Part shown: positions 1 to 46,659 of the stretch, in pieces
Layout: each line of letters opens with the position of its first letter
How positions within the stretch are numbered: the stretch's first letter is position 1
Assembly (NCBI GenBank): GCA_003017855.1
Contig: PYER01000018.1
Span: 1 to 46,659, forward strand
Direction: 5' to 3'
Source of the DNA: a filamentous cyanobacterium CCT1
GTDB taxonomy: Bacteria > Cyanobacteriota > Cyanobacteriia > Phormidesmidales > Phormidesmidaceae
DNA: 46,659 bases
Notes under the pieces: model-generated
What the model was told of the DNA's origin: nothing
The model's input: the letters and a program-made list of their open reading frames with translations, nothing else
The model's database searches: none
Translations under genes and position numbers: made by a program

Positions 1-242
1 TGCCCATCCTCAAATGGACCTCTAAGGATGTCTATGAGTATCTGGTGGCTCACAATTTGCCCTATCACCCGTTGTTTGACAAAGGTTACGTGACCGTGGG
101 CGATTGGCACTCTAGCCGTCCCATTACCGCTGCTGACGCCAACGAGCGCGACACCCGGTTCAAAGGACTCAAGCAGGAGTGCGGCCTGCACCTGCCCCAG
201 TCGCCCGAAGAGGCGGCCAGCCTAGACTCTAGCTCGCTGTAG
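1..242 (+). CDS. cysH: Phosphoadenylyl-sulfate (PAPS) reductase, C-terminal part
   Basis: This is the 3' end of a gene cut by the window edge; the reading frame begins at base 3 and ends at TAG 240-242. CysH reduces PAPS (or APS) to sulfite in assimilatory sulfate reduction, in the cytoplasm, using thioredoxin. The visible 79 residues start with [14 protein letters not shown], continue through [19 protein letters not shown] and reach the tail motif KQECGLH. That motif contains the redox-active cysteine of the family, close to the usual C-terminus. The tail after ECGLH is short and acidic/serine-rich. The ATP-pyrophosphatase-type nucleotide-binding half lies outside the window, so PAPS versus APS preference cannot be judged. 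Confidence 0.9.
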
Positions 243-424
243 GTGTTGGCGTTGAGGTCAGTGCCGGTCTGGTCGGCGTGCTTGCGATAGTCGTGGCGAG
301 GATGATACTTGTCGACGGGTTCATGGAAGCGTGAGACAGACTCTCAGGAGTCGGTTAGTTGGCGCGTCATAATGCTTCAGGAGCTGGGTCATGCTATCGA
401 TTGAGATCACTCAGCGGGCGATCG

Positions 425-1609
425 CTACCGATCGACCGACCCCATCACTACGTCGATGCTGCCGAGAATGACAAAAATATCGGCTACCTTCTGGCCCTTG
501 ATTAGGTGGGGCAGCAGCTGCAGGTTATTGAAGTCAGCGGGGCGAATCTTCCAGCGCCAGGGCATAGGACTGTCATTGCCGACAATAAAAATACCCAGTT
601 CACCCCGACCCGACTCAACTCGCACGTAGTGCTCTCCCGCCGGAATTTTGAAGGTCGGGGCAATTTTTTTGGCAATGAATTGGTAGTCAAAGCCATCCCA
701 CTCTGATTTTGGCCCTTCAGCCAGGCGCTTGGCCTCCAGGTTTTCCCAGGGGCCACCCGGTAGCCCGGCGAGAGCCTGCTGAATGATGCTGAGCGACTGG
801 CGCATTTCGTCGAGCCGCACCCGGTAGCGGGCCAGACAGTCGCCCTCGGGCTGCCACGCCACCTGCCAGTCAAAGTCGTCGTAGCACTCGTAGTGGTCTA
901 CTTTGCGCAGGTCCCACTGTACCCCCGAGGCTCGCAGCATAGGGCCAGAGCAGCCCCAGCTGATGGCGTCGTTGCGGGTGATCACCCCCAGCCCTTCGCA
1001 GCGGCGGCGAAACACTGGGTTGTCGGTGACCAGGCGCTCGTACTCATCGAGCTTGGGCGCTAGGTAATCGATGAAGTCTTGACATTTCTCAACCCAGCCG
1101 TAGGGCAGATCGGCGGCCAGGCCCCCAACACGGAAGTAGTTGTGGTTGACCATGCGGTAGCCGCTCACCGCCTCAAACAGGTCAAGAATCGGCTCGCGAT
1201 CGCGCAGGCTATAAAAAAACAGCGTCTGCGCCCCCATATCCATCACGAATGGCCCTATCCACAGCAGGTGATTGACCAGTCGGGTCAGCTCCAGCAAAAT
1301 CACTCGAATATAGCTGGCTCGCTTGGGCACCTCAATATCGGCTAGCCTTTCAACTGCGTTGACGGTCACCGCTTCATTAAACAGCCCACCGTAGTAGTCC
1401 CACCGGCTGGTGTAGGGAATAAACATGGTCGATGTGCGGCTTTCGGCGATTTTCTCCATACCCCGGTGCAGGTAGCCAATCACCGGCTCGCAGTCGACCA
1501 CGTCTTCGCCATCAAGGGTGACCATAATGCGAAAACAGCCGTGCATTGAGGGATGGTGAGGGCCAAAGTTAACCACCATCGGGTCGGTTCGGGTTTCGAG
1601 CTGTACCAT
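425..1609 (-). CDS. ndhH: NAD(P)H-quinone oxidoreductase subunit H (NDH-1, 49-kDa subunit)
   Basis: NdhH is the 49-kDa subunit of the peripheral arm of cyanobacterial NDH-1, which passes electrons from ferredoxin to plastoquinone in respiration and cyclic photosynthetic flow. The 394-residue length is typical. Visible family signatures are [10 protein letters not shown] near residue 16, the GYLHRGMEK segment near residue 45 (quinone-site region), [10 protein letters not shown] near residue 110 and the ending DIVMGSVDR-like tail ([10 protein letters not shown]). The start ATG at 1609 gives the usual N-terminus [20 protein letters not shown]. It is a single gene, converging on cysH, with a ~180-bp gap between the two stops. 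Confidence 0.97.
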
Positions 1610-1756
1610 GGCTCAAGCTCCAGTTTTAGAGGGCATAGTTCCAGTGTTATGCGGTTCGCTGAGCCTGTCTTGCAGGTTTTGAGGATGCGTTGCACAAACT
1701 TCCGATTGGGTGTATCCCACTTGCGTAAATTTGTCACTTTAACGGCTAGCCGATCT

Positions 1757-1830
1757 GTCATTCCCGTATAAACTGGAGTCCACGTCGGATGACTTACTTC
1801 CAGGTAGATTCCCACGAAAGTGGGAATGAC
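1757..1830. repeat. 74-bp REP/MITE-like element with GTCATTCCC ends
   Basis: The 74-bp segment begins with GTCATTCCC (1757-1765) and ends with its exact reverse complement GGGAATGAC (1822-1830). Inside the right end is a perfect 8-bp hairpin with a GAAA loop (1808-1827). GTCATTCCCGC-type palindromes are widespread in bacteria as REP-like or small non-autonomous elements. It sits in the 461-bp gap between ndhH and the DUF2805 gene (1610-2070); I see no gene in the rest of that gap, which should hold the ndhH promoter. Confidence 0.6.
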
Positions 1831-2070
1831 GTAGACATTTGCAAAAGTGGGATGCACCCCTTCCGATTGTTCTGAGTTCAACGGTTTTAAAGCTGACTGG
1901 CTAATGCCCAGACTCAATGGGCTACCCCCAACCTGCTTGGGTCAACACGTTTGCCTTCCCGTCAGCGACCTGTTCTCAACCGGGGTTGTCGCGGTCGATT
2001 GCACGTTGCGCCAGGCTGGGTGGGTTCGTTAGGTTAAACGGTATAGAACCGACAGCATTTTCTAAGGCCC

Positions 2071-2322
2071 ATGGCGCTACCCAAGCTTGACCCGCAAACC
2101 ATCGATCGCGTCATTGAGATGGCGTGGGAAGACCGCACCCCCTTTGAGGCTATTGAGACCCAGTTTGGGCTAACTGAGAAGCAGGTGATCGCTGTCATGC
2201 GCCGCTTTATGCAGCCCTCTAGTTTTCGCATGTGGCGCAAGCGGGTAACGGGTCGCAAAACCAAGCACCAGCACAAACGCGACTTTGCCCTAGGCCGGTT
2301 TAAATCAGCTAACCAAAAATAA
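2071..2322 (+). CDS. DUF2805 / TIGR03643 family protein
   Basis: This 83-residue basic protein matches what I know of the DUF2805 (TIGR03643) family: the signature runs IEMAWEDRTPFEAIETQFGL, then TEKQVIAVMRR and PSSFRMWRKRVTGRKTKH. The first half looks like a small helix-turn-helix (an Ile-Glu-Met-Ala-Trp helix, then a turn, then a Lys/Arg-rich recognition-like helix), which suggests nucleic-acid binding, but no function is established to my knowledge. The gene stands alone on the plus strand. The start ATG at 2071 is the only one that keeps the whole domain. Confidence 0.85.
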   Translation: MALPKLDPQTIDRVIEMAWEDRTPFEAIETQFGLTEKQVIAVMRRFMQPSSFRMWRKRVTGRKTKHQHKRDFALGRFKSANQK

Positions 2323-2368
2323 ACAGCGCTCTGGTTAGGGCAATCAGCGCAGCGGGCTGCGGTCAAGG

Positions 2369-2468
2369 AACGGCTAATAGCCCAAAAATCAGCGGTTGCG
2401 GCCCCTGGTCTGTCTTTAAAGTTGGGTGCGGCAACGCTGGTGAGATCGAGATTGTAGCCAGAATTGAT
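2369..2468 (+). repeat. Dispersed ~100-bp repeat, copy 1
   Basis: This segment aligns base for base, with small gaps, to 4930-5038. Shared blocks in order are ACGGCTAATA/ACGGCTGATAA, GCCC.A.AAT.AG, GCGGCCCCTGG/ACGGCCCCTGG, TTGGGTGCGGCAAC/TCGGTGTGGCAAC, GGTG, ATC and GATTGTAGCCAGAA. Both copies are on the plus strand in intergenic DNA. This copy fills the middle of the 392-bp gap (2323-2714) downstream of the DUF2805 gene and upstream of the membrane-anchored unknown. No reading frame is conserved between the copies. It could be a non-autonomous element or a conserved untranslated segment. Confidence 0.6.
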
Positions 2469-2714
2469 GACATACCCAGCAGCAGTGGCGAATTTTACTG
2501 AGCAGGACAGGGGAGTTGCGGTAGTCTTAAAACCTCTGGAATGCAGCAACAGAATGCCTCCAAAACCCATAGTCTGTCAGGAATGTAGCTTATCGAGCTG
2601 AGATTCTGCTTCATAGTTTGGTTGCTAAAGCAGACTGTTTTTTAAAGATATGACCGAGTTATTACCGAATTTTAGAATAATCCGGATGCTGCCTCCTTTT
2701 TAAGGGAACTATAA

Positions 2715-3554
2715 ATGCAACTCCAACCCTTCTTTTCACCGGCTATGAAAACCTCTACAGTTCTGGTGCCTTCAACCCTTGCCCAAGCACCTACCGCCAG
2801 TCGGCTGCCGATGGACAACCCCTGGATGCTGTCCTCTGGCGGGTTGCTGCTGGTGCTGCTAGGGCTGGGGGTGTATTCTCACCTGCAAACTCGGCGCTTG
2901 GTAAAGCAGCTTAAGTTTGAAACCTATAAAAATCAAGAGCTGCAAAAAAAGGTCAAACTGGCGCTCAAAACCATCAGCAAGATGGAGCAAAACCCCGACC
3001 TCATTCACTCGCGCGAGTTTAACCTCGACTACCTGCGCATGCGCATGGACGAAGAGCATTTTCACGCAGCGATTGTGAACCAGCTCAAGGTGAAGGTGAA
3101 GCAAAAAATTAGCGTTGCCCTGCGACCCCGCCAGGCTGAGGAAGGCATGATTGGCATTGCCAGCAAGCCCCGAGTCGTGGATGAAATTTTTGATGTCGAG
3201 TATGCTCCCCACGACAACCCCCTGGCCAAAAAGCGGGTGCTGTTTCGGATTCAAATTCGGCTGGCTAAGCTGCCAACCCAGGCCACCTCGTCAACCATCA
3301 ACCAGCTGGTTGACTGCATCGAAAACTTTATGAGCCCCGATGCCGAAGAAACCCACTGGCAGCCCACCATTCAGGGCCGCATTGCCAACATGCACTGGGA
3401 TCAAAAAGCCAAGCCTACCCCCCTACTGGTGATTGAACAGTCCAGCGAGGGGGTGAACGTTACCCTCCGCAGTCGCAACACCTTGCCCACCAGCACCAGC
3501 GCTGCGGCGCCTAAGCCTGCGCCTAAGGCTACGCCTCAAAAGAGGCCGGCGTAG
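2715..3554 (+). CDS. Membrane-anchored conserved protein of unknown function
   Basis: I do not recognise a named family. The 279-residue protein has a short polar N-terminus, one hydrophobic segment at about residues 38-59 (SGGLLLVLLGLGVYSHL), a basic/coiled-coil-like stretch to about residue 95 (RRLVKQLKFETYKNQELQKK), then a soluble alpha/beta domain of about 150 residues and a Pro/Ala/Lys-rich tail. The topology suggests a bitopic thylakoid- or plasma-membrane protein with a cytoplasmic domain. The start ATG at 2715 follows an AAGGGA Shine-Dalgarno at a normal distance. The tail codes PKPAPKATPQK through a short run of near-repeat DNA (GCGCCTAAG units), a common kind of low-complexity expansion. 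Confidence 0.8.
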   Translation: MQLQPFFSPAMKTSTVLVPSTLAQAPTASRLPMDNPWMLSSGGLLLVLLGLGVYSHLQTRRLVKQLKFETYKNQELQKKVKLALKTISKMEQNPDLIHSREFNLDYLRMRMDEEHFHAAIVNQLKVKVKQKISVALRPRQAEEGMIGIASKPRVVDEIFDVEYAPHDNPLAKKRVLFRIQIRLAKLPTQATSSTINQLVDCIENFMSPDAEETHWQPTIQGRIANMHWDQKAKPTPLLVIEQSSEGVNVTLRSRNTLPTSTSAAAPKPAPKATPQKRPA

Positions 3555-3572
3555 ACATTGACTCAGGCAGGG

Positions 3573-4832
3573 TTAAACGGCTGCCGTAGCCATAGCGGCG
3601 ACCTCTGCTGAGGCCGCTTGAGCCGATCGCGCCTCGGCCATGTCGGAGAGAATGGCGTCGAGCAGCTGCTCGCGCAGGTCGGGGATGACCGCCAGAGCGC
3701 GAGTCCAGTCGGGAATTTGGGTGCCGGTGGGGTCGTCCAGGTACTGGTTACCCGCTTCTAAAATGACCTGCTCAAAGGTTTCGATGGTCATTTCTTCTTT
3801 GTGGCGATCGTAGTCGAGGCCGTTGAAGCGAGCATCGACAAAGTACTGGCGGGCCAAATTTTGGGCCTCGCGGCGGTACTTAATCCGCAGGGCGCGAATA
3901 TGGTCGTGGCCAATGACCACCTGCTCGGTTTCGGTCAGGGTTCTAAACACCGATTGCAGAATGTCGCGGCACATTTTTTGCAGGCCTGAGTTGGTTGAGT
4001 TGCCCAGGGTCTGGTGCTTGTGCTCGAAGATGCCCAGGTCGATTTGAGCAATGCGCTTGAGGGCTACGTTGCGGTAGACCTCGGCTAGCAGCCCCACCTC
4101 TAGTCCCCAGTTGCCGGGAATGCGGGTATTGAGGGCCAGGTCGCTGGAGAGGGCAAACTCGCCGGAGAGGGGGTAGCGGTAGGCGTCGAGGTAGCGCAGG
4201 TAGTCGCTGTAGCCAAATAGCTCCATCAGCGACGTAATCAGCGGTGTGACAAACAGCCGGGTGACGCGCCCATGCAGGCTGCGAGGGCTATCGCCAATGC
4301 GGGCGTAGTAGGCCTTGCTAAAGGCAATGCCAAACTCCTGCTCCAGTAAGGGGTAGAGCAGCTTGAGCGGGTACGAGCGATCGTAGGTGACAATGTCGGC
4401 GTCGTGGAGGGCGATCGCGGCGGCGTGCAGCGAGGCTACCCCCAGCCCCAGCCACACGGCCCGTCCCTTGCCCTTAAACCGCAGCAGATCCAGTCCCTTG
4501 TCTTTGAGCGTTTGCAGAATACCGGTAATGCCGGGGCCATTTTCCCAGAGCACGAAGGTGGGTTGGGGCAGCGGTTCAAAGAACTGCACAGCGTGCTGGT
4601 ACTGCTCGAAGGTCTCAGCGTAGAGGCAGACAACCACGTTGTTGACGAAGGAGCAGTGGCTGAGCTGGTCGCGAATCGTGGCCAAGGCCGGGCGTTCTAG
4701 CTCTTCATAGAGCGACGGAATCAGGACGGCTGTGGGATGGGTCTGACTGAGCTCGGTCAGGCGCTGTTCTAGGCGATCGCTCTGGTAACTCAAGTCGTGA
4801 ATAGTGGTGATGAGCTCTTGTTTGTAGTCCAT
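3573..4832 (-). CDS. gpgS: Glucosyl-3-phosphoglycerate synthase-like GT81 glycosyltransferase
   Basis: The likely role is transfer of glucose from an NDP-glucose to 3-phosphoglycerate, the first step to the compatible solute glucosylglycerate. The 419-residue protein has a GT-A fold pattern: LIPSLYEE near residue 37 (nucleotide-binding strand), LRFKGKGRAVWLGL at 117-130, and the metal-binding D144-A-D146 in HDADIVTYDRSYPLKLLYPL. After this comes KAYYARI and a C-terminal helical region, as in GpgS of other bacteria. The tail from about residue 395 is Ala/Glu-rich. Assignment rests on remembered family motifs; a mannosyl-3-phosphoglycerate or related activity is possible. Its stop is 18 bp from the convergent gene at 3554. 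Confidence 0.75.
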   Translation of the reverse strand: MDYKQELITTIHDLSYQSDRLEQRLTELSQTHPTAVLIPSLYEELERPALATIRDQLSHCSFVNNVVVCLYAETFEQYQHAVQFFEPLPQPTFVLWENGPGITGILQTLKDKGLDLLRFKGKGRAVWLGLGVASLHAAAIALHDADIVTYDRSYPLKLLYPLLEQEFGIAFSKAYYARIGDSPRSLHGRVTRLFVTPLITSLMELFGYSDYLRYLDAYRYPLSGEFALSSDLALNTRIPGNWGLEVGLLAEVYRNVALKRIAQIDLGIFEHKHQTLGNSTNSGLQKMCRDILQSVFRTLTETEQVVIGHDHIRALRIKYRREAQNLARQYFVDARFNGLDYDRHKEEMTIETFEQVILEAGNQYLDDPTGTQIPDWTRALAVIPDLREQLLDAILSDMAEARSAQAASAEVAAMATAAV

Positions 4833-4929
4833 ACCCTGGTGTCCCTAACGGATAAATTTCATCATAGGGACAAGTGGCGATCGCAAGATGTCTGAATTAA
4901 TACCCGACGCTCGGGGGGCTGTCATCAGT

Positions 4930-5038
4930 GACGGCTGATAAGCCCGAGAATTAGTCGCTACGGCCCCTGGCTTGCCCTGACCTGTGCTTTGGTGTCGGTG
5001 TGGCAACGGGTGGCATCAGGATTGTAGCCAGAACGAAT
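4930..5038 (+). repeat. Dispersed ~100-bp repeat, copy 2
   Basis: This is the second copy of the element at 2369-2468, also on the plus strand, with about ten extra bases in the middle. It lies in the 363-bp gap (4833-5195) between the start of the GpgS-like gene and the stop of the membrane protein gene; the remainder of that gap carries the terminator at 5124. The best-preserved blocks are CGGCCCCTGG (about 4961-4970), TCGGTGTGGCAAC and GATTGTAGCCAGAA near 5020-5033. Confidence 0.6.
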
Positions 5039-5123
5039 GCCCCACCCTAAGGGGGCAAAAGGGTGAGCCTGCTGGAGGGAATGATTGGATCACCCATGCT
5101 CCAGTGGTAGCGCGGATAAAATT

Positions 5124-5158
5124 TCCCCCTGGCGCTCTAATAGCGAGCACCAGGGGGA
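5124..5158 (-). terminator. Rho-independent terminator of the 160-aa membrane protein gene
   Basis: A perfect 9-bp stem (TCCCCCTGG / CCAGGGGGA) encloses an inner CGCT...AGCG stem. Read on the minus strand it is followed by AAATTTTATC, so it ends transcription arriving from the gene at 5196-5678, whose stop is 37 bp away. Confidence 0.65.
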
Positions 5159-5195
5159 GTTACTGACTGTATTTTAAATTAGGGCGAATTGGGCG

Positions 5196-5678
5196 CTAGA
5201 AAATGATTAGGGCTGCCAATCCGCCAGCCAGGACGCCATAACAGCAGGCCAGCAGCGCCTTGAAGTAGCCTCGGTACTTGTAGCGCCACAGCATCGCCGC
5301 CAGAGTAGACGAGTAGAGCAGCTCTTCAACCGGAAAATAAGCCGTCTCTTTGGCAATATCGACGCCGATGACGAGCATTGTCCAGAAGAGAAAGACGATG
5401 AAGCTGTTGATAATAGGCGCTCGGCTCTCTCGACTGGGGATTTGCAGGCGGGCGATGAACCCCAGATAGATTAAAACGATGAATGGAAAAAGTGCAGCGG
5501 CAACGCCACGGGCACCAACCCCAAAGGAATATTCAAAGGAAAGAACGATGCTGGAGAAAAGCTGGTAAAGCAAAAAGCCTACCGCCAGAAAAAGGACGAA
5601 AAAGCTGAGAATGCCCCTCGAACCTTTAGTCCAGTCATCTGAGTTTTGCCGTTGCCGCGATTGCATACTAGGCCTCAA
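5196..5678 (-). CDS. Small integral membrane protein, unknown function
   Basis: I do not recognise the family. The 160-residue protein has a polar, basic N-terminus (RPSMQSRQRQNSDDWTKG) followed by four or five hydrophobic segments: about residues 23-50, 57-78, 90-108, and one or two between 118 and 160. There are no obvious catalytic or metal-binding motifs. The arrangement suggests an inner-membrane protein with its N-terminus in the cytoplasm. It is monocistronic, followed by a strong terminator at 5124-5158. The ATG at 5666 or 5678 could serve as start; the longer form is given. Confidence 0.7.
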   Translation of the reverse strand: MRPSMQSRQRQNSDDWTKGSRGILSFFVLFLAVGFLLYQLFSSIVLSFEYSFGVGARGVAAALFPFIVLIYLGFIARLQIPSRESRAPIINSFIVFLFWTMLVIGVDIAKETAYFPVEELLYSSTLAAMLWRYKYRGYFKALLACCYGVLAGGLAALIIF

Positions 5679-5789
5679 AAAATAGCTTTACTCAGGCTGC
5701 TGCGGAAATATAATTTACAAAAGGAGGTCAAACCCTTTAGAGCCTGAGGGGATTGCTTAAATACCCCTATTTAGATCAACATCTTATAA

Positions 5790-5826
5790 CACTTCCCACA
5801 CCCGCCTCGAGCAGGTGTGGGAAGTG
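5790..5826 (-). terminator. Hairpin after the small acidic lipoprotein gene
   Basis: A perfect 13-bp inverted repeat (CACTTCCCACACC / GGTGTGGGAAGTG) with an 11-nt loop lies 26 bp beyond the lipoprotein stop on the minus strand. It is followed on that strand by TTATAAGATG, so there is only a poor U-tract. Termination is likely but not certain. Confidence 0.55.
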
Positions 5827-5852
5827 GATGAACTTATATCGTACCAGCCGCC

Positions 5853-6032
5853 TTATTCTGGCTGTTCAACTTCCCCGGGTTCTTCTACGGCCTCACCTTC
5901 CAAGGGCTCAGTTTCGAGCTGCTCACCCTCAAGGGGCTCTTCTACCCCAGGCTCTTCGGCGGTGTCACAGGCCACGGTCAGGGCAGAAAGGCCAAGAAGA
6001 AGGGGCAACACCATCAAGCGCGATACTTTCAT
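5853..6032 (-). CDS. Small Glu/Pro-rich lipoprotein (59 aa)
   Basis: This short gene reads MKVSRLMVLPLLLGLSALTVAC followed by an acidic tail. Residues 1-21 are a lipoprotein signal peptide (K2, R5, hydrophobic core) and the lipobox ends at Cys22 (TVAC), so the mature protein would be a lipid-anchored peptide of only 38 residues. The mature part is almost all Glu, Pro, Gly and small residues, with an EPLEGE unit occurring twice (about residues 32-37 and 42-47). An AGAGGA Shine-Dalgarno sits 6 nt before the ATG at 6032, and a hairpin follows the TAA at 5853. LspA, which would cleave such precursors, is encoded at 42002. The function is unknown; the tail could bind cations or act as a spacer. 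Confidence 0.75.
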   Translation of the reverse strand: MKVSRLMVLPLLLGLSALTVACDTAEEPGVEEPLEGEQLETEPLEGEAVEEPGEVEQPE

Positions 6033-6252
6033 GAAAGTTCCTCTAAAAGTCGATAAACGTGAGCTTATAGTTCTGCTTGTCGTGGGGTCTCTATCAGAAG
6101 ATATATTTACTGGCGGTCGTATCTAAAACCATCAGTTCAGGCAGAAACCGTTGAGGAGCCAGTTTAAATTTGAATGCCCTAGTCAAGTTGCCTTGCTTAG
6201 GCGAAAGGATGCATCATACCAAGAGAAAAAAGGCTGCTTTTGATGCTATGGC

Positions 6253-6462
6253 CTAGTTCAATTGATAGTTTGGATCGACCCAACACTTAGGCAGTGCCTC
6301 ACCTGAAGGGAACTGTAGCTGCGATTTAGGGAAAGCCTGAGGCGGTTGTTCTTCTTGACCAGCCTGCTCCTGACCCTGGACCTGATCGTGCAGGGGATCA
6401 AACAATTCATCAATGTTAATGACTTTAATTAACGTTTCGTCTTGGGCGTTTTTAACAAACAT
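6253..6462 (-). CDS. Small conserved cyanobacterial protein (FPSGExLPxCWxDP type)
   Basis: The 69-residue protein begins MFVKNAQDETLIKVINIDELFDP and ends FPSGEALPKCWVDPNYQLN. I recall small cyanobacterial proteins of the same length and the same two end motifs, with a variable hydrophilic middle, but no assigned function. The middle here is Gln/Glu-rich (QGQEQAGQEEQPPQ). No signal peptide or membrane segment is visible, so it is probably cytoplasmic. It is divergent from the hybrid kinase gene at 6761; the 298-bp space between them must hold both promoters and shows nothing else I can name. Confidence 0.7.
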   Translation of the reverse strand: MFVKNAQDETLIKVINIDELFDPLHDQVQGQEQAGQEEQPPQAFPKSQLQFPSGEALPKCWVDPNYQLN

Positions 6463-6751
6463 AGGTTGAGTGCCTGGTGGGTTGGTGCTAGCTCAATGTC
6501 GGTAGCACCTGTGCAAGACAACGTTATCTTGTTAAAAAGTCCATGGCTTCTGTCTAAATGGATAAATTGCCGGGGTTTATAAAAGATGAGTTGTTAATAA
6601 TCAGTGGACAACAGCAGAAGGTGCTGTTTTGCCTCAATAAAAGTAAATGTGTGTTTCTATCCTAGGATAGATCTCGCATTCTGCAAAACGGCAGACTATT
6701 CGGTCATGGCCACAAAGCACCATTGCGACTAAAAACTGCGATCAAGACTTG

Positions 6752-6756
6752 AAGGA
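6752..6756 (+). promoter_or_regulatory. Shine-Dalgarno AAGGA deciding the kinase start
   Basis: The frame is open from a TTG at 6749, but AAGGA at 6752-6756 lies four bases before an in-frame ATG at 6761, which is therefore the better start. Confidence 0.6.
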
Positions 6757-6760
6757 TGGT

Positions 6761-9700
6761 ATGACTCCCCAAGGGGTAACCCAGGCAGTATTTATTGGAC
6801 AGAACCCGGTGGCGGCGCTGATGCGATCGCGCGACTGGTCGCAGACTTCGCTGGGCGCCGCGGCTGGCTGGCCCGCAGCGATGAAGACTACGCTGGGCAT
6901 TTTGCTCAGTGCAGAAACGCCGATGGGCTGCGTGTGGGGCCAGGATCGCAGGGTGTTTTACAACGAGGCCTGTGCGGCGCTGCTGCCCAGTGGGGCTACG
7001 ACGGGGCAGCCCCTGCCTGAAGCTGAGGGCTGGGCTGAGATCGGGACAACGGTTGAGCAGGTGTTTGCGACGGGGCGATCGCAATCCCTGACGGCGGCGC
7101 AAGACGCCCCTGCGAACGGCAGACCCTTAATTGCCGACCACAGCTGGGCCTGTAGCGCTGTTTGGACTGAGACTGGCCAGGTTGGTGGCGTGCTGGCGAT
7201 CGCTATGCCCAGGCCTAAGGACCCTGTTTCCACAGATATCCGGCCTAGGGAGCCAGTGGCCAGTTTTAGCCCTAAGGGTGCTGAGGCTGGGGACGTTGGG
7301 GCAAACGATGAGGCTGCTGGCCAGGGCAGTGCGGCGCTGCGCGAGAGTGAAGAGCGCTTTCGCCATCTGGCCGACAACATTTCGCAGCTGGCCTGGATGG
7401 CGGACGCCAGAGGCTCAGTGTTTTGGTACAACCAGCGCTGGTTTGACTTTACCGGCACCACTCTAGAGCAAATGCAGGGCTGGGGCTGGCGGCAGGTGCA
7501 CCATCCTAACCACGTCGATCGCGTGGTCGAAAAAGTTAGCCACTGCTTTGCCACGGGCGACGTGTGGGAAGACACCTTTCCGCTGCGGGGTAAAGACGGC
7601 CAGTATCGCTGGTTTCTCTCCCGCGCTACCCCACTGCGCGACGAGCAGGGGCGGGTGCTGCGGTGGGTGGGCACCAACACCGACATCACCGAACTCAGGC
7701 GGACCGAAAAGGCCCTCGAACAGACTACGAAGCGCCTGAACATTGCCCTGAAGAGCGTTCCGATTACGCTGTTTAGCCAGGACAGCCAGCTGCGCTACAC
7801 CTGGGTGTATAACCCCACCCACAGCTATACGCCCGACCAGATGATTGGACGGCGCGATGACGACCTGGTACCAGCTGATGCCGCGGATCGGCTTCGGCGG
7901 CTCAAGCAGCAGGTGCTCGATACCGGGGAGGGGCTGCGGGCCGAGGTGGAGGTGGGCCAAGCCATTTTTGATCTCACCATTGACCCCATCCGCGATCGCG
8001 GCGATCGCATCGTTGGCCTCACGGGTGCAGCGGTAGACATCAGCGAGCGGGCCCGGCTCGAAGCCCAGCAAAAACAGACCGAGGCCACTCTGCTCAAGAG
8101 CGGTGAACAGCTCCGGCTGGCCCAGCGCGCCGCTGGCGCCGGCCTGTGGGATTGGGATATGGTGACCAACCAGGTGACCTGGTCAGAGGAGTACTATCAC
8201 CTCTACGGTATCGATTTTGGCGTCATGCCGTCCTACGAGAACTGGCTGGCTCAAATTTTGCCAATCGACCGAGCGCGGGTTGACCAGGAGACTCAGCAGG
8301 CGATTGAGCAGGGCAAAAACCTGAAGGTAAATTTTCGCATTGACTACCCCGACGAGGGGCAGCGCTGGATCATGGTGCGGGGGAAAACCTTTTATGATGC
8401 GAACCACCGGCCCATTCGGATGACCGGGATTGCCATTAACATTACTGAGCAAAAGCGCTTTGAGCAGGCGCTGATTGACAGTGAGGCGATCGCCCGCACC
8501 CAGGCCGAAGAGCTGGCCGCGCTGATGGAAACCGCCCCCGCCGCCATCTGGATTGCCCACGACGCCAACTGTAATCAAATAACGGCCAATCGGATGGCCC
8601 ACGAGCTGATGCGAACCGAACCGGGCTCGCTGGCGACCGCTACTCTCCCATTAGGGGCCGGAACGCTGCCCTTTAAGCAGTGCAGGCAGGGGCAGGAGGT
8701 GCCGCCCCAGGACCTGCCGATGCAAAAAGCGATTCGCACCGGGCAGGAGGTGACCGATCAAATTGAGTTTGTGTATGCCGACGGTACGGTGCGATCGATC
8801 TACGGCAAGGCGGTGCCGCTGTTTGACTCGGCTGGGGTAGCGCGCGGCGCGATCGGCGGGGTTACCGAGATTACGGCGCTGAAGCAGAGCGAGCGGGAGC
8901 GCGAACAGCTGCTGCAGCGCGAGCGAGTGGCCCGCGAAGAAGCCGAGCAGGCCAACCGACTCAAGGATCAGTTTTTGGCGGTGCTCTCCCACGAGCTGAG
9001 GTCGCCGCTGAACCCCATTTTGGGCTGGTCAAAGCTGCTGCAAACCCGCAGCTTTGACAGCGAAAAGACCAAGCGTGCCCTGGCTACCATTGAGCGCAAC
9101 GCCCAGCTGCAGGCCCAGCTGGTGGATGATCTGCTCGATCTGGCCAGAATTTTGCGCGGCAAGCTGCATCTTACCCCGATGGCGATTAATCTGGCCGGCG
9201 TGGTGGAGTCAGCCTTAGAGACGGTGAAAACAGCCGCGGCGGCCAAGTCGATTGCCCTGCAGCTCGATCTGGACCGTACGGTGCGCGTGGCGGGAGATGC
9301 CGCCCGATTGCAGCAGATCGTGGGGAACTTGCTCTCCAACGCCGTCAAATTTACCGCCGACGGTGGTCAAATTACGGTTGTGATGCGATCGCTGCATGAC
9401 CAGGCCGAGATTAGCGTTCAAGACACCGGCATCGGCATCAGCCCAGACTTTCTGCCCCACCTGTTCGAGTCGTTTCGCCAGGAAGATATCTCCATTACCC
9501 GCAAGCACGGCGGGCTAGGCCTGGGCCTGGCGATCGTACGGCAGCTGGTCGAAATCCACAGCGGCACCATTACCGCCCACAGCCCCGGCGAAGGGCAGGG
9601 GGCTACCTTTAGCGTACGCCTGCCCCAGCTGGCGGCTGAGGTCGCAGACGACTCGGCGGCGGCTCTGTCTCAGCCCGCCCTCGACCTCAGCGGCATTCGC

Positions 9701-10093
9701 GTGTTTTCGGTCGATGACTCGGCCGATACGCGCGAGTTTTTGACGGTGCTGCTGGGGCAGTACGGGGCTGAGGTGGTCACGGTGGGCTCGGCCACCGAAG
9801 CGCTGGAGACGCTCAAGACCTGGCGGCCCGATGTGCTGATCAGCGATATCGGCATGCCCGACATCGACGGCTACAGCCTGATCCAACAGATTCGGGCGCT
9901 GCCCTGCGACCAGGGCGGCAAGATTCCGGCGTTCAGCGAAGCTGTGCTTCCAGCGATCGCGCTCACTGCCTACGCCCGCTATGAAGACCAGCAGCAGTCG
10001 CTGGCCAGTGGCTACCAGCGCCACCTGAGCAAACCCCTCGATCCCGAAAAGCTGGTGAAGGCGGTGCTGGAACTGACGCGGGGGCGATCGTAG
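6761..10093 (+). CDS. Multi-PAS hybrid histidine kinase
   Basis: This 1110-residue sensor kinase has no clear membrane segment and is probably cytoplasmic. In order: a PAS-like N-terminal domain of the type that opens with LGAAAGWPAAMKTTLG (to about residue 150), a variable linker, four PAS/PAC units (about 195-325, 330-440, 450-570, 580-700), HisKA with phospho-acceptor H744 in SHELRSPLNP, HATPase_c (N box NLLSNAVKF, G boxes DTGIGIS and GGLGLGLAIV) and a C-terminal receiver with D1029 in SDIGMPDIDGY. There is no output domain, so the phosphate must move on to another protein. The receiver has an eight-residue insertion encoded at 9932-9955. The gene converges on a paralogous kinase only 42 bp away. 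Confidence 0.93.
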   Translation: MTPQGVTQAVFIGQNPVAALMRSRDWSQTSLGAAAGWPAAMKTTLGILLSAETPMGCVWGQDRRVFYNEACAALLPSGATTGQPLPEAEGWAEIGTTVEQVFATGRSQSLTAAQDAPANGRPLIADHSWACSAVWTETGQVGGVLAIAMPRPKDPVSTDIRPREPVASFSPKGAEAGDVGANDEAAGQGSAALRESEERFRHLADNISQLAWMADARGSVFWYNQRWFDFTGTTLEQMQGWGWRQVHHPNHVDRVVEKVSHCFATGDVWEDTFPLRGKDGQYRWFLSRATPLRDEQGRVLRWVGTNTDITELRRTEKALEQTTKRLNIALKSVPITLFSQDSQLRYTWVYNPTHSYTPDQMIGRRDDDLVPADAADRLRRLKQQVLDTGEGLRAEVEVGQAIFDLTIDPIRDRGDRIVGLTGAAVDISERARLEAQQKQTEATLLKSGEQLRLAQRAAGAGLWDWDMVTNQVTWSEEYYHLYGIDFGVMPSYENWLAQILPIDRARVDQETQQAIEQGKNLKVNFRIDYPDEGQRWIMVRGKTFYDANHRPIRMTGIAINITEQKRFEQALIDSEAIARTQAEELAALMETAPAAIWIAHDANCNQITANRMAHELMRTEPGSLATATLPLGAGTLPFKQCRQGQEVPPQDLPMQKAIRTGQEVTDQIEFVYADGTVRSIYGKAVPLFDSAGVARGAIGGVTEITALKQSEREREQLLQRERVAREEAEQANRLKDQFLAVLSHELRSPLNPILGWSKLLQTRSFDSEKTKRALATIERNAQLQAQLVDDLLDLARILRGKLHLTPMAINLAGVVESALETVKTAAAAKSIALQLDLDRTVRVAGDAARLQQIVGNLLSNAVKFTADGGQITVVMRSLHDQAEISVQDTGIGISPDFLPHLFESFRQEDISITRKHGGLGLGLAIVRQLVEIHSGTITAHSPGEGQGATFSVRLPQLAAEVADDSAAALSQPALDLSGIRVFSVDDSADTREFLTVLLGQYGAEVVTVGSATEALETLKTWRPDVLISDIGMPDIDGYSLIQQIRALPCDQGGKIPAFSEAVLPAIALTAYARYEDQQQSLASGYQRHLSKPLDPEKLVKAVLELTRGRS
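9932..9955 (+). repeat. 24-bp in-frame insertion in the kinase receiver domain
   Basis: The paralogous kinase at 10136-12799 reads GGKIPA directly followed by IALTAYA. Here eight residues (FSEAVLPA) stand between these two blocks. The inserted 24 bases contain TTCAGCGAAGCTGTGCTTCC, a hairpin-forming sequence of the style of cyanobacterial short dispersed repeats, and keep the reading frame. It falls just before the fourth beta strand of the receiver. Confidence 0.6.
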
Positions 10094-10135
10094 CCCCTGC
10101 GCCCACAGTCGGTCGAGGGCATCCTAGCTGGGGGC

Positions 10136-12799
10136 CTAGCCCTGGGGTTTGCTGCCGTCGAGCAGTTCGACCAGAGCACGGCTCAAACCTTCTAAATCTA
10201 CGGGCTTGGTCAAATGGCGCTGAAACCCTGCGGCCAGGGCGCGATCGCGGTTTTGCTCCCCGGCATAGGCGGTCAGGGCGATCGCCGGAATCTTGCCGCC
10301 CTCGGCCTCGGGCCGCTGCCTGAGCGCGCGAATCAGCATAAAGCCGTCCTGGTCGGGCATGCCAATGTCGCTGATTAGCACGTCGGGATGGTGCTGGGTG
10401 ACCAGCTGTAGCCCGGCCTCGGCGGAGCAGGCCGTCAGCACCTCCATGGCGTAGTCTTCGAGCAGCGCCGTCAGCAGATGCAGCGAATCCAAGTCGTCAT
10501 CAATCACCAAAACCCGTCGTCCGGCCAGGCTGGGCTGGTTCTGAGCGGCGGTTGGGGCCGGCAGGGGCGTCGCGCCGTCGTGCTGGGGCAGCCGCACCGT
10601 AAAGGTGGCTCCCTGCCCCTCGCCGGGGCTGGTCACCGACACCTGGCCGCCGTGCTGCTCGCTCAGGTAGCGCACGATCGCCAGGCCCAGACCCAGGCCG
10701 CCAAAGGCGCGGGTGCTGCTGCTGTCGGCCTGGCGAAACTGCTCAAACACGTGGGGCAAAAAATCGGCGCTGATGCCCTGGCCCGTATCCTGCACCTCAA
10801 TTATGGCGTAGGGGCCATCTTGGCTAAGCCTGACGGTCACCTCGCCCCCCTCGGGGGTGAACTTAATTGCGTTGGAGAGCAGGTTCCACACGATCTGCTG
10901 CAGGCGGTTGACATCTCCCGAAATGGGTTCTACTGCCTGATCAAGGTTGGTGCGCAGGGCGATGGCTTTGGCCTGGGCCGACAGCTGCACCGTTTCCAGG
11001 GCGGCGCCGATCACGCTGGCCAAATTGACGGTGTGAATGTCCAGCGTCAGCTTGCCCCGCAAAATGCGCGATACATCCAGCAGGTCTTCGATCAGCTCGG
11101 CCTGAATTTTGGCGTTGCGCTCGATGGTCTCGAGGGCGCGAGCCTGGGTGGCGGCGTCTAGGGAGCGCGATCGCAGCAGCGACACCCAGCCCAGAACCGG
11201 GTTCAGCGGCGTGCGCAGCTCGTGGGAGAGCATGGCCAAAAACTCGTCTTTGATGCGGTTGGCGGCCTCGGCCTCGGTACGGGCCACGCGCTCCTGGGCC
11301 AGGGCGCGATCGCGTTCCACCAGCGCCAGCTTCTGGTCGTGAATATCCGTCGATGAGCCAAACCAGCGCAGCACTTCGCCCCCCTCCCCCTGCAGCGGAA
11401 ACACCCGCACCAGGTGCCAGCGGTACTGGCCATCCACTCGCAGCGGTCTGGCCTCTAGCGCCAGCGGCTGCCCCGTCTGTAGCGCCTCTGTCCAGGCGGC
11501 TTGACAGCGCTTTTGGTCATCGGGGTGCAGCACTGCGATCCAGCCCTGGTCAAAACTCTGGGCCGGGGTTAGCCCCGTGTAGTTGTACCAGCGCTGGTTG
11601 CAGTACTCTAGCTGGCCACCGGGTCGAGCCGTCCAAAACATTTGCGGCATCGAGTTGGCCAGGGTGCGAAAGTGCAGCTCGCTCTTGCGCAGGGCCGCCT
11701 CGGTCTGCTTTTGCTCGGTGATGTCGTAGTTAATTTCGAGAATGGCATTGGGTTGACCCACCGGGGTCTGCTGCAGAGTCCAGCGGCTGCTCATCATCAC
11801 CGTGCGGCCGCTGCGGGTGGTTTGAACCAGCTCTCCTACCCAGTGCCCCTCCTGCAAAATGGCGGCTCGAATAGCGTCTATCGGCTCTGGCAAGACGGTT
11901 TTTAGCAGTGCCGCTGCCGACTGCCCGATCGCCTCCGCCGCCGACCAGCCGTAGCAGCGCGCCGCTCCCTGGTTCCAGTAGGTAATGATGGCGCTGTCCA
12001 GCTCTCGAATCATGATGCTGTCGTTGGCCAGATCCAGCATTTGCATCTGCTGCCGGAGCTGCTGTTCATCCTGACGGCGATCGGTCAGGTCGCGAAAGTA
12101 AACCGCCAGCCCGTTGACCAGCGGGTTCATGTGCATCTCAAACAGGCGATCGGGGTGAACTACGCCTGGGGCCTCGACTACTAGCGATCGCCGCGTGGTC
12201 ATTACCTGCTGAAAGGCCTGGGCTATGGTGGTGCCCTCCAGGTCGGGCAGCACCTCCCAGATAGAGTGGCCCAGCAAATCGTCGAGAGGGCGCTTCAGCA
12301 GACGCAGCGCCTGGGGATTGACGTAGACAAACCGCCACTGCATGTCGAGCGCATAAAACCCTTCGGTAATGCTCTCTAGAATGGCCGTGATCCACTGGTT
12401 GGTGTGACCTAGCGACGCTTCGCTCGCCTTGAGCTTGAGAGAGCTGCGCTCCAGGTGCTGTCGAGCCCTGCGCAGCGAGCCACAGATAGCGCTGACGGCC
12501 GTGCCCTGAACGCCAAATACAACGAGGCGAACGATGGCCTCAGCGCTGAGGCTGAAGGTGTACTGGGGCAGCATAAAGACATAGTTGCTGACTACCGCCG
12601 CCAGCACCGTAGTCAAGAGTCCGCAACCTATTCCACCCCACCAGGCAGCAGCCACCACGGCCCCAAAAAACAGCAAAAACGGGGTAACGGCCATATTGGC
12701 AATGGGGTTGAGTGCCCACATCAGCAGCAGAGCTAGCCCTACGCTGAGAAATGCTATGCCATACGCCCTGGGCTGTAGATAACACAGATGTAGCTTCAT
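10136..12799 (-). CDS. Membrane-bound DUF4118/PAS hybrid histidine kinase
   Basis: This 887-residue kinase begins with a four-helix membrane block (about residues 12-110, ending before GSLRRARQHLE) of the DUF4118 type also found in KdpD. Three PAS/PAC units follow (about 135-245, 255-370, 375-490; the third reads FRTLANSMPQMFWTARPGG), then HisKA with H526 in SHELRTPLNP, HATPase_c (NLLSNAIKF, DTGQGIS, GGLGLGLAIV) and a receiver with D811 in SDIGMPDQDGF. The core is closely similar to the neighbouring kinase at 6761, suggesting duplication, while the sensor half differs. The signal is unknown; the membrane block suggests something sensed at or in the membrane. No dedicated output gene is adjacent. 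Confidence 0.93.
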   Translation of the reverse strand: MKLHLCYLQPRAYGIAFLSVGLALLLMWALNPIANMAVTPFLLFFGAVVAAAWWGGIGCGLLTTVLAAVVSNYVFMLPQYTFSLSAEAIVRLVVFGVQGTAVSAICGSLRRARQHLERSSLKLKASEASLGHTNQWITAILESITEGFYALDMQWRFVYVNPQALRLLKRPLDDLLGHSIWEVLPDLEGTTIAQAFQQVMTTRRSLVVEAPGVVHPDRLFEMHMNPLVNGLAVYFRDLTDRRQDEQQLRQQMQMLDLANDSIMIRELDSAIITYWNQGAARCYGWSAAEAIGQSAAALLKTVLPEPIDAIRAAILQEGHWVGELVQTTRSGRTVMMSSRWTLQQTPVGQPNAILEINYDITEQKQTEAALRKSELHFRTLANSMPQMFWTARPGGQLEYCNQRWYNYTGLTPAQSFDQGWIAVLHPDDQKRCQAAWTEALQTGQPLALEARPLRVDGQYRWHLVRVFPLQGEGGEVLRWFGSSTDIHDQKLALVERDRALAQERVARTEAEAANRIKDEFLAMLSHELRTPLNPVLGWVSLLRSRSLDAATQARALETIERNAKIQAELIEDLLDVSRILRGKLTLDIHTVNLASVIGAALETVQLSAQAKAIALRTNLDQAVEPISGDVNRLQQIVWNLLSNAIKFTPEGGEVTVRLSQDGPYAIIEVQDTGQGISADFLPHVFEQFRQADSSSTRAFGGLGLGLAIVRYLSEQHGGQVSVTSPGEGQGATFTVRLPQHDGATPLPAPTAAQNQPSLAGRRVLVIDDDLDSLHLLTALLEDYAMEVLTACSAEAGLQLVTQHHPDVLISDIGMPDQDGFMLIRALRQRPEAEGGKIPAIALTAYAGEQNRDRALAAGFQRHLTKPVDLEGLSRALVELLDGSKPQG

Positions 12800-13271
12800 C
12801 GCAGTCTAAGGCCAGCAGCGTCTGAAAACAGGGCTGAAAGAATGTGCTTTTAGCGCGCAGCGTACGCTTAAGAACGCTCAGCCCCTAATGAAATGTGGTC
12901 GCGGCCAATGAATTTATATCCTAAGACAGATAAACTCCAGAAGTCCTATGTCTTTAGGCATAGATTTAACTGCATTGTAGTGACGCCAGGTTCTCTGCTG
13001 TCGCTCTTTGGAGACAAACTTTAGGGACAAAATGAGAACCCCAAAACCTGTTTGAAAACCAAGCATGGGTTCAACCTAAGGGAAGATAACCCGGCGTATT
13101 TTCAGTCGTTACAGTGTGTCCAGATTTCTGCTGAAAAATTAGATCCGCCTTGGCTCATACTCCCGGAGTTCTCTTGTAGTTCTCTCATCAAGAATTTCTT
13201 CAAAATTCGCGGATTAAGCATGCGGTCCCTGCTGAGTACGAACAGCATGAGCAAGCTTTTGCAAATATTCA
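12800..13271. other. Intergenic region, no gene seen
   Basis: This stretch separates the divergent DUF4118 kinase and the dehydrogenase and should contain both promoters. Short open frames on both strands lack ribosome binding sites and recognisable sequence. I see no repeat or RNA gene in it. Confidence 0.5.
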
Positions 13272-13290
13272 ATTGATTCAACTGATCAAT
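13272..13290 (+). promoter_or_regulatory. Possible operator ATTGAT-N7-ATCAAT
   Basis: A perfect 6-bp inverted repeat with a 7-bp spacer lies 28 bp before the dehydrogenase ATG. The form is that of a dimeric repressor or activator site, but it could equally be a weak leader hairpin. Confidence 0.25.
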
Positions 13291-13318
13291 CCAATTCGGT
13301 TTTCTACGGAGACAACTT

Positions 13319-14179
13319 ATGACCATTACCCCCGATCAAATTCCGGCTCAAACCCAAAAGCGCACCCCTGCCCTGGAGTCGGAAATGGTGCCCAGACCAC
13401 AGTACGATGACCCTGAGTACAAAGGCAGTGGCAAGCTTCAGGATAAAGTGGCCTTGATTACTGGCGGCGACAGTGGTATCGGTCGTTCTGTGGCGGTTTA
13501 CTACGCCAAAGAGGGGGCCGATGTAGCCATTGTTTATCTCGACGAGCACGAAGACGCCCAAGAAACTCAGCGGGCGGTTGAGGACTACGGACGACGCTGC
13601 TTGCTGATTCCAGGTGATATTCGCAACGAGCAGTTTTGCCACGAGGCCGTGCAAAAAGCGGTAAAAGAGTTTGGCAAACTCGATATCTTGGTGAACAACG
13701 CGGCCGTTCAGTATCAGGAGCCTAGCCTGGAAGAAATCGACGCGGCTCGATTGGGCGATGTGTTTGCCACCAATATCTTTTCAATGTTTTACTTTGCCAA
13801 GGCCGCGACGCCCCACATGCAGCCGGGCAGTTCCATCATCAACACCACGTCGATCAATGCCTACAAAGGTAACGCTAGCCTGTTGAGCTACTCCACCACA
13901 AAGGGGGCTATTTTGGCCTTTACCCGCTCCCTCGCTGGCCCCATGCTGGAGAAAGGCATTCGCGTCAATGGCGTTGCCCCTGGCCCGATTTGGACGCCCT
14001 TTATCCCCGACGCCTTTGAGGGTGATGATGTGTCAAATTTTGGCAAGCAGGTGCCAATGCAGCGCCCCGGCCAGCCCAAGGAAGTCGCGCCCAGCTTTGT
14101 CTTTTTAGCCTCTGAGGATGCGTCGTACATGGCAGGACAAGTGCTGCACCCCAACGGCGGCGTAGTGGTTGGCGGCTAG
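13319..14179 (+). CDS. SDR-family oxidoreductase, general-stress type
   Basis: This is a classical short-chain dehydrogenase of 286 residues, NAD(P)-dependent. It has a 40-residue N-terminal extension that includes PRPQYDDPEYKGSGKLQDK, as in the Bacillus YhdF/E. coli YghA group, then the cofactor loop TGGDSGIG, the NNAAVQY segment and the catalytic Ser...Tyr-x-x-x-Lys in TTSINAYKG...SYSTTKGA. After the active site come the PGPIWTPFIP and PNGG motifs. Members of this subgroup are often stress-induced, with poorly defined alcohol or aldehyde substrates. A GGAGA Shine-Dalgarno precedes the ATG. It appears monocistronic. Confidence 0.92.
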   Translation: MTITPDQIPAQTQKRTPALESEMVPRPQYDDPEYKGSGKLQDKVALITGGDSGIGRSVAVYYAKEGADVAIVYLDEHEDAQETQRAVEDYGRRCLLIPGDIRNEQFCHEAVQKAVKEFGKLDILVNNAAVQYQEPSLEEIDAARLGDVFATNIFSMFYFAKAATPHMQPGSSIINTTSINAYKGNASLLSYSTTKGAILAFTRSLAGPMLEKGIRVNGVAPGPIWTPFIPDAFEGDDVSNFGKQVPMQRPGQPKEVAPSFVFLASEDASYMAGQVLHPNGGVVVGG

Positions 14180-14475
14180 TCTCACGAAAGTGTGGCCTAG
14201 ACGGTGTGTTCCAGGGACCTACCCAGGGGCACACCTGCAGGCTCGTTTCTGGTCACAATAAGTCTGGTTAGTATAGGGCCGATATACCTGGGCGGCAGTT
14301 GCCCGCAGAAGGGCTAATTCAATCGCAGCTATAGCCATTGACACAGTGGTTAGGATGTTTGCATAGGCAATTTGCAGGCGACGGCTATGCACCAGTCCGC
14401 TACTTTGGCTTTGGCTATTAGTGGGAGTACTGTCTTAAGCAAATTGGCCAGCGCGATACTTACTAACTTCAAACT
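14180..14475. other. Intergenic region with a possible P450 promoter
   Basis: About 300 bp without a gene. A TTGACA hexamer at 14338-14343 is followed after 17-18 bp by GCATAG/CATAGG, a weak -10 match, about 110 bp before the P450 start. No gene or repeat is evident. Confidence 0.25.
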
Positions 14476-15741
14476 ATGGCTAATATTCCCGCTGAACCGG
14501 TAATCGACAGTACGTTGGGTCTGCTGTTTGATGGCTACGAATTCATTTCTAAACGCTGCGATCGCCTGCAAACCGATATTTTTCAGACCCGCTTGAGGCT
14601 CGAAAAAACCATCTGCATGCGGGGCAAAGCGGCCGCCGAGGTGTTCTATGACACCGATAAATTTTCTCGGAAAGATGCTGCCCCCAAGCGCATGCAGAAA
14701 ACCCTGCTGGGTGAAGGCGGCGTGCAGGGGCTAGACGGCGAGGCCCACCGCCAGCGCAAGCAGATTTTTATGGGGTTGATGACCCCCGAACGGCTACAGC
14801 AGATCGGCGATCTGGTGCTGCACCACTGCCGCGAGTACGCCCAGCAGTGGGAGCGGCAAAACCAGGTCGTATTGTTTGATCAGATCAACGAAATTCTCTG
14901 TCGGGCCGTCTGCACCTGGTCGGGGGTGCCGCTGGCCGAAGGTGAAGTGGCCCAGCGCACCCTGGAACTGGCGGCTCTGATCGACAGCGCTGCTGCCCTA
15001 GGGTTCAGGCACGTGCAGGGGGTGCAGGCCCGTAAGCGACTTGAGGCCTGGCTGGCAGACCTGATTGAAGACATTCGCGCTGGACGGCTTCAGGTGCCTG
15101 AGCATACGGCCGCCGCAGCCTTTGCCCACAGCCAGGATGCCAACGGCAATCGACTAAGCCCTGCCATTGCGGCCGTAGATTTGCTCAACGTGCTGCGGCC
15201 GACCGTTGCCATTGGTCGTTACATTGTGTTTGCGGCGTTGGCCCTGCACCAGCATCCCGACTGTCGCCAAAAGCTCCAGTCCAACCCGGCTGACTACACC
15301 CTCCTTTTCACCCAGGAAGTACGGCGGTTTTATCCCTTCTTTCCCTTTGCGGCCGCCCGCACTCGACAGGCGTTTGACTGGCAAGACTACCGCTTTTCTG
15401 AATCGACGCTGGTGCTGCTCGATCTCTATGGCACCAACCATGACTCTAATCTATGGGAAAAGCCCGAGGAATTCTGGCCTGAGCGGTTTATGCACTGGGA
15501 CGGCAGTGCTTTTGACTTTATTCCTCAAGGGGGCGGTGACCACTACAAAAACCATCGCTGCGCCGGAGAATGGCTGACGATTGAAGTCATGAATCGGGTG
15601 CTGGGCTTTTTGGCCAATGAGCTTGAGTACGATGTGCCGCCCCAAGACCTGCAGATCAAACTGACGCGTATGCCAACTCTGCCGGAGAGCAAGTTTGTAA
15701 TTAGCAACGTCAGGCTCAGACCGCAGGATAAGCCTTTGTGA
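14476..15741 (+). CDS. Cytochrome P450, CYP152-type fatty acid peroxygenase
   Basis: CYP152 enzymes use H2O2 directly to hydroxylate (or decarboxylate) fatty acids near the carboxyl group and need no reductase. The 421-residue length and motifs fit: VQGLDGEAHRQRKQIFMGLM at 83-102, the Arg-Pro pair R241-P242 in LRPTVAIGRY that replaces the usual acid-alcohol pair and binds the carboxylate, ExxR at E281/R284, and the heme ligand C362 in PQGGGDHYKNHRCAGE. Q84 lies where, from memory, the Bacillus hydroxylase has Gln and the alkene-forming OleT has His. This predicts alpha/beta-hydroxylation rather than 1-alkene formation. There is no strong Shine-Dalgarno before the ATG. No ferredoxin or reductase gene is nearby, as expected. 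Confidence 0.92.
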   Translation: MANIPAEPVIDSTLGLLFDGYEFISKRCDRLQTDIFQTRLRLEKTICMRGKAAAEVFYDTDKFSRKDAAPKRMQKTLLGEGGVQGLDGEAHRQRKQIFMGLMTPERLQQIGDLVLHHCREYAQQWERQNQVVLFDQINEILCRAVCTWSGVPLAEGEVAQRTLELAALIDSAAALGFRHVQGVQARKRLEAWLADLIEDIRAGRLQVPEHTAAAAFAHSQDANGNRLSPAIAAVDLLNVLRPTVAIGRYIVFAALALHQHPDCRQKLQSNPADYTLLFTQEVRRFYPFFPFAAARTRQAFDWQDYRFSESTLVLLDLYGTNHDSNLWEKPEEFWPERFMHWDGSAFDFIPQGGGDHYKNHRCAGEWLTIEVMNRVLGFLANELEYDVPPQDLQIKLTRMPTLPESKFVISNVRLRPQDKPL

Positions 15742-15804
15742 CCCTTGATCGATGCTGTAGCGATCGCCATTCGAGCGAGGACGTAACCTCATCGGGATGC
15801 TTGG

Positions 15805-16244
15805 ATGGGCGATCGCAAGCCAGCGATTCTCTTAGCCCAAGCTCAAATACTTGAGCCTGAACTAAACTAGCTGGCCGACGCCCTGTAAACCCAGAGCATT
15901 CGAGAGTTTGATCTAAAGCACGACACAAAAAGACTCGCGCGCGAGGTCCTGAGTCTCGGTATTGAAGCTCCGATACTCGGTGTTGAGGCTCTGAGTCTCG
16001 GTCTTAAGGTAAACTAACTCGCGCGTGAGTCAGCCGATCCTTGGGCGCGAAGCGTTTAGGCTGAAGCGTACGTCTCATTGGCTCGTCGCTGAACTAAAGA
16101 GACTCACCAATGAGGCAACTAAACTTCAAGGCTGAGCCAAATAGGCTGGTGCGTGAGTCGCGATCGCTCACGGCTGAGATAAATACCCTCGGGCATGAGT
16201 CGCGATCGCTCACGCCCAAGATGCAACAACTTGCGCTTAAGTAG
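15805..16244 (+). pseudogene. Decayed coiled-coil gene with 14-residue repeats
   Basis: Translation in the frame of the ATG at 15805 gives MGDRKPAILLAQAQILEPEL, a stop, then after a second stop the segment FDLKHDTKRLAREVLSLG and EAPILGVEALSLGLKVN, ended by TAA at 16015. The +1 frame then reads AELKRLTNEATKLQ (from 16088) and the +2 frame reads NRLVRESRSLTAEIN and LGHESRSLTPKMQQLALK to TAG at 16242. Leu/Ile residues recur every seven positions, and ESRSLT recurs exactly 14 residues apart, encoded by TGAGTCGCGATCGCTCACG at 16154 and 16196 (42 bp). At least two frameshifts and several stops separate the pieces. It looks like the remains of a heptad-repeat protein; no intact relative is in the window. 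Confidence 0.45.
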
Positions 16245-16276
16245 GTTCGGGTCGAGCACGAGACTATTTTCTGCAG

Positions 16277-16407
16277 TTGACTGACAAAACATTAGGGGTA
16301 GGTTGGGTGAAACGCGTGAAACCCAACAGCAGTCGACCTTTTTGGGTTCTGCTAACGCGCCACCCAACCTACGCAGTGGTAAGCATCTCACAGATTTTGT
16401 CAGTCAA
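16277..16407. mobile_element. 131-bp MITE-like nested palindrome
   Basis: The outer 13-bp inverted repeats are perfect: TTGACTGACAAAA (16277-16289) and TTTTGTCAGTCAA (16395-16407). Inside is a second perfect 12-bp pair, GTAGGTTGGGTG (16298-16309) and CACCCAACCTAC (16361-16372), around a further imperfect hairpin. The GTAGGTTGGGTG/ACCCAACCTAC motif recurs in many cyanobacterial genomes. It encodes no protein, so if mobile it is non-autonomous. It lies 45 bp beyond the methyltransferase stop and may also act as a 3' end structure. Confidence 0.6.
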
Positions 16408-16452
16408 TCAGTACTTCTCTCTAAACGTCAGAGATAACGTCAGGGATCATTA

Positions 16453-17196
16453 CTAAAGTGCTGTCATCACTTTCAAAAACTCCTCTGACAAACAGGCTGT
16501 TGAAGCACTCTTTTTCCGAAAGAGTACCCCGGCCAAAAAGTAGATTCTCTCCGAAAAGAAGGCTTGACGCTTGCACTTGAGCTTTGCGATCGAGTCTCTG
16601 ACCTTGGGTTCACAGCTGTAATAGCCAAACTTGAGCGGAGTGACCATAAAATCAACCAACTCATAGCCAAGCTTGAGTGCGTGGTTGACCGTATCGACAG
16701 GGTTTGAGTAGGCTGAAATCATCAGCATGACTTGCTCACAGCCCTGGGCGATCAGCTGTTTTGTAATGGTTGCCCCATCGCTGCCGCCGTGCAGAGACGG
16801 CATGTAGAGCTGATTGTCAGGGGCGGGCAGGTAGGGAGGGTTGGCGATCAGGCAGCGCGCCTCTGCTGGAGAGCCCTCAAAAAAGCAGTCGTTGTAAACT
16901 TGGTAATACGGCGTTAGCCCATACTGTTCGATTCTGAGCTTTGCCAGTTGATAAGCCGCTAAGTTTAATTCATAGCCCTGGATCGTTCCCTGAAACGGAC
17001 TTCTCAACAGCGCCTGAATGACCGGGCTCCCATCCCCAGATCCAAACTCAACAATGGGGCTTTCTGAGGTGCCCTGGGACAGCACCATCTTCTCTAAACA
17101 CTGGGCATAAAACTGTGACTCTTCAGGGCAGAAGAAAACTTGATTGGGAGATTTGGCCTCAACCGCAGTGTCAGAGACCAGCAAACTTTTGTTCAT
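16453..17196 (-). CDS. NPPY-type SAM-dependent methyltransferase
   Basis: A 247-residue class I methyltransferase. Motif I is VEFGSGDGS at residues 49-57, the acidic end of strand 2 is in GYELNLAA (E76), and motif IV is N119-P-P-Y122 followed by a PrmC-like HGGSDGATITKQLI. NPPY in this family acts on planar nitrogens (glutamine amide, adenine or cytosine amino, and some small molecules). The protein lacks the extra N-terminal domain of PrmC and the target-recognition domains of DNA methylases, so a small-molecule or free amino acid substrate is plausible. It is the second gene of an operon: its ATG is 38 bp after the stop of the diiron oxidase gene. Confidence 0.85.
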   Translation of the reverse strand: MNKSLLVSDTAVEAKSPNQVFFCPEESQFYAQCLEKMVLSQGTSESPIVEFGSGDGSPVIQALLRSPFQGTIQGYELNLAAYQLAKLRIEQYGLTPYYQVYNDCFFEGSPAEARCLIANPPYLPAPDNQLYMPSLHGGSDGATITKQLIAQGCEQVMLMISAYSNPVDTVNHALKLGYELVDFMVTPLKFGYYSCEPKVRDSIAKLKCKRQAFFSERIYFLAGVLFRKKSASTACLSEEFLKVMTAL

Positions 17197-17234
17197 GGCA
17201 AGGGTTCGGTAGGTAGGTTAAAAAAGGCTGACAA

Positions 17235-18362
17235 TCAGGCCAAATAAATATTGGGCAGAGAAGTAGGCGCTTGCTGAATGTGCCGAATGATGGCTTGACC
17301 GGCCCGTTCCCCAATAAATTTTTCCTGGGTATACCCCAGCAAAATTTCCCAGGCTTGATCAGGGTATTGCTCCGCCAGCGGCAGGGCTACATCCTCTAGC
17401 ATCCACAGGCCGTGGCGTTCATCTTCTCGGATGTGCAATTCCCAATACCCTGACGATTCTTCGCTCAAATTTAAGCGCTGTGCTGCCATCAAATAGTCGG
17501 TATAGATAGAGGGACCAACGATTTCAAAATAGGTCAGCCCGCCGTTGTAGCGCAGAAAATGCTGCTTGCACTCGGTCAGCAAAAAGTTGTGATTAATGCT
17601 GGCCAACAGCTGCCAGGGGGCCAGATCAAGATATCCTTCTGGGGTCGTGTCGAGGTGCATCTCAGCCATCATTTTGGCGAAAAAGGTAGAGTGTTTGCGG
17701 GCCAGGCGGCCGTTGCCGTACTCTTCCATCAGCACACGAATCAGCATGGCCTGTACTTCGTTGCTGGCGCCACCCAAAATGCGCGACATGCGGCTGGCTT
17801 CTACTAAACCGTCTAGCGATGTAATAGCCAGCAGCCGTCGGTAGCCTTCGCGATCGAGGTCTTCGCGCAAAAAACGTCTATTTTCAGTGATGGGTGGGTT
17901 TAGATCGGCCTCATACCAGTCTCGTAGAGTTTTTTGGACATCCTGCTGTTTCAAAGAGTCAACGTCCATCTGCTCTAGCTCCCAGGCTTGCCAGGCAGAT
18001 TCAATGCGATCGCGCAGCCACTGTAGGTAGAGCGATCGCTCGTTTTTGTAGTGCTGTAGGTCGTCGTACCAAAAAAGGTTGAGGCGATTGATGCGGTAAA
18101 GAATACGCTGCAAAAACCAGTGGGCCGACTCATCCCCAGGGGCTGAGGCATCGCCGTAAGCTAAGGGCAGGGCGGCGGCGATCGCGTCTTCTAGCGCCTC
18201 AACACACTGCGGATTTTGGGTAACCTGCTGGTCAAGATTTTCAAGATTTAGCAGTTCAACAAACTCTTGCTCTAAATGGCTAAAGTCAATGCTCTTGGGT
18301 GTTGATAAATTGTGGCTTGTGGTGTTTTTCCTCAAGTCACGATTGTTGAGGGCAGCAAACAT
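17235..18362 (-). CDS. Heme-oxygenase-like diiron oxidase (iron-containing redox enzyme family)
   Basis: This 375-residue protein has a helical N-terminal region (about 1-160) and a heme-oxygenase-like diiron (HDO) domain (about 165-355). All six expected carboxylate/histidine ligands are visible: E188 in GLVEASRM, E214 in LMEEYGNG, H224 in ARKHSTFF, and H310, D314, H317 in the HxxxDxxH motif HIREDERHG. Enzymes of this fold activate O2 for N-oxygenation, desaturation or C-C cleavage (SznF, BesC, UndA). The ligand order, and as far as I remember the spacing, resemble the central domain of SznF, but no C-terminal cupin is present. It is the first gene of an operon with an NPPY methyltransferase. 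The substrate is unknown. The Shine-Dalgarno before the ATG at 18362 is weak. Confidence 0.85.
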   Translation of the reverse strand: MFAALNNRDLRKNTTSHNLSTPKSIDFSHLEQEFVELLNLENLDQQVTQNPQCVEALEDAIAAALPLAYGDASAPGDESAHWFLQRILYRINRLNLFWYDDLQHYKNERSLYLQWLRDRIESAWQAWELEQMDVDSLKQQDVQKTLRDWYEADLNPPITENRRFLREDLDREGYRRLLAITSLDGLVEASRMSRILGGASNEVQAMLIRVLMEEYGNGRLARKHSTFFAKMMAEMHLDTTPEGYLDLAPWQLLASINHNFLLTECKQHFLRYNGGLTYFEIVGPSIYTDYLMAAQRLNLSEESSGYWELHIREDERHGLWMLEDVALPLAEQYPDQAWEILLGYTQEKFIGERAGQAIIRHIQQAPTSLPNIYLA

Positions 18363-18672
18363 AAAATACCTAAGAAAAATCTTCCCGTTAATTCATTGAT
18401 GACTCATCTAGGGATCAGTCAAGCAGGCAGCCGATCAATAAATTAGGATCTATTCATTGCTTGACCAGCCTAATCACTGTAGCCAAGATTACAGAAATAG
18501 CTTATCCGCCTGTAGGCAGAATATTGAGTTAGAGTCTCAGCCTGATGGAGTTAAGTAGGCTCAGCCTGTGGCGTACTAAAATCGCAGGCCACAATCAAGG
18601 CCGATATCGTCCTATTCAGAGCAACGTTCCATGACGCTGGCGCGTCACTCCAAACGATAAAAAGACTCACAG
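18363..18672. other. Intergenic region upstream of the diiron oxidase
   Basis: This should contain the promoter of the oxidase-methyltransferase operon on the minus strand. I see no open reading frame, RNA gene or clear operator in it. Confidence 0.4.
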
Positions 18673-18702
18673 CCGTTCCCTGAGCAGAGTCGAAGGGAAC
18701 GG
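18673..18702 (-). terminator. Hairpin after alpha-amylase, GAGCAGAGTCGAAGGG-type repeat
   Basis: A perfect 9-bp stem (CCGTTCCCT / AGGGAACGG) encloses GAGCAGAGTCGA. On the minus strand it is followed by CTGTGAGTCTTTTTATCG, so it can end the amylase transcript. The sequence belongs to the common bacterial CCCTGAGCGGAGTCGAAGGG repeat type; an inverted second piece (CGACTCCGCTCAGCCC) and a small TCTCCC-TAC-GGGAGA hairpin lie just to the right, up to 18750. Confidence 0.5.
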
Positions 18703-18778
18703 GCTTTCTCCCTACGGGAGACGTTTCACGAACGACTCCGCTCAGCCCTCGGTTTTTTTAGGGCAAAAAAAGAATGGT

Positions 18779-20257
18779 TTAATGTCGAGGTATCCACACT
18801 GAGACTGAACCTTCAACACAGCAAAACTCGCCCCACCCTTCACGGTCGGTGGTTACTAAAACCTCGCTCTGCTCAGTAATGTCATAGTAAGTACGATTTC
18901 CTGGCCCTACTTTCATGTACTTACAGCTTTTGTCGCCATTAGTCATGACAACCGCCATGCCACCGGGGTGTTCGCTATCTCCCAGGCGTGTCCAACCGAT
19001 AGTGTTGGGGTGGTCAAAATAATCGTGCTGCTCGCCAAATGCGTAGGTATAGCGCACATGGAGAAAGCGATCAATTAGCCACCGGTAGCTATCAAGCCGG
19101 ATGTCACGCTCTCTGCCCTCGCGATCGACATCGGTGTAGTGGGCTCCGTAGTAGTCGGCATAAAAAATACACGGGTACCCTGCCTGACGCAGTAAAATCA
19201 GGGCATAAGCGTGAGGCTTAAACCACGGTTCAATGGTAGATTCTGATGCCTGTAGCGGTTGTGAATCGTGGTTGTCGACCATGGTAACGGCCAACTCAGG
19301 CTGTTGTTGGACCAGGGTTTGGTCGAAAATTGTGGTTAGGTCGTAGCGATCGCCGCTTCTGCTCGCCCGGCTCAGGTTATAGTGCAGCGGTATATCAAAC
19401 AGGTGAATGTGGCCGCCGGTTCTATCAATAAACTTTTGCAGCAGGTTGACGTCGCCGGACCAGTACTCGCCCATAGCAAATAGATGTTGGCCAGTTTCGT
19501 CGCGACAGTGCCGTAGAAAATCAGAGAAAAAATCGGACCTGACATGCTTAACGGCATCAAAGCGAAATCCATCAACTTGGGTGGTCTCAACGTACCAATC
19601 TCCCCACTGTTTTAGAGCCGCCCGCACCTCTTCAGACTGGGTATCTAAATCGCAACCGATTAAAAAAGCGGTGGCTCTGTCCTCAAGATCGCCGTCGTCT
19701 TGCAGAAATTTACCTTTGAACACGTAAATGGCATTCTCATCTTCGCGGTTGGCATCGTAGTCGACGGCATCGAAATGCCACCAGTGCCATTCCATCGTAG
19801 AGTATTGTCCCTGGCGGCCCGGAAACGCGAATTGTGTCCAGGCTTTAATGGTTCGGGTTTCGCCGATCGCATCTTTTTGATTTTCCCAGCTCAGGGGTGT
19901 GGCTTCGACCTCTTCAGTGGCATCGCCCCCCACCATATGATTCAAAATTACATCGGCATAGACGTTTATGCCGACCGTTTTGGCAGCCTGAATGGCGTTG
20001 AGATATTCACTTTTAGTGCCGTACTTGGTGCGAATACTACCTTTTTGATCAAACTCACCTAGATCGTATAAATCGTAGACGCCGTAGCCTGTATCAAAGC
20101 CGCCGCTGCTGCCCTTGTACGCGGGTGGTAGCCAGACGGCGGTAATGCCTACCGCCGCTAAATCATGGGCGCAATCGGCAAATTCTTTCCACAGGCTGCC
20201 ATCCGCTGGCGTGTACCAGTGAAAATATTGCATTATGACGCCATGTGGCTCTGCCAT
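18779..20257 (-). CDS. Alpha-amylase, GH13, cytoplasmic type
   Basis: This enzyme hydrolyses internal alpha-1,4 bonds of glycogen and maltodextrins. At 492 residues and without a signal peptide it fits the intracellular AmyS-like GH13 group. Conserved regions are visible: DVILNHM near 102-108 (region I), GFRFDAVKH with nucleophile D234, acid/base E264 in GEYW, and VDNHD ending at D331. The N-terminus GVIMQYFHWY and the aromatic WLPPAYKG are typical. The gene follows DUF3891 by 16 bp on the same strand, so they should be co-transcribed. With glgC and glgP in the window it belongs to glucan turnover. Confidence 0.95.
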   Translation of the reverse strand: MAEPHGVIMQYFHWYTPADGSLWKEFADCAHDLAAVGITAVWLPPAYKGSSGGFDTGYGVYDLYDLGEFDQKGSIRTKYGTKSEYLNAIQAAKTVGINVYADVILNHMVGGDATEEVEATPLSWENQKDAIGETRTIKAWTQFAFPGRQGQYSTMEWHWWHFDAVDYDANREDENAIYVFKGKFLQDDGDLEDRATAFLIGCDLDTQSEEVRAALKQWGDWYVETTQVDGFRFDAVKHVRSDFFSDFLRHCRDETGQHLFAMGEYWSGDVNLLQKFIDRTGGHIHLFDIPLHYNLSRASRSGDRYDLTTIFDQTLVQQQPELAVTMVDNHDSQPLQASESTIEPWFKPHAYALILLRQAGYPCIFYADYYGAHYTDVDREGRERDIRLDSYRWLIDRFLHVRYTYAFGEQHDYFDHPNTIGWTRLGDSEHPGGMAVVMTNGDKSCKYMKVGPGNRTYYDITEQSEVLVTTDREGWGEFCCVEGSVSVWIPRH

Positions 20258-20273
20258 AGCTGGAGTTTTATGC

Positions 20274-21008
20274 TCAGTCTGATGATTTTTTAAACGTCCA
20301 GGCCAAAGATTTGCGAGGAGCTTCTTTCAGCGCCTGAGTGAGTTCGTCGTTGGACGAAAACTGAAGCTGTGACAGATAGCAGGCGTCAACTTTGACCGTA
20401 AATTTGTCGCAGGAAAATGGCCAGGGTATGACGCTTAAATCGCCAGAATCGAGCTGGTAAACACTGTAGGACTTGCCGCTGGGGCCGTTAGTAATTTCTA
20501 GCTTGCGGCCGGCAGCTGGAATTTGGCGCTGGGAGAGAATCAGCGAGAGGCGATCGCACCACCGCATGTAGGTGTAGGCCTGTTCAGCCTCCTCTGGGCT
20601 GATCTCTAGCTCGGCCTGCCACCGGGCCTGCCGCTGCCGCTGCTCCTTAAGAAAGTTGGCCATCTCTGGGTCTTCCTCGCCCTTGCCCTGGTTCAAAAAG
20701 CACAGGTGCATCGAAATGAGCATGGCGACCCAGCGACCCTGGTAGAGGGCCTCATCGGCGTGCTGACGCAGTTTTTCAATCGGAGATTCTTTCTCTAGCC
20801 TGAAGTCTAAGGGGGCACCGGCCTCGGTGAGCTGATCGTCTTCCCACTCTTTTTCGAGGTGGTCATGGTGGGCGATCGCAGCGATAGTCTCGTAAAGACG
20901 ATAGGTCTGTTTGTCGAGGTCCCAATGGCCCGCAATTTGGGCCGCTAAAAGCGCGTGGGCGCGATGGTAGATGATTTCCCAACCATCGGTTTGAAGATTG
21001 ACGATCAT
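20274..21008 (-). CDS. DUF3891 family protein
   Basis: The 244-residue protein opens with IIYHRAHALLAAQIAGHWD, the signature I associate with DUF3891, followed by AIAHHDHLEKEWED, whose His-His-Asp-His cluster looks like an HD-type metal site. A later ISMHLCFL and MRWCDRLSLILSQ pattern also recalls HD-domain helices (H...HD...D). A metal-dependent hydrolase role is an inference only. It is the first gene of a two-gene operon with the alpha-amylase, 16 bp apart, so a part in glucan or sugar-phosphate metabolism is possible. Confidence 0.75.
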   Translation of the reverse strand: MIVNLQTDGWEIIYHRAHALLAAQIAGHWDLDKQTYRLYETIAAIAHHDHLEKEWEDDQLTEAGAPLDFRLEKESPIEKLRQHADEALYQGRWVAMLISMHLCFLNQGKGEEDPEMANFLKEQRQRQARWQAELEISPEEAEQAYTYMRWCDRLSLILSQRQIPAAGRKLEITNGPSGKSYSVYQLDSGDLSVIPWPFSCDKFTVKVDACYLSQLQFSSNDELTQALKEAPRKSLAWTFKKSSD

Positions 21009-21088
21009 AGATGTTTAGAACGGGGCAAAAGGGAGAGTTGAGTTGAAGCGAATCGCTGCGTTTGATCTAGCCTAATTTTCAGCTTAAG

Positions 21089-21127
21089 TTCCAGGCAGCA
21101 ACAACGTGGGGTTGCTCCTGCCTGGAA
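21089..21127 (-). terminator. Hairpin between lipoprotein and DUF3891 genes
   Basis: A perfect 10-bp stem (TTCCAGGCAG / CTGCCTGGAA), lengthened inside by CAAC/GTTG with a 3-nt bulge, lies 31 bp beyond the lipoprotein stop. No U-tract follows on the minus strand, so it may be a partial terminator or an mRNA-processing structure between the two genes. Confidence 0.4.
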
Positions 21128-21158
21128 TCTAAAACCTCTAATTTAGTCGCTAGCTGCT

Positions 21159-21566
21159 CTAGCTGTGGGGGAGGTCAGGGGTGTTGCGATCGACCGTATT
21201 GGCGGCGCGATCAATGGCTCCCTTGGTGTTTGCTGCGGCATTGTCAGCGGCCCGCTGGGTCGACTTGCCAATGTTTTTAGCCGCCTCTTTTACAGCGTTG
21301 TCGTCGGTGCTTTCGATGCGCTGCTCGGCCTGACGAATCATGCGATCGGCTTTGGCATCGGCGGCACTGGTGTCACGGACGGTATCCTTGTGGGGGTACA
21401 TGGTTTCGTTTTGGCCGGGGCCGGCACTGCCGACACTGTTTCTAGCGGGTGTAGACGACTGGGCGGCGCCGCAGGCGGTGGTTACCAGCACCACTAAACC
21501 GGCCAGAAAAACGATGGCCCACTGCCGCAGAGCGGTAGGATTAAAAACTCGTTTTAGGATTTGCAT
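21159..21566 (-). CDS. Lipoprotein with amphipathic Ala/Asp/Asn-rich helices (DUF6658-like)
   Basis: A 135-residue precursor. Residues 1-32 form a lipoprotein signal (hydrophobic WAIVFLAGLVVLV) with the lipobox ending at the Cys of VTTAC. The mature part carries NETMYPHKDTVRDTS, then long Ala/Asp/Lys/Asn-rich amphipathic helices (ADAKADRMIRQAEQRI, AADNAAANTKGAIDRAANTV) of the sort found in CsbD- and apolipoprotein-like stress proteins. I believe this matches cyanobacterial DUF6658, but from memory only. AAGGAG stands 6 nt before the ATG. It lies 96 bp after the hemerythrin gene on the same strand and may be co-transcribed. Confidence 0.75.
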   Translation of the reverse strand: MQILKRVFNPTALRQWAIVFLAGLVVLVTTACGAAQSSTPARNSVGSAGPGQNETMYPHKDTVRDTSAADAKADRMIRQAEQRIESTDDNAVKEAAKNIGKSTQRAADNAAANTKGAIDRAANTVDRNTPDLPHS

Positions 21567-21662
21567 GAATTGCTCCTTAAAGAACTAAATTGAAACGTCT
21601 GAAATTGACTGGGGCAAACTAGAGGCGTTTGTCCAGTCGGCAGCAGCGCCGCCAGTGTGCGA

Positions 21663-22691
21663 TTACATCTGGCTTTGCAGCTTCTGCTTGCTCTCCTTAA
21701 AGCGCATACCCATGCGCTCGCGGTCTTCCCGGGAGAGATTTTTGCGCATCGAGGCAAACATGGTGCTTTCTTCCTGGCGGGTGTGGTCGCCGACCATGGC
21801 CTTGAGCTGCTTGATTTTGTCCATGAACGCATCGCCCGTCGAGGACATAGACTTGATCTCGTTGAGCAGGTTTTCCATCTCGGCCTGCTCAGCGTAGAGT
21901 TCCTGGGTGTCGTCGTTGCCGTAGAAGGACTGAACGGCAGGGTAGACGACTTCCTCTTCGGCTTTGGAGTGCACCAAAAGGTCTTTGTAGAGCTGACCAA
22001 ACAGGGCTTTGCACTGATCAGCGTTGTCTGCGTTGCGAATTTCGCTGATCAGGGTTTTGGCCTTCTGGTGATCCATAAAGATAAAATCCAGGACATCAGC
22101 GGAGTCGCTGTCCGATGCCTGGGTGGTAGCACTGCCCACAACTCCGGTGGCGGCGGCGATCGCATCCTGCACCCGAGCCCACAGCCCCTGCTGGGGTTCC
22201 TGGCCGGTCAGCTCCAGGGTGCCGAGGTATTCGAGCATGCCCTTGAGTTGCTCCTGGTGGGCGCGATTTTCGAAGTTAACGGTGTTGAGGGGGGCGAGGG
22301 CAGCCTCTACGTCTTTGCCCACTACCTGGGCCGCTTTGTGCACCACCAGACCCGACACCACCTGGCCGTGTTTGAGCAGTTCGTGCTGGGCCATTTTGTC
22401 GTACAGGCTGAGTTCGGAGCGCGAGAAGGCATTTTTGGTCTGGTTGACCAGCTCCTGCACGGTAGATTTAGGCTCAGCCTGCACGCCGTACTGGGTGATA
22501 GCGGTTTCGACAATATCTAAATTCTTTTGATCGTCTTCCAGCATGTCTTCCAAACGCTTGCGCAGATGCTCGTCGCTGCACTGATTTAGAAACTGCTCTT
22601 CGTTGTCAATAATTACACTTTGAATGGCTTTAATGTCAGCCAGTTTTTCGGCGATCGCAGTTCGTTTTTGATCGTTTAAGGTGGCAGGCAT
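21663..22691 (-). CDS. Hemerythrin-domain protein with N-terminal helical domain
   Basis: The C-terminal half (about residues 190-330) is a hemerythrin HHE cation-binding domain: FIFMDHQKAK, DLLVHSKAEEEVVYPAV, ELYAEQAEME and MVGDHTRQEESTMF supply the His/Glu ligands of a non-heme diiron site that binds O2 or reactive species. The N-terminal half (to about 165) is another all-helical unit rich in Glu, His and Gln. Such proteins in cyanobacteria are linked with oxidative or iron stress. Start: ATG 22691 gives MPATLNDQKRTAIAEKLADI; an ATG at 22706 in the same frame would add MEPLS. Neither has a strong Shine-Dalgarno. Confidence 0.85.
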   Translation of the reverse strand: MPATLNDQKRTAIAEKLADIKAIQSVIIDNEEQFLNQCSDEHLRKRLEDMLEDDQKNLDIVETAITQYGVQAEPKSTVQELVNQTKNAFSRSELSLYDKMAQHELLKHGQVVSGLVVHKAAQVVGKDVEAALAPLNTVNFENRAHQEQLKGMLEYLGTLELTGQEPQQGLWARVQDAIAAATGVVGSATTQASDSDSADVLDFIFMDHQKAKTLISEIRNADNADQCKALFGQLYKDLLVHSKAEEEVVYPAVQSFYGNDDTQELYAEQAEMENLLNEIKSMSSTGDAFMDKIKQLKAMVGDHTRQEESTMFASMRKNLSREDRERMGMRFKESKQKLQSQM

Positions 22692-22706
22692 AGAAAGGGG
22701 CTCCAT

Positions 22707-23026
22707 TAGAATACCAACCACAGCCTAATCATTTCAAAGCAAAGCCATATCTATCATTGAGCTGAATCGTTAAGGTCGCCTGAGCGCCTATCTACTTCTC
22801 TAGAGCTAGCCTTAACGGTGGCCTAAAGCCGTCTTAATAAATGCGTAAGAATAAGCAAGTGAAAATTGGGCGTTGCTGAACCCGGCATAAATCAAAAAAT
22901 CAACGCCTCGCGTTGGAGCCAACGACCGTAAGGCCTTTAGCCTAGCTGCGTCTTCACCTTACTCAAGTTCGTGCTTCAAACCAGCAACAACCAAAGGTTT
23001 TGACTTTACTTTGGCCAGGATTTTCT
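22707..23026. other. Intergenic region, no gene
   Basis: About 320 bp. It contains an 8-bp inverted repeat CGTTAAGG (22768-22775) / CCTTAACG (22810-22817), 34 bp apart, and a TTGGGCGTTGCTGAACCCGG stretch (about 22866-22885) that looks like the edge of an insertion-sequence remnant. No coding evidence. Confidence 0.35.
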
Positions 23027-23422
23027 TTAAGAATTTTGGTCAGCGATCGCCACGTGGTTGCTGTCTACCTCGCGGGTACCGTCTACCCGCCTGGCCACAT
23101 CAACAATGCGCTCCAGGGTGGTGCGATCGCTCACCTCGCCCGTCAGCTGAATGGTGCTGCCATGCTGAATCAGGGTCAGGGTTTCGATAGCAGTCAGGTC
23201 AGACTCGCGATCGAGCGCCTCAGCCAGGCGACGCACCAGCCCAAAAGTGTCGTACTCCCCCTCTAGGCCCATGTACTCCGGCGGCGGCGGCGGCACGTGC
23301 TGCCCTGCTTTCTCGCGAAGTTCGTCGTCGTAGGTATTGGTTAGGCCCGGCGTCATCGAGCTGGGCGATGATCCATGGGAGATGGTGCAGTGGTCAAAGT
23401 CAATGTGATTTTCCCAAGTCAT
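23027..23422 (-). CDS. BON-domain protein (131 aa)
   Basis: The C-terminal 70 residues form a BON domain: VRRLAEALDRESDL, then IQHGSTIQLTGEVSDRTTLERI and VARRVDGTREVDSNHV, with the typical central glycine (LTGEV). BON domains bind membranes or phospholipid surfaces. No signal peptide is visible; the first 60 residues are polar, with a PPPPPEYMG stretch, so it is probably cytoplasmic. An AGAGGTG Shine-Dalgarno precedes the ATG at 23422. A second BON protein, with an export signal, is at 27720. Confidence 0.85.
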   Translation of the reverse strand: MTWENHIDFDHCTISHGSSPSSMTPGLTNTYDDELREKAGQHVPPPPPEYMGLEGEYDTFGLVRRLAEALDRESDLTAIETLTLIQHGSTIQLTGEVSDRTTLERIVDVARRVDGTREVDSNHVAIADQNS

Positions 23423-23436
23423 GGCTACACCTCTTG

Positions 23437-23481
23437 TCTACGGAATCAGGATCTACGGAATCAGCGCCTGCGGAATGGCTG
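23437..23481. repeat. Three tandem 15-bp units upstream of the BON gene
   Basis: The units TCTACGGAATCAGGA, TCTACGGAATCAGCG and CCTGCGGAATGGCTG follow each other without spacing. They begin 15 bp before the BON start codon, in its leader or promoter. The rest of the gap to 23700 shows nothing clear. Confidence 0.5.
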
Positions 23482-23700
23482 AAGCGGGGCGATCGCTGCA
23501 CCGGGCCAGAACCTAGCGGCTTGGCAGCGGGTGAGGTAGATGGATGTCCAGTCAACTCCTGGTTTCAGGCATCGCACAAATAGCTGTAGCCAGTTGGGTT
23601 AGGGGGTCTGTCAGACAAGCGTTCAAGCGTCTTCAGGCTTATTGATGTGCCTAACCCAGTAACTTTGGCCATACCTCACCTAGCAGCGCAGTGCTGACGC

Positions 23701-24255
23701 CTACCGCTCCATCGTTTCACCGGGGCCGACAATGCCGACCTTGTGGCGAAACATCAGCTCGCCCCCAAACCAGCCGCTGGCCAGCAATAGCCCAGACACT
23801 ACTAGCGACAGCACCAACCCCACGGGCAAAATTGCTCCCGCCGGATCGCCCCACCGCAAAATAACGTTGATAATGCTGAGCACCAGCGCTCCTACATTGA
23901 GGGCCATGTGAGCCCATCCGGCAGTACGCTGACGTGCCCGAGGAATATTGATAAAGTCGGCCATGCCGGTAATGGCGGCGGCGATCGCCGACAGCACCCC
24001 CAGCCCCAACAGCCAAATACTGGCCCTGGCCCAGAAGAAATCTTGAGTGAGCCAGTAGCCCAGGTCAGCGCCCGCCGCACCGCTCAAAAATGCGATCGGA
24101 AAAATAACGATAATGGGATGAATGGGATGCCCAAAAATAGCTACCGAACTGGTAATGCCGGTACCTCGATATTCCGTAGCCCGGCTGTCGATCAGCGGCG
24201 GCAAATTGGGATACGGTACCTGGTTAGACTGATTCTGATAATCTTGACCGGCCAT
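23701..24255 (-). CDS. DUF2231 membrane protein
   Basis: A 184-residue protein with a 45-residue polar N-terminus (NLPPLIDSRATEYRGTGI) and four membrane helices (about 45-70, 78-100, 113-137, 143-168). IFGHPIHPIIVIFPIAFL is the DUF2231 signature, with two His in the first helix, and GWAHMALNVGAL supplies another His in helix 3; these could bind heme or metal. Function is unproven. The frame is open further upstream, but AGAGGA stands 7-8 nt before the ATG at 24255, giving MAGQDYQNQ as the start. It lies 103 bp downstream of crtO on the same strand. Confidence 0.85.
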   Translation of the reverse strand: MAGQDYQNQSNQVPYPNLPPLIDSRATEYRGTGITSSVAIFGHPIHPIIVIFPIAFLSGAAGADLGYWLTQDFFWARASIWLLGLGVLSAIAAAITGMADFINIPRARQRTAGWAHMALNVGALVLSIINVILRWGDPAGAILPVGLVLSLVVSGLLLASGWFGGELMFRHKVGIVGPGETMER

Positions 24256-24358
24256 AGCAGTGTCCTCTAAAAATGTGCCAGAAAAGTAAACAATCGATCG
24301 GGGCTCTCGTTCAACAGGCGCCACCGACCAGGTTTCCGCAGGCTGGTGGCGCATAGCT

Positions 24359-26074
24359 TTAGCGACTCAGGCTCGTCACCGACTTAAAGCGATCTTTGAG
24401 CCAGTTACCGGCTTCTTTGAGGTTGTACTTCAGGGGTTCCTGCACACTCAAAAACACGCGAGCGCAGTTGCGCCCCGGCATACCCGAAATTGAGCCGCCA
24501 GGATGGGTGCCCGCCCCGGTTAAAAACAACCCGTCAATTGGGGTTTGATAGTTGGCCAGCTCGGGCAGCGGTCGAAAGAACACCATCTGATCGAGGGTCA
24601 TATCGATGTGGTAGTGGTTGCCTTTGCGTACGCCGATGCGCTGAGTTAGCTCTGCCGGGCTTTCGACTCGCCGCGCAATAATCGACTGCTTGAGGTTGGG
24701 CGTATAGTCGGCCAGTTTGTCGATCACGCGATCGGCCACTTTGTTTTTGAGTTCATCGGTCCAGCCGGTGCCCATCAGCCCTGTGCCTTCGGCCCCCTTG
24801 ACCTCGTAGGGCGCAAAAAACTCAATCCAAAGGGTGTGCTGGTCCGCTGGTGCCATCGATGGATCCATCACCGTAGGCACGACCACATAGAGCGATGGGT
24901 CGTGGTCAGGAATCAGGCCCTGGGTGGGCATGGTGTGGGCAGTTTCTACCTGATCCACCGAGTCAGCGATCAGCACTGAGCCAATCAGGTACTCATCCTG
25001 GTGGTTGTGGGCCTCAAATCGGGGCATTTCTGAGAGCGCACAGTCAATCTTGAGAATGCCCTCGTTGTTGTTGACAATGCGACGGTCCAGCCGTTCTGAC
25101 AGGCCCGGGGCCAGGGTTTGAGCATCGGCTGCCGGCACCAGGTCTTGGAAGACTCGCTGAGCGTCAATATTGGAAATTACCCCTTTGGTGGCCCGATATT
25201 CTTGCCCACCGGCTACGCGCACCCCTTCGACGCGCCCGCTGGCATCCACTAAGATTTGCTCAACCGACTGGTCGCATAGAATAACGCCGCCATGGTCTTT
25301 GACCATGCGCACCAGGGACTCGACCAGGGCACCCGTACCGCCGCGAGGACGGGCCACGCCGGGGTTGTGGCGCAGCCCCATCATCATTGAGCCGACGGCT
25401 AGCGTTTTTTGTGAGGGCGGCCCCCCCAGTTCTGATGCCAGCCGCGCCAGGGGTGCTTTGACCACTTCGGTCTCAAACCATTCGTTGAGGGTGTCCTGGG
25501 GGCTGTTCAACATGGTGCGAATCAGGTCTAGCGCCTGGTCAACGCCCCCAATCAGCGAAAATAGGTCTTGCATGTTGTGCAGACCATAGTTGCCTAAAAT
25601 GTCGACGACTGACTTTGGTGGTGCGTTAAATATAGGAGTGATGGCCTGGGTAAGGGTGTCCCAAAAGGCCATATACTCTTTGTACTTTTCGGCATCCCGC
25701 TGGCTGTAGCGAGCAATTTCGGCACAGGTTTTGTCGACTGAGCGGTAGGCCAAAAACGATTTGCCATCGGCCTGGGGGCAGAAGGTAATCGGGTCGCAGT
25801 AGAGGTATTCTAGACCGTAGCGCTCTAGCTCTAGCTCATCGACTACAGGCCCCAAATGAATGAACTCGTGGTCAATAGCGCAGAGGTTGAAGTAAAAGCC
25901 AGGTGCATCTTCGGGTAAGGCCTCTTCTGTAGTGGCGGCCCCACCGGGAATTTCGCGCTTTTCTAGCAGTAAAACGCTGTAACCTGCCTTCAGTAAATAT
26001 CCTGCACAAACTAAGCCATTGTGGCCAGCCCCAATAATAACAACGTCGAATGTCTGCATAGGAGAATTGCTCAA
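24359..26074 (-). CDS. crtO: CrtO-type beta-carotene ketolase
   Basis: CrtO adds 4-keto groups to beta-carotene, giving echinenone and canthaxanthin, membrane antioxidants and the ligand of orange carotenoid protein. The 571-residue flavoprotein has the dinucleotide-binding VVIIGAGHNGLVCAGYLL (G15, G17, G20), LLEKREIPGGAATTE, FNLCAIDHEFIHLGPV, ARPRGGTGALVE, and the C-terminal FLTGAGTHPGGSISGMPGRN. These agree strongly with my memory of Synechocystis CrtO, including HTLWIEFFAPY and GLMGTGWTDELK. It is phytoene-desaturase-like, not the unrelated CrtW ketolase. Its regulation is not visible; a long palindrome lies about 190 bp upstream at 26266. Confidence 0.88.
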   Translation of the reverse strand: MSNSPMQTFDVVIIGAGHNGLVCAGYLLKAGYSVLLLEKREIPGGAATTEEALPEDAPGFYFNLCAIDHEFIHLGPVVDELELERYGLEYLYCDPITFCPQADGKSFLAYRSVDKTCAEIARYSQRDAEKYKEYMAFWDTLTQAITPIFNAPPKSVVDILGNYGLHNMQDLFSLIGGVDQALDLIRTMLNSPQDTLNEWFETEVVKAPLARLASELGGPPSQKTLAVGSMMMGLRHNPGVARPRGGTGALVESLVRMVKDHGGVILCDQSVEQILVDASGRVEGVRVAGGQEYRATKGVISNIDAQRVFQDLVPAADAQTLAPGLSERLDRRIVNNNEGILKIDCALSEMPRFEAHNHQDEYLIGSVLIADSVDQVETAHTMPTQGLIPDHDPSLYVVVPTVMDPSMAPADQHTLWIEFFAPYEVKGAEGTGLMGTGWTDELKNKVADRVIDKLADYTPNLKQSIIARRVESPAELTQRIGVRKGNHYHIDMTLDQMVFFRPLPELANYQTPIDGLFLTGAGTHPGGSISGMPGRNCARVFLSVQEPLKYNLKEAGNWLKDRFKSVTSLSR

Positions 26075-26265
26075 AATGTGTTTTGATAGTAAGTAATCTG
26101 CTGCTTAAGGCGACCTATCGCTAGAAATAGATCGGCAAGAGAAAATTTTAGCCAGGGTCACTTTTTGACCCAAAGAGTGAAGTCAATCCTACCTGAGTAA
26201 GATCTGGAGGCGATCTGCTTGCTCCTTAAGGTAGGAAAGTAACGAGAGACACAGTGTAAAGTTTT

Positions 26266-26316
26266 TGCGCAAAGCTCTAGGCCTCTAGAGTTACCAGAGG
26301 CCTAGAGCTTTGCGCA
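26266..26316. repeat. 51-bp perfect palindromic hairpin (21-bp stem)
   Basis: The arms 26266-26286 and 26296-26316 are exact reverse complements (TGCGCAAAGCTCTAGGCCTCT and its complement) with a 9-base loop AGAGTTACC. On the minus strand it stands 35 bp after the stop of the 76-aa gene and before crtO. It is followed there by AAAAAC, not a U-tract, so it is not a standard terminator. Confidence 0.7.
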
Positions 26317-26351
26317 TTCGCAGACTCGTTTGTGATAGCAGAGTAACGTCC

Positions 26352-26582
26352 CTAGCTTTGGGACATGGTCTTCATCAGGTGCTTGCGAATTTCCTGAATT
26401 TGCTCAATCTCAGTTTGCTTGAGCTGAGTAAACAGATCAACGCATTCCTGAGAGTCGGCATCGCGGGCATCCTGCATGTACTTGTCGTAGGCTTGGATTG
26501 CCTCTGCTTTGTTGTGCATAACAGTTAGCCAGTCGTACTCGAGGTTGCTAACGACTTCTTGAACTCTAGTACCTGTAGTCAT
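26352..26582 (-). CDS. Small helical acidic protein (76 aa), unknown
   Basis: I do not recognise a named family. The 76-residue protein is predicted to be all helix: VVSNLEYDWLTVMHNKAEA, then YDKYMQDARDADSQE and TQLKQTEIEQIQEIRKHLMK. The two long helices with spaced Glu, Asp and His recall half of a ferritin-like four-helix bundle, so it may dimerise; metal binding is only a possibility. A strong GGAGGAAA Shine-Dalgarno stands 8 nt before the ATG at 26582, which supports expression. It is flanked by the palindrome at 26266. Confidence 0.75.
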   Translation of the reverse strand: MTTGTRVQEVVSNLEYDWLTVMHNKAEAIQAYDKYMQDARDADSQECVDLFTQLKQTEIEQIQEIRKHLMKTMSQS

Positions 26583-27275
26583 GGGAAGTTTCCTCCATGG
26601 TTTGTGCTTTGGGTGTATCTCAACTGACAGTGAAATAGAACAATCCTGAATCCATTATGATGAAGAGTTGAGGCGCTGCTAAAGCGCCACTGAAACGCCT
26701 TAAAGTGCTCATTTCACCATCAATGGTTATCAGGTTGACGCTTATCTCAGGCTTCTCCATCGTCCAAAGGGGGGTTTTGTCAAAATCGTGAGGCAATTGG
26801 GTTTCGGCCTGGCGATCGCAGTCGTCAAACAGCGCCAATTTGGTACGCATTCTCGGCTTGAGCGAGGTCAATACTGGTCCAGCTTGGGGCTGTGGGCTGA
26901 GCCGAAGTTAGAAATACCGATGGGCACGGTTAAAGTGTGCTGTTGCCGGCGTATCAATTATTACTTTCAGCCTGGCTGATTGATGACCTGCAGGCCAGCG
27001 TCTGCAGCAAAAGACCACCAAACCGCCCCGCAGGTCATTGTTTAGAAAGAACAGAAAAATATAGCACTGTTCAGCGAATATCGAATTTTAGAGTTAGCCT
27101 ATCTGCTGTCAAAAGACATGCTAAAGCTATGAACAAATGTTGCGCGGTTAGCCAGGACCGGCTAACTTTTTGCGAAGGCTTAAATATTCTTTAGGAAGAC
27201 AATAAGGCTTCCTTAAGGGCTATCTAAGAAGGATCCTAAATCAGTGGCTATTTGGGGGGTGTCCTAGTGACAGTT
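26583..27275. other. Long region without a supported gene
   Basis: About 690 bp. A minus-strand frame at 26620-26871 (83 codons) and short plus-strand frames exist, but none has a Shine-Dalgarno, a familiar motif or convincing composition. No RNA gene or repeat is clear. The base composition is more A/T-rich than in the genes nearby, as for decayed DNA. Confidence 0.35.
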
Positions 27276-27471
27276 ATGGCCAAGAATAGTCGAGAGCGCG
27301 TTTTGGCATTGACATCCTTTCGCTGAACTTAACGCTCGCCAGGCCAAGTCTTTGCAGGCAGCTAATGACCTGCGCGTATTGTCGTGTGGGCAATGCGGTA
27401 ATCCAAAATTCTCCGTGGCACCATTTTCACAGGAATATTTGGAGCGAGTAATTGAGGCTATTTCTTGTTAG
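27276..27471 (+). pseudogene. Frameshifted small CxxC zinc-ribbon-like gene
   Basis: From ATG 27276 the frame reads MAKNSRERVLALTSFR and stops at TGA. The next frame over continues without interruption from the same place: FAELNARQAKSLQAANDLRV, then LSCGQCGNPKFSVAP and FSQEYLERVIEAISC, stopping at TAG 27469-27471. Joined by one base shift near 27320 the product would be about 64 residues, with a C-x-x-C pair (CGQC) followed by GNPKF like a half zinc ribbon. Either one base was gained or lost, or the two pieces are chance. The family is not known to me. Confidence 0.35.
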
Positions 27472-27719
27472 GCATCTGCTAGCTAAGCTCTGCCTTTTGG
27501 CGTATTTGACCTATGGCTGTTGGGAGATGTCCGTCAGAGCTGAGTTGCCTACACTATTGATTGACCTGTGGTGAGGCACAGGCGATCGCCCTGGCAATCT
27601 AGTTTTAGCTAGATTTCAATGATTGTTTTGATCTTTAGTCAGTTATAGAACTTGGCTAATGCTTGCCAGGCGATCGCGCACTGCGACCTCATCAATCTTT
27701 TGTTATTGGAGTAAAGCCC

Positions 27720-28181
27720 ATGTTGACTGCTTTAGAAATTGGAATGGTGATGGTTAGTCTAGGGGTAGCCCTGCGGCTGGTGCGCCTTCCCAAGGCTGGA
27801 CAAGCTAGTTTGGTAACCGCAGTTTGCCTGGCGGTTATGCTAGTTGGATTTACTCAGCCGGCTGTTGCTGGTGCCGTCAATGGCGATGCTTTGACCAGTG
27901 GTCAAAAAGATCTAAATGAGACGCTCCAGTCAACTCCCCAAGGCAATCAATATCAGGGCATTGAGTACGCCGATGCTAAGGGCACTCCCCTGGGCGACCA
28001 GGAGATTACCGACCGGGTTGAGAGCAAGGTTCCCGATGAGCTGAAGGTCAGCGTCTCCAACGGCTCGGTGCGACTGTCTGGTAAAGTGACCGATCGCAGC
28101 ACGGCCCAGGCCATTATCAACGATGTTAAGGCTATTCCCGGTGTACACGAAGTAGCCTACGACTTGGGACTCCGGGGCTAG
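27720..28181 (+). CDS. Exported BON-domain protein (153 aa)
   Basis: Residues 1-50 contain two hydrophobic stretches (LEIGMVMVSLGVALRLV and LVTAVCLAVMLVGF), the second ending TQPAVAGAVNG, which looks like a cleavage site (AVA-G); the protein is therefore exported or membrane-anchored. The C-terminal 70 residues are a BON domain: ITDRVESKVPDELKVSV, then VRLSGKVTDRSTAQAII and IPGVHEVAYDLGLRG. It is likely to act in the periplasm at membranes. The frame is open from 27663, but the ATG at 27720 has GGAG about 10 nt upstream and begins the signal sequence. A terminator follows at 28227. Confidence 0.85.
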   Translation: MLTALEIGMVMVSLGVALRLVRLPKAGQASLVTAVCLAVMLVGFTQPAVAGAVNGDALTSGQKDLNETLQSTPQGNQYQGIEYADAKGTPLGDQEITDRVESKVPDELKVSVSNGSVRLSGKVTDRSTAQAIINDVKAIPGVHEVAYDLGLRG

Positions 28182-28226
28182 GCTAAAGCGCAGCTTAAGC
28201 TACCTCAAAACACTACTCACTAATTG

Positions 28227-28263
28227 AATTGGCGGCCCAGGGCGGGTCGCCAATTTTGTTTTG
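28227..28263 (+). terminator. Rho-independent terminator of the BON gene
   Basis: AATTGGCG (28227-28234) pairs perfectly with CGCCAATT (28248-28255), with GCCC/GGGT pairing possible inside the loop. TTGTTTT follows on the plus strand. It stands 45 bp after the stop. Confidence 0.75.
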
Positions 28264-28389
28264 TGCCCACAGCAGCTGGAGTTTCGGGTCTGTTCGGGAT
28301 GGCTAATCAGTCTGCGCCGCAATTCTAATGATTGCGCGGCCCTTTTTTGGCCACGCTAAGCTATACCTAAAGGAGAGTAAGCCAATGAG

Positions 28390-28428
28390 GCCCATAGGTT
28401 AAATATTGTTGCGATCGCCCATAGGTTA
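28390..28428 (+). promoter_or_regulatory. 12-bp direct repeat upstream of the GAF/PAS kinase
   Basis: GCCCATAGGTTA occurs at 28390-28401 and again at 28417-28428, 27 bp apart, about 70-110 bp before the kinase start, in the 317-bp gap 28182-28498. A pair of binding sites on nearly the same helix face is possible. An AAAGGAG with a short following frame at about 28370 has no convincing product. Confidence 0.3.
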
Positions 28429-28498
28429 GACCGGGTGCTGTGCACTCTCTTAGCGACCGCCACTGCAGTTCTCCCCCCAAGCTTCTTCTGAACCGCTA

Positions 28499-31400
28499 AT
28501 GCCCCCATCTCCCCTACCTCACAACGAAGCGGGACGGCTGGAAGCCCTACGGCGATACAACATTTTAGATACTCCCCCCGAAGCCGGATTCGATCGCATT
28601 ACGGCGCTGGCGGCCCGGTTGTTTAATGTGCCGGTGGCGCTTATTTCGCTGGTCGATGACTCCAGGGCCTGGTTTAAGTCAGCCCACGGGTTTGATCGGC
28701 AGGTGGTCCAGCGGCAGGCCTCTATTTGCAGCTACGCGCTGCTCTCTGAGCAGGTACTGGTGCTGCCCGATGTGCATCGAGATCAGCGCTTTGCGGATAA
28801 TCAGCTGGTGCATGGCGACCCGGGGGTGCGCTTCTACGCTGGGGCACCGCTGCGCACCCACGATGGCTTTATCGTCGGCACCCTGTGCATACTCGATTCT
28901 CAACCCCGCGACGGGCTGAGCGCCGACCAGCAAACGGTGCTGGCTGACCTGGCGGCCCTGGTCGTCGATGAGCTAGACCTGCGCCTGGCCGCCCACCGGG
29001 TCGCCGAAATTGATAAGGCCCTGGTGGCCGTGACCGAAGGGGTCGCCGCCCAAACGGGAACCGCCTTCTTTGCCGCCCTGGTGCAGCACCTGGCCCACAC
29101 CCTGGGGGTGGAGTATGTCTACATTGGATTGCTCGACGGCGATCGTCAGGATACCGTAAAAACCATCGCCGCCTGTGTACAGGGAAAAATCGCCGACAAT
29201 TTTGAATATTTGCTGCACCATACCCCCTGTCATCAGGTGCTGCTTAAGCGCGAGCTGTGCTGCTATCCGGGCGGGGTCAAGGTGCAGTTTCCCGATGCGC
29301 CGCTGCTGCACCCGCTGGGCATCGACAGCTACGCGGCCATTCCCTTTTTTGATGCTGGGGGTGTGCCTCTGGGGCTGCTCGGGGTGATGGACGGCAGCCC
29401 CTTTACCAACGTGCAGCTGATTGAGGCGCTGTTGCCCATTTTTGCGCTGCGCATTGCCACCGAGCTCGAACGCCAGCAGACTGACGCCGCCAGGCTGCGG
29501 GTGCAGCAAGACTTAGAGCAGCTGGTGGCCCAGCGCACCGCCGAGCTTTCGCGCGCCAATCAGCAGCTACAGCTCGAAATTGCCGAGCGGCGGCAGACCG
29601 AAATTGCCCTGCAAAAAGAGCAGGAGATGCTGCGCGTGCTGCTGGAAAACGTCCAGGCGGGGATTGTGGCCTGCAATCAGGCGGGTCTCTTGACTCTCTT
29701 TAACCAGGCGGCTCGTGACTTTCACGGCCTGCCCGAGCAGCCTCTGCCCCCCGAGCAGTGGGCTGACTACTATGATCTCTATCAGCCCGATGGCCTTACG
29801 CCGTTGCCCACAGAGGCGATTCCCCTGTTTCGCGCCCTGCAGGGAGAAGCCGTCGAGAATGTTGAGATGGTGATTGCGCCTAAGGGAGGCGTAGCCCGGA
29901 CGGTGTTGACCAGCGGGCAGGCGATCGCGGCCCTGGACGGCAGCCCCCAGGGGGCGGTGGTGGTGATGCACGACATCACCGATCGCAAGCGCATGGAAGA
30001 TGCCCTGAGAGCCAGTGAAGCTCAGCTATCCAGCATTTTTGAGACCATCCCCGACGGGGTTGTGATCGTCAACGCCCAGGGGCAGATGGTAACGGTTAAC
30101 TCTGCCGCCGAAAAGATATTTCGCCGCCCCCGTCAGGAGCTGGTTGAGCACAGCTACGATGCCCCCACCTGGAAGGCAACCAGCCTGGCGGGAGCCCCCC
30201 TGGCGACCGACGATCTGCCCTTTATGCAGGTCATTCGCACTGGACAGCCGGCCCACGGGGTAGAAATAGCCATTGCCCATGCCGATGGCAGCCGCGCGAT
30301 TCTGTGCGTCAATGCTTCGCCGCTGCGCGATCCCAGGGGCAATATCACCCACGCGATCGCCTCAATGAGCGATATTACCGAGCGCAAACAGGCCGAACTG
30401 ACCCTGCAGGCCTCTGAAGAGCGCTACCGCTCGGTGATTGAAACCACCGCCGAGGGCATTCTTTTGCAGGATGCTGACGGCACGATCTACACCTGCAACG
30501 CCAGCGCCGCCGACATTCTGGGCCTCACCGTCGAACAACTGATGGGGCGCACCTCCCTCGACCCTGCCTGGTCAACCATTCACGAAGACGGCTCCCCCTT
30601 TCCTGGCGATCGGCATCCCAGCATGGTCACGCTGAGCACGGGCAAACCGCAGTCCAACGTGGTCATGGGGGTGAATAAGCCCGACGGCACGCTGACCTGG
30701 ATCTCGATCAACACCCGGCCCCTGTTTCACCCCAACGAAGCCACGCCTTTTGCCGTGGTGGCCTCGTTCTTTGACATCACCGATCGCAAGCTGATCGAAG
30801 CCGAGCGAGCCCAGCGTATTCGCGAGCAGGCAGCTCGGATCGATGCCGAGGCGAGTCAGTTTCGCTCGGCGCTGCTGGTCGATATCAGCACCACCCTGGC
30901 TTCGTTACTCAACCATGCCGACACCCTACAGCAGGTGGCCGATCGGGTTGTGCCGTTCTTTGCCGACTGGTGCACGATCGATTTGCTCAACCCCGAGCGA
31001 GGTATGGAGCGGGTAGCTGTGGCCCACTGCGACCCGGCCAAAGTAGAGCTGGCCTGGCAACTGCATCACCGCTATCCCCAAACGGTCGATACCCCTGTGG
31101 GGCTAGCCCAAACTCTGCGCCTCGACCAGACTGAGCTGATGGCAGAGATTTCAGCGGTGGCCCTGGAGTCGGTGGCCCAAGACTCAGAGCACTTGCGCCT
31201 GCTGGAGGGGCTGGGGCTAAAGTCCTGCATTGCTGCGCCGCTGATTGCCCGGGGGCAAATTTTGGGGGTCATTTCGTTTGTAACGGCCCAGTCGAACCGC
31301 CACTACAGCCCCACCGACCTGGCCCTGGCCGAAAATATTGCCCATCAGGTGGCGATCGCCGTTGACAACGCCCGCCTCTACCAGGACGAGCAAACCGCCC

Positions 31401-32569
31401 GCAGCGAGGCCGAGGCGGCCAACCGCATCAAAGATGAATTTTTAGCCGTGCTCTCCCACGAGCTGCGCTCGCCCCTCAACCCCATCTTGGGCTGGTCACA
31501 GCTGCTGCAAAAGCGTGAGCCCGACCCCGACACCCTGCTGCGGGGCCTCCAGACGATTGAGCGCAACGCCAAGCTGCAAACTCAGCTGATTGCCGATCTG
31601 CTCGATGTCTCGCGTATTTTGCAGGGCAAGCTCAACCTCGATGTTGCCCCCGTACAGCTCAAGGCCACCGTCGAAGCCGCGATCGAAACGGTGCGGCTGG
31701 CGGCAGAGGCCAAGGCAATTCGGCTGCACACCCAGCTCGACGCCGAACTGCCGCCCGTGCTGGGCGATGCCGGCCGACTGCAGCAGGTGGTGTGGAACCT
31801 GTTGTCTAATGCGGTCAAGTTTACGCCCGAGGGGGGGCAGGTTGAGGTGCGGCTGGAGGTAGTGGGGTATGGGAGCGTCTATGCGCAGCTCACTGTCAGC
31901 GACACGGGGCAGGGCATTACTCCAGAATTTATCCCTTACATATTTGACCGCTTTCGCCAGGCCGACAGCAAAACGACTCGCCAGTTTGGCGGGCTGGGGC
32001 TGGGGCTGGCGATCGTGCGGCAGCTCGTCGAGCTGCACGGCGGAACGATCGCCGCCATTAGCCCCGGTGAAGGGCTGGGCTCGACTTTTACGGTGCGGCT
32101 ACCCCTGCCCACCAATCTCAAAGCTGTCGTGCAGGGGGCCGTCGATGCGTTGCGCTATTCAGCTCTGCCTACCCGGCTGACCGGAGTGCGTATCTTAGTG
32201 GTCGAAGACGAAGCCGACGCCCGCGAGCTGCTGCTGCTGGTGCTGGAGCAGGCCGGGGCGGTGGTTACTGCTGTTACCTCTGCGGCTGAGGCTCTGCAGA
32301 GGCTGCCTCAGCTAGAGCTAGACGTGCTGATTAGCGATATAGCCATGCCCGATGTGGATGGCTATATGCTGCTCAAGCAGATGCGATCGCAGCTCACCAG
32401 GCAGGGCAAGCCGCCCACCTTTAAGGCCGTGGCCCTGACCGCCTATGCCGGGGAGATCAACCAGCAGCAGGCGATCGCTGCCGGGTTTGAGCGGCACCTG
32501 AGCAAACCTTTTGAGCCAGCCGAACTGGTAACGGCGATCGCCGCCCTGCTGGGGACGGTCACTAACTGA
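28499..32569 (+). CDS. GAF/PAS multi-sensor hybrid histidine kinase
   Basis: This 1356-residue soluble sensor kinase contains, in order: an N-terminal GAF domain of the RLEALRRYNILDTPPEAGFD type (to about 165), a second GAF-like domain (about 175-325), a coiled coil (325-375, LEQLVAQRTAELSRANQQLQ), three PAS/PAC units (about 375-495, 500-630, 640-760), a third GAF (about 790-955), HisKA with H987 in SHELRSPLNP, HATPase_c (NLLSNAVKF, DTGQGIT, GGLGLGLAIV) and a receiver with D1280 in SDIAMPDVDGY. No bilin-binding Cys motif could be assigned to the GAF domains. It is followed on the other strand by a single-domain response regulator, a possible phosphotransfer partner. Confidence 0.93.
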   Translation: MPPSPLPHNEAGRLEALRRYNILDTPPEAGFDRITALAARLFNVPVALISLVDDSRAWFKSAHGFDRQVVQRQASICSYALLSEQVLVLPDVHRDQRFADNQLVHGDPGVRFYAGAPLRTHDGFIVGTLCILDSQPRDGLSADQQTVLADLAALVVDELDLRLAAHRVAEIDKALVAVTEGVAAQTGTAFFAALVQHLAHTLGVEYVYIGLLDGDRQDTVKTIAACVQGKIADNFEYLLHHTPCHQVLLKRELCCYPGGVKVQFPDAPLLHPLGIDSYAAIPFFDAGGVPLGLLGVMDGSPFTNVQLIEALLPIFALRIATELERQQTDAARLRVQQDLEQLVAQRTAELSRANQQLQLEIAERRQTEIALQKEQEMLRVLLENVQAGIVACNQAGLLTLFNQAARDFHGLPEQPLPPEQWADYYDLYQPDGLTPLPTEAIPLFRALQGEAVENVEMVIAPKGGVARTVLTSGQAIAALDGSPQGAVVVMHDITDRKRMEDALRASEAQLSSIFETIPDGVVIVNAQGQMVTVNSAAEKIFRRPRQELVEHSYDAPTWKATSLAGAPLATDDLPFMQVIRTGQPAHGVEIAIAHADGSRAILCVNASPLRDPRGNITHAIASMSDITERKQAELTLQASEERYRSVIETTAEGILLQDADGTIYTCNASAADILGLTVEQLMGRTSLDPAWSTIHEDGSPFPGDRHPSMVTLSTGKPQSNVVMGVNKPDGTLTWISINTRPLFHPNEATPFAVVASFFDITDRKLIEAERAQRIREQAARIDAEASQFRSALLVDISTTLASLLNHADTLQQVADRVVPFFADWCTIDLLNPERGMERVAVAHCDPAKVELAWQLHHRYPQTVDTPVGLAQTLRLDQTELMAEISAVALESVAQDSEHLRLLEGLGLKSCIAAPLIARGQILGVISFVTAQSNRHYSPTDLALAENIAHQVAIAVDNARLYQDEQTARSEAEAANRIKDEFLAVLSHELRSPLNPILGWSQLLQKREPDPDTLLRGLQTIERNAKLQTQLIADLLDVSRILQGKLNLDVAPVQLKATVEAAIETVRLAAEAKAIRLHTQLDAELPPVLGDAGRLQQVVWNLLSNAVKFTPEGGQVEVRLEVVGYGSVYAQLTVSDTGQGITPEFIPYIFDRFRQADSKTTRQFGGLGLGLAIVRQLVELHGGTIAAISPGEGLGSTFTVRLPLPTNLKAVVQGAVDALRYSALPTRLTGVRILVVEDEADARELLLLVLEQAGAVVTAVTSAAEALQRLPQLELDVLISDIAMPDVDGYMLLKQMRSQLTRQGKPPTFKAVALTAYAGEINQQQAIAAGFERHLSKPFEPAELVTAIAALLGTVTN

Positions 32570-32685
32570 CCGCTATAGGCCCCCACCCTGGTGCCTAGAC
32601 TGAGCATGAAAGGGGCCGCAAAGACTGAAACGGCGTTCTAGCAAAGTAGAGTACTTACCCAAAGTAGCGATAGTAGTTTGGGGCG

Positions 32686-33093
32686 CTATTGCCCGTCCGA
32701 ATCGTGGTGATGGTGGCATGCTTCTAACAGCGTTGCCACTTTAGACAACAACTGGTCAAACTCAATTGGCTTGCGAATAAAGTTATGTGAATCCAGTGCC
32801 AACCCCTGGTTGGTATTAATGGTGTCGTAGGCGGTGACCATTAAAATTGGCATAAACGGTAATTTCGGGTTTTGCCGAATCTGTCGGGTTACCTCATAGC
32901 CGTTCATGTCGGGCATCATCACGTCCATCAAAATTAGATCGGGGGGAGAGCTCTCAACTTTCGCTAAAGCTGTGCCGCCGTTCCCAGCCGTATCTACCGC
33001 ATAACCCTCTGTTTCCAATACGGTTTGCAGTAAAAATAGGTTGTCGTCGATGTCATCAACGACAAGAATACGAAAATCTGATGGAGTACACAC
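32686..33093 (-). CDS. Single-domain response regulator (CheY-like)
   Basis: A 135-residue receiver domain with no output domain. The acidic pocket is D13-D14 (VVDDIDD), the phospho-acceptor D57 in LILMDVMMPDMNGY, T86 in MVTAYD and K107 in IRKPIE; all key residues are present. It has a His-rich tail (CHHHHDSDGQ). The start is a GTG at 33093 giving MCTPSDFRILVV; no ATG is available in frame upstream. It is convergent with the GAF/PAS hybrid kinase, 116 bp away, and could take phosphate from one of the three hybrid kinases in the window, though partners cannot be read from sequence. Confidence 0.92.
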   Translation of the reverse strand: MCTPSDFRILVVDDIDDNLFLLQTVLETEGYAVDTAGNGGTALAKVESSPPDLILMDVMMPDMNGYEVTRQIRQNPKLPFMPILMVTAYDTINTNQGLALDSHNFIRKPIEFDQLLSKVATLLEACHHHHDSDGQ

Positions 33094-33365
33094 TGTAATG
33101 GGTTAATAAAATGTATTGAATATAGCTAGCTTAATTGATGAGCTATTATACTCACCTCAAACTTCCGATACAGATTCTATTTGTTTAAACAGCTAGAAAG
33201 GCATAATACTAAATCCGGAATGAATCCCTCCAATTTGTAGGGGCGCAGCTGCTGTGTTCGCGATAGGATGCCCGTTTGCGTGGGCACGACAGACTAGCCG
33301 TTCACCGAATCCATGAATTTGCAAATTTGGCACGTACCCTAAGATTTGCCCCAGAAATAGGCCAA
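33094..33365. other. Intergenic region with a repeat remnant
   Basis: The stretch around 33232-33300 (GTAGGGGCGCAGCTGCTGTG..., CCCGTTTGCGTGGGCACGAC) resembles the widespread cyanobacterial dispersed sequence related to GTCGTGCCCACGCAAACGGGC. A minus-strand frame through it is therefore not a gene. No coding evidence. Confidence 0.45.
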
Positions 33366-33393
33366 TAAAAAAGGTAGGCCGAAACCTACCTTT
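33366..33393 (-). terminator. Rho-independent terminator of the 225-aa membrane protein gene
   Basis: AAAGGTAGG and CCTACCTTT form a 9-bp stem with a six-base loop. Read on the minus strand CCTACC is followed by TTTTTTATTGG, a proper U-tract. It stands 45 bp after the stop of the gene at 33438. Confidence 0.75.
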
Positions 33394-33437
33394 AACTGTC
33401 TGCTGTGTTGATTTGGTCGACAAACCTAGGTCGCCAT

Positions 33438-34115
33438 CTAGCGGGTAGCGGCGCGGGGATGGCGGACGCCAACGGCAGAACCGGCCAGGGCAGCTACCAG
33501 GCCCAGCAGCGAACCCAAAGCAAACGACCAGCCCACCTTGGCGGCATTGCCTGCAGCGTTCTGAATCTGCTGGGGGGGCACGCTGGGGTCTTGGGGCACG
33601 TTGGGCAGCTCACCGGCAGGGATCTGGTTGAGCACCGCGTCGGCCCCTTGAGCAGCCAGGCCAAAGGCTCCTGCTACCCCGGTAGAAAGCAGCCATGCGC
33701 TCACAGCCAGGGTGGTAGCCCACAGAATAGCGCCGTTGAGCATGGCGGTTTTGCGGTTCATGGGGCCACAGGCACGAGCCGTAACCCAACCGCCGATGAA
33801 TAGCGAAATCAGCAGGCTGATAATGGACCAAATGCCGACGGCGGTACCGACGCCCCCGGCTTCACCCTGAGGGGTGGCGGTGTTAGCTAGCGTGGTGAGA
33901 CCAATGGCGGCACCAATGCCGGTCAGCACCAGCTGGGTCGCGATCGCAATCACTAAACCGGCAAAAATTGGGCCCCAGCGCACTAGGTCATGGTATTCGG
34001 CTACGGGCAGAGTCGTCGTGGTTTCTGTGACCCGGTAGTTGGGATTGGCGGTGGGGTCATCCCTATAAGTTCCGGGCTCGTTTCTGTAAGCACCAGGTTC
34101 ATTGGTGTAAGACAT
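33438..34115 (-). CDS. Four-helix membrane protein, unknown function
   Basis: I do not recognise a named family. The 225-residue protein has a 45-residue polar N-terminus with repeated Y-x-N/D-E/D-P units (TNEPGAYRNEPGTYRDDP), then about four hydrophobic helices: around 48-70, 88-112, 120-145 and 198-218. Helix ends carry ARACGPMNRK and GVRHPRAATR, placing these loops on the inside. Gly and Ala are abundant in the helices. A GAAGGA Shine-Dalgarno precedes the ATG at 34115, which is preferred over upstream in-frame codons. A terminator follows. Confidence 0.75.
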   Translation of the reverse strand: MSYTNEPGAYRNEPGTYRDDPTANPNYRVTETTTTLPVAEYHDLVRWGPIFAGLVIAIATQLVLTGIGAAIGLTTLANTATPQGEAGGVGTAVGIWSIISLLISLFIGGWVTARACGPMNRKTAMLNGAILWATTLAVSAWLLSTGVAGAFGLAAQGADAVLNQIPAGELPNVPQDPSVPPQQIQNAAGNAAKVGWSFALGSLLGLVAALAGSAVGVRHPRAATR

Positions 34116-34709
34116 GGGTATTTCCTTCTCAATTGCTACGGCAATGAAGCGCGAATAGTGAACAATTCTTGCCACCTAATGTATGACTTAGGTAAATTCG
34201 TCCCATCTACCTATAGACGCAAAAGAAACGGTCAGAAGACGGAGATAGACTGCGAAATTTGTAAGTTTTGCGCATATCCGAGCTTTATTGGCGAAGAAAT
34301 CTTTGTTAAAAACTGTTTATGTTGAGTTTGTATAAAATTGCGCTTCCGATTTACAAAATTTAGCTCTTTGTTGAAACGGATTCCGCCCTGGGATACAGGT
34401 CGATAGAGGGAAGAAGGGGTTAATCCTAGAGAGTAAAGGCAATAGCCTTCGGGATTTCAGTAGTTTTAGTAGACGGACTCTACTTACGGTAGCTCTACTT
34501 GCAGTAGGGTGCGTCGCTACGGGTAACGCAATTTAAGCAAACCCCGGCGGTGCGTTAGGCTGCGGCTTTACCACGCCATAACCCAACCCACAGCGTCGTG
34601 AGTTACGACTCTCTGCTGATCACAAGAGCAGCCCAGGGGAACAACGCTGTTCTTAAAGAGGCGCACGTCAACAGCTGCGCTAGTCGAAAGCTACAAACAA
34701 GGAGATATC
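34116..34709. other. Long glgC upstream region with repeat remnant
   Basis: About 590 bp between divergent genes. The part 34500-34585 (GTAGGGTGCGTCGCTACGGG...GGTGCGTTAGGC...AACCCAACCCAC) resembles the common cyanobacterial GGTGCGTTACGC-type palindromic repeat, decayed. The remainder probably holds promoters; there is no coding evidence. The glgC Shine-Dalgarno is AAGGAG at 34699-34704. Confidence 0.45.
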
Positions 34710-36002
34710 GTGAATAGAGTATTAGGAATTGTACTGGGCGGCGGTGCTGGAACTCGCCTCTACCCACTGACCAAAACTCGCGCCAAGCCCGCTGTACCCC
34801 TGGGCGGAAAACACCGGCTGATTGACATTCCCATCAGCAACTGCATCAACTCGGACATTTCAAAAATCTACGTGCTGACGCAGTTCAACTCGGCCTCTTT
34901 AAATGCACATATCTCCCGTTCCTATAGCTTTTCAGGCTTTCAGCAGGGATTTGTAGAAGTGCTGGCGGCCCAGCAAACTCCCGAAAACCTGGATTGGTTT
35001 CAGGGTACCGCCGACGCCGTGCGCCAGTATCTTCCGCGCTTTGAGGATATGAATGTAGACGAATACTTAATCCTCTCGGGCGACCACCTGTACCGCATGG
35101 ATTATCGCGATTTTGTGCAGCGCCACCGCGAAACTAACGCCGACATTACCCTATCAGTACTGCCGGTTGATGATAAGCGGGCGTCCAGCTTTGGTCTGAT
35201 GAAAATTGATGACTCCGGGCGCATTGTTGATTTTAGCGAGAAGCCCAAAGGCGATGCTCTAAAGGAAATGCAGGTTGACACCACTACCCTGGGCCTCTCT
35301 GCTGAAGAAGCTAAGGAGAAACCCTACATTGCCTCCATGGGAATTTATTTATTTAAACGAGAGGTGCTAATCGACCTGCTCAAGCAGCACCCCGATCAAA
35401 CTGACTTCGGCAAAGAAATTCTTCCCAACTCCGCTAAAGACTATCGGGTGCAGGCCTACCTATTTAACGATTACTGGGAAGACATTGGTACTATTGAGTC
35501 GTTCTTCAACGCCAATTTGGCTCTGGTAAAGCAGCCCAATCCGCTATTCAGCTTTTACGACGAGGCTGCCCCCATCTACACTCGGGCTCGCTATTTACCA
35601 CCTACTAAGTACCTGCAATGCACGATCTCTCAGTCGATGATTAGCGAGGGCTGCGTGCTCAAGGAATGCAATATAACTAACTCGGTAATTGGCATTCGCT
35701 CTAGAATTGAATCGGGCTGTACTATCGAAGACAGCTTGATCATGGGGGCTGACTATTACCAGGACAACTTTGAGCGTCGAGGCAACTGCGATACCACCAC
35801 CAAGACCCCCCTCGGCATTGGTGCAAACAGCACGATTCACCATGCCATTGTCGACAAGAATGCTCGTATCGGCTGCAATGTCCAAATTCTCAACAAAGAC
35901 CGCGTTGAAGAAGCCGATCGTGAAGATCAGGGGTTTTACATTCGCAGCGGCATTGTCACCGTTTTGCGAGGGGCTACTATCCCCGACGACACCGTAATTT
36001 AA
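34710..36002 (+). CDS. glgC: Glucose-1-phosphate adenylyltransferase (ADP-glucose pyrophosphorylase)
   Basis: GlgC makes ADP-glucose from ATP and glucose-1-phosphate, the committed and allosterically controlled step of glycogen synthesis. The 430-residue protein has the N-terminal [30 protein letters not shown], the catalytic [10 protein letters not shown], the substrate-site [10 protein letters not shown] and the C-terminal beta-helix with DKNARIG and IRSGIVTVL. These are strongly cyanobacterial. The start is a GTG at 34710, five bases after a good GGAG; no ATG fits. A long hairpin terminator follows at 36021, so it is monocistronic. Confidence 0.98.
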
Positions 36003-36020
36003 GTCCATCCCCTGACGCTG

Positions 36021-36074
36021 GCGCTTGAGCAAGATTCCCTGACATTGTCGGGGAATCTGCTTGGGCGCGAGTTT
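36021..36074 (+). terminator. Long stem terminator of glgC
   Basis: The arms at 36021-36043 and 36047-36068 pair over about 22 bp with one bulged A and a three-base ATT loop (GCGCTTGAGC...AGATTCCCTGAC / GTCGGGGAATCT...GGGCGC), including several G-T pairs. GAGTTTTG follows. It starts 18 bp after the glgC stop. Confidence 0.65.
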
Positions 36075-36168
36075 TGATACAGGGTCTCCTGGTCTTTCCA
36101 ATAAGGGAGAAGAGCGGCATGAAGCCTAAACAGCTTATAACAAGAGGAATCTGAGGCTCAGTAGTGCT

Positions 36169-36218
36169 GCCCCTGGCTATGACAAAATTGAGGGCAATTT
36201 TATGTTCTGCCCAGGGGC
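36169..36218 (+). repeat. Nested hairpin upstream of DUF4383
   Basis: The outer 8-bp stem GCCCCTGG / CCAGGGGC (36169-36176 and 36211-36218) encloses a second perfect 6-bp stem AAAATT-GAGGGC-AATTTT. It lies 88 bp before the DUF4383 start and may be a leader structure or a palindromic repeat. The rest of the 36075-36306 gap shows nothing. Confidence 0.4.
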
Positions 36219-36306
36219 GTAGAGATAGCTACCCCCTATTAAAGAGGCTGATCCTGTTGAGAGTTATTAACTTGATTGCAGTTGTCGCGCTTAGGCCGAA
36301 TCCGCA

Positions 36307-36780
36307 ATGAAAACTACACAAAAATTTGCACTAGTAATTGGTATCGTCTACGTTGCCATTGGCATCATGGGCTTTATTCCAGCGTTGATCTCCCATCCCG
36401 CCTCCTTTGACGCTGCGGCTAGCAACCTAGAAGTGGTTTCTGGCTATGGTGCTTTGATGGGTTTGTTTCCCGTCAACACTGCTCACAATATCGTGCATAT
36501 TGTTACCGGGCTGCTGGGTATCGTAGCCGCCATTTCTTTAGACAGCTCACGCTTGTATGCTGGGCAGCTGGGTATTTACTACACTGTGCTCGCCATCATG
36601 GGCTTTGTTCCCGTGCTGAATACATTCTTTGGTCTGTTTCCTATCTTTGGGCCAGATGTATTTCTGCATGGGCTAACCGGTCTGTTGGGTATCTATTTCG
36701 GTTTCTTCGTTACCCCCTCGCTGCTCACTCTGTTTAAGCGAGAAGTCAAGGATGGCGAAGGTGCTGGTGAAGTTCTCTAG
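36307..36780 (+). CDS. DUF4383 membrane protein
   Basis: A 157-residue protein with four membrane helices (about 5-28, 57-77, 84-108, 118-140). The family signature is visible: QKFALVIGIVYVAIGIMGFIP, the NTAHNIVHIVTGLLGI segment with two His, and FLHGLTGLLGIYFGF. DUF4383 proteins are small membrane proteins of unknown function, often found among stress genes. No good Shine-Dalgarno stands before the ATG at 36307. It is followed at 115 bp by a secreted acidic protein on the same strand. Confidence 0.88.
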   Translation: MKTTQKFALVIGIVYVAIGIMGFIPALISHPASFDAAASNLEVVSGYGALMGLFPVNTAHNIVHIVTGLLGIVAAISLDSSRLYAGQLGIYYTVLAIMGFVPVLNTFFGLFPIFGPDVFLHGLTGLLGIYFGFFVTPSLLTLFKREVKDGEGAGEVL

Positions 36781-36895
36781 TCAGACCTTCTCTGACTGAG
36801 CGAGTCCAAACGACCTTCCTGCTGTGGCCGTCGAGGCTAGATCGGTAACGCAAATCTGGCCTCGATGGTGCAATCGTTCCAGGAGAACTATTTAG

Positions 36896-37354
36896 ATGAT
36901 TGGACGTACTGCTGCGATCGCGATCGCGAGTGCCCTCACCATAGTCAGCACCGGGCTTCCCCTATCTGCCCAGGTTAACGATGGCGCTCCTGCTATTCCC
37001 CCTACTCAACCCACAGGCGATGACGACGTCGGTCTGCCCGATGGCGTTGAAGCCCCGGCGGATGGCGGTTTACCCGATGCTGGCAGCCCTGTTACGGGTA
37101 ATCCTGCGGCTAATGGCGTCATTATTCTAGAAATTAACGGTGTTCCCACTTACTACGCCCCCGTAGATCCAAGCCAGGTTGATCTCACTGATGGAAACAT
37201 TCCTATCTATCGGCTCGATCGCGAGGCTACGACCTCCAATGACACCAGCAACGATAACGACGTCAATGCCACGGAAGATAGCGACGGTGGGTTTGTAATT
37301 TATCCCCCAGCAGATAGTGTTGAAGACCTAGAACCCGAAGACATCCTGCAATAA
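36896..37354 (+). CDS. Secreted acidic protein (152 aa), unknown
   Basis: The first 25 residues (MIGRTAAIAIASALTIVSTGLPLSAQ) form a Sec signal peptide with cleavage after LSA. The mature part is very acidic and low in aromatic residues: TGDDDVGLPDGVEAP, ADGGLPDAGSP, then the only hydrophobic block GVIILEINGVPTYYAPVD, then SNDTSNDNDVNATEDSDGG and VEDLEPEDILQ. It has no family I recognise. The acidic Asp/Asn repeats suggest cation or water binding outside the cell or in the periplasm, which is inference only. GGAG stands 11 nt before the ATG. Confidence 0.75.
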   Translation: MIGRTAAIAIASALTIVSTGLPLSAQVNDGAPAIPPTQPTGDDDVGLPDGVEAPADGGLPDAGSPVTGNPAANGVIILEINGVPTYYAPVDPSQVDLTDGNIPIYRLDREATTSNDTSNDNDVNATEDSDGGFVIYPPADSVEDLEPEDILQ

Positions 37355-37434
37355 AAGTGTTCCCATTGACCGATGGGCAAAGCAAACTATCTTCTTAGAC
37401 TGTAAGTGTGTTTAATTGATTTGGAGAATTACCT

Positions 37435-37617
37435 ATGGGTATTCAAGATAGAGCCGAAGCTACTGGCAAAAACGTTGCAGGTAAAGCTCAAGAAGCCGCT
37501 GGTAAGGTTACTGGCGATACCTCTCAAGAAATGAAAGGCAAAGCTAAGCAAGGTGAGGCCAAAGCCGAGCACGCCAAGGAAGACGTAAAAGATAAAGCTA
37601 AGAACGCTATCGACTAA
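37435..37617 (+). CDS. CsbD family stress protein
   Basis: A 60-residue, highly charged, Ala/Lys/Gly-rich protein: GIQDRAEATGKNVAGKAQEA, then AGKVTGDTSQEMKGKAKQ and EHAKEDVKDKAKNAID. This is the CsbD pattern of small, probably disordered, general-stress proteins, known in Bacillus as part of the sigma-B response. GGAG stands about 8 nt before the ATG. It is monocistronic with a strong terminator 47 bp beyond the stop, which fits a short, highly expressed mRNA. Confidence 0.93.
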   Translation: MGIQDRAEATGKNVAGKAQEAAGKVTGDTSQEMKGKAKQGEAKAEHAKEDVKDKAKNAID

Positions 37618-37663
37618 TTGGCGTCACACATTAATTTGGTCTCTTTACTTAGAATCTGACCAA

Positions 37664-37693
37664 GGGGAGCAGTAGCCTGCTCCCTATTTTTTT
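37664..37693 (+). terminator. Rho-independent terminator of csbD
   Basis: GGGAGCAG (37665-37672) and CTGCTCCC (37677-37684) form a perfect 8-bp stem with a TAGC loop, followed by TATTTTTTT. Textbook form. Confidence 0.9.
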
Positions 37694-37866
37694 GCATTTT
37701 TAAGTTAGAGTTGGAGCTTGAATAAGTTTAGGCCAGTCTGAGTAAAACCCGTTGTGTCACTGCTTTTGGGTCACTCTTTTGAAGTCTATAAAAAGGCAGA
37801 TGGTTCTATATAATTAAACTATTAAGATTTATTTAGAAAAATTTATTATCTAAGGGAGAATATCTA

Positions 37867-38670
37867 GTGGATTTTGGTATTAAAGGCAAAGTCGCCGTCA
37901 TTACAGGGGCCGATTCGGGGATCGGTCGCGCTACCGCCAAGCTATTGGCCGATGAAGGCGTAAAAGTTGCGCTGATCGACAAAACTGATGACAAGCTTGC
38001 TGCTGCTGTCAAAGAGCTCAAAAAAGTGGGTGAAGCCATTGGAGTACAGGCCGATCTGCGCAATTTGGATGACGTTGAAGCCGCTAAAGACAAGGTGATT
38101 GACCAGTATGGTCAAGTAGATATTCTGGTCAACTGCGCCGGTATTACCGGGGCGACTGGCGACTTTTTGGAGACCAGCGACGAAGACTGGCTCGAAACCC
38201 TTGAAGTCGATTTAATGGCGGCAGTAAGGGTATGTCGCACATTTATTCCGCTCATGCGTGAGTCGGGCTGGGGTCGCGTAGTGCTGATTACCTCTGAGGA
38301 TGCGGTGCAGCCCTACACCGATGAAATGCCCTACTGTGCGGCCAAGGCCGGTGTACTTAACTTTGCCAAAAACCTTTCCAAGGCCTACGCCGAAGATGGC
38401 GTGCTGGTCAATTCGGTAGCACCCGCTTTTATCGCCACCCCCATGACCGACGCCATGATGGAGCAGCGGGCCGAAAAAACTGGTACTGACGTCGACGGTG
38501 CGATCGCATCCTTCTTAGAGGAAAAGCGGCCCCACCTGAAGCTCAAGCGTCGGGGTAAGGCCCAGGAAGTAGCGGCTGTCATTGCCTTTTTGTGTTCTCA
38601 ACAGTCCAGCTTTGTGGTGGGAGCTAACTACCGCGTTGACGGTGGTTCGGTGGCCAGCATCGGCCTATAG
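37867..38670 (+). CDS. SDR-family oxidoreductase
   Basis: A 267-residue classical short-chain dehydrogenase. The cofactor loop is TGADSGIG, the adenine-pocket strand ends VALIDKTDD (the Asp suggests NAD(H) rather than NADP(H) preference), NCAGITG replaces the usual NNAG, and the catalytic Ser-Tyr-Lys set is in VLITSEDAVQP...YCAAKAG. A longer substrate loop follows, with MMEQRAEKTGTDVDGAI. This loop and APAFIATPMT resemble sugar-acid or 3-oxoacyl reductases, but the substrate is open. The start is a GTG at 37867 with AAGGGAGA upstream. The transporter gene begins 120 bp later on the same strand. Confidence 0.92.
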   Translation: MDFGIKGKVAVITGADSGIGRATAKLLADEGVKVALIDKTDDKLAAAVKELKKVGEAIGVQADLRNLDDVEAAKDKVIDQYGQVDILVNCAGITGATGDFLETSDEDWLETLEVDLMAAVRVCRTFIPLMRESGWGRVVLITSEDAVQPYTDEMPYCAAKAGVLNFAKNLSKAYAEDGVLVNSVAPAFIATPMTDAMMEQRAEKTGTDVDGAIASFLEEKRPHLKLKRRGKAQEVAAVIAFLCSQQSSFVVGANYRVDGGSVASIGL

Positions 38671-38790
38671 TCACTTGCCAGAGGAAAAAACGGAGCGGGC
38701 CAAACTGCGCCTCAGGAAGGATGTGAACCAGGGGCGCTCCGCCCAAGATGATACGGACCTAACCAGCTACCGCCACCATTCACTGCTGTT

Positions 38791-40173
38791 ATGACCGTTG
38801 AGCGTCCGGGCTTGCGCCTGCTGATTACGATGAATCTGGGCTTTTGGGGCGTGCAGATCGGCAACGGCCTGCAGCTCACCAATGCCAGCGCCATCTTTGA
38901 GTCGCTGGGGGCCGATGTCAGCCAGCTGCCGCTGCTGTGGCTGGGGGCGCCGTTGATGGGTCTGCTGGTGCAGCCTATTGTGGGTGAACTGAGCGATCGC
39001 ACCGTCAGCCCCTGGGGCAAGCGCCAGCCCTACTTTTTGGGGGGCGCGCTGCTGGGGGCGGTTGGCCTGGTAGCGCTGCCCTGGGCCGCCAACTTGACCC
39101 AGGCGGTGGCGCTGTACTGGCTGCTGCAGCTGGCGCTCAACATTAGCATTGCCCCCAGTCGTCCCTTTGTGGGCGACCTGCTGCCCACGCGCTATCTCAC
39201 CTGGGGCTACGCTATTCAGGGCTTTTGCATTGGCTTGGGGGCCATCTGCGCAGCGGGGCTGCCCTGGTTGTTGGGGCATCTGCTGCATCTCAAGCCTGCG
39301 GCTGAGGCGACCAGTACCGGGGTCCCTGCGGTCATCGGTGGGGCTTACATGGTGGGGGCGGTGCTCTGTTTGGGCAGCACCCTAGGCACCTTTTGGACGG
39401 TCAATGAACCGCCGCCGCATCAGTCGACTGCCGAACTGGCTCTGGAGCCTGAGGCAGAGGCCCTGAACCCTATCCAAGCGATCGCCCAGGCCATGACGTC
39501 GCTCCCGCCCATGATGCGACAGCTAGCTGGGGTGCAGGCGCTGACCTGGGCGGGCATCTACTGCATTTTTTTGTACCTGCCCAATGCGATCGCCCGCAAT
39601 ATCTTGGGGGCGGCCAACCGCGACTCGCTCAGCTATGCCCACGGTGTGGAATGGGCCGGTCTCTGCACCGCCTTCTACAACCTGGTGTGTCTGGGCGTTT
39701 CGTTTTTGATCCCCATGCTGAGTCGGCGCTGGGGCCGCGTGACGACTCATGCCACCTGTCTGATGGCGGGGGCAGTGGGACTGCTATCGCTGCTGCTGGT
39801 GCACGATCGCTACTCCATCTTGCTCTCCATGGTCGGCGTGGGCATCGCCTGGGCCAGCATTCTGTCAATTCCCTATTCTCTACTGATGGACGAACTGCCC
39901 GAAAGCCAGAGCGGTGTATACATGGGCTTGTTCAACGGCTGTGTTACCCTGCCCCAAATTGCCATGTCATTGGGCTTTGGCTGGGTAATGCGTAACCTGC
40001 TGCACGGCAATCGCCTGTCGGCGCTGGCTTTGGGGGGCATTCTGCTTGGCCTGTCGGCCCTGCTGATGCTGCGCGTGCCCGAACCCGTCGTTCAGCGGGA
40101 GGCCGAGAGTTTGCCAGATAATCTGGCAGAGGAGTCAGGTCGCGCTTTAGACAACAAAGTTTTGTCTCCTTAG
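38791..40173 (+). CDS. MFS sugar transporter, SLC45/GPH sucrose-carrier-like
   Basis: A 460-residue carrier with about twelve hydrophobic segments and a polar central loop (about 205-235, NEPPPHQSTAELALEPEAEA). The loop between helices 2 and 3, GELSDRTVSPWGKRQPYFLG, is the marker of the SLC45 family, which includes plant and other sucrose and maltose carriers; other supports are LQLTNASAIFESLGAD at the end of helix 1 and the repeated loop SRRWGRVTTH in the second half. Probably proton-coupled disaccharide transport across the plasma membrane; direction and substrate are unknown. A 7-bp hairpin (GAGCGAT/ATCGCTC, 40173-40199) follows the stop. Confidence 0.85.
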   Translation: MTVERPGLRLLITMNLGFWGVQIGNGLQLTNASAIFESLGADVSQLPLLWLGAPLMGLLVQPIVGELSDRTVSPWGKRQPYFLGGALLGAVGLVALPWAANLTQAVALYWLLQLALNISIAPSRPFVGDLLPTRYLTWGYAIQGFCIGLGAICAAGLPWLLGHLLHLKPAAEATSTGVPAVIGGAYMVGAVLCLGSTLGTFWTVNEPPPHQSTAELALEPEAEALNPIQAIAQAMTSLPPMMRQLAGVQALTWAGIYCIFLYLPNAIARNILGAANRDSLSYAHGVEWAGLCTAFYNLVCLGVSFLIPMLSRRWGRVTTHATCLMAGAVGLLSLLLVHDRYSILLSMVGVGIAWASILSIPYSLLMDELPESQSGVYMGLFNGCVTLPQIAMSLGFGWVMRNLLHGNRLSALALGGILLGLSALLMLRVPEPVVQREAESLPDNLAEESGRALDNKVLSP

Positions 40174-40236
40174 AGCGATGTTGTCACCCGGTATCGCTCG
40201 CTAAGGTAAGGCCAGTTGTAGACCTGGAAAAACAGT

Positions 40237-40602
40237 ATGGCTACTCAAAAATCTGACCAAAACGCCGATCAGCGCAAGGAAATCCATCAGCCGCTGAGCC
40301 CTGAGGAAGTGTCACCTGAGCAGAAGGCGGCCCAGAAGAAAATTTTGGAAGAAAACGAAAACCTGGTGCTCAATCCTGGGGACATGGTTGACGGCGAAAA
40401 AACGCTGGAAGAAAAGTCTCAGCAGGTGGCCGTCGATGCTCCTGACATTACTGGTGACCACATTGTGGTGCCCACATACTTCGTCGTAGACGATCCTGAA
40501 GAAGGTCAGAAGGCTCTGCACCACATCAAGGACGCTGAAGAAATTTCTGACGTCATTCGTCAGGCCCGCGTAGACGAGTCGGGCGAGCGCACCTGGAACT
40601 AG
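40237..40602 (+). CDS. Hydrophilic acidic protein (121 aa), unknown
   Basis: I do not recognise the family. The protein has a very polar N-terminal half (QKSDQNADQRKEIHQPLSPE, then VSPEQKAAQKKILEENENL) and a more structured C-terminal part (ITGDHIVVPTYFVVDDPEEG, then LHHIKDAEEISDVIRQARV). No signal peptide or membrane segment. High Glu, Gln, Asp and Lys content recalls hydrophilic stress proteins. It stands 24 bp before the 91-aa membrane protein on the same strand, so the two are probably one operon. Confidence 0.7.
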   Translation: MATQKSDQNADQRKEIHQPLSPEEVSPEQKAAQKKILEENENLVLNPGDMVDGEKTLEEKSQQVAVDAPDITGDHIVVPTYFVVDDPEEGQKALHHIKDAEEISDVIRQARVDESGERTWN

Positions 40603-40626
40603 ACCCATACGCAGCCTCACAACGCC

Positions 40627-40902
40627 ATGAAATATTCAACGACCGACGAACCTGAACTGTCTGATCTGTCGGCCAAGGCGAAAAACAGCAGGTTGAGCAC
40701 GTTTCTGGGTAAGGTGGCGCTGTCTGTCATCGCCGCTCCCCTGGGAGGCTACCTATTGGGGCTGCTGCTGGAGCGGCTGTGGCCAGGCGAAATTTCCTGG
40801 TCGCTGACGCTCCTCCTGCTGGGCCTAATCGTCGGCCTGATCTACCTCTGGCTGTGGATGAAGCGCGATCGCTGGGCCGATCGCCCTAGCCTAGGCGAAT
40901 AG
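40627..40902 (+). CDS. Small two-helix membrane protein (91 aa), unknown
   Basis: The N-terminal 30 residues are polar, then two hydrophobic segments follow: LGKVALSVIAAPLGGYLLGLLL (about 29-50) and WSLTLLLLGLIVGLIYLWLWM (about 59-79), with a basic end KRDRWADRP. The Gly-rich first helix and hairpin form resemble AtpZ/AtpI-like small proteins, but I cannot support that assignment. It is the second gene of a probable operon with the hydrophilic protein before it. The ATG at 40627 has no strong Shine-Dalgarno. Confidence 0.65.
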   Translation: MKYSTTDEPELSDLSAKAKNSRLSTFLGKVALSVIAAPLGGYLLGLLLERLWPGEISWSLTLLLLGLIVGLIYLWLWMKRDRWADRPSLGE

Positions 40903-41358
40903 CATCGTTCTCAGCCCCAAGCGATCGGGTCTGGGTAGATCTTACATCTGGCTTTTTCTGATGCGATCGCGCCAGCGCCGCTGCTCAGTCCCCTGCCAAC
41001 GTTAACTCTGCGGAGGGCCTTATACCGAATCCGCTTTGGCTACCCCCAGTTGGTCTGGCAAACACCGTTTGCCCCTACGAAAGTCGCCTGTTGGAAAATT
41101 GGGGTTATGCGATTCGGATTTTGTATTAGCAGGGAGCCATGTGAAGAACCATGCAAAGTTGGCATTGGTTTCCTGAGAAGTTGCGCAGAAGTCGCCCTAA
41201 GCCAAATCCCTCCTCAAAAATTCTCTGTTTTATTTCTGCTAGATCCCCCGTCCACAGCGGCTGTTTGGGGATCGCTAGCCAAGTCAAATATCTATATTCA
41301 GCAGGGCGAAAATCTTTCGGACAACCTGTGCTCAGTCTGGCAATCCCTGCTAATGTGA
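40903..41358. other. Intergenic region with a palindromic repeat remnant
   Basis: At about 41024-41120 the sequence ACCGAATCCGC...GCGATTCGGAT forms imperfect inverted ends around GTTTGCCCCTACGAAAG, in the style of small cyanobacterial dispersed elements. Open frames crossing it on both strands look accidental. The bioY promoter must be in or near its right half. Confidence 0.4.
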
Positions 41359-41997
41359 GTGTCTGAATTCTGCCGCTACCGGGTGAAGACATCGTCGGTG
41401 CTAGCACCATTTGAACTACTGTGGGCCTTGATTGGGTTGGTTCTCACCATTGTGGCCACCTGGATGGAAGCCTTTACTCTCAGCGCCCCTTGGAGCTGGG
41501 GCCAGTCTGGGATGGCGATTTTATCGCTGGGGGTGAGCTTTCAGGTGGGGGCCGTGCTGCTGACCGGCTGCGTGGGTGGCAAAAACGCGGCGGCGCTCTC
41601 GCAAATTGCCTACCTGGTGCTGGGGCTGGCCCTGTTTCAGGTGTTTGAATTTCCGGTGTTCACCCAGGGGGGCGGCCTCAGCTACGTGCGCGAACCCGGT
41701 TTTGGCTATTTAATTGGCTTTGTGCCCGCTGGCTGGGTGTGTGGCTACCTGGCCTTTCAAAACCCGCCCAAGCTCGAAACCCTGGCCCTGAGCAGTCTCA
41801 GCGGACTGGGCATTATTCACGGGCTGGGCATTATTTACCTAACTCTAGCCTCCCTGCTAGGCTGGTTGCAGACCGTATCGGCCTCCTACTGGGAGCTGCT
41901 GCTGGGCTACTCAATTTTGCCGCTGCCGGGCCACCTGGTGGTAGTGTGTGCTGTGGCAGTGCTGTCGCTGGTGCTGCGACAGCTGTTGTTTTACTAG
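41359..41997 (+). CDS. bioY: Biotin transporter BioY
   Basis: BioY is the substrate-binding membrane (S) component of biotin uptake, working alone or with an ECF module. The 212-residue protein has six hydrophobic segments; the family core is visible as GCVGGKNAAALSQIAYLVLG, FTQGGGLSYVREPGFGYLIG and FVPAGWVCGYLAF, and ends PLPGHLVVVCAVAVLSLVLRQL. The start is uncertain: in-frame GTG codons at 41359, 41383 and 41398 are possible and none has a clear Shine-Dalgarno; no ATG is near. The downstream lspA begins 4 bp after its stop. No EcfA/EcfT genes are in the window. Confidence 0.87.
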   Translation: MSEFCRYRVKTSSVLAPFELLWALIGLVLTIVATWMEAFTLSAPWSWGQSGMAILSLGVSFQVGAVLLTGCVGGKNAAALSQIAYLVLGLALFQVFEFPVFTQGGGLSYVREPGFGYLIGFVPAGWVCGYLAFQNPPKLETLALSSLSGLGIIHGLGIIYLTLASLLGWLQTVSASYWELLLGYSILPLPGHLVVVCAVAVLSLVLRQLLFY

Positions 41998-42001
41998 GCC
42001 C

Positions 42002-42472
42002 ATGAGAGTACGCAATCGTTGGTTCTGGATCGCCGCTGGAATTGGGCTGGCCCTCGATCAGCTGACTAAGATGTGGGTGGCTCAAACCTTTGAGCTCACT
42101 ACCCCACCCGACTCCCTGCCAATTTGGCCGGGGGTATTCTACTTTACCTATGTCACCAACAGCGGTGCCGCCTTTAGCCTATTTAGCAACAATGGCGAGT
42201 GGCTCAAGTGGCTGTCGCTGGCGGTCAGCCTGGGGTTAATTGCCCTGGGCCTAAAAGCCCGATTGCCCAACCGCTGGGAGCAGGTAGGCTACGGGCTAAT
42301 CTTGAGTGGTGCCCTGGGCAACGGCATCGATCGCCTGCTGGCCGGAGAAGTGATCGACTTTCTTGACTTTCGGCTGATTCGCTTTCCAATCTTCAATCTG
42401 GCCGACGTATGCATCAACATTGGCATCGCCTGCCTGCTGATTGCGACCTTCAAGACACCGCCGCCTAAATAG
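42002..42472 (+). CDS. lspA: Lipoprotein signal peptidase (signal peptidase II)
   Basis: LspA cleaves prolipoprotein signal peptides before the lipid-modified cysteine, in the plasma membrane. The 156-residue protein has four membrane helices and the conserved blocks LALDQLTKMWV, YVTNSGAAFSLF, LSGALGNGIDRLLAGEVIDF and FPIFNLADVCIN; the catalytic aspartates are D119 (VIDF) and D135 (LADV), 16 residues apart as the shorter loop dictates. The ATG at 42002 lies 4 bp after the bioY stop, indicating co-transcription. Substrates in this window include the lipoproteins at 5853 and 21159. Confidence 0.97.
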   Translation: MRVRNRWFWIAAGIGLALDQLTKMWVAQTFELTTPPDSLPIWPGVFYFTYVTNSGAAFSLFSNNGEWLKWLSLAVSLGLIALGLKARLPNRWEQVGYGLILSGALGNGIDRLLAGEVIDFLDFRLIRFPIFNLADVCINIGIACLLIATFKTPPPK

Positions 42473-42590
42473 GGGTGGATGGGATGGGTAGATGGGTGGA
42501 TGAGTAGATGGGTGGGCGGGTGGACGAGTGCTTCTGCTTCTATTGACGCATTCACTCCTTACCCATCCACCCATCCACTCTCCTACTCCC
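42473..42590. repeat. Octamer tandem repeat with inverted arm between lspA and glgP
   Basis: Directly after the lspA stop the 8-bp unit GGGTGGAT recurs in variants (GGGTGGAT, GGGAT, GGGTAGAT, GGGTGGAT, GAGTAGAT, GGGTGGGC, GGGTGGAC, GAGT; 42473-42529). An inverted set, ACCCATCCACCCATCC and TCCTACTCCCC, lies at 42561-42590 and runs into the last codons of glgP. The arms can pair into a long hairpin between the two convergent genes. Confidence 0.65.
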
Positions 42591-45114
42591 CAGCCACCGG
42601 CACCGCCTTCACCTTCCAAATATCGCGGGCATACTCGGCGATGGTGCGATCGGCAGAGAACTTGCCAATCCGGGCGGTGTTGAGAATGGCCATACGAACC
42701 CAGCGATCGCGGTCCTCATAGGTGCGGCTGACATGCTCCTGGCACTGCACATAGGCGGCGTAGTCGGCCATCACCATATAGGGGTCGTCGACCAGCAGCG
42801 AATCGAGAATGGGCAGAAACAGGTCGGGCTCACCGGGCGAAAATAGCCCCGAGGCGATCACGTCCAGCACCCGCTTGAGTTCGGGGTTGGTGTCGTAGTA
42901 GTACCAGGGGTTGTGACCCACGGCCTTGCAGGCTGCCACCTGTTCCGTAGTGAGGCCAAACAGGAAGAAGTTGTCGGCCCCGACCTCCTCACGGATTTCT
43001 ACGTTAGCGCCGTCGAGGGTGCCAATGGTCAGCGCCCCGTTGAGGGCAAACTTCATGTTGCCGGTGCCTGAGGCCTCCATACCAGCCGTCGAAATTTGCT
43101 CAGACAGATCCGAGGCCGGAAACAGCCGCTGGGCCTGCGACACGTTGTAGTTGGGCAAAAACACCACCTTCAGCCGCCCGGCCACGATGGGATCGTTGTT
43201 GACCACATCGGCGACGGCGTTGATCAGCTTCACCACCAGTTTGGCCATGGCGTAGCCTGGGGCCGCCTTACCGCCAAAGATTACCGTGCGAGGCACAACG
43301 TGGTCGTTGGGGTTTTGCACCATGCGGTTGTACAGCGTGATCACGTGCAGCACGTTCATCAGCTGACGCTTGTACTCGTGGATACGCTTGATCTGCACAT
43401 CGAACATCGAGTCGGGGTTGACTTCCAGGCCTAGGGCTTCTTGGATGTAGCGGGCCAGACTCCACTTGTTTTCCTGCTTGATGGCCTGCCAGGCGCGGCG
43501 GAAATCGGCGTTGTCTACATGGGCCTCTAGATCCTTGAGGAGATCTAGGTTGGTAATCCAGCGATCGCCAATCGTTTCAGAAATGAGCTGGGCCAGGCGG
43601 GGGTTGCACTGCAGCAGCCAGCGGCGAGGGGTAATGCCGTTGGTCTTGTTGCTAAACTTGTCGGGCCACAGCTCGTAGAAGTCTTGCAGCACCTCCTGCT
43701 TCAGCAGCTCGGTGTGTAGCGCCGCCACCCCGTTGATGGCGTGGCTGCCCACGCAGGCCAGGTTTGCCATTCGAACCCGCCGTTCAGGGCCTTCTTCAAT
43801 TAGCGACAGGCGCTCCAGGCGAGCGGGGTCTTTGGGGTAGCGCAGCTTCACCTGGTCCAAAAAGCGCTGGTTGATCTCGTAAATTAGCTCCAGGTGGCGC
43901 GGCAGCAGCTTGCCGAACAGGTCTACCGACCAGCGCTCCAGGGCCTCGGGCATCAGCGTGTGGTTGGTGTAGCCAAAGGCACGCTGGGTAATTTGCCAGG
44001 CGGTTTCCCACTCCATATGGTGCTCATCGAGTAGCAGGCGCATCAGTTCGGCCACCCCGATCGCCGGGTGAGTATCGTTGAGCTGAATCGCCGCCGAGTC
44101 GGCCAGCTTGGTCAAATCGGGGTTGTCGCGCAGGTGCAGACGAATGATGTCTTGCAGCGAGCAGGCCACAAAGAAGTACTGCTGCTGCAGGCGAAGCTCT
44201 TTGCCTTGGCGAGTTTCGTCGTTCGGGTAGAGCACCTTGGTGATGTTCTCAGAGATCATCTTGTTGGCCACAGCCCCAAAGTAGTCGCCCGAGTTAAAGG
44301 CCACTAGGTCAAAGGCTTCCCCGGCCTCGGCCTTCCACAGCCGCAAAATATTGACGTTCTCGGTCCCGTAGCCCGGTACCGGCACATCGTGGGGAATGCC
44401 AATCACCGTCTGGCTCGGAATCCAGCGCACCTGGTAGTCGTCGTCGCCGCCTTTGTAAACCTCGGTGTGGCCACCAAACTTGATCTCAACCCGGTAGTCG
44501 GGGCGAGCAACTTCCCAGGGGTTGCCGTAGCTGAGCCACTTGTCGGGGGCTTCCACCTGGTGGCCCTGGCGAATCAGCTGGGTAAAAATGCCAAACTCGT
44601 AGCGAATACCGTAGCCTACCGCTGGCAAGTTGAGGGTCGTGAGCGAATCCATAAAGCAGGCGGCCAGGCGACCCAGCCCCCCGTTACCCAGACCCGGCTC
44701 GGCCTCACGCTCTAGCAATTCATCCAGATCCAGGCCGCAGTCGGCCAGGGCGTGGCGCATGGTGTCGTAGAGGCCCAGGTTAATCAGCCCGTTGCCCAAC
44801 TGTCGCCCCATCAAAAACTCTGCCGACAGGTAGTAAACGGTTTTGGCGCGCTTGTCGGCGTAGGTTTTAGCGGTGCGAATGCGCTTTTGCAGCAGCTGAT
44901 TGCGTACACTGTGGGCCAGGGCTGTGTAGTAGTCGTGGGCGTTGGCAAACTGTTCGTCTTTACCCTGCACCCAGTGCAGATTGTTGACCAACGCCTGCTG
45001 TATTTGGCTCACCTGTGCCTCGGCATCGAGAATGGCATCCGCCGCAACTCCCAGCGACAGGGGCACCTCAGCCTCTGTGCTGGTTGCGGGCAGATGAACA
45101 GATTGCTTAGCCAT
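42583..45114 (-). CDS. glgP: Glycogen phosphorylase
   Basis: GlgP releases glucose-1-phosphate from glycogen chain ends. The 843-residue protein is of the standard GT35 type: YFLSAEFLMGRQLGNGL near residue 85, EPGLGNGGLGRLAACFMDSL, NDTHPAIGVAELMRLL, TNHTLMPEALERW, NGITPRRWLLQCNP and the PLP-site EASGTGNMKFALNGALT with the cofactor lysine. The frame is open 30 codons further upstream, but the ATG at 45114 gives the natural start MAKQSVHLPA and has AAGG 8 nt before it. Together with glgC and alpha-amylase it covers synthesis and breakdown of glycogen. Confidence 0.97.
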   Translation of the reverse strand: MAKQSVHLPATSTEAEVPLSLGVAADAILDAEAQVSQIQQALVNNLHWVQGKDEQFANAHDYYTALAHSVRNQLLQKRIRTAKTYADKRAKTVYYLSAEFLMGRQLGNGLINLGLYDTMRHALADCGLDLDELLEREAEPGLGNGGLGRLAACFMDSLTTLNLPAVGYGIRYEFGIFTQLIRQGHQVEAPDKWLSYGNPWEVARPDYRVEIKFGGHTEVYKGGDDDYQVRWIPSQTVIGIPHDVPVPGYGTENVNILRLWKAEAGEAFDLVAFNSGDYFGAVANKMISENITKVLYPNDETRQGKELRLQQQYFFVACSLQDIIRLHLRDNPDLTKLADSAAIQLNDTHPAIGVAELMRLLLDEHHMEWETAWQITQRAFGYTNHTLMPEALERWSVDLFGKLLPRHLELIYEINQRFLDQVKLRYPKDPARLERLSLIEEGPERRVRMANLACVGSHAINGVAALHTELLKQEVLQDFYELWPDKFSNKTNGITPRRWLLQCNPRLAQLISETIGDRWITNLDLLKDLEAHVDNADFRRAWQAIKQENKWSLARYIQEALGLEVNPDSMFDVQIKRIHEYKRQLMNVLHVITLYNRMVQNPNDHVVPRTVIFGGKAAPGYAMAKLVVKLINAVADVVNNDPIVAGRLKVVFLPNYNVSQAQRLFPASDLSEQISTAGMEASGTGNMKFALNGALTIGTLDGANVEIREEVGADNFFLFGLTTEQVAACKAVGHNPWYYYDTNPELKRVLDVIASGLFSPGEPDLFLPILDSLLVDDPYMVMADYAAYVQCQEHVSRTYEDRDRWVRMAILNTARIGKFSADRTIAEYARDIWKVKAVPVAGE

Positions 45115-46015
45115 AAGAACCCTTAATACTGTAATGGTCACACAAGAATTCGCTGGCAGCTCGTAGGCTCGAAGCAGATGCCGCAAGCGCCCCGCCAAGG
45201 GCAAACTGCGGCTATTTACTTTGACAACGTAGCCTTAATTACTTAAGACTTTTACACCAACAAACCCCAACACATATTGTTTACCCACCAAGCGGCTAGG
45301 TTAAAACACTAGCTCAGCCGTTTGGCGCGATGGACCCATTTTAACTGGCCGCGAATAAAACACTGTTACCAAACCAACACTCAGCAGCTCTGCACCGTCA
45401 GAAATGGCGTTTAGCAGCTCCTGAATAACCCTTGAAACAACATTGCCTTCGACATAGAAAAAAGTCTATCAACGCCTCAAACGCCGCTGCGCAGAGCATT
45501 GGCGACACTTAAAAGATTGTTAAGAGAAATATTATGAGCAGGTGGTTTAGAACTGTTAAGTTGCGTTAATTAGTGCGTCAAAGAATAGATTTAGTTGTGG
45601 AAAAAGCCTGAATCCCTTGAGGCAGTGGGCTTTCGCGTGTAACAAAAACTTTGTGAAAAACTCTCAATATGGTTAAGAAAAGCTTTACATTGATGCGCTG
45701 TTGTTGATCGAGCCGGTCATCCTGGCGATGGGTTGCTTATTACTGACTATCTTAATCAATCTATTATCAAACTGATTCTAAATATTAAAAACTGACCGCT
45801 GGTTTCGGCGGATCCACATAATGTCTACAGATTAAGCTAGGGCCAAGAGTGCTTTAAAGCTACTGCAAAACATTCTTTTTTATAGCCCTAAAGTATGCGT
45901 TGAGCAGCCTAAACTTTAGCCTGGTTTCCATCTGGGACTGGGGCAACGCTAGAGCCAGCCTTGCCACGAACCCCACAACCTGGGTTCAGTGGTTACTTAG
46001 AGGTGATTGAGTGTC
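45115..46015. other. 900-bp region upstream of glgP, no gene seen
   Basis: This long gap lies between glgP and upp, both on the minus strand, so it holds the 3' end of upp and the glgP promoter and leader. A hairpin GAACCC...GGGTTC (about 45964-45992) after upp may be its terminator but lacks a U-tract. The A/T-rich stretch 45500-45850 contains no supported frame, RNA gene or repeat that I can identify. Confidence 0.4.
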
Positions 46016-46648
46016 TTACTTGGTGCCAAACAGGCGATCGCCCGCATCCCCCAAACCCGGCAAAATGTAGCCATGCTCATCGAGCTTTTCATCGACGGCG
46101 GCGGCATACAGGGGAACGTCGGGGTGCTCACGGTGAAAGTGGGCTACGCCTTCAGGCGCGGCGAGCAGACAGAGGAAGCGAAGCGATCGCGGCTGGGCCT
46201 GCTTCAGCGGGTACAGCGCCGCTACGGCGGTATTGCCCGTGGCGATCATGGGGTCAACGACTAAAACGTCGCGATCGCTCAAATCCTCCGGCACCTTAAA
46301 GAAGTACTCAATTACCCGCAGCGTCTGGGGATCGCGATACAGGCCGATGTGCCCCACCCGTGCCGAGGGCATTAGCTCTAAAATACCGTCCAGAATGCCC
46401 TGCCCCGCCCGCATAATTGAGACCACTACCAGCTTTTTCTCTGGAGCCAGCACTGGCGCTTCCATGGTGGTCATGGGCGTTTGAATTGTCTCTAGCTTCA
46501 GCGGCAGATCCCGCGTTACCTCATAAGCCATCAGTAGGCTAATTTCCCTCAGCAGCGTGCGAAACTTCGCGGTGCTGGTCTCGGCCCGCCGCATCAGGGT
46601 GAGCTTGTGCTGGATCAGGGGATGGTCGATGAGGTGGAGGTCGGGCAT
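46016..46648 (-). CDS. upp: Uracil phosphoribosyltransferase
   Basis: Upp salvages uracil to UMP with PRPP. The 210-residue protein shows the family marks [12 protein letters not shown] at the N-terminus, [19 protein letters not shown], the PRPP-binding [18 protein letters not shown], and the C-terminal uracil-site [17 protein letters not shown]. The ATG at 46648 gives [15 protein letters not shown], the normal start, so the gene is complete although only 11 bp from the window edge. Confidence 0.97.
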
Positions 46649-46659
46649 GGGAGGGTGGA

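Follow-up and report, generated by a model that had tools for sequence, protein, structure and literature searches.

Two adjacent genes in the window (the whole 46,659-nucleotide stretch of DNA that was analysed) encode a heme-oxygenase-like dimetal N-oxygenase candidate (HDO) and an NPPY-type SAM-dependent N-methyltransferase candidate (MT). Two surveys found both orthologues in the same cyanobacterial genomes, so the pairing extends well beyond the genome analysed here. Across many species the genes have been gained, moved and lost together, and therefore they probably make a small molecule together. We regard it as an evenly balanced proposition that the HDO and the MT form a self-contained, mobile two-enzyme pathway, which methylates and N-oxygenates one small molecule containing a planar nitrogen.

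By the count given in PMC13108848, function has been validated for no more than about twelve HDOs. Among the literature matches listed, a scope that leaves out most subscription papers, we recognised no description of an HDO paired with an MT of this kind, and we found no assay of an enzyme from the HDO clade of the pair. The pair could reveal a new metabolite containing an N-O or N-N bond, and it could show whether NPPY methyltransferases have been recruited to small molecules. Since two small genes seem to suffice, the whole pathway should also be easy to reconstitute in vitro.

Distribution, linkage and mobility of the gene pair

The HDO gene lies on the minus strand at 17235..18362 and encodes a protein of 375 aa, as supported by its open reading frame, a PF14518 match and a fold model. 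The MT gene (16453..17196, minus strand, 247 aa), which is supported by its open reading frame, weak family matches and fold, lies downstream of it, across an intergenic gap of 38 bp (17197..17234). This arrangement had been described in the sequence-only reading, and both open reading frames were recovered where it placed them. No terminator-like sites were found in window positions 16000-18900, and a gap lacking such a site is compatible with co-transcription of the HDO and MT genes.

Among 386 cyanobacterial genomes drawn from across the phylum, the HDO was present in 30 and an MT orthologue in the same 30, the two sets being identical, so that about 8% of this broad species sample carries the pair or its remains. 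Both genes are fragments in G056, and in G352 the HDO is a fragment and the MT is intact. Three further genomes (G060, G211 and G374), with matches of 27-31% identity and E about 1e-5, were left out of the MT count, as these matches were taken as HemK-class background. Within the genus, the HDO was found in 12 of 26 genomes and the MT in the same 12. The window's own genome is counted in both surveys. The hypergeometric value for the co-occurrence, about 1e-45, ignores kinship and is not readable as a probability.

The gene order in the 30 phylum pairs was tandem in 17, convergent in 10 and divergent in none, with three pairs not adjacent. In G308, the two genes are truly apart, lying 1.45 Mb from each other on one contig. 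In G062 they are on two contigs, and in G195 the lack of adjacency is probably due to a contig break. In another collection, consisting of 25 named loci, the MT was present within the locus in 22, including L001, where it is cut by the contig end, and L013, where it is in two pieces. In the L022 genome, the MT is on a different contig from the HDO. Locus L021 (Calothrix rhizosoleniae) contains the HDO, and no MT was detected at E 1e-5; the methyltransferase that neighbours this HDO is an ordinary PrmC. The genome of L016 (Nostoc cf. edaphicum) likewise yielded no MT, but there the contig breaks off some 90 bases past the HDO.

In a set of 45 genomes, the evolutionary distances of the HDO and MT were correlated (r 0.82, rho 0.55, with a maximum r of 0.18 in 2000 permutations), although r in this mirror-tree analysis partly reflects shared ancestry; L114 and L117, a duplicate of L024, were left out. 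In comparisons among seven near relatives, in which many dS values were near saturation, dN/dS was 0.045-0.082 for the HDO in 21 of 21 pairs and 0.017-0.094 for the MT in 20 of 21 pairs, the remaining pair not being computable. HDO carriers were found in 20 of 143 genera. Given these dN/dS values and the occurrence of the HDO in 20 genera, the observation is not due to chance, and the HDO and MT are both shown to be under strong purifying selection.

The G062 genome provides a further view of the relationship between the two genes. An HDO remnant adjoins its MT, and the intact HDO on the other contig belongs to a clade with L023, L106 and L107 (support 1.000), while the MT is closest to those of L008, L011 and L086 (69-71% identity). 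BLAST comparison revealed the same mismatch in the L022 genome, where the HDO is of the second clade and the MT is nearest to those of L008 and G062. Apparently, a second HDO replaced the first in G062 and the MT was kept, as would be expected if the MT needs an HDO. Two observations speak against this: G352 retains an intact MT together with an HDO fragment, and in G056 both genes are fragments.

Neighbouring genes differ from place to place. At the home locus in G415, the pair is missing and the flanking genes, which from their translations we take to be DUF3891 and SDR genes, are retained. In G412, the pair sits among different genes, one presumably endonuclease V-like and others glycosyltransferase-like, as read from their translations. 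Clustering of 841 open reading frames of 80 aa or more from 58 loci and the window placed the HDO in 55 sources (a count that takes in three fragments as well as L114, a paralogue) and the MT in 49, and the next two families reached 12 sources each, all within one neighbourhood (Fischerella, Nostoc, Desmonostoc and kin). A larger biosynthetic cluster was rejected, because no third family was widely common to the 58 loci and the window. Near the window pair lie genes for an amylase, CYP152, DUF3891 and a hemerythrin, which are a local feature only.

Searches for additional elements were negative within their scope. No precursor peptide emerged from 686 small open reading frames in 42 loci, the twelve most widespread of which reach at most 8 other loci; these twelve are confined to the Fischerella/Nostoc/Desmonostoc neighbourhood group. 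No riboswitch was matched at E 0.5 in window positions 14000-21000, and the Rfam elements in 11 loci consisted of a 6S RNA only. A single pattern-based scan confirmed no viral relatives of the HDO, the PADLOC defence models included none for the HDO or MT, and a plasmid search at E 1e-4 gave no MT match and only distant matches to the HDO.

The candidate N-oxygenase

Residues 181-343 of the HDO match PF14518 (iron-containing redox enzyme) in Pfam, at 9.8e-26 and 91.1 bits versus a cut-off of 28.9. Of the solved proteins, RohS and SznF match the HDO by sequence at E 0.001 or better, RohS being the top sequence match (1.3e-19 in the profile search), and HrmI is matched by the HDO family profile only (9.9e-5). 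The protein consists of an N-terminal helical region (about residues 25-140) followed by the 3-His/4-carboxylate (3H/4C) set of ligands. The Pfam scan was cupin-free and the protein ends at residue 375, which bears out the earlier description of an enzyme lacking a cupin.

Seven residues are putative metal ligands: E188, E214, H224, E280, H310, D314 and H317. The six-residue core, consisting of E214, H224, E280, H310, D314 and H317, aligns with SznF and PbrRohS, and E188 is an extra carboxylate in the same column as SznF E189 and RohS E93. The sequence-only reading had proposed a complete set of six ligands; all six of its residues are present, but it omitted E280 from the core and counted E188, which is an additional carboxylate. 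None of the seven residues varies in the 52 sequences compared, i.e. 51 orthologues, at least two of which are identical (the duplicate L117 of L024 is included), and the SznF-like paralogue L114. They are likewise invariant in the 25 sequences of alignment A1, composed of the window sequence and those of all named loci except L001 (24 of 25); a second alignment, A2, was composed of the window and 20 of these loci (without L001, L013, L016, L021 and L022). E188 is the informative residue, since its column holds Phe or another residue in 16 of 17 paralogous HDOs that are no longer than 265 aa.

The extra carboxylate is described as sitting on auxiliary helix 2 in SznF (E189) and RohS (E93) (PMC11611611) and as accompanying O2 activation that is independent of substrate (PMC11611611, PMC13108848). 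SznF and RohS, the characterised examples with this carboxylate, oxygenate guanidine or amino-imidazole nitrogens (PMC11611611, PMC13108848, PMC10724926). Judged from its predicted ligands, the HDO is of the 3H/4C type of these two N-oxygenases. A 3H/3C set of the HrmI/BelK type was ruled out for the HDO by the extra E188.

In a phylogenetic tree, the HDOs of the pair form their own clade (support 0.997). A grouping of the HDO with RohS was not observed, since the RohS pieces join L113 (support 1.000). This tree was based on partial RohS and SznF sequences and its order of deeper branches is not settled; the survey of PF14518 (25 of 117 genomes) served only to collect paralogues for it. By the tests made, the HDO belongs to neither the SznF family nor the RohS family.

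The AlphaFold2 model of the HDO, built from the 25-sequence alignment, has a pLDDT of 74.9 and a pTM of 0.80, with pLDDT below 50 at residues 186-189, i.e. around E188. Foldseek returned 12 matches at E 1e-3 or better, representing HrmI, RohS and SznF. With VIA-align, the model was most similar to HrmI (Z 20.8, rmsd 4.2, 302 residues aligned, model residues 14-365), followed by SznF (Z 17.8, rmsd 3.9, 274 aligned), RohS (Z 15.9, rmsd 4.0, 245 aligned) and FlcD (Z 14.1, rmsd 4.6, 274 aligned). Lower values were obtained for BesC (Z 8.6, rmsd 4.1, 181 aligned), CADD (Z 7.6, rmsd 4.1, 174 aligned), PolF (Z 6.2, rmsd 4.3, 183 aligned) and AetD (Z 6.0, rmsd 4.4, 183 aligned), which may be helical-fold background according to the warning of the tool. 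UndA was absent among the VIA-align matches listed. The N-terminal region of the HDO aligns with HrmI, SznF and FlcD. Thus, the HDO is nearest to HrmI by its whole-length model and to RohS by sequence. The fold by itself is no proof of N-oxygenation, because HrmI has a 3H/3C set and FlcD excises a methine (PMC11611611). Taken together, ligand set, sequence and model make N-oxygenation the probable activity of the HDO.

The methyltransferase, the proposed pathway and its alternatives

The MT contains SAM motif I (E50-F-G-S-G-D-G56) and N119-P-P-Y122, as the sequence-only reading had recognised. Motif I, E76 and the NPPY motif are conserved among its orthologues, as are a CPEES-like segment and FGYYS. 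NPPY methyltransferases are known chiefly for acting on protein and nucleic acid. Matches of the MT to the MTS (PF05175), PRK14968 and HemK models were weak, with 12.9-24.4 bits versus cut-offs of 115.5-242 for six HemK- and PRK14968-type models; in NCBIfam, it scored 18.2 against the PrmC model (cut-off 199.1) and 18.5 against hemK_fam (cut-off 115.5). The L008 orthologue scored 32.1 against the HemK2 model (cut-off 87). A PRMT-like identity was ruled out, since the matches were to MTS and HemK models and no PRMT model was matched.

The earlier proposal depended on a methyltransferase that would stand apart from protein and DNA methylases. In this respect the outcome was divided: among solved proteins, its closest relatives methylate nitrogens of protein and tRNA (HemK, with a profile match of 1.2e-4, N6AMT1 and TrmM), but the MT falls below every family cut-off. 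The MT model (pLDDT 75.8) gave a Z of 15.8 with N6AMT1 and 15.5 with TrmM in VIA-align, where N6AMT1, TrmM and Mtq2 span Z 15.1-15.8 with many ties. In Foldseek alone, other methyltransferases, which act on small molecules, come first. The fold does not settle the substrate of the MT, because the two programs rank different methyltransferases first. The HDO and MT likely share one small substrate with a planar nitrogen; the claim goes no further because the relatives of the MT act on protein or tRNA.

In the proposed pathway, the HDO would load two irons and form a peroxodiiron(III/III) species with no need for substrate, as SznF does. It would then N-hydroxylate or further oxidise a planar nitrogen of the guanidine, amidine, amide or amino-heterocycle type, in a substrate that may be drawn from primary metabolism. 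The MT would methylate a planar nitrogen of that molecule, with SAM as the donor. Since the neighbourhood of the pair conserves no redox partner of its own, electrons would probably come from a general cellular ferredoxin. A small metabolite, both N-methylated and N-oxidised, would result. Methylation may precede N-oxidation, as the earlier reading proposed; this order is taken from the analogy with SznE/SznF.

Several other explanations were weighed against this pathway. It is unlikely that the pair modifies a macromolecule, with a HemK-class MT methylating a protein or tRNA and the HDO oxidising the same molecule. The profile search does place the MT closest to HemK, its model comes closest to N6AMT1, TrmM and Mtq2, and peptide-acting HDOs are described in PMC13108848 and PMC13185094. 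However, the MT is far below the PrmC/HemK cut-offs, the patchy spread (30 of 386 and 12 of 26 genomes) suits secondary metabolism better than translation, and no widely conserved third gene or small open reading frame lies near the pair, though a target could lie elsewhere. We consider it distinctly unlikely that the HDO carries out a different chemistry, such as desaturation, C-C cleavage or methine excision, with the MT tailoring the product. HDOs catalyse a wide range of reactions (PMC13108848), the extra carboxylate is a sign of O2 activation independent of substrate rather than of a particular reaction (PMC11611611), and FlcD, which is no N-oxygenase, reaches Z 14.1; on the other hand, the ligand set of the HDO matches those of SznF and RohS, and BesC, CADD, PolF and AetD reach Z 6.0-8.6, perhaps background, as compared to 15.8-20.8.

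A role in making a stress protectant, or in oxidative or desiccation stress, appears improbable. Its model would be Acinetobacter DtpC, an HDO described as supporting desiccation survival with KatE (PMC13232832). The names of some carriers may point to rock, soil, moss or lichen habitats, and a hemerythrin-domain gene is found near the pair in Nodosilinea; yet this neighbour is mainly a feature of Nodosilinea (11 sources), and the explanation concerns role and not chemistry. Finally, the HDO and MT might be independent genes that merely hitchhike together. Adjacency in 27 of 30 pairs means that joint transfer or loss is expected to some extent. Nevertheless, both genes are kept in G308, G062 and the L022 genome, where they are unlinked in the assemblies, they occur in convergent as well as tandem arrangements, and an HDO was apparently replaced beside a retained MT, all of which makes hitchhiking very improbable.

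Comparison with other HDO and methyltransferase systems

The two-enzyme pathway, in which one small molecule would be methylated and N-oxygenated, may be compared with other pairings of an HDO and a methyltransferase. In the same phylum, L114 (genome G101) has an SznF-like HDO-cupin protein near a PRMT-like methyltransferase, and L113 (genome G278) has a RohS-like HDO-Rieske fusion near another. The MT family profile gave no significant match to these PRMT-like proteins. In Actinobacteria, four examples of another HDO have the same set of seven residues. In 10 of the 13 plasmid records that carry this HDO, two of which represent one strain, a HemK2-class methyltransferase lies no more than about 500 bases away. 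Like the cyanobacterial pair, this HDO + HemK2/MTQ2 combination places a 3H/4C HDO beside an NPPY-class methyltransferase; unlike it, the HDO belongs to another clade (24-29% identity). A CDGSH gene is frequent with the actinobacterial pair: each of the four annotated loci examined contains one, the methyltransferase being absent from one of these loci. No CDGSH gene travels with the cyanobacterial pair. The cyanobacterial MT profile scored 27.5 bits with PrmC versus 12.8, 12.6 and 2.9 with the actinobacterial methyltransferases, and a single family uniting the latter with the MT was thus unsupported. The two pairings look independent, because the cyanobacterial MT is no closer to the actinobacterial methyltransferase than to PrmC.

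A broader reading, about which we are more doubtful than confident, is that a minimal mobile pair makes an N-methylated and N-oxygenated molecule of a new kind directly from a primary metabolite, by a design that recurs. The recurring design would be a 3H/4C HDO with a planar-nitrogen methyltransferase, the cyanobacterial pair being one case; taken jointly with this, the design would have been assembled separately in Actinobacteria (HemK2, with a CDGSH protein in many cases) and in the szn lineage (HDO-cupin with PRMT). Of the 27 plasmid records that carry the actinobacterial methyltransferase, 17, mostly from Rhodococcus, gave no match to that HDO at E 1e-10, which stands against the recurring-design reading.

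A close precedent in design is SznF/StzF with SznE/StzE of the streptozotocin pathway, which likewise combines a 3H/4C HDO, an N-terminal helical region and a partner methyltransferase; SznE, the partner of SznF, methylates the guanidino group of arginine (PMC11705231). In contrast to SznF, whose C-terminal cupin rearranges the hydroxylated guanidine, the HDO is cupin-free, shares 16-21% identity with it and belongs to a separate clade; the SznF-like paralogue L114 has a Cupin_2 domain above the cut-off. On the SznE side, the MT is NPPY/HemK-class, whereas the type near the SznF-like L114 is PRMT-like. The earlier description of the HDO as SznF-like is therefore retained for the 3H/4C set and for the sequence and fold matches, but not for the cupin or the class of methyltransferase, and a full SznF-like function was rejected for a cupin-free protein with another class of partner.

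RohS, the 2-aminoimidazole N-oxygenase of azomycin biosynthesis, shares the extra Glu ligand, is also cupin-free and is the best solved sequence match. However, its alignment starts at model residue 79-81, leaving most of the HDO N-terminal region with no counterpart, it falls in a separate clade, and the pair has no widely conserved third gene beside it. HrmI, a lysine N-oxygenase, is the best whole-length structural match, but its ligand set is described as 3H/3C (PMC13108848) and its identity to the HDO is 17-19%. The MT resembles PrmC/HemK and HemK2/N6AMT1 in its NPPY motif, its fold and a HemK-like GG-DG segment after NPPY, and differs from them in scoring far below their cut-offs, in its CPEES-like and FGYYS segments, and in a distribution that is tied to the HDO.

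Genes and RNA around the pair

The genes for the heme-oxygenase-like diiron protein (HDO), a candidate N-oxygenase, and for the candidate NPPY methyltransferase (MT) have upstream of them in the window the genes for a DUF3891 protein and a hemerythrin-domain protein (20274-22721, minus strand), an arrangement that was also found in Nodosilinea-type loci. One surveyed genome, G415, contained DUF3891 and lacked the pair. An alpha-amylase gene (window 18779-20257, minus strand) lies between DUF3891 and HDO in the window and in locus L003, and a fragment of it was present in L001; no alpha-amylase gene was found at the equivalent place in L002, L005 and L006. The gene for a CYP152-family fatty-acid peroxygenase (window 14476-15741, plus strand), whose NCBIfam score of 602.8 was barely over the cut-off of 600, accompanies the pair in some Nodosilinea-type loci but not in all. 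In Dendronalium phyllosphericum (L012), a 6S RNA (9918-10101, plus strand; RF00013, 109.4 bits) was detected close to the pair.

Three other genes of the window (6749-10093, plus strand; 10136-12799, minus strand; 28499-32569, plus strand) encode large hybrid histidine kinases; all of these kinases have PAS and receiver domains, and one additionally carries a GAF domain. Outside the window, the PF14518 survey revealed another, short protein of this family in the same genome (contig C99, 3465-3923; open frame of 253 aa).

Decaying copies were observed at two loci: HDO and MT were both reduced to fragments in L109 (genome G056), and an intact MT accompanied a 143-aa HDO remnant in L108 (G352).

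HDO and methyltransferase genes on plasmids

On actinobacterial plasmids, HDO genes are found with a HemK2-class methyltransferase gene (L119, 5458-7529), in two cases together with a gene annotated as CDGSH iron-sulfur (L187, 3327-5187; L190, 2178-4172). Among 13 plasmid records that carry this HDO, 10 have the methyltransferase gene at most approximately 500 bases away, but 17 of the 27 records containing this methyltransferase were without the HDO. On a Pantoea dispersa plasmid (L192, 1774-6954), the alkylation-repair gene ada adjoins the gene for a 465-aa HDO, and the locus also includes genes for a Rieske protein, an annotated L11 methyltransferase and an MFS transporter. This ada gene could provide self-protection next to a cluster of the N-nitroso type.

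Szn-type and RohS-like sets in cyanobacteria with the pair

Genome G101, which carries the pair on contig C63, also contains a cyanobacterial szn-type set on C77 (L114, 7880-10864), consisting of a PRMT-like methyltransferase, an HDO with a cupin and a Rieske protein. The 479-aa HDO-cupin protein clustered with SznF in the HDO tree. In G278, locus L113 (contig C159, 8024-14031) contains a Rieske domain fused to a RohS-like HDO; genes for a PRMT5-like methyltransferase, a class V aminotransferase, DUF6190 and DUF6014 are nearby, and the pair lies approximately 55 kb from this locus on the same contig.
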